From a virus, in IMG/VR virus record IMGVR_UViG_3300046715_000061, positions 1 to 24,754 of that record: a stretch of DNA of 24,754 nt. One strand, written 5' to 3'. The notes under the pieces were generated by a model. The model was not told where the DNA came from, did not search any database, and worked only from the letters and a program-made list of their open reading frames with translations. A program made the position numbers and the translations under genes. Numbering within the stretch: position 1 is the stretch's first letter; each line of letters opens with the position of its first letter. Below, in pieces: positions 1-24,754 of the stretch.

Positions 1-1
1 C

Positions 2-1045
2 GAGCTACGCGAGCACCAGAGCTGGGACGCCTGGGGCGCGATCAGCAAAACGACTATGGCGCGAGCAATGGCGCTGATCCTTGCCATGAGCAACGCCGGG
101 GACAGTACGTCCGTCGTACTGCGGTACCTCCGGAAGCTCGCCCACTTGGCGCTAGGCGACCCGGACGGCATCAACTCCGACGACGAGGAGCTGCGGCCGG
201 ACGACGAAGAACTAGAGCTGGACGAGGACGACAACACCCTCGGGATCTTCGAGTGGTCCGCCCCGCCCGGGGCCGCGCTGCGGGACCGGAGCGCTTGGGC
301 GCAAGCCAATCCGGCGATGGGCTACACGATCAGCGAACGCACGATCGCCAGCGCCGCGCGGACCGACCCGGAGTGGATCTTCCGTACCGAGGTGCTGTGC
401 CAGTGGAGCGAGGGCACGCTAGAGGGCCCGTTCCCGCCCGGCTCCTGGGAGGCTAGCGCCGACCCCGGATCGGCCCGCGCGCCAGGCGCCAAAATCGCGC
501 TCGGCATCGACGTGTCATGGGACCGGGCGCACGCATACGTAGCCCTCGCGTCCGTGCGCCCGGACGGGCTGTACCACGTCGAGGTCATCGCACGGCGTGC
601 CGGGATGGAGTGGCTACCGGACTGGCTGACCTCCCCGGAACGCTCCGAGGAGGTACGGACCGCACCCGTCGCTCTGCAAGCGAAAGGTGCGCCCGTGTCC
701 GGCTTGGCCGGCCAGCTCACCGACGCCGGAGTGACGGTCGTCCCGTGGGGTGCCGGAGACCTTGGCGCGGGCTGCGGGACGTTCTACGACCGTGTACGCG
801 CCGCGATCGGTGAAGGCACCGCGGAAATCGGCCTACGCCACCGTGACCAACCGCTCCTGAACCTGGCCGCCGCGACCGCATCGACTCGCCCCGTAGGGGA
901 TTCCTGGGTCTGGGACCGGCGCGGATCACCTACGGACGTAGCACCGCTGGTCGCCGTAACCGGCGCTCTGTGGTGCCTGACCGCTGGACAACCTGCGCCG
1001 CCCCCGGTGAGCGCTTACGAGCGCACCAGATTGGAGGTCTTCTGA
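2..1045 (+). CDS. Terminase large subunit, C-terminal part (gene cut by window start)
   Basis: The reading frame is open from the first base, so the N-terminal part with the Walker ATPase motifs lies upstream; 347 residues are visible. Terminase large subunits drive DNA packaging by ATP hydrolysis and cut the concatemer with an RNase H-like nuclease. The visible part begins with the ATPase-to-nuclease coupling segment (HQSWDAW, then KTTMARAM) and has a very acidic insert (DDEELRPDDEELELDEDD). It then shows the nuclease-domain strand ALGIDVSWD, whose Asp is a likely metal ligand, followed by VALASVRPDG and the late DLGAGCGTFYDRV segment. The stop overlaps the portal start (TGATG at 1043-1047). 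Position directly before a portal gene supports the call. The internal ATG at 56 is not a real start because homologous-looking sequence continues upstream of it. Confidence 0.9.
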   Translation, partial: ELREHQSWDAWGAISKTTMARAMALILAMSNAGDSTSVVLRYLRKLAHLALGDPDGINSDDEELRPDDEELELDEDDNTLGIFEWSAPPGAALRDRSAWAQANPAMGYTISERTIASAARTDPEWIFRTEVLCQWSEGTLEGPFPPGSWEASADPGSARAPGAKIALGIDVSWDRAHAYVALASVRPDGLYHVEVIARRAGMEWLPDWLTSPERSEEVRTAPVALQAKGAPVSGLAGQLTDAGVTVVPWGAGDLGAGCGTFYDRVRAAIGEGTAEIGLRHRDQPLLNLAAATASTRPVGDSWVWDRRGSPTDVAPLVAVTGALWCLTAGQPAPPPVSAYERTRLEVF

Positions 1046-2973
1046 TGGGTCTGTTCGACCGGTTCCGGAAGACCGTAGCGGCCCCGAGCTGGCCGCCGAC
1101 CTACGGCGACTGGTACGGCGCGTGGCGACTGTCCACCGAGGAATACCAGCGCATCCTGGGACTCTCCCCGGCCGAGATGTGGCGCACGCAGCCGTACCTG
1201 CGGACGGTGGTCACGTTCCTGGCCCGGAACATCGCTCAGCTTGGGCTTCAGGCGTTCCAGCGCGAGGACGAGGACAACCGGGTACGCCTCCGCGACGGGG
1301 TAGCGGAGGTCATCGCCCGGCCGAACCGGGGTACGACGACGTACGAGCTGGTCTACGGACTCGTCGCTGACTTGGCCTTGTACGACAAGGCGTTCTGGCT
1401 CGTCTCGGCGGACCCGGACCAGCGGCTGTCCCGGCTCCCGGTCCCGTGGGTGACGCCGTGGGGCGGCGATGCGCTCGGCCCGGCGAAGTACCGGGTGATG
1501 GTCAACGACAAGGGCGAGTCCGTCGATATCCCAGCGGAGCAAGTCATTGCGTTCCACGGCTGGTCTCCGCTCTCCCTGGCTATGGGTAGCTCTCCGGTCA
1601 GCGCGCTGCGGGAAATCCTGGCCGAGCAGGTCCAGGCGGCCCGGTACCGCGAGGCCGTATGGCAGCGGGGCGGGAAGGTCGGCGCGGTCCTGACCCGTCC
1701 GGCCGGTGCACCGCAGTGGAGCGACGAGGCCCGCAAGCAGTTCAAGGCCGACTGGGAATCCAAGTTCACCGGGGAGGGCCCCGGCGTCGGCGGTACGCCG
1801 ATGCTAGAGGACGGGATGACTCTGGGCCGGGTGGACTTCTCGGCCCACGAAATGGAGTTCATCGAGGGGGCCCGGCTAGCGCTGAACACGGTCGCCTCGG
1901 TCTACCACATCAACCCGACGATGATCGGGCTACTCGACAACGCCAACTACAGCAACGTTCGGGAGTTCCGGCGGATGCTGTACGGCGACACTCTGGGGCC
2001 GATCCTCGCGCAGATCGAGGACCGGTTGAACGCCTTCCTTGTCCCGCTGTTCGACGACCGGGACAACGTGTACCTGGAGTTCAACATCGAGGAGAAGTTG
2101 CAGGGCAGCTTCGAGGAGCAGACCCAGGCGTTGCAGGCGTCGGTCGGCCGTCCGTGGATGACCGCCAATGAGGCAAGGGCCCTCCGCAACATGCCCGCCG
2201 TACCGGACGGCGATGGACTGGTCGTCCCGCTGAACGTCCTGGTCGGTGGGCAGGCGTCTCCGCGTGACGCGGCCCCGCAGCTACCGGCCGCCGCGTCCGG
2301 TACGCCGCACGCCGCAAAGGGTCGCCTCATCCTGCTCAAGGCCGCTGTGACGGAACGCCAAGCGGAGCAGGTCGCTGCGGTACTCCGGAGGTTCTTCGAG
2401 CGCCAGCGGTCAGCTGACAAGTACGGCCGGGGCGGCGAGTGGGACGAGGAGCGGTGGAACCGGGAACTAGCCGACGACCTCCACCGCGTTGCGCTCTCGG
2501 TCTCCGGGACGCTCGGCAAGGAGGAGGCCCGGACCCTCGGGTTCGAGGACGGGTACGACCCGGACGCGACGGTCAACTTCCTGCGCGCCGTGATGGAGCA
2601 GCGCGCGTCGAACATCAACCAGACCACTAAGGACCAGATCGAAGAAGCGATCCTGGACCCCGAGGGTGATCCCTCGGACGTGTACGCAAACGCCTTGGAT
2701 TCAAGGGCATCCGGGATCGCGGTCGGCCTGACCACCTGGCTCGCCGGGTTCGCCTCTCAGGAGGCGGCCGGCCAGATTGCCCAGGTGAACAACGTGGAGC
2801 CGACCAAGACGTGGATCACCGGCCCGAACGCGCGGCCGGAGCACGCCCGGGTGAACGGCGAAACCGTTCCGCTCAAGGACGAATTCAGCAACGGCCTGAT
2901 GTGGCCCGGTGACGCGGACGGCGATGCCGCAGACGTTGCCGGATGCAACTGCTCGCTCCAGATCAACCTCTAG
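1045..2973 (+). CDS. Portal protein fused to a MuF-like head protein domain
   Basis: At 642 residues it is longer than an ordinary HK97-type portal (about 400-500). Residues 1-430 look like a phage portal: WRTQPYLRTVVTFLARNIAQ near the N-terminus, then AFWLVSADPD, VIAFHGWSP, and the clip/stem-like part TMIGLLDNANYSNVREFRR. The last 210 residues form a helical segment ending in a MuF-type signature at about 590-642 (KTWITGPNARPEHARVNGE, then GLMWPGD, then the Cys pair CNCSL). In other phages MuF is a separate minor head protein next to the portal, so this is a gene fusion. No extra C-terminal toxin domain follows the MuF motif. The ATG at 1045 overlaps the terminase stop and has GGAGG at 1033-1037; an upstream in-frame ATG at 970 lies deep in the terminase gene and is unlikely. 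Confidence 0.9.
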   Translation: MGLFDRFRKTVAAPSWPPTYGDWYGAWRLSTEEYQRILGLSPAEMWRTQPYLRTVVTFLARNIAQLGLQAFQREDEDNRVRLRDGVAEVIARPNRGTTTYELVYGLVADLALYDKAFWLVSADPDQRLSRLPVPWVTPWGGDALGPAKYRVMVNDKGESVDIPAEQVIAFHGWSPLSLAMGSSPVSALREILAEQVQAARYREAVWQRGGKVGAVLTRPAGAPQWSDEARKQFKADWESKFTGEGPGVGGTPMLEDGMTLGRVDFSAHEMEFIEGARLALNTVASVYHINPTMIGLLDNANYSNVREFRRMLYGDTLGPILAQIEDRLNAFLVPLFDDRDNVYLEFNIEEKLQGSFEEQTQALQASVGRPWMTANEARALRNMPAVPDGDGLVVPLNVLVGGQASPRDAAPQLPAAASGTPHAAKGRLILLKAAVTERQAEQVAAVLRRFFERQRSADKYGRGGEWDEERWNRELADDLHRVALSVSGTLGKEEARTLGFEDGYDPDATVNFLRAVMEQRASNINQTTKDQIEEAILDPEGDPSDVYANALDSRASGIAVGLTTWLAGFASQEAAGQIAQVNNVEPTKTWITGPNARPEHARVNGETVPLKDEFSNGLMWPGDADGDAADVAGCNCSLQINL

Positions 2974-3102
2974 TCGCCCCCTGCCTGGGGAGCTACGGCC
3001 CGAGCCGTGCCCCTCAGATCCCCGTCATCCCACGGCCCAAGCCAACCGGGCCCCCGGGCGGGGGGACTCCACACGCCTGATCGCCCGCAAGGAGGGCTGC
3101 AC

Positions 3103-3852
3103 ATGCCTCAGATGAAGACCCTGCCTGCTCGCGTCAAGGCGGCGAACGCCACCGATGACGGAGTGGTCGAAGCGCTGGTCGCCACGTACGACGTGGACAG
3201 CGCCGGAGACCGGATCGTCCCCGGCGCGTTCGCGAAGTCCCTCGGGGAGTGGGCCGACTCCGGCCAGCAGATCCCGTTCATTTGGTCCCACCAGCACGAC
3301 GACCTAGACGCCTACCTGGGCGAGGTTGTCGAGGCGAAGGAGACCGACGAGGGCCTGTGGGTGAAGGCCCAGATCGACATGGAGGACCCGAAGGCCGCCA
3401 AGGCGTTCCGCCTGATCAAGGGCGGCCGGGTCCGCAACTACTCGTTCGCCTACGACGTGCCGGACGGCGGGGCCGTCCCGGATGACGAGGGGGCCGGTGA
3501 GCTGGCGCTCAAGGAGCTGAAGCTTTTCGAGGTCGGCCCGACCCTCATCGGGATGAACCAGAACACCCGGACCTTGGTTGCCAAGGGCAATCAGGGGTCC
3601 GGTGAGAAGGCGGGCCGCGTGCTGTCCGCCAAGAACGAAGGCGATCTGAAGCAGGCGGCCGACCTCATCAAGGGGGTCCTGGCCCAGCTCGCCGAGAACA
3701 GCAACACAACCAGTCAGGCGAAGACCAGCGACGCCGATCCGGCCAAGGACAAGGAGCCCTCCGGGGCCACGTCCGAGGAGCCCAATCAGGCCACGTCCGT
3801 CACGACCCTGGCAGCCGAATTCGACCTCATCGAACTGGAAGGAGGCGCGTGA
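3103..3852 (+). CDS. Prohead (head maturation) protease, S78-like
   Basis: This 249-residue protein matches HK97-type prohead proteases, which cleave scaffold and the capsid delta domain during head maturation. Visible features are VEALVATYDVDSAGDRIVPGAF (positions 22-43), IPFIWSHQHDD with the probable catalytic His63 or His65, and GGRVRNYSFAYDV with the probable nucleophile Ser114. The C-terminal 85 residues (RVLSAKNEGDLKQAADLI, then a Ser/Thr/Glu-rich tail) are low-complexity, helical and scaffold-like, as in many actinophage proteases. The start is the ATG at 3103, preceded by AAGGAGGG at 3089-3096; the frame is open back to 3007 but has no better start there. Its stop overlaps the capsid start. 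Confidence 0.9.
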   Translation: MPQMKTLPARVKAANATDDGVVEALVATYDVDSAGDRIVPGAFAKSLGEWADSGQQIPFIWSHQHDDLDAYLGEVVEAKETDEGLWVKAQIDMEDPKAAKAFRLIKGGRVRNYSFAYDVPDGGAVPDDEGAGELALKELKLFEVGPTLIGMNQNTRTLVAKGNQGSGEKAGRVLSAKNEGDLKQAADLIKGVLAQLAENSNTTSQAKTSDADPAKDKEPSGATSEEPNQATSVTTLAAEFDLIELEGGA

Positions 3853-5084
3853 TGCCTACTCCGCTCAAGGAGCAGCGTTCCGCCGCCATCAAGGCTGCCC
3901 GAGACCTCATCGAGGCGGCCAAGAAGGAGAACCGGGAACTGACCCCGGACGAGCTGAAGTCCGTGCAGGAGCAGAAGACCAAGGTCGGTGATCTGGACAA
4001 GCAGATCGCGGGCAAGGCTCTTGTGGACAGCGTGATGGACCTCGGGAAGACCGAGGACGAGCGCAAGGAAGACGAGCCGAAGGACACCCCGGCCAAGACG
4101 CTGGGCGAGCACTTCGCCAAGCACGCCAAGGGTGACGCTCTGGCCCGGCTCAAGGCGATCAGCGGGTTCACGATCGCGACCCCGGAGTTCGTGCCGGGCA
4201 AGGCCGCGACCGACCCGCAGGTGACTACCGGCGCTGCGTTCGTGCCGGTCCTGACCGAGTACGACCGCACCATCGTCCGGGCCTACCGGCCGGGACCGGT
4301 CGTGGCCGACCTGCTCGGCTCGGGCAGCATCAGCGGCAACGCGATCAGCTACTACATCGAGGGTGCCGTCGAGGGTGGTTTCGCCACCGTCGCGGAGGGC
4401 GGCCAGAAGCCGCAGATGCACTTCGCGGACCCGACCTCGCGGACGGACTCGCTCAAGAAGATCGCGGCATGGTGGGACATGTCCGACGAGATGACCGAAG
4501 ACCTCGACTTCTTCGTCTCGGAGATCAACAACCGGGGCATGTACCTGCTCGGCATGTTCGAGGAGGCCCAGCTCCTCAACGGTCCCGGTACCGGCACGAC
4601 CGTCCTCGGTCTGCTGAACCGGTCCGGCATCCAGACCGAGGTCTCGGCTGCCGGTGGAGCGGACGACGCTGACGCGCTGTTCCGCGCCATGACCAAGGTC
4701 CAGACCGCCACCGGTCTCGCGGCTGACGGCATCGTGATCAACCCCGTGGACTACCAGCGTTTGCGGCTGTCCCGGGACGCCAACGAGCAGTACTTCGGCG
4801 GTGGATTCTTCACCGGCCAGTACGGCAACGGTGGCGTACTCCAGCAGCCGCCGCTGTGGGGCCTCCGGACCGTCGTCACGTCCGCCGTCGCGGCCGGTAC
4901 CGCCGTGGTTGGCGCGTTCAACCAGGCCGGAACCGTCTACCGCAAGGGCGGTGTGCGGGTCGAGTCCACCAACTCGGACCTCGGGAAGTTCACCAGCAAC
5001 ATCGTGACCACCCGGGTGGAGGAGCGGGTCGCGCTCGCCGTCCGCATCCCGTCGGCCGTCGTGAAGGTCACCTTCACCGCGTAA
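3852..5084 (+). CDS. Major capsid protein, HK97 fold
   Basis: The 410-residue protein has the two-part layout of HK97-type capsid precursors. The first 100 residues are charged, Lys/Glu-rich and coiled-coil-like (KEQRSAAIKAARDLIEAAKK), corresponding to the delta/scaffold domain that the upstream protease would remove. The rest looks like the folded coat domain: PGPVVADLLGSGSISGNAI, VAEGGQKPQMHF, then WWDMSDEMTEDLDFFVSEI, the glycine-rich LNGPGTGTTVLGLLN loop, and a C-terminal NIVTTRVEERVALAV strand. The ATG at 3852 overlaps the protease stop (TGATG), with GGAGG at 3841-3845. A GTG directly before it is in frame, so a one-residue longer start is possible. Confidence 0.95.
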   Translation: MPTPLKEQRSAAIKAARDLIEAAKKENRELTPDELKSVQEQKTKVGDLDKQIAGKALVDSVMDLGKTEDERKEDEPKDTPAKTLGEHFAKHAKGDALARLKAISGFTIATPEFVPGKAATDPQVTTGAAFVPVLTEYDRTIVRAYRPGPVVADLLGSGSISGNAISYYIEGAVEGGFATVAEGGQKPQMHFADPTSRTDSLKKIAAWWDMSDEMTEDLDFFVSEINNRGMYLLGMFEEAQLLNGPGTGTTVLGLLNRSGIQTEVSAAGGADDADALFRAMTKVQTATGLAADGIVINPVDYQRLRLSRDANEQYFGGGFFTGQYGNGGVLQQPPLWGLRTVVTSAVAAGTAVVGAFNQAGTVYRKGGVRVESTNSDLGKFTSNIVTTRVEERVALAVRIPSAVVKVTFTA

Positions 5085-5090
5085 TCGACC

Positions 5091-5126
5091 GGCCCGGGGT
5101 GGCGGCCGACACCGTTACCCCGGGCC
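5091..5126 (+). terminator. Post-capsid stem-loop
   Basis: A perfect 10-bp inverted repeat, GGCCCGGGGT at 5091-5100 and ACCCCGGGCC at 5117-5126 with a 16-base loop, lies seven bases after the capsid stop. There is no T-run, so it may be a partial terminator, an attenuator lowering expression of downstream connector genes, or an mRNA-stabilising hairpin. Confidence 0.45.
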
Positions 5127-5151
5127 CCCAAACCCGAAGGAGGCAAGACCA

Positions 5152-5313
5152 ATGGCTGACGACAACCGCAGCGAGTACACCGTCACCATCAACGGCATCG
5201 AGCACACGATGCTGCTGACCGCCGAGGACGCCGAGGCGTACGGCGACAAGGCCAAGAAGGCTGGCGCGGCCACGAAGAAGGCCGCAGCTCCCGCGAACAA
5301 GAGCGCGAGCTAA
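5152..5313 (+). CDS. Small Ala/Lys-rich protein between capsid and connector
   Basis: A 53-residue protein with a short beta-like N-terminus (SEYTVTINGIEHTMLLTAED) and an Ala/Lys-rich flexible tail (KAKKAGAATKKAAAPANK). The ATG at 5152 has a strong site, GAAGGAGG, at 5136-5143. Small proteins of this kind are common between the capsid and adaptor genes of actinophages; no function is established from the sequence. The basic tail could contact DNA or the capsid interior, but that is inference. Confidence 0.75.
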   Translation: MADDNRSEYTVTINGIEHTMLLTAEDAEAYGDKAKKAGAATKKAAAPANKSAS

Positions 5314-5316
5314 CCC

Positions 5317-5823
5317 ATGCCGCTGAGCCAGGCCGACGCTATCGAGCGTGCCGAGGCAGAGGTCCGCGCGTACTGCGGTTGGCACATCGCCCCGCAGCGC
5401 GAGGACACGCTGACCCTCGACGGCCCGGGTGGACCGCTGCTGGTGCTGCCGTCGCTCCACGTCGTCTCGGTTACCTCCGTGGCCGAGAACGGCGTAGAGC
5501 TGGACCCCGAGGGCTACGCCTGGTCGGCGGCCGGGGTCGTACGGCGCACCAGCAGCGCCGCCACCTGGAACGGCTCTTGCGGCTGGACCAGTGACTACCG
5601 AGCCGTCGTGATCACGATGACCCACGGCTACGCCGAGATGCCCCTCGACGTGCAGGCTGTCATCGATCGTCTAACGGCCCGGAGCACGGACGACCCGTCT
5701 CAGTACAGCCAGGTCGGCGCGGTCGCTTACGCGACTGGTGCAGACGGCCTACCGGTGTCTGGGTCGCTCACGACGCTGGACCGGATGGTGCTCGACCGCT
5801 ACCGGCTCCCACCGAGGCCATGA
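5317..5823 (+). CDS. Head-tail connector (adaptor), gp6-like
   Basis: The 168-residue protein resembles the HK97 gp6/SPP1 gp15 adaptor family that docks under the portal. It begins with helical SQADAIERAEAEVRAYCGWHI, then has the typical beta segment (DTLTLDGPGGPLLVLPSL, VVSVTSVAENG), then ITMTHGYAEMPLDVQAVIDR and a final helix LTTLDRMVLDRYRL. This order of helix, repeated V-S-V strands, and HGY-x-x-x-P-x-D-V-x-A is characteristic of adaptors in actinophages. The ATG follows the previous stop by three bases and has no strong ribosome binding site, suggesting translational coupling. Its end overlaps the next gene by four bases. Confidence 0.8.
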   Translation: MPLSQADAIERAEAEVRAYCGWHIAPQREDTLTLDGPGGPLLVLPSLHVVSVTSVAENGVELDPEGYAWSAAGVVRRTSSAATWNGSCGWTSDYRAVVITMTHGYAEMPLDVQAVIDRLTARSTDDPSQYSQVGAVAYATGADGLPVSGSLTTLDRMVLDRYRLPPRP

Positions 5824-6152
5824 ACCTCGGCCCGCACCTGATCACCGTCGTCCGGCCGGGCAGCCGCCCGGCCGACTACGGCAACGGCACCGAGCCGGAC
5901 TGGACGAACGTCACCGCAGCCGAGGTCCCCGGCTGCTCAGTCCAGCCGACACCAGCTCCCCTCGACACCGTGGACCGGGACTCCTGGCAGACCCGGTGGA
6001 CGGTGTGGGCCCCCGTCAGTACCGACGTGCGCGCGACCGACCGCGTGCTGTGGAACGGCGACACCTACGACGTGGACGGAGACCCGCAGCGCTGGCAGTT
6101 CGGCGCGCTCTCCCACGTCGTCATCAACCTCCGAAGGAGCACCGACGCATGA
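5820..6152 (+). CDS. Head closure (stopper) protein
   Basis: A 110-residue, mainly beta protein in the position of the head-tail stopper, which closes the portal channel and forms the tail interface. The segments VTAAEVPGCSVQP, RWTVWAPVSTDVRATDRVLWNGDTYDVDG and FGALSHVVINLRR match the usual stopper pattern, in which a D-x-V-x-W-x-G-x-x-Y-x-V-x-G motif precedes an H-V-V strand. It overlaps the adaptor by four bases (ATGA at 5820) and the next gene by four bases. Confidence 0.75.
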   Translation: MNLGPHLITVVRPGSRPADYGNGTEPDWTNVTAAEVPGCSVQPTPAPLDTVDRDSWQTRWTVWAPVSTDVRATDRVLWNGDTYDVDGDPQRWQFGALSHVVINLRRSTDA

Positions 6153-6370
6153 AGCTCTACGACGTTGAAGGCAACGACCAGCCGTTGATGCTCTCCGAGG
6201 AGCACGCCGAGCTGATCGGAGCTACCGAGCATGACCTGGCCGACGAGGCGATGCCCGCCCGTACCGCCAGCAAGGCCGCGTGGGTCGCGTGGGCGGTCGG
6301 GTACGGCGCGGACCCGGCCGTCGCGGACGCCTCCACGAAGGCCGACCTGATCGCGCAGTACGGGGGCTGA
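6149..6370 (+). CDS. Small connector-region protein with a SAP/Rho-N-like C-terminus
   Basis: A 73-residue protein starting at ATG 6149, overlapping the previous stop, with GAAGGAGC at 6133-6140. It starts MKLYDVEGNDQPLML and ends with a helical piece (ASKAAWVAWAVGYGADPAVA, then STKADLIAQYGG) in which T-K-A-D-L-I is reminiscent of small SAP or Rho N-terminal helix-extended-helix folds. Short proteins with this ending are frequent between stopper and gp10-like genes in actinophages. The function is unknown; the fold suggestion rests on a short pattern only. Confidence 0.7.
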   Translation: MKLYDVEGNDQPLMLSEEHAELIGATEHDLADEAMPARTASKAAWVAWAVGYGADPAVADASTKADLIAQYGG

Positions 6371-6371
6371 C

Positions 6372-6671
6372 GTGGCCGGCCAGTCCGTCCGCATCGAGCT
6401 GGACCGGGCCGGGGTCGGGGAGCTGCTAGCCAGCGCCGAGATGCAGCAGCTCCTCACCGCGAAGGCCGAGGCCGTAGCGGAATCCGCGCGTAGCAAGGGA
6501 ATCCTCGTAGAGGGCAAGCCCGGCGACGTGGCGCTACCCATCGTGGTCCGGTCCAACCCGACCGGTACGCGGGCCCGCGCCACCGTCACCATCGACCACC
6601 CGTCCGGCCTAGCGGTCGAGGCGAAGCATCGCTTGCTAGTCGGCTCCCTCGACGCGGCGAGGCGAGGCTAA
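6372..6671 (+). CDS. HK97 gp10-like neck/tail-completion protein
   Basis: A 99-residue protein beginning with GTG at 6372, one base after the upstream stop, with GGGGG at 6361-6366 as the likely binding site. The pattern is an N-terminal ELDRAGVGELLASAEM, a long helix LTAKAEAVAESARSKG, then strands IVVRSNPTGTRARATVTIDH and the end AVEAKHRLLVGSLDAAR. Actinophage gp10-like neck proteins share the central V-A-x-x-A-R-S helix and the ending that places a residue pair before a short helix. It presumably acts at the junction of head and tail. Its TAA overlaps the next ATG (TAATG). Confidence 0.65.
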   Translation: MAGQSVRIELDRAGVGELLASAEMQQLLTAKAEAVAESARSKGILVEGKPGDVALPIVVRSNPTGTRARATVTIDHPSGLAVEAKHRLLVGSLDAARRG

Positions 6672-7063
6672 TGCTCCCCGCCGCGCCGTACGCCGACGCG
6701 GAGGCCGCTGCGGTTGACTTCCTGGCCCCGCTCCTCGCCACCTACGACCCGTCTATCGGCATCGGCGTCCGGGGCGGGGGAGGCCGGTTCGTCCGGGTCC
6801 GCCGCGTCGGCGGGATCGAGCAGACCCCGAACCACGACCGGCCGTCCATCGACGTACTGATCTGGCACGACTCAGACCGTTCCCGCATGGCGCTAGCCAA
6901 CCAGCTCTGGGCGTGGCTGCGGGCCGCCAACAACGACGCGGCCGGAGATGCGGTCGTGCTGTACGGCTCCACGGTGCTTGGCCCGCGCCAGATGCCCGAT
7001 CCGGCCGACGACACCAAGTCGGTCGCCATGTTCACGGTCGAGCTGATCGTCCGGCCCGCGTAA
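6671..7063 (+). CDS. Tail terminator protein
   Basis: The 130-residue protein occupies the place of the tail terminator, the ring that ends tail-tube polymerisation and binds the head. It shows an N-terminal helix DAEAAAVDFLAPLLATY, a beta segment GRFVRVRRVGGIEQTPNHDR with PSIDVLIWHDSDRSRMALAN, and a last strand MFTVELIVRPA. The combination R-V-x-R-x-G-G, then D-x-P-x-x-D-V-x-x-W, is typical of actinophage tail terminators placed before the major tail protein. It starts with ATG overlapping the previous TAA. Confidence 0.75.
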   Translation: MLPAAPYADAEAAAVDFLAPLLATYDPSIGIGVRGGGGRFVRVRRVGGIEQTPNHDRPSIDVLIWHDSDRSRMALANQLWAWLRAANNDAAGDAVVLYGSTVLGPRQMPDPADDTKSVAMFTVELIVRPA

Positions 7064-7099
7064 TCCGCGCGGAATCCCAACACAGCAAGGAGAACCCCC

Positions 7100-7660
7100 A
7101 TGACTCTCGTATCTGGGCAGGTGCGGGTTGCCGGGACCGGCGAGCTGTTCCTCGGCCCGGTCGGCACTGCGCTCCCAACCTCCGCAGCCGCGGTGCTGGA
7201 CCCCGACTTCGTCGGGTACGGCTACACCACCGACGACGGCGTGAAGCTCGCCAAGTCGGTAAGCCGTGACGGCGTAGACGCCTGGCAGTCCGCGACCCCG
7301 GTCCGCAACATCATCACCAGCCAAGAGCTGACGATCGAGGCGACGTTCCTCCAGTCCAACAAGGACATTCTGAAGCTGTGGCTTCAGTCCGGCGACTTCG
7401 CCACGGACGGCGGTACCGGGTTCCGCGCCGACGTACCGATCGACCCGGTGGGCCTCCAGTTCGCGATGGTCCTGGAATGGAAGGACGGCGCGATCACGTC
7501 CCGCATGACCGCCGCCAAGGTGGAGGTCACCGACACCGGAGACGTGACCGTGGCCCGGGAGGCGCAGTCGTTCCCGGTCACCCTGTCGGCGCTGCCGCCG
7601 GACTCCGGCACCGTGCTGGCGTCCTGGCTGACGACTGACTCCGCGTTCGCGGCTGCGTAA
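7100..7660 (+). CDS. Major tail (tube) protein
   Basis: The 186-residue protein fits a siphovirus tail tube subunit. It opens with VRVAGTGELFLGPVGTALP and PDFVGYGYTTDDGVKLAKS, a pattern seen in many actinophage major tail proteins. It continues with WQSATPVRNIITSQELTIEA, then LQFAMVLEWKDGAITSRM, and ends in the strand pattern TREAQSFP-like (VAREAQSFPVTLSAL). It lies directly before the two tail chaperone frames, which is the conserved position. An AAGGAG site is at 7087-7092. TAATG couples it to the next gene. Confidence 0.9.
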   Translation: MTLVSGQVRVAGTGELFLGPVGTALPTSAAAVLDPDFVGYGYTTDDGVKLAKSVSRDGVDAWQSATPVRNIITSQELTIEATFLQSNKDILKLWLQSGDFATDGGTGFRADVPIDPVGLQFAMVLEWKDGAITSRMTAAKVEVTDTGDVTVAREAQSFPVTLSALPPDSGTVLASWLTTDSAFAAA

Positions 7661-8001
7661 TGGCTAGCTTCACGGAGGAGCCCACCTACGCAGCGTTCGA
7701 TGACCTGCCGGTCGTGTCCCGGCCGCAGGATCACCGGCCGAAGCAGGACAACCCGCAGCGCGCCGAGGCGCAGGACCGGCCGCTGACGTTCACGTGGGAC
7801 GGCGAGGATTGGACCATCCTCCCGTCCCGCGTGACCGGGCTGGAATTCCTTGCTGCGCTGGAGGATGAGGAAATCATCAAGGCGCTGCGGCTACTGCTCG
7901 GCAAGGAGCAGGCCGCGCGTCTGATCAAGGGTCGTCGCGCCGAGGACGTGGAACCGTTCTTCAACGCCGCCGGGGAGGCCGCAGGAACGGGAAACCAGTA
8001 G
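7660..8001 (+). CDS. Tail assembly chaperone, short form (lambda gpG-like)
   Basis: A 113-residue protein made when ribosomes do not slip. Tail assembly chaperones bind the tape measure protein and recruit tail tube subunits. The middle part (PLTFTWDGEDWTILPSRVTG, then FLAALEDEEIIKALRLLLG) and the final helix match short-form chaperones of actinophages. The last sense codons contain a slippery heptamer, and the gene is followed in the -1 frame by a conserved-looking open frame. ATG at 7660 overlaps the tail protein stop. Confidence 0.9.
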   Translation: MASFTEEPTYAAFDDLPVVSRPQDHRPKQDNPQRAEAQDRPLTFTWDGEDWTILPSRVTGLEFLAALEDEEIIKALRLLLGKEQAARLIKGRRAEDVEPFFNAAGEAAGTGNQ

Positions 8002-8402
8002 CGCTGTTGGCTGCCCTCCGCGAGCACGGAGACGTGATCGAGGCGGACCTACAGCGCTACTACGGCGTGGCCCTGACGGACCTGTGGGCCGGACGCCTCA
8101 GCCTGCGGAGGCTGCGCGTCCTGCTGGAACATCTCCCGCCGGACTCCGGTACCGCCTACGCGATCACCGGCAACGACCCAGGGCCCTTGCGGGGCTGGAA
8201 GTTGGGCGATGCGCTACTTGGCCGGCTCGTGGATGAGCTGGCCTCGTACCGCTGGCAGTGGGAGACCGCCCACCAGGACAAGGGAGCACGCCGCCCGCCG
8301 CCCGGCTCGGTTCTCCCGCGTCTTCCGGCCCAGCCGGACGCTGACGCGCCGGTCATGTCCCCGCACGAGCTTGGCGGGTTCATCAACTTCGAGGAGGCGT
8401 AG
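7660..8402 (+). CDS. Tail assembly chaperone, frameshifted long form (gpGT-like)
   Basis: The product of a programmed -1 frameshift, about 247 residues. Ribosomes read frame one to 7995, slip back one base on GGGAAAC (7989-7995) and continue from 7995 in the frame ending at 8402. The joined junction would read GTGN followed by PVALLAALREHG, giving a continuous helix at the seam. The second part (EADLQRYYGVALTDLWAGRL, RRLRVLLEHLPPDSGT, ELASYRWQWETAH) matches the T-domain pattern of actinophage chaperones, with D-x-x-x-Y-Y-G-x-x-L and the L-x-x-L-P-P-x-S motif. The second frame has no good start of its own near 8007. Confidence 0.88.
7989..7995 (+). other. Programmed -1 frameshift slippery heptamer
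   Basis: The heptamer G GGA AAC is in the correct reading frame for a -1 slip (X XXY YYZ) two codons before the TAG at 7999-8001. It is one of the classic lambda-like tail chaperone slippery sequences, and the downstream -1 frame is open to 8402. Confidence 0.92.
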
Positions 8403-10687
8403 TGTCGGAAGTCGGACAGGCGTACGTCAGCCTCATTCCCACCGCTCGCGGGTTCGCGAGCAAGATGCAGTCGGAGCTAGCCGGAGATATCGGCCAGGCC
8501 GCGAGCGCCGGGGGCAAGCAGTACGGCGACAAGTTCACCCAGACCGCGCAGGGTGGCCTTGCCTCCAAGGCGAAGGGCCTGTTTGCCGGGTTCGCCAAGG
8601 CTGGCATCGTGGGGGTCGCTGGCGCGGCTGTTGGCATCGGCAAGCTTCTGGTCAGCTCGGTCGGGGAGGCGCGGGAGGCACAGCAGGTCGGGGCCCGTAC
8701 GGCGAACGTCATCAAGTCGATGGGCAACGCCTCCAAGATCAGCGCCGACCAGGTAGGGGACCTCGCCACATCCCTTTCCAATAAGGCCGGGATCGATGAC
8801 GAGGCGATCCAGTCCGGCGAGAACCTGCTCCTCACGTTCGGGAACATCCGTAACGAGGCGGGCAAGGGCAACGACATTTTCAACCAGACCAGCGGCCTGA
8901 TGGTGGACATGTCCCGGGCGATGGGTACGGACATGAACGGGGCCGCTATCCAGCTCGGCAAGGCCCTTAACGACCCAATCAAGGGTGTTTCCGCGCTGTC
9001 CCGCGTCGGCGTCTCGTTCTCGGCGCAGCAGAAGGATCAGATCAAGACCTTGGTCGAGAGCGGCAAGACGCTCGACGCGCAGAAGATCATCCTGGGCGAG
9101 GTCAAGAAGCAGTTCGGTGGCGCGGCCGAGGCTATGGCCTCCCCGGCGGACCGGGCCAAGGTTGCCTGGGGCAACTTCCAGGAGGCTATCGGTACCGCAG
9201 TCCTCCCGATCGTGGACAAGCTGCTGACCGCGTTCGCTGACGGACTCCCCAAGGCGCTGGGCCTCCTCGGCAAGCTGGGCCCCGTCCTGGCCCCGGTCGG
9301 GTCGGCGCTCAAGACGGCCGGGTCCGCCGTCGTCGGGTTCTTCTCGTCGTTCAAGTCCGGCGGTGGCGCGAGCCAGGCGACCCAGATCTTCACGAACCTC
9401 AAGGACGTGCTGACGGGCCAGATCATCCCGGCGATCAGCTCCGTGGTGTCGTACGTCTCCGGCAAGGTCGGCCCGATCTTCAGTGCCCTAGGCAACATCA
9501 TCCGGCAGAACGTCGTACCGATCATCCAGTCGCTAGCGTCGTTCATCTCCGGCAAGCTGATCCCCGCCGTCGTGACGATCTACACCAAGATCGCCTCGAA
9601 CCTGAAGCCGGTCTTCGACGCGATCTATGGCGTGATCCAGGCCAAGGTCGTACCGGCGGTTGCCCTTATCACGCAGAAGTTCCGCGAGTGGCAGCCGACG
9701 ATCCAGAAGGTGATCAGCGTCGTCGTGCTCGTGATCGGGAAGGTGCTGGAGTTCGCCGCAGCGATCCTCGGCAAGGTACTCCCGCCACTGATCAAGTTCG
9801 CCGGGTACCTGATCGGCGTTGTGGTGAAGAACATCATCAGCACCATCGAGGGCGTCGCTAAGTTCATCGGCAAGCTGATCGAGTTCGGCAAGGCCACCTA
9901 CAACGCGGGCGTCTCCGTCGTGAACTTCGTCAAGGGCGTCGTGAAGTGGATCGGGTCGCTAGGCCAGACCTGGACCAAGATCTGGAACAGCGCGAAGTCC
10001 ACCGTCGCGTCCGCGATCAGCTCGGTGAAGTCCACCGCGTCGAGCGGGCTGAACGCCGTCCTCGGATTCTTCAAGGGCCTGCCAGGCAAGATCGTTGGAT
10101 ACGCCAAGAACATGGCAGCGGCCGGAAAGAATCTCGCCACCAACGTGGTCAACGGGATCAAGAACAACATCTCCGGGGCCGCGTCTGCGGTGACCTCCGC
10201 TGTCTCCGGCATCCCCGGCAAGATCGGTGGATACGCGAAGTCGTTCGCGAAGGCCGGAGCGGGCCTGATCAGCAACTTCGTCAACGGGATGAAGGGGGCC
10301 GGGCGGCTGGTCTCCGATATCGCGGGCAACGTCTGGTCCGCCGTGAAGGGCCTGCTGAACTCGGCTATCGGCAAGATCAACGCGGCCCTGTCCTTCCGCA
10401 TCCCCATCCCCGGCGGGGGAATCAACATCGACCCGCCCGATATCCCTTACCTGGCAGGCGGTGCGCGTGTCACGTCCGGCACGCTCGCCGTGATCGGGGA
10501 GGGCCGCGAGCCGGAGACGGTACTGCCGGACTCGATGCTGCGGGGCCTCCTGGAGCGCTCGGCCGGCCAGCTCCCCAACGTGCGCGTGTTCATCGGCACC
10601 ACGGAGCTAACCGACATCGTGCGCGTCCAGGTCGATGACGCCCAGACCGAGCAGACCCGGCGACTGACCGGCGGACGGAGGTTGTAG
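8402..10687 (+). CDS. Tape measure protein
   Basis: The 761-residue protein is the longest gene seen and follows the chaperones, as expected for the protein that sets tail length and is ejected into the host envelope. It begins VSEVGQAYVSLIPTARGF, a common actinophage tape measure start. It has an early hydrophobic Gly/Ala segment (residues 55-80), a central hydrophobic region (about 433-490) and two related copies near 560-590 and 603-633 (LPGKIVGYAKNMAAAGK and IPGKIGGYAKSFAKAGA). The end (LAGGARVTSGTLAVIGEGRE, then PETVLPDSML) is a frequent tape measure C-terminus. By the usual rule of about 0.15 nm per residue the tail would be near 110-115 nm. The GTG at 8402 overlaps the previous TAG. 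Confidence 0.93.
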   Translation: MSEVGQAYVSLIPTARGFASKMQSELAGDIGQAASAGGKQYGDKFTQTAQGGLASKAKGLFAGFAKAGIVGVAGAAVGIGKLLVSSVGEAREAQQVGARTANVIKSMGNASKISADQVGDLATSLSNKAGIDDEAIQSGENLLLTFGNIRNEAGKGNDIFNQTSGLMVDMSRAMGTDMNGAAIQLGKALNDPIKGVSALSRVGVSFSAQQKDQIKTLVESGKTLDAQKIILGEVKKQFGGAAEAMASPADRAKVAWGNFQEAIGTAVLPIVDKLLTAFADGLPKALGLLGKLGPVLAPVGSALKTAGSAVVGFFSSFKSGGGASQATQIFTNLKDVLTGQIIPAISSVVSYVSGKVGPIFSALGNIIRQNVVPIIQSLASFISGKLIPAVVTIYTKIASNLKPVFDAIYGVIQAKVVPAVALITQKFREWQPTIQKVISVVVLVIGKVLEFAAAILGKVLPPLIKFAGYLIGVVVKNIISTIEGVAKFIGKLIEFGKATYNAGVSVVNFVKGVVKWIGSLGQTWTKIWNSAKSTVASAISSVKSTASSGLNAVLGFFKGLPGKIVGYAKNMAAAGKNLATNVVNGIKNNISGAASAVTSAVSGIPGKIGGYAKSFAKAGAGLISNFVNGMKGAGRLVSDIAGNVWSAVKGLLNSAIGKINAALSFRIPIPGGGINIDPPDIPYLAGGARVTSGTLAVIGEGREPETVLPDSMLRGLLERSAGQLPNVRVFIGTTELTDIVRVQVDDAQTEQTRRLTGGRRL

Positions 10688-11466
10688 TGGCCGACACGCT
10701 CACCGCAACGCTGTTCCCGGACACGACCCGGGTCAGCGTCTCGCTGTCGTGGACCTCCGCGCCGGTACCGGCAACCGCCACAGTGGAACGGGTCAACGGC
10801 GACGGCACGATCGCGCCGGTACGCGGTGCGGACCCGGCCACGCTGGTAGCGGGCGCGTGGGCCGGAGACGACTACGAGGCCCCGTTGGACTCCACGTTCT
10901 ACTACCAGGCCACGTCTACGGACCGGCCCGGCGTCGTCGTCACGTCACCGCCGTACACGATGGATTCGCAGGGCCGGACCTGGCTGAAGCATCCGGGCAA
11001 GCCGGTCCTGAACATCGTGGTGGAGGTAGCGACCGGGCCGGACCTGTCGCGGCCCGTAGCTCAAGGCGTGTTCGAGGTGCTGGGCCGGTCGCGCCCGATC
11101 GCGGTCACGATGCGGCGCGGTAGCGAACGCGGGGAGCTGCTGGTCAACACGCACACGGACGCGGACCGCGTAGCCCTCCTGGCGCTGCTAGAGGACGGTG
11201 AGCCGCTGCTCCTCTCGACCCCGGACGGGTACGGCGTCGGGTCCGTCTACGTCGCTGTAGGCGAGGTCGGGGAGAAACGGCTGACCCACGTCGGGCGTAC
11301 CGCAGACCGGCAGTTCCAGCTCCCGATCATCGTCGTGGACCGGCCGTCCGGTACCGCGCTCGCGCTCGGCAACTCGTGGTCCGACGTGCTCGGCGCGTAC
11401 CCGTCGTGGTCCCAGCTCCTCACCACCGAGGGCACGTGGATCAGCGTCCTGCAAGGCGTCGGGTAG
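10687..11466 (+). CDS. Distal tail / minor tail protein
   Basis: A 259-residue protein directly after the tape measure gene, where siphoviruses encode the distal tail (Dit) protein. It starts with GTG at 10687 overlapping the previous TAG, with GGAGG at 10677-10681. An N-terminal beta-sandwich-like part (DTTRVSVSLSWTSAPVPATA) is followed by a segment with R-T-W-L-K-H-P-G-K-P and VFEVLGRSRPIAVTMRRGSE, the latter being typical of actinophage minor tail proteins with a Dit-like ring domain. The C-terminal part is Trp-rich (NSWSDVLGAYPSWSQLL). The exact role in the baseplate is inferred from position. Confidence 0.75.
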   Translation: MADTLTATLFPDTTRVSVSLSWTSAPVPATATVERVNGDGTIAPVRGADPATLVAGAWAGDDYEAPLDSTFYYQATSTDRPGVVVTSPPYTMDSQGRTWLKHPGKPVLNIVVEVATGPDLSRPVAQGVFEVLGRSRPIAVTMRRGSERGELLVNTHTDADRVALLALLEDGEPLLLSTPDGYGVGSVYVAVGEVGEKRLTHVGRTADRQFQLPIIVVDRPSGTALALGNSWSDVLGAYPSWSQLLTTEGTWISVLQGVG

Positions 11467-11473
11467 GTCCCGC

Positions 11474-12571
11474 ATGTACGCCGCTACGGAACAGTTCTTG
11501 GACGCGCTACGCCGCAGCCACGTCGTCACGGTGCAGGTAGACGCCTACCGCGGTGCTGTCCTCTTGCAGTCGGATCTACCGATCAGCGGAGGATCGGTGA
11601 CGGTAGACGGTGGGTCGCAGATCCGCCGCACCTTGTCGCTGACCATCGCTGACCCCGCTCTGGACCCGAAGGTGGACCCGCTGGCGGTGCTGGCCCCCTT
11701 CGGGTCCGACCTCGTGGTCCGGCGCGGCATCCGCTATCCCAACGGGACAACGGAATGGGTGCCGCTGGGCCGGTTCCGGATCGAGTCGGTACAGGCGTCC
11801 GCCGCCCAGGACGCGATCAGCGTGACCGGCTCGGACCGGGCCTCAATCGTCAAGGATGCAAGGTTCACCGCGATCACGCAGGCCCAGACCTCTAACACCG
11901 TCGTACAGGAAATCACCCGCCTGATCACGGAAGCGCTGCCCGGCGTACCGGTCACGAACCGGACTACCGCGACCAACTCCACCCCGGCCGTCTACTGGGA
12001 GCGGGAACGGTGGGACGCGATCGAACAGCTCGGGGAAGCTATCGGCGCAGACGTGTTCTTCGACCCGGACGGTAACGGCGTGATCCAGCCGACCCCGGCC
12101 GTCACCAACGACCCGGCGTGGTGGGTAGACGCCGGAGAGCTGGGCGTCATGGTGGCCGGCCAACGGGAGACCAGTCGGGAGTACACCTACAACGGCGTCG
12201 TGGCCTCCGGGGAGTCGGACGGTGATATCCCGCCGGTTACCGCGACCGTGTGGGATACCGACGCTACGTCGCCCACGTACTACCTCGGGCCGTTCGGCCA
12301 GAAGCCGTACTTCTACGTAAGTCCGTTGCTCACGACAACGGCCCAATGCACCAGTGCAGCCGCGTCGATGCTGGACCGCGTGCGGGGCCTGATCCGGCAA
12401 CTCGACCTGACGTGCGTACCCAACCCGGCGCTGGAATCCGGCGACGTGATCCGGGTCCGCTTCCCTGACGGGGCGACGGAAACCCATCTCATCGACTCGT
12501 TCACTGTCCCGTTGGACCCGGGCAGCGCGATGACCCTCAAGACCCGTTCCCCCGAGCCAGCGACGGAGTGA
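11474..12571 (+). CDS. Baseplate hub-like minor tail protein (DUF5047-like)
   Basis: The 365-residue protein resembles the DUF5047-type minor tail proteins of actinophages. The N-terminal domain (LRRSHVVTVQVDAYRGAVLL, then DLPISGGSVTVDGGSQIRRT) is followed by RFRIESVQASAAQDAISVTG, then NTVVQEITRLITEALPG. A central IEQLGEAIGADVFFDPDGNG and a C-terminal ALESGDVIRVRFPDGATETH with SFTVPLDPG complete it. The D-V-F-F-D-x-D-G and the final L-I-D-S-F-T pattern resemble gp27/gpD-type hub folds that hold the tail tip. It probably forms the hub through which the tape measure leaves. Confidence 0.75.
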   Translation: MYAATEQFLDALRRSHVVTVQVDAYRGAVLLQSDLPISGGSVTVDGGSQIRRTLSLTIADPALDPKVDPLAVLAPFGSDLVVRRGIRYPNGTTEWVPLGRFRIESVQASAAQDAISVTGSDRASIVKDARFTAITQAQTSNTVVQEITRLITEALPGVPVTNRTTATNSTPAVYWERERWDAIEQLGEAIGADVFFDPDGNGVIQPTPAVTNDPAWWVDAGELGVMVAGQRETSREYTYNGVVASGESDGDIPPVTATVWDTDATSPTYYLGPFGQKPYFYVSPLLTTTAQCTSAAASMLDRVRGLIRQLDLTCVPNPALESGDVIRVRFPDGATETHLIDSFTVPLDPGSAMTLKTRSPEPATE

Positions 12572-12573
12572 TC

Positions 12574-12804
12574 ATGCGTTCCCTCGATGCGCTGTACCAG
12601 CTCATCAAGCCCGTGCCCAACGCGGTCCGCCTCCGGGTCGCCACCGTCGAAGGCTTCACGTCCACGTCCGCGACGATCAACCTCGCCGGTGGGTCGGTAT
12701 CGGGGGTCCAGTACCTGACCGGCTACAGCCCGGCCGTAGGGCACACGGTGCTGGTTCTCCAGACGAACGTGGGCGTGCTGGTCATCCTCGGCAAGACCAA
12801 CTGA
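12574..12804 (+). CDS. Small OB/spike-like tail-tip protein
   Basis: A 76-residue, beta-rich protein directly after the hub. The strand pattern NAVRLRVATVEGFTSTSATI, then GGSVSGVQYLTGYSPAVGHT and VLVLQTNVGVLVILGKTN resembles the OB domain at the start of gp5/VgrG-type spikes. The G-x-x-V-L-V-L and final V-I-L-G-K-T-N elements are its typical end. No triple beta-helix follows, so if it is a spike protein it is minimal. The ATG at 12574 has CGGAG at 12564-12568; a GTG at 12568 overlapping the hub stop would add two residues. Confidence 0.65.
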   Translation: MRSLDALYQLIKPVPNAVRLRVATVEGFTSTSATINLAGGSVSGVQYLTGYSPAVGHTVLVLQTNVGVLVILGKTN

Positions 12805-12905
12805 TGAACGTGCTGCTCGCCGCAGCTCTGTACTTCCTCAACTCCCTTGGCTGGCTGGCGCTCGGCTACTACATCGGCCGTCTGTCCCGGCCACGCCGCC
12901 ACTGA
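12804..12905 (+). CDS. 33-residue one-span membrane micropeptide before endolysin
   Basis: The ATG at 12804 overlaps the preceding stop (TGATG) and the gene ends 14 bases before the endolysin start. The product has one hydrophobic span at residues 3-24 (VLLAAALYFLNSLGWLALGY) and a basic tail (GRLSRPRRH), a topology of N-terminus out and C-terminus in by the positive-inside rule. The position next to the endolysin suggests a part in lysis or its timing, but no family is recognised. Confidence 0.65.
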   Translation: MNVLLAAALYFLNSLGWLALGYYIGRLSRPRRH

Positions 12906-12919
12906 TCCACGGAGGAGTC

Positions 12920-13732
12920 ATGACCGCTTACGGACGGACCGTCTACGGCAGCAACCCGCTAGCCGGTGCCGCACGCAACAACGCTGCTGCACGCGGCTGG
13001 GGCCCGGGGTGGCCGAACGCCCAGGAGTCCAAGATGATCACCGTCGCCGGGGGCGGGGTGAAGGTCCGGGTGCGGCGCGAGATTGGCCCGCTCGTCGCCA
13101 CTCTCCTCGCGCTCACGGACAAGACGTACAACCTGAAGCCGGGGGCCTGCTGGGGATTCGCCAACCGGCCCATCCGTGGCACGAAGACCGCGTCGAACCA
13201 CTCGTGGGGCCTAGCGGTTGACCTCAACGCTGAGGACAACCCGATGAGCACGACCTTCCACACCGATATTCCCCCGGCCGTCGTGAAGGCGTGGGAGTCG
13301 TGCCACTTCTACTGGGGCGGCCGGTACGCCAACAGGCCGGACCCGATGCACTTCGAGTACGTGGGCCGCCCGGCGGACGTAGCCGCTGACCTCAAGCGGG
13401 CCGCCGCACTGCTCAACCCCAGTGCACCAGTCGTTGCGCCGCCGCTGGACCGGTCGCTGGTGATGAAGCAGTGGCGTATCGACAAGGCCACCCGGGCAGG
13501 GCAGAAGCCCACCGAGACGCTGAGCAATAGCGAGGCGTACTGGGTGAGCTGGTACCGCCGCAGCCTCGGCATCCTGCTGACCCGCAAGAAGGTCACCTAC
13601 GACGGCCGGGAGACGTTCCTGTCTCTGGTCCAGCGGTTCCAGAAGGCGTACGGGCTGGTGCCGGACGGCATCCCCGGACCCAAGACCGTGGACGCGCTGC
13701 GCCGCCTTGCGGGCTACCGCGTCCAGGACTGA
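12920..13732 (+). CDS. Endolysin: M15-type peptidase with peptidoglycan-binding domain
   Basis: The 270-residue enzyme would cut peptidoglycan stem peptides at the end of infection. The N-terminal domain carries the M15 metallopeptidase zinc signature: His94 and Asp101 in SNHSWGLAVDLN and His144 in DPMHFEY, with Arg86 in the loop before them (RPIRGTKTASNHS). A linker at about 165-205 leads to a C-terminal peptidoglycan-binding-1 type repeat (SLVQRFQKAYGLVPDGIPGP followed by KTVDALRRLAG, about 225-265). No signal peptide is seen, so export must depend on a holin. GGAGGAG at 12911-12917 precedes the ATG at 12920. Confidence 0.92.
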   Translation: MTAYGRTVYGSNPLAGAARNNAAARGWGPGWPNAQESKMITVAGGGVKVRVRREIGPLVATLLALTDKTYNLKPGACWGFANRPIRGTKTASNHSWGLAVDLNAEDNPMSTTFHTDIPPAVVKAWESCHFYWGGRYANRPDPMHFEYVGRPADVAADLKRAAALLNPSAPVVAPPLDRSLVMKQWRIDKATRAGQKPTETLSNSEAYWVSWYRRSLGILLTRKKVTYDGRETFLSLVQRFQKAYGLVPDGIPGPKTVDALRRLAGYRVQD

Positions 13733-13744
13733 GAGGAGCAACCG
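13732..13744 (+). promoter_or_regulatory. Variant start element before holin gene
   Basis: AGAGGAGCAACCG directly before the ATG at 13745 matches the right-arm start element AGAGGAGCGAACC with one base missing. It is the only near copy seen within the rightward structural-lysis block. Confidence 0.5.
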
Positions 13745-13957
13745 ATGATCTGGAAGCGCGAACCGGCAATGATCCTTGGCGTTGTGCAGGCGATCGTCGC
13801 CCTAGCGATCAGCTTCGGCTTCGGACTGTCCGCTGAGCAGACCGGCGCGATCCTCGCCGTAACCGCCGCCGTACTGGCGCTGGTTACCCGGTCCCAGGTG
13901 ACCCCTGTGGCTCGGCCGGCCAACCCGCCCAGCGAGCCAGACGACCCGGTGGCGTGA
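13745..13957 (+). CDS. Probable holin, two membrane spans
   Basis: A 70-residue protein directly after the endolysin. Two hydrophobic spans are visible: residues 9-26 (MILGVVQAIVALAISFGF) and 33-47 (TGAILAVTAAVLALV), joined by a short polar turn (GLSAEQ). The tail is polar and proline-rich (PVARPANPPSEPDDPVA). This matches the small two-span holins that follow endolysins in actinophages, which form the membrane lesion. The start is ATG 13745. Confidence 0.75.
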   Translation: MIWKREPAMILGVVQAIVALAISFGFGLSAEQTGAILAVTAAVLALVTRSQVTPVARPANPPSEPDDPVA

Positions 13958-13960
13958 TGC

Positions 13961-14212
13961 ATGGACGCAACCCCGATCCTGGCGCAGTACGGCGCTCTCG
14001 GGGTCATGGTCATCGCTGCGGGGCTGGCCGTCCGGGTTTTGTTCCAGCGGACCACCGAAGCGTATGAGCGGGAGCGGGAGCGGGCCGACCGCATGGAGCA
14101 GGAAGTCCAACGGCTTAACGCCGTGATCCAAGAGAAGATGCTGCCCATCCTCCACGAGGCGACCCGGGCCATTTCCGACGCTCTGCAAGAGCAGCGCAGG
14201 AGGGACCGCTGA
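13961..14212 (+). CDS. One-span membrane protein with coiled coil, lysis region
   Basis: An 83-residue protein with one N-terminal membrane span (residues 7-29, including QYGALGVMVIAAGLAVRVLF) and a long charged helix (TTEAYERERERADRMEQEVQ, then LNAVIQEKMLPI) likely to form a coiled coil in the cytoplasm. Proteins of this shape follow holins in many actinophages and may be a second holin or a holin regulator. The previous gene ends at 13957 and the next starts in the stop of this one (TGATG at 14210-14214). Confidence 0.7.
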   Translation: MDATPILAQYGALGVMVIAAGLAVRVLFQRTTEAYERERERADRMEQEVQRLNAVIQEKMLPILHEATRAISDALQEQRRRDR

Positions 14213-14397
14213 TGCCGACGACACCGACCCCCGCAGAACTGGCGGACGCGCGAGAGCTACTGGAGTCCAGCCGACGCCTCCGTGATGACCTGCTTGGGGC
14301 GGTCGGGAAGCTGGACTCATACATCGAGCAGTTGCGGGAGGTGACCGGTGACGAGCCACATTCCGGAGCTACCGCGCCAGCTCCTCCGGGACACTAG
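14212..14397 (+). CDS. Small helical protein, lysis region
   Basis: A 61-residue soluble protein with a helix-rich Asp/Leu/Arg core (PAELADARELLESSRRLRDD, then LLGAVGKLDSYIEQLREV) and a proline-rich end (ATAPAPPGH). The start overlaps the previous stop. Its last 50 bases overlap the next gene in another frame. No family is recognised. Confidence 0.6.
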   Translation: MPTTPTPAELADARELLESSRRLRDDLLGAVGKLDSYIEQLREVTGDEPHSGATAPAPPGH

Positions 14398-14497
14398 CGA
14401 CCTCATGACCACGCTCGATCAGACCGTGGCGAACCTCCGCGCGTTCACCGAACGGTTGCGTGCGGCAACCGAGGCCCAACGTCAGGAGGACCAATGA
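14348..14497 (+). CDS. Small helical protein overlapping its neighbours
   Basis: A 49-residue frame starting at GTG 14348, with GGGAGGTGA at 14336-14344 a few bases before it. It reads TSHIPELPRQLLRDTSDLMT, then TLDQTVANLRAFTERLRAAT, a helical and possibly coiled-coil protein, and ends EAQRQEDQ. It overlaps the previous gene by 50 bases and the next by four (ATGA at 14494-14497). It fills a gap that would otherwise separate two tightly packed genes, which is the main support. Function unknown. Confidence 0.55.
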   Translation: MTSHIPELPRQLLRDTSDLMTTLDQTVANLRAFTERLRAATEAQRQEDQ

Positions 14498-14964
14498 ACG
14501 AACGGATTCCGGGCCTGGTCGCACAGGCCGAACAGCTCTCCGGCAACGTCAGCGCGCTAGCTGCGGAGGTCGGCGCGCTACGGACCAGCAACCGCCACAT
14601 GCGGCAGATCGTCGGCGCGATCGCTGCGGTACTAGCGCTGGTGGTCCTGGTCGCTGTCGTGCTCGTGTTCGTGGCCGCCGACGCGCGGGAGGCGTCCCGC
14701 CGGGCCGAGGCCGCCAACTCGCTAAGCGAGCGGAACGCCCAAGCACAGAAGGTCTCCTGCGAATCCGGCAATGAGGCCCGGCGCGTCAACCGCCAGCTCT
14801 GGACGTACGTGCTGGACCTCTCCAGCAAGAACCCGAACCTGACCGCCGAGCAGCACCGACAGATCCGGACGTTTCGCGGCTACCTCGTGACGGTGTACGC
14901 GGACCGCGACTGCAACTCCGATCATCCGACCCCGCTACCGAGTCCGCCGTCGCCGTCTCGGTAG
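14494..14964 (+). CDS. One-span membrane protein with N-terminal coiled coil
   Basis: A 156-residue protein. The N-terminal helix (PGLVAQAEQLSGNVSALAAE, then VGALRTSNRH) may be a coiled coil in the cytoplasm. One strong span covers about residues 37-61 (QIVGAIAAVLALVVLVAVVL). A helical outer part has two cysteines (KVSCESGNE and DRDCNSDHP) and a proline/serine tail. A spanin- or envelope-related role in lysis is possible from the location; no family is recognised with certainty. GGAGGACC at 14485-14492 lies just before the ATG. Confidence 0.7.
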   Translation: MNERIPGLVAQAEQLSGNVSALAAEVGALRTSNRHMRQIVGAIAAVLALVVLVAVVLVFVAADAREASRRAEAANSLSERNAQAQKVSCESGNEARRVNRQLWTYVLDLSSKNPNLTAEQHRQIRTFRGYLVTVYADRDCNSDHPTPLPSPPSPSR

Positions 14965-14999
14965 CGGCCCCGCAAGAACCAACCCGAAGGAGCAAGCCC

Positions 15000-15134
15000 G
15001 TGAGTACTCAGACCCCCGAGCCGGACCCGGCCGACGTGCCGGAGACCGACGTGCCGGATACCGACCAGCCGGACGTCTCGACCCCGCCGGACCCGGACAC
15101 CGAGAACACCGGTACGGAGGAGGAGGCAGGCTAA
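15000..15134 (+). CDS. Small acidic Pro/Asp/Thr-repeat protein
   Basis: A 44-residue frame starting at GTG 15000, with GAAGGAGC at 14986-14993. The product is built of loose PDP/ETD/DVP repeats (PDPADVPETDVPDTDQPDVS) with no hydrophobic residues beyond valine, so it is probably unfolded. It is the last gene before a strong terminator. Function unknown; the binding site and position are the evidence that it is a gene. Confidence 0.55.
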   Translation: MSTQTPEPDPADVPETDVPDTDQPDVSTPPDPDTENTGTEEEAG

Positions 15135-15152
15135 CAGCCGCCACCGACAACG

Positions 15153-15187
15153 AACGGCCCCCTGGCTTACGCCGGGGGGCCGTTCTT
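15153..15187 (+). terminator. Hairpin terminator after structural-lysis operon
   Basis: AACGGCCCCC at 15153-15162 pairs perfectly with GGGGGCCGTT at 15175-15184 and is followed by TTCTTCTG. The loop is TGGCTTACGCCG and can pair partly within itself. It lies 18 bases after the last stop of the rightward late genes. Confidence 0.8.
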
Positions 15188-15245
15188 CTGCGTCCCGCGC
15201 CACGAGTGGGGGAACCCGACGGGGTGGGCTCAACCCTGCACGAGA

Positions 15246-15293
15246 GGTACGGCTAGGCCCGGGTCTCCCCGATCGCTCCTCGCTCGCCGTACC
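15246..15293. other. 48-bp dyad, candidate attP core
   Basis: GGTACGGC at 15246-15253 is mirrored by GCCGTACC at 15286-15293; ten of the outer eleven bases of each half match. The total length of 48 bp with outer arms and an asymmetric centre is the geometry of minimal attP sites of serine integrases such as Bxb1. The integrase gene is 3.7 kb away, which is farther than usual, so the assignment is tentative. Confidence 0.35.
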
Positions 15294-15316
15294 AGGAGGC
15301 CGCAAGGTATCACGGC

Positions 15317-15353
15317 GCAACCTGGACTTATGCCGCCGCCTAGTCCAGGTTGC
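15317..15353. repeat. Perfect 12-bp inverted repeat
   Basis: GCAACCTGGACT at 15317-15328 and AGTCCAGGTTGC at 15342-15353 are separated by 13 bases. A second small hairpin, GTTGCC/GGCAAC, follows at 15357-15371, so the GCAAC/GTTGC word occurs four times in 55 bases. No T-run follows. It could be an operator, an RNA structure in a leader, or an attachment-site arm. Confidence 0.6.
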
Positions 15354-15371
15354 TGCGTTGCCGGGGGCAAC

Positions 15372-15400
15372 TAGACGCCCGTATATACGCCGTCTATATT
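15372..15400 (+). promoter_or_regulatory. Sigma-70-like promoter overlapping a palindrome
   Basis: TAGACG at 15372-15377 and TATATT at 15395-15400 are 17 bases apart and lie 47 bases before the GTG of the ribbon-helix-helix gene. The spacer contains the perfect palindrome CGTATATACG (15380-15389), flanked by TAGACG and CGTCTA (15391-15396), which would suit an operator. It is one of the few AT-containing stretches in the window. Confidence 0.6.
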
Positions 15401-15407
15401 TGACTAC

Positions 15408-15446
15408 CGGGGGTAACCGGCCCCCGCCGGACCAGAGGAGCGAACC
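15408..15446 (+). promoter_or_regulatory. Hairpin plus start element, copy 1
   Basis: CGGGGG at 15408-15413 pairs with CCCCCG at 15421-15426. It is followed by AGAGGAGCGAACC at 15434-15446, which abuts the GTG at 15447. Confidence 0.7.
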
Positions 15447-15647
15447 GTGGACAAGCCGAAGGTCTCACTGCGGTCCTTCCGGGTCGAGGACGAGATCTGG
15501 GAGGCCGCGCAGGAGGCAGCCGCCGAACGCGACGAGAACGTCTCCCAGGTACTCCGGCGGGCCCTCAAGGAGTACGCCGGACCGCAATACGCCGGGCGGG
15601 GCACTGGGGCCCCGCCCGGTCCAACTACAGAGGAGCGAACCTCATGA
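15447..15647 (+). CDS. Ribbon-helix-helix DNA-binding protein (Arc/CopG type)
   Basis: A 66-residue protein with the ribbon-helix-helix pattern: strand KVSLRSFRV (residues 5-13), helix A EDEIWEAAQEAAAERDE (14-30), the turn NVSQ (31-34) and helix B VLRRALKEY (35-43). Such proteins bind DNA as dimers through the strand. The tail from about residue 45 (GPQYAGRGTGAPPGP) is encoded by a GC hairpin and by the next start element, giving the ending TEERTS, so it is probably not part of the fold. It is the first gene after a promoter containing a palindrome and so may regulate itself. GTG 15447 is set by the start element. It could also be an antitoxin, but no toxin is recognised next to it. Confidence 0.8.
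   Translation: MDKPKVSLRSFRVEDEIWEAAQEAAAERDENVSQVLRRALKEYAGPQYAGRGTGAPPGPTTEERTS
15592..15643 (+). promoter_or_regulatory. Hairpin plus start element, copy 2
   Basis: CCGGGCGGGGC (15592-15602) pairs perfectly with GCCCCGCCCGG (15609-15619) around a six-base loop. AGAGGAGCGAACC at 15629-15641 then leads into TC and the ATG at 15644. The unit lies in the 3' end of the previous gene. Confidence 0.75.
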
Positions 15648-16081
15648 CGGAAGTCACGCCCGGTCGTTACCGGGACTACGACGACCACACGGTGGAGTGT
15701 CTGCACTGCACCGCCGACAGTAACGGGACCGTGGCCCTGATCCCGGGGACCGCGATCGAGGCTCACGAGCTGTGGCACGCCGGGCCCGCAGTCAGGAAGC
15801 TACTGACCCCGGTGACCGGGGAGTGGCCCGACCTCACCGCCGACAGCGACGGACCCGAACGGGATGCGTCCGAGGCGTACGGCTACCCGCCCGGCACGGT
15901 CTTCATCGGCACGCCCGGGGAGACCGAGACCCGTATCCCGGAGCTGACCGACGACCAGCTCACCGCGTGGGCCGAGGAGGCGTGGCCGCTGGCCGGCCAC
16001 CCCGCCTCGGAGCACGACGCCTGGGTAGAGGCGTACCTCAAGGTGGGCCGGATGCTCTCCGGGAAGGTGATCCGAGGATGA
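15644..16081 (+). CDS. Unknown protein, acidic, with CxxC
   Basis: A 145-residue acidic protein starting at ATG 15644 in an ATGA overlap with the upstream gene. The N-terminus has a single C-L-H-C pair with a nearby His (VECLHCTADSN, later HELWH), suggesting a metal site or a small structural motif. The remainder (YGYPPGTVFIGTPGETETRI, then PELTDDQLTAWAEEAWPLAG) is not recognised. It ends with an ATGA overlap into the next gene. No function is proposed. Confidence 0.7.
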   Translation: MTEVTPGRYRDYDDHTVECLHCTADSNGTVALIPGTAIEAHELWHAGPAVRKLLTPVTGEWPDLTADSDGPERDASEAYGYPPGTVFIGTPGETETRIPELTDDQLTAWAEEAWPLAGHPASEHDAWVEAYLKVGRMLSGKVIRG

Positions 16082-16275
16082 AGGTCAAGATCCTCAAGAG
16101 CGACGACATAGCCCGGTGCCCGCGCCGGTCACTGCTGCCGGACCACTACAACGACGACGGGTCCTGCAAGTGCTGCGGGGCCCTCTCCGAGGGGTGGCCG
16201 TGTATCCGGGACAAGCCGCACGACGCGCACCCGCACCGGGACCGGAACGGGCGCGAGTGGGGGTGGGACCTGTGA
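16078..16275 (+). CDS. Small protein with zinc-ligand motifs
   Basis: A 65-residue protein beginning at ATG 16078 within an ATGA overlap. It carries Cys14 and the cluster GSCKCCGALSEGWPC, followed by a His/Asp-rich stretch (KPHDAHPHRDRNGREW). The spacing of cysteines and histidines suggests one bound zinc. It overlaps the next gene by four bases (GTGA). Function unknown. Confidence 0.7.
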   Translation: MKVKILKSDDIARCPRRSLLPDHYNDDGSCKCCGALSEGWPCIRDKPHDAHPHRDRNGREWGWDL

Positions 16276-16763
16276 GCGACAAGCAGTCCTGGTTCGACCT
16301 GCTGTACGCGGAGTACGAGGAGCGTGGCGAGGCGATGTTCGCGTTCTCGCGTAAGCAGGTCGAGGAGCGAGGCGTCACGTGGGACGAGTTCCAGACGGGT
16401 TGGACGTCGGTAGGCGCTGGCCTGCACGTCAAGAACACGGTCCGGGTGCAGTTCGCTCACCGGATGCACACCGACCACAAGGCGTACTTGGCGTCACTGC
16501 CGGAGTTGCGGGTGGAGTACCTGAAGGGCACCGACAGGTGGGACCGGCCGCTGTACCGCGTCGTTGACCAAGTGATCGAGGGCAAGGGCGTTAAGCGCGG
16601 CGAGATCCTGTGCGACGTGGGCCTAAACCCGCCGGAGGAGACGACGGAACTGCACACGATGACGCCGGAGGGTGAGCCGATCGCGGCCCTGGCGGTCCGG
16701 CCGGTGTTCGTGCAGGACGGCACTACCACGGAAAACCAAACACAAGAGGAGCGAACCAAATGA
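16272..16763 (+). CDS. Unknown protein
   Basis: A 163-residue protein starting at GTG 16272, with a G-rich site (GGGGGTGGG) before it and a GTGA overlap. It begins SDKQSWFDLLYAEYEERGEA and has an aromatic-rich helical start, then a beta-like middle (LRVEYLKGTDRWDRPLYRVV) and a strand-rich end. The last residues QEERTK come from the start element of the following gene. No family is recognised. Confidence 0.7.
   Translation: MSDKQSWFDLLYAEYEERGEAMFAFSRKQVEERGVTWDEFQTGWTSVGAGLHVKNTVRVQFAHRMHTDHKAYLASLPELRVEYLKGTDRWDRPLYRVVDQVIEGKGVKRGEILCDVGLNPPEETTELHTMTPEGEPIAALAVRPVFVQDGTTTENQTQEERTK
16745..16757 (+). promoter_or_regulatory. Start element, copy 3
   Basis: AGAGGAGCGAACC directly before AA and the ATG at 16760. 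No clear GC hairpin lies in front of this copy. Confidence 0.7.
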
Positions 16764-17125
16764 ACATCATCAAGACCGGACTGCTAGCGCTAGCGGCCCT
16801 CCCGATCCTGGCCGCCTGCGGTGGCCCGGCGGATGACGCCGCGCCGCACACGGCCCCTAGCAGCTCGACCGTAACCTCTACGGCCCCGTCAGCCTCTACT
16901 CCCGCCGTACCGGCGTGCACGAGCGTGTGGGCCGCCGGGCGGGTACTCCCGGCGGACTACGCCGGGTGCCAGAACGGGGACACGCTAGAGGCCGCCGTAT
17001 CCGGCGGCTGCGGCATCATCGCGTTCGGGAAGGCGTGGGCCAAGCCGGGCCAGACGATCCGGGTAGCGAAGACCGGTGAGCTGGCCGCCGACCCGGCGTA
17101 CAAGGCCGCCTACGCGGCCTGCTGA
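16760..17125 (+). CDS. Phage-encoded lipoprotein
   Basis: A 121-residue protein with a lipoprotein signal peptide: basic start MNIIK, hydrophobic TGLLALAALPILA and the lipobox L-A-A-C with the modified Cys at position 20. A Ser/Thr/Ala/Pro linker (about 27-50) leads to a small domain with four cysteines (PACTSVWAAG, AGCQNGD, GGCGII and the final Cys), which could form two disulfides outside the membrane. Known phage lipoproteins act in superinfection exclusion or lysogenic conversion (for example Ltp of TP-J34); this one shares only the type. The mature domain (ACTSVWAAGRVLPADYAGCQ) resembles small secreted actinobacterial domains with W-x-x-G-x-x-L-P-x-x-Y-x-G-C. It sits in the non-structural block between two regulators. 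Confidence 0.85.
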   Translation: MNIIKTGLLALAALPILAACGGPADDAAPHTAPSSSTVTSTAPSASTPAVPACTSVWAAGRVLPADYAGCQNGDTLEAAVSGGCGIIAFGKAWAKPGQTIRVAKTGELAADPAYKAAYAAC

Positions 17126-17130
17126 CTCCG

Positions 17131-17358
17131 ATGAGCGACCGCCTAACGCTGCTAGCCGGAGGAGACGCCGTGTACGTCTACCCGGACGTACGGAACAGCC
17201 CGGAGACCGCCGGGCTCGTGGCGAGCCAGCAGGCGATGATCGACATCGCCTACCCGGCAGGAGAAACGCACATCGCGAGCGTCAGCGCCGAGCGCTGGCC
17301 GCAGGTCCGGCAGCGTCTCCAAGAACTCGGGGTATCCATCGTGGATACCCGGGACTGA
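17131..17358 (+). CDS. Small unknown protein
   Basis: A 75-residue protein starting at ATG 17131, five bases after the lipoprotein stop, with only a weak binding site, so probably translationally coupled. It has beta strands (TLLAGGDAVYVYPDVRNSPE), a helix, then THIASVSAERWPQVRQRLQE and LGVSIVDTRD. The alternation suggests a small alpha/beta fold. Its 3' end encodes the hairpin at 17330-17350. Confidence 0.65.
   Translation: MSDRLTLLAGGDAVYVYPDVRNSPETAGLVASQQAMIDIAYPAGETHIASVSAERWPQVRQRLQELGVSIVDTRD
17330..17350 (+). repeat. GGGTATCCA hairpin
   Basis: GGGTATCCA (17330-17338) and TGGATACCC (17342-17350) form a perfect 9-bp stem with a TCG loop, 23 bases before start element copy 4. The word GGGTATCC recurs in the promoter region near 18376. 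Confidence 0.6.
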
Positions 17359-17373
17359 ACAGCTACACCAACC

Positions 17374-17391
17374 AGAGGAGCGAACCTCATG
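17374..17391 (+). promoter_or_regulatory. Start element, copy 4
   Basis: AGAGGAGCGAACCTCATG is complete and ends in the start codon at 17389. Confidence 0.75.
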
Positions 17392-18084
17392 AGCAACACC
17401 ATCACGGAGACCGGCGAGCCGGTCGTAGACCCCGCCAACGAGTGTCAGGGGGAGTTCCATTTCCGCGACTTCGACGGTACCCGGACCAGCCAGCCGTGCG
17501 GGCAGCCGGTGACCCACCGGCCGGTCGTAGACGACGCGTACTCCCTCCACCTCCGGGCGGCCGGGAACACGGACCCGGAGGTCCAGCCGCAGAAGCTCCC
17601 GCTCTGCGACCACCACTACGAGGAGCTACAGCACCAGATCGCGGAGCAGGACGCCGACGACCCGTACCGGGTCTGGATCAGCGCCGAGCCGGTCACGATC
17701 CTGGTCGGGTACACGAAGGCGGTCGTTCCTGAGTACGACGAGGAGCTGGGGGCGTACCCCGATGACGCGCCGGACCTCTACGTGCCGTATTCGGACGGCT
17801 GGCGGCCGGGAGCTGAGCAGCACGTCCTCTCCCTCACGGTGGACCTCCCGCCGAAGTTCGAGGCGCACCAGGTAGCCGACCTGGTGTTCTACGCGACGAA
17901 CGCGCCGGACCTGGGGGACGACCCGTACGCCGGGGCGATCCGGGCCGCGATCGACGCGACCGGCTACCGGGGCGAGGAGGGCGGTCACTTCTCGCTCTCC
18001 GTAGGCGACACGGTGACGGTGGACGGGATCGGGCTAGCCTGCAAGTCCGCAGGCTGGGGGTCCATCGAGGAGGCCGGACGGTGA
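17389..18084 (+). CDS. Unknown protein with N-terminal zinc-ligand cluster
   Basis: A 231-residue protein. The N-terminal part has spaced Cys and His residues (NECQGEFHFRD, QPCGQPV, and KLPLCDHHYEEL), fitting a zinc-bound module. The C-terminal 70 residues have HVLSLTVDLP, then a helix and HFSLSVGDTVTVDGIGLACK followed by SAGW. The S-L-S-V-G-D-x-V-x-V-D-G-x-x-x-x-C-x-x-x-G-W pattern is shared by many small actinophage and actinobacterial plasmid proteins of unknown role. It ends in a GTGA overlap with the next gene. Confidence 0.7.
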   Translation: MSNTITETGEPVVDPANECQGEFHFRDFDGTRTSQPCGQPVTHRPVVDDAYSLHLRAAGNTDPEVQPQKLPLCDHHYEELQHQIAEQDADDPYRVWISAEPVTILVGYTKAVVPEYDEELGAYPDDAPDLYVPYSDGWRPGAEQHVLSLTVDLPPKFEAHQVADLVFYATNAPDLGDDPYAGAIRAAIDATGYRGEEGGHFSLSVGDTVTVDGIGLACKSAGWGSIEEAGR

Positions 18085-18233
18085 GCGTGGAATGGGTCGG
18101 CGGGCACGAGGAGCCCGACCCGGCCAAGCCGGACCCGTCTACCGCTAGCCTCCTCGCTAGCATCCGGGAGGCGATGGACGAGCTAGAGGCATCCCGCCGC
18201 CGGGAGATTGCGGAGTCCCGCCGGAACCGCTGA
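18081..18233 (+). CDS. Small charged helical protein
   Basis: A 50-residue frame starting at GTG 18081 in a GTGA overlap. It has a short acidic/proline start (GGHEEPDPAKPDPS) and a charged helix (TASLLASIREAMDELEASRR, then REIAESRRNR). It is the last gene before a strong palindromic terminator. Function unknown. Confidence 0.6.
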   Translation: MSVEWVGGHEEPDPAKPDPSTASLLASIREAMDELEASRRREIAESRRNR

Positions 18234-18243
18234 CGGCAAGCCG

Positions 18244-18277
18244 TAGAGGCCCCCTCTCACGTGAGAGGGGGCCTCTA
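18244..18277. terminator. Perfect 34-bp palindrome, bidirectional terminator-like
   Basis: TAGAGGCCCCCTCTCAC (18244-18260) is directly followed by its exact reverse complement (18261-18277). It begins eleven bases after a stop codon. In RNA it would form a 15-bp stem with a four-base loop. There is no T-run. Alternative pairing with TCTACGG at 18283-18289 is possible. Confidence 0.75.
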
Positions 18278-18305
18278 GCCGTTCTACGGGGCCCGGAGGT
18301 CCCCC

Positions 18306-18333
18306 GGGGCCGTCTCAGCCTGATGAGGGCCCC
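18306..18333. repeat. Second GC hairpin in the 18.2-18.4 kb gap
   Basis: GGGGCC and CTCA (18306-18311, 18314-18317) pair with TGAG and GGCCCC (18324-18333), with a two-base bulge and a six-base loop. It may back up the preceding terminator. Confidence 0.5.
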
Positions 18334-18356
18334 GCCGCGCCGGGGAGATACCCGTT

Positions 18357-18386
18357 TAGACAAATAACGTCCCAGGCGGGTATCCT
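18357..18386 (+). promoter_or_regulatory. Sigma-70-like promoter for the integrase segment
   Basis: TAGACA (18357-18362) and TATCCT (18381-18386) are 18 bases apart, in an AT-richer patch. The pair is enclosed by the inverted repeat GATACCCG (18347-18354) and CGGGTATC (18377-18384), which could be an operator. It shares the TAGAC word of the other promoter at 15372. Confidence 0.55.
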
Positions 18387-18415
18387 TCCAAAGGGGTATA
18401 CGGAACTAGCCAACC

Positions 18416-18433
18416 AGAGGAGCGAACCTCATG
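18416..18433 (+). promoter_or_regulatory. Start element, copy 5
   Basis: AGAGGAGCGAACCTCATG is complete, ending in the start codon at 18431. Confidence 0.75.
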
Positions 18434-18718
18434 CCGATCTTCAACCCGCACGAAGGGGTCACCGAGGCCCAGGCGGACTACTGGGTCACCGCCGACTTCT
18501 ACGAGGACCCGTACGCGCCGCAGGCCACCCCGGCGGACGCCCACCGGGAGTGGCACGCGAACGCGGGCGTCCCGATGGGACAGCCCGGGTGCCCGCAGGA
18601 CGCCTGCCACCCGTACGACGACCCGGAGGAGTACGGCCCGCAGGAGCCGCAGGTCAAGTGCGGCTACTGCCACCAGCGTCACGGCATCTCCACCGTCCGG
18701 CTGCACGCCGGTATCTGA
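18431..18718 (+). CDS. Small protein with a C-terminal zinc-ribbon-like motif
   Basis: A 95-residue acidic protein, first gene after the second promoter. The sequence is rich in aromatic and acidic residues (QADYWVTADFYEDPYAPQAT). Cysteines and histidines are clustered in QPGCPQDACHPYDD and KCGYCHQRHGIS, consistent with one zinc site (two C-x-x-C-like pairs). Its role is unknown; it could be a small DNA- or protein-binding factor expressed with the integrase. Confidence 0.7.
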   Translation: MPIFNPHEGVTEAQADYWVTADFYEDPYAPQATPADAHREWHANAGVPMGQPGCPQDACHPYDDPEEYGPQEPQVKCGYCHQRHGISTVRLHAGI

Positions 18719-18727
18719 CCACCGCCC

Positions 18728-18774
18728 GGGGGCCGGGAGACCGGCCCCCCGACCGTAGAGGAGCGAACCTCATG
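18728..18774 (+). promoter_or_regulatory. Hairpin plus start element, copy 6
   Basis: GGGGGCCGG (18728-18736) pairs with CCGGCCCCC (18741-18749) around GAGA. AGAGGAGCGAACCTCATG (18757-18774) follows and ends in the start codon at 18772. Confidence 0.75.
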
Positions 18775-18963
18775 AAGGACGAACTGAGCTACACCGCGAC
18801 CGGCGACGGACACGCCGTCTGGTACCGGGGCAAGAACATCGGCACCGTACGGAAACGGGGCCTCTACTGGTACCCGTACGCGCCGGACGGCAAGATCGTG
18901 CACGGCACGTTCGGGTCCCTGTCCGGGGCCGCCGGACGCCTCCGGGACCGGGTGACCGCATGA
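18772..18963 (+). CDS. Small basic protein coupled to integrase
   Basis: A 63-residue protein whose stop overlaps the integrase start (ATGA at 18960). The pattern AVWYRGKNIGTVRKRGLYWY, then APDGKIVHGTFGSLSGAAGR is three short strands followed by a helix, a layout like AP2-type or other three-strand DNA-binding folds. It is basic in the strand region. Small basic proteins encoded next to serine integrases include recombination directionality factors, but sequence alone cannot show this. Evidence for being a real gene is strong (start element, coupling); the function is a proposal. Confidence 0.75.
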   Translation: MKDELSYTATGDGHAVWYRGKNIGTVRKRGLYWYPYAPDGKIVHGTFGSLSGAAGRLRDRVTA

Positions 18964-20621
18964 CGACCCGCGCCGTGAACCGCAAGCGGGCCCGCCACCT
19001 GGCGCTGGTCCCGCCGCCGCCGAAGAACACGGCGAGCATCAACATCCGCCTCTCCAAGAAGGCGACGGAGGAGAACCTCAGCAAGGACGGGATGCTGGCC
19101 GACGCGAAGGCGTTGGCCTCCCGGCTCGGGCTAACCGTCCCGCCCGGCTGCATCCACATCGACGAGAAGTCCGGCGCGATCCGGGACCGCGAAGGGTTCA
19201 TGGACTGGCTGGGGGACGCCCGCGAGGGACGGGTAGACACCCTCATCGCGTACCACGTGGACCGGATGACCCGTGAGGGCATCAACGTCGCCGCGATCAT
19301 CCTGGACGTGGTCGAGGGCAAGGACTCCGAGACCGGCGCGGTGGTCCGGCACCCGGTCCGGCTGGTGGACTGCAAGGGCCTGGACAGCCAGGGAGACCCG
19401 CAGGGGTTCCGCTGGTCCTTCGTGATCAAGGCCGAGATCGCCCGCGAGGAGCGGGAGCGGATGAGCGAACGGTCCCTGGACATGCACCGCCGGTTCAAGG
19501 CCGAGGGGAAGCGGACCGGCGGGGACGACCCGTACGGGTTCCAGATCAAGGACAAGAAGTCCCGCAAGCTAATCCCGCTCCCGGAGGAGGCCCGCTACCT
19601 GCGGGAGACCGCCGAGATGCTGTGGGCCGCCGACCCGGACGTGCCGGTAAAGGACCGGGTAACGGTCGGGTCCGTGGTCCGGTGGATGAACCAGCAGGAG
19701 GGCTGCAAGCCGCGCCGGGCCAAGAGCTGGTCCCGTACGACGTTGATCCAGTGCCTCAGCCGGACGCCGGATGCGACCGAGACCGATATTTTCACGCCGG
19801 ACGAGCGGGCCAGCCTCCGGACCCTGCTGGAGACCAAGCCGGGGACCGGCCCGCTGCACAAGGGTGGCCGGCCAACCGGCGAGCGGGGCGGCCGGGCCGG
19901 TACGCACGTCGGGTCCGGCGGACTCCTGGTCTGCAAGGGCTGCGGGAGCAACATGAACATTCACCCCCGGGTCCGGGGCGGCCGGAAGCGGGACGGGTCC
20001 GACCGGCCCAAGGTCAAGGTGGACGACTACCGGTGCAGCGCCAACCCGGGCGCGTGCCCGCTGGGGTCGCCTGCGGTGTTCTCCGGGTTCATGGACCCGT
20101 ACTTGGAGGAGCGCTTCCTGGACACGTACGGGGACCGGCCGCAGTACGAGCGCCGGGCCACGGTCGCCGGGTACGCCGCCGTCGAGGAGGCCGAGCTGCG
20201 GGTAGCGGAGGCCCTGGCCGAGCTGGGCCGGGAGGCTACGGCGGAAGCGTTCGCGGAACTTCAGGCCGCACAGGTGGCCCGGCAGGAGGCCGCCGAGGTA
20301 CCGCAGGAGGTCACGGTCCGGCTGGACCCGTCCGGCCGGACGCTGCGGGAAGTGTGGGCCGCCGCCGGGATGACGGAGAAGCAGCAGATGCTCCGGAACG
20401 CCTTCGGCAAGATCGTGGTCGGGCCGGGCCGGAGGGGGCAGCGGAAGATGGACGAGGACCGGTTGGAGTTCCTGGGCGTACTGGCCGGGGAGCACATCTT
20501 GGGAGTGGACGACCCGGCGGACTACCGGCCCGGGATGCTGGTGCTGGTGCCGGAGCTAGACGACGACGCGGTGGCGTCCGCGCGTACGGCGGATGAGGTA
20601 GCGGCCCGGGAGGCGTCCTGA
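18960..20621 (+). CDS. Large serine integrase
   Basis: A 553-residue site-specific recombinase that would join phage attP and host attB. The catalytic domain has Arg30 and nucleophile Ser32 (ASINIRLSKK), the DEKSGAIRDREGF element (68-80) and DTLIAYHVDRMTR with Asp101, Arg102 and Arg105. The long helix follows with IAREERERMSERSLDMHRRF (residues near 160-180), then the DDPYGFQI start of the recombinase domain. A zinc-ribbon has Cys325, Cys328, Cys359 and Cys366 and is followed by a Glu/Ala-rich coiled coil (about 400-450). The length is typical for large serine integrases. It follows the small basic gene with an ATGA overlap and ends before a strong terminator. The N-terminus is about 20 residues longer than the core fold needs. 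Confidence 0.95.
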   Translation: MTTRAVNRKRARHLALVPPPPKNTASINIRLSKKATEENLSKDGMLADAKALASRLGLTVPPGCIHIDEKSGAIRDREGFMDWLGDAREGRVDTLIAYHVDRMTREGINVAAIILDVVEGKDSETGAVVRHPVRLVDCKGLDSQGDPQGFRWSFVIKAEIAREERERMSERSLDMHRRFKAEGKRTGGDDPYGFQIKDKKSRKLIPLPEEARYLRETAEMLWAADPDVPVKDRVTVGSVVRWMNQQEGCKPRRAKSWSRTTLIQCLSRTPDATETDIFTPDERASLRTLLETKPGTGPLHKGGRPTGERGGRAGTHVGSGGLLVCKGCGSNMNIHPRVRGGRKRDGSDRPKVKVDDYRCSANPGACPLGSPAVFSGFMDPYLEERFLDTYGDRPQYERRATVAGYAAVEEAELRVAEALAELGREATAEAFAELQAAQVARQEAAEVPQEVTVRLDPSGRTLREVWAAAGMTEKQQMLRNAFGKIVVGPGRRGQRKMDEDRLEFLGVLAGEHILGVDDPADYRPGMLVLVPELDDDAVASARTADEVAAREAS

Positions 20622-20653
20622 TCAGCTCGTGAGGCCGGTTCTAGGCAGCGAAT

Positions 20654-20690
20654 AGGGCCCGGCGGGGGAAATCCCCCGCCGGGCCCTTCG
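20654..20690 (+). terminator. Strong hairpin terminator after integrase
   Basis: GGGCCCGGCGGGGG (20655-20668) pairs perfectly with CCCCCGCCGGGCCC (20673-20686) around AAAT; an outer A-T pair extends it, and TTCGTATT follows. It ends the rightward integrase transcript. Confidence 0.85.
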
Positions 20691-20942
20691 TATTCCCCGA
20701 GAGTGCCCCTCAGCACCGGGCCGGGGCCGACGCGGTAGCAGCCGCGCCGACCCCGGCAGGGTGAGGCCCCCACGGGGCCAGAGGAGCGAACCTAACCAAC
20801 CCCGTGAGGGCTTCGAGCGTCATCATAGCCTCTGGTCAGTACGGCGCAGGCCCCGGACCCGTGGGGGATGACGTGATCAACGACACCACCGGCCGGAGGT
20901 CACGCCCCTACTGTCCTAACCCTCTGGGGGCCTCAGTTGGTT
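20691..20942. other. Convergent non-coding gap with dyads; possible attP region
   Basis: No convincing gene is seen between the terminator and the stop of the leftward operon at 20943. It holds an imperfect 16-bp dyad (GCCGGGGCCGACGCGG at 20720-20735 against 20742-20757, 14 of 16 pairs, six-base spacer), an orphan start element, and CGTCATC (20818-20824) mirrored by GATGACG (20867-20873). A site for the integrase just downstream of its gene would be in a common place; none of the dyads is decisive. Confidence 0.35.
20765..20792 (+). promoter_or_regulatory. Orphan hairpin plus start element, copy 7
   Basis: GGCCCC (20765-20770) and GGGGCC (20774-20779) form a short hairpin followed at once by AGAGGAGCGAACC (20780-20792). 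No start codon stands at the normal distance; the next is a GTG at 20804. It may be the remnant of a lost gene. Confidence 0.6.
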
Positions 20943-21146
20943 CTACGTCGTACCCATCGCAATCGCGTGCTCCGCAAGCACTTCCGCGCCGTGGGCCGGG
21001 CAGCACGCCTCCCCGACAACCTCGTCGCAGTCTAGGCACGACACGGTGACGTGGATGCCGTCCGTCAGGTCGATGCACACCGACCCGACCGTGTGCGGCT
21101 TGACCTCCGGCAGCGGGTCCGGCGGCAGCTCGCTGTCCGGGATCAC
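20943..21146 (-). CDS. Small zinc-motif protein, last gene of leftward operon
   Basis: A 67-residue protein starting at GTG 21146, chosen because it forms a GTGA overlap with the upstream stop like most junctions in this operon; an ATG eight codons earlier is possible. It shows CIDLTDGIHVTVSCLDCDEV, then GEACCPAHGAEVL, which gives a C-x-x-C pair and a C-C-P-x-H element likely to bind zinc. The last stop (TAG) is followed by the convergent gap. Function unknown. Confidence 0.65.
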   Translation of the reverse strand: MIPDSELPPDPLPEVKPHTVGSVCIDLTDGIHVTVSCLDCDEVVGEACCPAHGAEVLAEHAIAMGTT

Positions 21147-21319
21147 CGCCTGACCTCCCGCTGCATCCACTCCGGGGCCGGGAGCGGCCGGTGCTCCGGG
21201 CAGAACATCTGCACGAGCACATTCGTCTGGGTCGCCGGGTCCCAGTGCACCAGACTGAAGCTCTCCACGTCCGGGCTAGCGAGCTGGGCCGGACAGCGCG
21301 CGCAGGTCTCCGGGTTCAC
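21143..21319 (-). CDS. Small zinc-motif protein
   Basis: A 58-residue frame starting at GTG 21319, with GTGA overlaps at both ends. NPETCARCPAQL gives a C-x-x-C pair, and MFCPEHRPLP gives a second Cys with a nearby His, so a single zinc site is probable. The middle (VESFSLVHWDPATQTNVLVQ) has beta character. The pattern resembles small actinobacterial zinc proteins of the C-x-x-C...F-C-x-x-H type, but no function is known. Confidence 0.65.
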   Translation of the reverse strand: MNPETCARCPAQLASPDVESFSLVHWDPATQTNVLVQMFCPEHRPLPAPEWMQREVRR

Positions 21320-21570
21320 GGCAGACCTCCCGGCGGTAGTAGTGCCTGGCCGGCCACTGTGAGCCGATACCCGCGACGGCGCGGGTAGGGACTCTCCGGG
21401 TCGGCCCAGCCGGACTCGACGTAGCCGTTGACCTCTAGTCGGGCCAGGAGCGGATAGAGCGTGTCCGGCCCCAGCTCCGTCACCTTCGCTAGGTCGAAGG
21501 CCCAGTGATGGGCCTCCGGGTCGTCCGCTAGTGCGATCAGCACACGCTCCAACGCGTTCGGCTCAGTCAT
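21316..21570 (-). CDS. PadR-like winged-helix regulator
   Basis: An 84-residue protein with the PadR/MarR-type winged-helix pattern. After a first helix (NALERVLIALADDPEAHHWA) come FDLAKVTELGPDTLYPLLARL (helix-turn-recognition helix, with the PadR-like G-x-x-T-L-Y-P-x-L-x-R-L), then EVNGYVESGWADPES and the wing PRRRGYRLTVAGQALL. PadR proteins normally repress genes and have a C-terminal dimer domain, which is missing or very short here. It probably binds DNA as a small regulator for this operon or a host target. ATG 21570 overlaps the previous gene by eight bases. Confidence 0.8.
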   Translation of the reverse strand: MTEPNALERVLIALADDPEAHHWAFDLAKVTELGPDTLYPLLARLEVNGYVESGWADPESPYPRRRGYRLTVAGQALLPPGGLP

Positions 21571-21946
21571 CCGTCGCCACCCATCCCACGTACCGCCCGG
21601 CGAGGATCGCGATGAAGTCCGGTATGTCGCCGTCGTGATCCCCGAGCTGGCCGTCTCCCAACGCCCACTCCCGCAGGTCGCTCTCCGGCACCGTGATCCC
21701 GTGCTCCCCCGCGAACCGGGTGACGCACTCGTGGCCGATCGCCAGTAGGAACCAGTAGCGGAACGGGCTCGACCCGAAGTTGTCCACGCCGTGCGGCGAC
21801 CGCAGGCCCGGCAGCTCTACCGCGAGGGTCGTCTCGCTCTCCGCGTAGTGGGCCTGGGCCGCCTCCTCGATCTTGGCTGCCTGGTCCTCACCGAACCGGG
21901 CGACGAACGCACCGCGGATTAGGTCCGTCGTCTTGAGGTCAGCCAC
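21563..21946 (-). CDS. Unknown soluble protein
   Basis: A 127-residue protein starting with GTG 21946 (in an eight-base overlap). The first half is helical (TDLIRGAFVARFGEDQAAKI, then EEAAQAHYAESETTLAVELP), the second has NFGSSPFRYWFLLAIGHECV and an acidic turn-rich end. The FGSSPFRYWFLLAIG-x-x-C-V segment is aromatic and may be a core helix. No family is named with certainty. It overlaps the PadR-like gene by eight bases. Confidence 0.65.
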   Translation of the reverse strand: MADLKTTDLIRGAFVARFGEDQAAKIEEAAQAHYAESETTLAVELPGLRSPHGVDNFGSSPFRYWFLLAIGHECVTRFAGEHGITVPESDLREWALGDGQLGDHDGDIPDFIAILAGRYVGWVATDD

Positions 21947-22193
21947 CGGTCAACTCCCACACAGGTACGGGAAACTCCAGCCAGTGCGTGACCGGCGTGT
22001 AGTCGGACGTACAGCAGCCGACCTCCGGGTCAGCCTCCCAGCGGACCTCTCCCGGCCCGCGTAGCTTGGGCCACCCGGAGACCACTACGTCGCCGCTGAT
22101 CAGCGCGACCCGGCCCTCTAGGGCCCCGTCAGACATGTCCGGCAGCCCGTCCGCCTCGACCTCGTGGACGATCACCGTGATAGCGCTGGTCAC
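21939..22193 (-). CDS. Unknown small beta-rich protein
   Basis: An 84-residue protein starting at GTG 22193 in a GTGA overlap with the previous gene. It reads TSAITVIVHEVEADGLPDMS, then LEGRVALISGDVVVSGWPKL and ends HWLEFPVPVWELTGG; a CC pair occurs in VGCCTSDYTP. It appears to be mostly strands. Function unknown. Confidence 0.65.
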   Translation of the reverse strand: MTSAITVIVHEVEADGLPDMSDGALEGRVALISGDVVVSGWPKLRGPGEVRWEADPEVGCCTSDYTPVTHWLEFPVPVWELTGG

Positions 22194-22375
22194 CGATTCA
22201 GCCTCCCCACGGCGAACCCGGCGGACCCGGCGATGAACAGGGCGGATACGCACCAGATCCCGGCCCACGGCGTAGTGCCGTCCCGGAAGAACAAGCAGCC
22301 GATGAGCTGGGCGAACCCGGCTAGTACTGCGATAGCCATGATGGCCAGCACCCGGACCACATCGCGACCGGTCAC
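22190..22375 (-). CDS. Two-span membrane protein
   Basis: A 61-residue frame starting at GTG 22375, with GTGA overlaps at both ends. Two hydrophobic spans are visible: about residues 7-28 (VRVLAIMAIAVLAGFAQLIG) and 38-57 (WAGIWCVSALFIAGSAGFAV), with a short polar loop (RDGTTP) between them. It would sit in the cytoplasmic membrane. No function is known; it could belong to an exclusion or signalling group with the neighbouring membrane proteins. Confidence 0.65.
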   Translation of the reverse strand: MTGRDVVRVLAIMAIAVLAGFAQLIGCLFFRDGTTPWAGIWCVSALFIAGSAGFAVGRLNR

Positions 22376-22743
22376 CGTCTCGCCCCCCGCCGCCGCGCGT
22401 CCCACCGCTGCCGCCGCTGCCGCCGCCAGTACGCGATGAGCATCGGGCCGGAGGCTGCGTTGGGGGCGAGGAGGATGCCCCCGGCGATCTTGACGTAGCC
22501 CTTGTCGTCCTCCTCGTGGCCGACGCCCTTGTCGTAGTTGAGGTGGAACCCGGGCGGCTGGGTCGCCCGGTAGTCCCAGCCGCGCGGGTACTTCTCGGTG
22601 TCGCCGTGCGGGGAGTCGGCCAGGTCCGCCAGCATGACGTGGGTCCGCTTGTACTCCCAGCCGTAGGCGTGCTCGATGTGGTGTTCGAAGCGCTCTCGCT
22701 GGTTCCAGTCGTCCAGCGGGAACGCGGGGATGGATAGGGTCAT
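22372..22743 (-). CDS. Unknown protein
   Basis: A 123-residue protein whose start is set by the start element on the minus strand (ATG 22743, ATGA overlap). It reads LSIPAFPLDDWNQRERFEHH, then IEHAYGWEYKRTHVMLADLA, a middle rich in Tyr, Trp and His, and ends with a very basic tail (YWRRQRRQRWDARRRGARR). The basic tail could bind nucleic acid. No family is recognised. Confidence 0.7.
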   Translation of the reverse strand: MTLSIPAFPLDDWNQRERFEHHIEHAYGWEYKRTHVMLADLADSPHGDTEKYPRGWDYRATQPPGFHLNYDKGVGHEEDDKGYVKIAGGILLAPNAASGPMLIAYWRRQRRQRWDARRRGARR

Positions 22744-23063
22744 GAGTTCGCTCCTCTGTCGTTCTGCGCCAGCCACAGTTCCGTGACCGGCGGATCAACC
22801 ACCTGTACTACCGCCGCCAGGTGCCGCCCCCGCGCGACCCGGAGACCGAGGCCGCGCCGCAGCCGGTACGGGACCGCGCCCGGGTCGTTCATACCCGGGT
22901 GGTCCCGGCGGAAGCGCTTGGAGCGCACCCAGTCCAGGATGCGCTCCACCTCGTCCACCACCTGTGCCTCGTCGTACGGCCCGAACAGGTCCACGACCGT
23001 CCGGAGACCTTCCGCCGGGTCGAAGGCGTCTACAACGACGCCCCACAGCTCCGCGTCAGTCAT
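22740..23063 (-). CDS. Unknown protein
   Basis: A 107-residue protein starting at ATG 23063 in an ATGA overlap. The first half is acidic and helical (TDAELWGVVVDAFDPAEGLR, then GPYDEAQVVDEVERILDWVR), the second has a basic Arg-rich turn (RLRRGLGLRVARGRHL) and strands (AVVQVVDPPVTELW). The charge split suggests a small two-part protein. No family is recognised. Confidence 0.65.
   Translation of the reverse strand: MTDAELWGVVVDAFDPAEGLRTVVDLFGPYDEAQVVDEVERILDWVRSKRFRRDHPGMNDPGAVPYRLRRGLGLRVARGRHLAAVVQVVDPPVTELWLAQNDRGANS
22741..22757 (-). promoter_or_regulatory. Start element, minus strand copy 8
   Basis: Read on the minus strand, AGAGGAGCGAACTCATG differs from the consensus by one missing C and ends in the start codon at 22743. 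It lies in the 3' end of the upstream gene, giving the ending DRGANS. Confidence 0.7.
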
Positions 23064-23473
23064 AGATCGTCCTCCGTCCACTGCGGTGGCTCGGGAGGCT
23101 TGATGCCCATCAGCGCCATGTCCTTCTCGGCCTGGGCTTGCAGCCAGTCGCTGATGCTCATACCGCGCTTCCCGGCCTCGACCAGGGCTTGGATCATCGC
23201 GGACCGGCCCTCGATCCAGCCGTACTTGTAGGCCCGCAGGCGCTTGAGGTACGCCATGCCAACCAGGGCGATGTATGCGCCGATTACGCCGCTGGCCGTA
23301 GCCCGCAGCGGGCCGGGCGGACACACGCTGATGATCACCGTGCAGACCCAGCCGAGCACCAGGAGCACGATGCCGGAAACCAGTACCGGCCACATGCGGC
23401 CGGGCCGCCGCACGAGTAGATCGTCAGCGAACCAGGTCTTGCGGTACGTGGCCCGGAACAGCTTGTCCATCAT
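23060..23473 (-). CDS. Two-span membrane protein with cytoplasmic helices
   Basis: A 137-residue protein starting at ATG 23473 (ATGA overlap; a second ATG follows at once). Two spans are visible at about residues 26-46 (WPVLVSGIVLLVLGWVCTVI) and 53-76 (ATASGVIGAYIALVGMAYLK). The C-terminal part is helical and charged (EGRSAMIQALVEAGKRGMSI, then SDWLQAQAEKDMALMGIKPP). It may be a holin-like or envelope protein; its place far from the lysis genes argues for another role, such as exclusion. Function unknown. Confidence 0.7.
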   Translation of the reverse strand: MMDKLFRATYRKTWFADDLLVRRPGRMWPVLVSGIVLLVLGWVCTVIISVCPPGPLRATASGVIGAYIALVGMAYLKRLRAYKYGWIEGRSAMIQALVEAGKRGMSISDWLQAQAEKDMALMGIKPPEPPQWTEDDL

Positions 23474-23583
23474 CGGCGTACCCAGTGTGTGAAGGCCCAG
23501 TCGGCTAGCGGGTAGGTGACGACCGCGATCACGAGGCAGATCGCTACCTCCGCGACCGTGAGCCCGAACAGCTTCCGTCTCAC
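23470..23583 (-). CDS. 37-residue one-span membrane micropeptide
   Basis: The frame starts at GTG 23583 in a GTGA overlap and ends in an ATGA overlap. A basic start (VRRKLFG) leads to one hydrophobic span (LTVAEVAICLVIAVVTYPLA) and a short tail (DWAFTHWVRR). The overlaps at both ends, plus absence of any other frame here, support it. It is likely to act with the membrane protein encoded next. Confidence 0.6.
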   Translation of the reverse strand: MRRKLFGLTVAEVAICLVIAVVTYPLADWAFTHWVRR

Positions 23584-24179
23584 AGGAGCACCTGCACTTC
23601 GTCCGGGGCCTTCTGGAGGTAGGGGGCCTTCGCGAAGACGGTGGCCCACACCTTGTACGGGTCGCCGTTGTCCCGAGCCCAGAAGAACGCGTCGGTGACC
23701 ATCGCGAATTCCTCGTGGCCGCGAGTGATGTGGACCGACAGTCCGTCGAACTCCTCACCGCAGGCCGGGCACTGCTTCCCCAGTGCCTCCTTGACCCCGG
23801 CCAGGTTGTGAACCGTCCGCAGGTGTCCGGCCCACCCGGTCCAGGCGTAGTTACCGGGACACCAGATGCAGTCGGTCCGGCCCTCAGCCATGCGGCCGCC
23901 CGGGCGCGGAGTAGATCCGCCCGGCATGGGGCGTGGTGCCTTCTGGCCGGCCACGTCCGGGGACTGCCCGAACTCCTTGATGCAGTACCGGGCCTCGGCC
24001 AACGTCATGTCCGTGTTGCACGGGTCGCAAAGGTCTACCCGCTTGGGTTTGCCGCCGTCGAGTGCGTGGACGCGGGTCAGTCCTTCGACCGACCGGGGAT
24101 CGTGGCGCGGTAGGAAGTCGCCGCTGCTCCCGGCCTTCACGCCGTCGCACCAGATGTAGACGCGGAGTTCCTGGGCCAT
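23580..24179 (-). CDS. Protein with tandem C2H2-type zinc fingers
   Basis: A 199-residue protein starting at ATG 24179 (TAATG overlap). The N-terminal part (ELRVYIWCDGVKAGSSGDFL, then DLCDPCNTDM with one C-x-x-C) may be a first zinc module. After a Gly/Pro linker come two C2H2-like fingers: CIWCPGNYAWTGWAGHLRTVH (C-x2-C-x11-H-x4-H) and CPACGEEFDGLSVHITRGH (C-x2-C-x9-H-x4-H). The rest is helical (DAFFWARDNGDPYKVWATVF). C2H2 pairs of this eukaryote-like spacing are uncommon in phages. A nucleic-acid-binding role is likely but not shown. Confidence 0.75.
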   Translation of the reverse strand: MAQELRVYIWCDGVKAGSSGDFLPRHDPRSVEGLTRVHALDGGKPKRVDLCDPCNTDMTLAEARYCIKEFGQSPDVAGQKAPRPMPGGSTPRPGGRMAEGRTDCIWCPGNYAWTGWAGHLRTVHNLAGVKEALGKQCPACGEEFDGLSVHITRGHEEFAMVTDAFFWARDNGDPYKVWATVFAKAPYLQKAPDEVQVLL

Positions 24180-24649
24180 TAGTCCTCCCCGTCGTCGTTC
24201 ACGTAGATGACACCCTTGGTGGTGTCGGCGAAGAATTCCTCGCCCATGAGCAGCTCGCGCAGCTCCTCGGTAATCCGCTGGCCACCCTTCGGGATCAGGT
24301 ACGGCACCATCACGCCGTCAACCTTGACCTCGACGTACGTCAGGTGCCACTTGTCGTCCAGCTTCCGGAGGCCCCGGCTGTTCTTCCCGAGCGAGACCAC
24401 GACGAAGTCTCGCTCCCGCTGGTTCTTGCAGTCGTTGCACTTCTGAATCCGCGTCACCCGGGTGCCCGGCCGGTTGGCGTCGGTGCCGTACACGCGGTCC
24501 TGCTTCTTGGTCCAGATGTGGTGGCCCCGGGCCCGGCACCGCTTCTGTCCTGGGCTCAGGTCAGCAACGTGCTTCCGGGTAATGTCCGGGTCGCCGGGTG
24601 GCTCCTCCAGCGCTGTCGTCACGAGCTTCAAAGCTCCTGCTCTTGCCAT
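24179..24649 (-). CDS. Zinc-ribbon-like protein, first gene of leftward operon
   Basis: A 156-residue protein whose start is set by a start element and hairpin upstream. Cysteines and histidines lie in KRCRARGHHIWTKK and QKCNDCKNQRERDFVVV, so one zinc ribbon is likely (about residues 38-80). The second half is a strand-rich part (WHLTYVEVKVDGVMVPYLIP) and an acidic end. It may be a nucleic-acid-binding protein, in keeping with its neighbour; no family is named with confidence. Confidence 0.7.
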   Translation of the reverse strand: MARAGALKLVTTALEEPPGDPDITRKHVADLSPGQKRCRARGHHIWTKKQDRVYGTDANRPGTRVTRIQKCNDCKNQRERDFVVVSLGKNSRGLRKLDDKWHLTYVEVKVDGVMVPYLIPKGGQRITEELRELLMGEEFFADTTKGVIYVNDDGED

Positions 24650-24657
24650 CTGTTGAA

Positions 24658-24718
24658 TCGCTCCTCTGTTACGTGGGTGCTGGTGGCGGTCCCGGGGGAG
24701 AGGGGAACCCCCGGGACC
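24658..24718 (-). promoter_or_regulatory. Hairpin plus start element, minus strand copy 9
   Basis: On the minus strand AGAGGAGCGA (24667-24658) stands eight bases before the ATG at 24649. Upstream GGTCCCGGGGG (24718-24708 on the minus strand) pairs perfectly with CCCCCGGGACC (24698-24688) around a nine-base loop. A promoter for the operon probably lies beyond, partly outside the window. Confidence 0.65.
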
Positions 24719-24754
24719 TCTAGAGATTACTTTGAGTCCCGCTAGCCCGCTCTC

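Follow-up and report, generated by a model that had tools for sequence, protein, structure and literature searches.

The question raised by this locus is what kind of gene block is formed by twelve small leftward genes whose every junction overlaps, and whether such an arrangement fixes the ratios of their products. The window analysed is the entire virus record of 24,754 bp, with a G+C content of 68%. The reading favoured here, with rather better than even confidence, is that the array represents an accessory or early leftward operon in a temperate actinophage and that most of its products are orphans. The genes, numbered in the leftward direction, are as follows.

24179..24649, minus strand: gene 1, 156 aa, with Cys/His pairs, zinc-ribbon-like by eye
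23580..24179, minus strand: gene 2, 199 aa, with 8 Cys and 6 His, zinc-finger matches below threshold only
23470..23583, minus strand: gene 3, 37 aa, one hydrophobic segment
23060..23473, minus strand: gene 4, 137 aa, two hydrophobic segments
22740..23063, minus strand: gene 5, 107 aa, no family match above cut-off
22372..22743, minus strand: gene 6, 123 aa, no family match above cut-off
22190..22375, minus strand: gene 7, 61 aa, two hydrophobic segments
21939..22193, minus strand: gene 8, 84 aa, acidic, no family match
21563..21946, minus strand: gene 9, 127 aa, acidic, with a helical model of low confidence
21316..21570, minus strand: gene 10, 84 aa, PadR-type winged helix that stops right after the wing
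21143..21319, minus strand: gene 11, 58 aa, CxxC and CxxH pairs
20943..21146, minus strand: gene 12, 67 aa, CxxC and CCxxH pairs, last of the run

All twelve ORFs are open, and the 11 junctions between positions 24649 and 20943 overlap without exception, by 1, 4, 4, 4, 4, 4, 4, 8, 8, 4 and 4 nt from gene 1 to gene 12. The coordinates thus match exactly the eight four-base overlaps, the single TAATG and the two eight-base overlaps listed in a preliminary description of this DNA. Each of the twelve ORFs carries a strong coding signal, with GC3 of 0.78-0.95 and GC2 of 0.40-0.55. A gene finder based on codon usage and Shine-Dalgarno sequences, trained solely on 16 rightward genes of the same record, calls all of them, two with other starts, with 11 overlapping junctions, and hence agrees with the ORF coordinates on a twelve-gene leftward run with an overlap at every junction.

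Within the record this density of overlaps is above expectation, since 16 of the 34 other co-directional junctions called by the gene finder overlap (hypergeometric probability 0.0013 for 11 of 11). For unidirectional prokaryotic overlaps, those of 4 nt are described as the commonest (about 45%) and those of 1 nt as the second (about 15%), with G+C correlating positively with short overlaps, in the cited part of PMC3887535. Junctions were also counted in four phages with related capsids, excluding the joined frameshift versions of tail assembly chaperones: 44 of 71 overlap in Kumotta (longest run 19), 31 of 55 in Shoya (8), 33 of 62 in Morrissey (6) and 30 of 66 in 1191A (7), so that in three of the four the longest run is shorter than in this record. 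The same gene finder was also applied to 30 fetched loci, where 250 of 691 co-directional junctions overlapped and runs reached at most 9; low-GC phages, Kumotta among them, are undercalled by it. The overlaps of Kumotta are distributed as 33 of 41 junctions in the early region and 11 of 28 in the late region. Genes 35-54 of this Arthrobacter phage (MK977703) resemble the array in being 20 small genes, nearly all hypothetical, joined by 19 consecutive overlaps of 4, 1 and 8 nt; however, they run rightward, include an exonuclease gene and come after a tyrosine integrase and an excise gene, and phmmer (E <= 1) found no homologue of the cassette in Kumotta. Because related viruses exhibit similar runs, the array looks like an ordinary kind of gene block, and any suggestion of a special overlap run finds no support, as the well-annotated Kumotta has a longer one. 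Co-directional small genes with 1-, 4- and 8-nt overlaps fit early small-gene regions and are unremarkable against those of other phages. The array lies among the non-structural genes of a tailed actinophage, whose capsid, portal, endolysin and integrase have matches in the same record.

The tight coupling had also been taken to imply fixed product ratios. Start codons were scored by duplex energies with the 16S tail, whose sequence was assumed, against 98 ATG/GTG codons from this stretch that served as controls. For eleven of the twelve starts the Shine-Dalgarno sequence falls within the best 9.2% of these controls, and because of these strong sites most genes can start independently, so that overlap does not imply fixed ratios. 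The only start that lacks a strong Shine-Dalgarno is that of gene 4, ranking at 73.5% of controls; gene 4 is probably coupled by stop-restart to the membrane-like gene 3 and is the sole good candidate for such coupling. Long runs of 4-nt overlaps in a high-GC phage, as found in relatives, are by themselves no proof of fixed ratios, and an easy inference is herewith corrected.

Concerning the products, the preliminary description had counted five zinc-ligand or regulator proteins, three short membrane proteins and nothing related to head, tail or replication. The three membrane proteins are borne out by hydrophobic, membrane-like segments in genes 3, 4 and 7. Of the five, one PadR-type regulator (gene 10) and four proteins that are Cys/His-rich by eye (genes 1, 2, 11 and 12) are indeed present, but matches to zinc-binding families above cut-off are absent: genes 1, 11 and 12 have no Pfam match, and gene 2 has only one below the cut-off (DZR_2, 15.6 bits vs 27). 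The profile searches suggested at that stage assigned gene 10 to the PadR family and no other product to a family above cut-off; NCBIfam gave no model match for genes 1-9, and PADLOC models of anti-phage defence matched 0 of the 10 proteins scanned (genes 1-10). Structure prediction, likewise suggested and run for genes 1 and 9, yielded low-confidence models, with mean pLDDT of 37.9 and 55.6, respectively, too poor for fold matches to carry meaning. In family profile searches no product matched head, tail or replication families above cut-off, in agreement with that description, and for this reason an accessory, early or lysogenic block fits.

Gene 10 is the sole gene of the array with a family assignment. 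Its residues 31-78 match the PadR family (Pfam PF03551) with an E-value of 1.7e-9 and 37.9 bits against a cut-off of 27, PDB PadR chains are matched at E 4e-4, and 17 of 296 actinobacterial genomes contain matches at E <= 1e-6; among phages, tblastn retrieved three unannotated faecal contigs (E 0.006-0.02), none of them credible as a relative. A C-terminal dimerisation helix is typical of PadR regulators. Gene 10 possesses the N-terminal winged helix and lacks this C-terminal helix, ending within about ten residues after the wing, whereas 12 of 12 relatives examined extend 20-40 residues past the matched wing. Because of this early end, gene 10 is, as far as its sequence tells, a PadR-type DNA-binding domain and not a full PadR protein.

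Relatives of the array as a whole were sought in fetched loci, first 105 and then 125, with tblastn of all twelve genes; the best E-value was 0.007 and no close relative has the block. Genes 1, 2, 6 and 9 have no tblastn match among phages, gene 4 matches only Salmonella spanin fragments there (E 4-5), plasmids yielded no match to genes 1 and 2, and a scan of viral contigs, which detects close relatives only, returned no relative of genes 1, 2, 6 and 9. Among actinobacterial genomes, matches were obtained for gene 1 in 1 of 346, gene 2 in 2 of 346 and gene 4 in 1 of 296, each with E above 1e-4, and genes 6 and 9 matched 0 of 296 at E <= 1e-4. The gene 1 match and one gene 2 match are regarded as chance, lying in other frames across clearly coding genes; the second gene 2 match is also regarded as chance, as tblastn did not recover it, and so is the gene 4 match, which sits in a 678-aa frame. 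Genes 1, 2, 4, 6 and 9 are thus left with no credible relative in the collections searched for them. Genes 3, 5, 7, 8, 11 and 12 were searched against family libraries and the fetched loci, and a lack of relatives is a weaker statement for these. A scan of the fetched loci for the Cys/His spacing of gene 1 gave three matches, two of them HNH-endonuclease-like and none convincing. Since in the fetched loci the structural genes have clear relatives and the twelve-gene block has none, we infer that the block may have a history different from that of the structural genes or may evolve much faster.

Capsid relatives are those of the Arthrobacter phages 1191A (61.4% identity) and Kumotta (58.4%), and portal relatives in IMG/VR reach up to 85% identity. 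Facing the array is the integrase gene:

18960..20621, plus strand: large serine integrase, convergent with the array

This large serine recombinase has relatives in Streptomyces, Kibdelosporangium, Planosporangium and others, and is related to the integrases of the Streptomyces phages Dubu (38.7% identity) and Samy (37.3%) over 86-88% of the query. The integrase regions of these two phages differ from that of the record in having an HNH endonuclease, tRNAs and other genes downstream, and no cassette homologue was found in them. The idea of a cassette travelling with the integrase found no support: in 25 fetched loci, 24 of them integrase regions and the other a terminase relative, nothing resembling the cassette scored better than E 0.002, over 36 residues.

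The record carries seven exact plus-strand copies of a 13-bp sequence, AGAGGAGCGAACC; six of them lie directly before starts, and two variants are found within or next to the array.

15447, 15644, 16760, 17389, 18431 and 18772, plus strand: exact copies of AGAGGAGCGAACC before starts
20780..20792, plus strand: copy of AGAGGAGCGAACC in the gap between integrase and operon, with no start codon directly behind
24655..24667, minus strand: leader variant AGAGGAGCGATTC before gene 1
22745..22757, minus strand: leader variant AGAGGAGCGAACT before gene 6

A wider 17-mer leader pattern has 7 matches against 0.24 expected. The motif is asymmetric, is repeated at the ribosome-binding position before several genes, and its conservation exceeds the Shine-Dalgarno core. 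A 12-mer of the leader was looked for in 144 loci and, apart from the window's own pieces, is present in the related phage contigs L033 and L109. A collection scan for leader plus ATG retrieved eight contigs, one of which is the L109 record; the other seven, in which none of the window genes tested has a relative, look like chance. Start-associated sequences with a conserved 13-bp motif at the ribosome-binding position before several starts are likewise described for mycobacteriophages of cluster K and Microbacterium phages of cluster EF, in the cited parts of PMC3203893 and PMC7302621, although the motifs given there, GGGATAGGAGCCC and GGGAAAGGACCCC, differ in sequence from AGAGGAGCGAACC. A repeated leader in a further phage lineage provides another case for asking what such leaders do. 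Because the leader of the record's rightward non-structural genes is similar to the variants in front of genes 1 and 6, the presence of these variants argues that at least these two genes are native to the phage.

The array is flanked by two perfect inverted repeats.

24688..24718, strand not assigned: perfect 11-bp inverted repeat with a 9-nt loop, upstream of gene 1, RNA fold z -2.7
20654..20687, strand not assigned: perfect 16-bp inverted repeat between the convergent integrase and twelve-gene units, z -5.2 and -5.6 on the two strands

The second repeat, located between the integrase stop (20621) and gene 12 (20943), is a likely candidate for a two-way terminator, though it has no long T run. 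The first could be either a 5' leader hairpin or the terminator of an upstream leftward unit. A sigma-70-type scan detected no leftward promoter in 16000-24754. With 105 bp remaining between gene 1 and the end of the record, the array may be cut short or constitute the tail of a longer unit.

The layout of the genes, their coding signal, the PadR-type domain, the two hairpins and the neighbouring integrase are observed; we infer a single transcript, its timing, a temperate life style and the role of the products. One messenger would extend from at or beyond position 24649 to the hairpin at 20654-20687, which would serve as a terminator in common with the convergent integrase unit. For most genes, ribosomes would start at the Shine-Dalgarno inside the preceding gene, aided by stop-restart at the overlaps, with only gene 4 probably dependent on its neighbour for translation. 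The small products would comprise Cys/His-rich proteins, membrane peptides and a regulator with a PadR-type winged helix; by analogy with what is thought of other small non-structural actinophage proteins, their most likely role would be to alter the host or the lysogen. If they do act on the host, the block offers a compact set of relative-poor proteins for screening.

The strongest competing explanation, which is given somewhat less than an even chance, overlaps with the favoured one and differs from it in how long the unit is, not in what it is: the twelve genes would be the distal end of a longer right arm that runs leftward and carries replication and control genes. Such an arm is consistent with the record stopping 105 bp above gene 1, with the leftward right arms of Microbacterium clusters EA, ED and EG in the cited part of PMC7302621, and with that of the Gordonia phage Morrissey; however, the perfect hairpin at 24688-24718 and the leader variant directly before gene 1 resemble a unit boundary. 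Rather unlikely is a block that the prophage would express for lysogenic conversion or superinfection exclusion, with the products of genes 3, 4 and 7 at the envelope and gene 10 setting expression. The adjoining integrase, the three membrane-like proteins accompanied by one regulator and the prophage-expressed defence of a Gordonia phage, as reported in the cited part of PMC6426606, point in this direction, but the lack of PADLOC matches for genes 1-10 speaks against it. Beyond the favoured accessory or early operon, an improbable and speculative extension would make the block a self-contained host-control module of undescribed families, in which the PadR-type winged helix devoid of a dimerisation helix and the Cys/His-rich proteins might control leader-bearing genes, including genes 1 and 6 of the block itself, with three small membrane proteins at the envelope. 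Least probable of all is that the array is partly an artefact, with fewer real genes or genes on the other strand, for although two plus-strand ORFs within the block (21051-21362 and 22821-23231) also pass a crude GC3 filter and gene 3 is just 37 aa long with a low gene-finder score (9.7), the gene finder trained on other genes chooses the leftward set, and a Shine-Dalgarno is present at 11 of its 12 starts.

A 13-bp leader, AGAGGAGCGAACC, recurs in the window ahead of non-structural gene starts, with variant forms on the opposite strand, as follows.

15434-15446, 15629-15641, 16745-16757, 17374-17386, 18416-18428, 18757-18769 and 20780-20792, + strand: repeats of AGAGGAGCGAACC
22745-22757 and 24655-24667, - strand: variant forms of AGAGGAGCGAACC

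No copy was found in the structural region (window 1-15400) when up to one mismatch was allowed. Cluster K mycobacteriophages have start-associated sequences that the leader resembles in being repeated and placed ahead of starts, although its own sequence is different. The copy at 20780-20792 (+), lying within 20765-20807, has no start codon immediately after it; this region has 28 bp in common with 15419-15446 (89%) and is perhaps the remnant of a rightward gene lost at the junction of the integrase and the twelve-gene operon.

An inverted repeat at 15312-15358 (17 nt, 88%, spacer of 13 nt) precedes an AT-rich segment and the first gene that carries the leader, and is a candidate operator. 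Past the lysis region, a strong hairpin (15152-15185; 15-nt arms, z -5.9) is followed by a T-rich stretch, and together they likely constitute the terminator of the late unit. An endolysin with an M15-type peptidase (Pfam E 2.8e-15) and a peptidoglycan-binding domain is encoded at 12920-13732.

The related phage contig L033, whose portal is 73% identical to that of the window, also has a leader-carrying gene (82-519, - strand), whose product has an AKK-rich, histone-H1-like tail and an end that by eye is helix-turn-helix-like.
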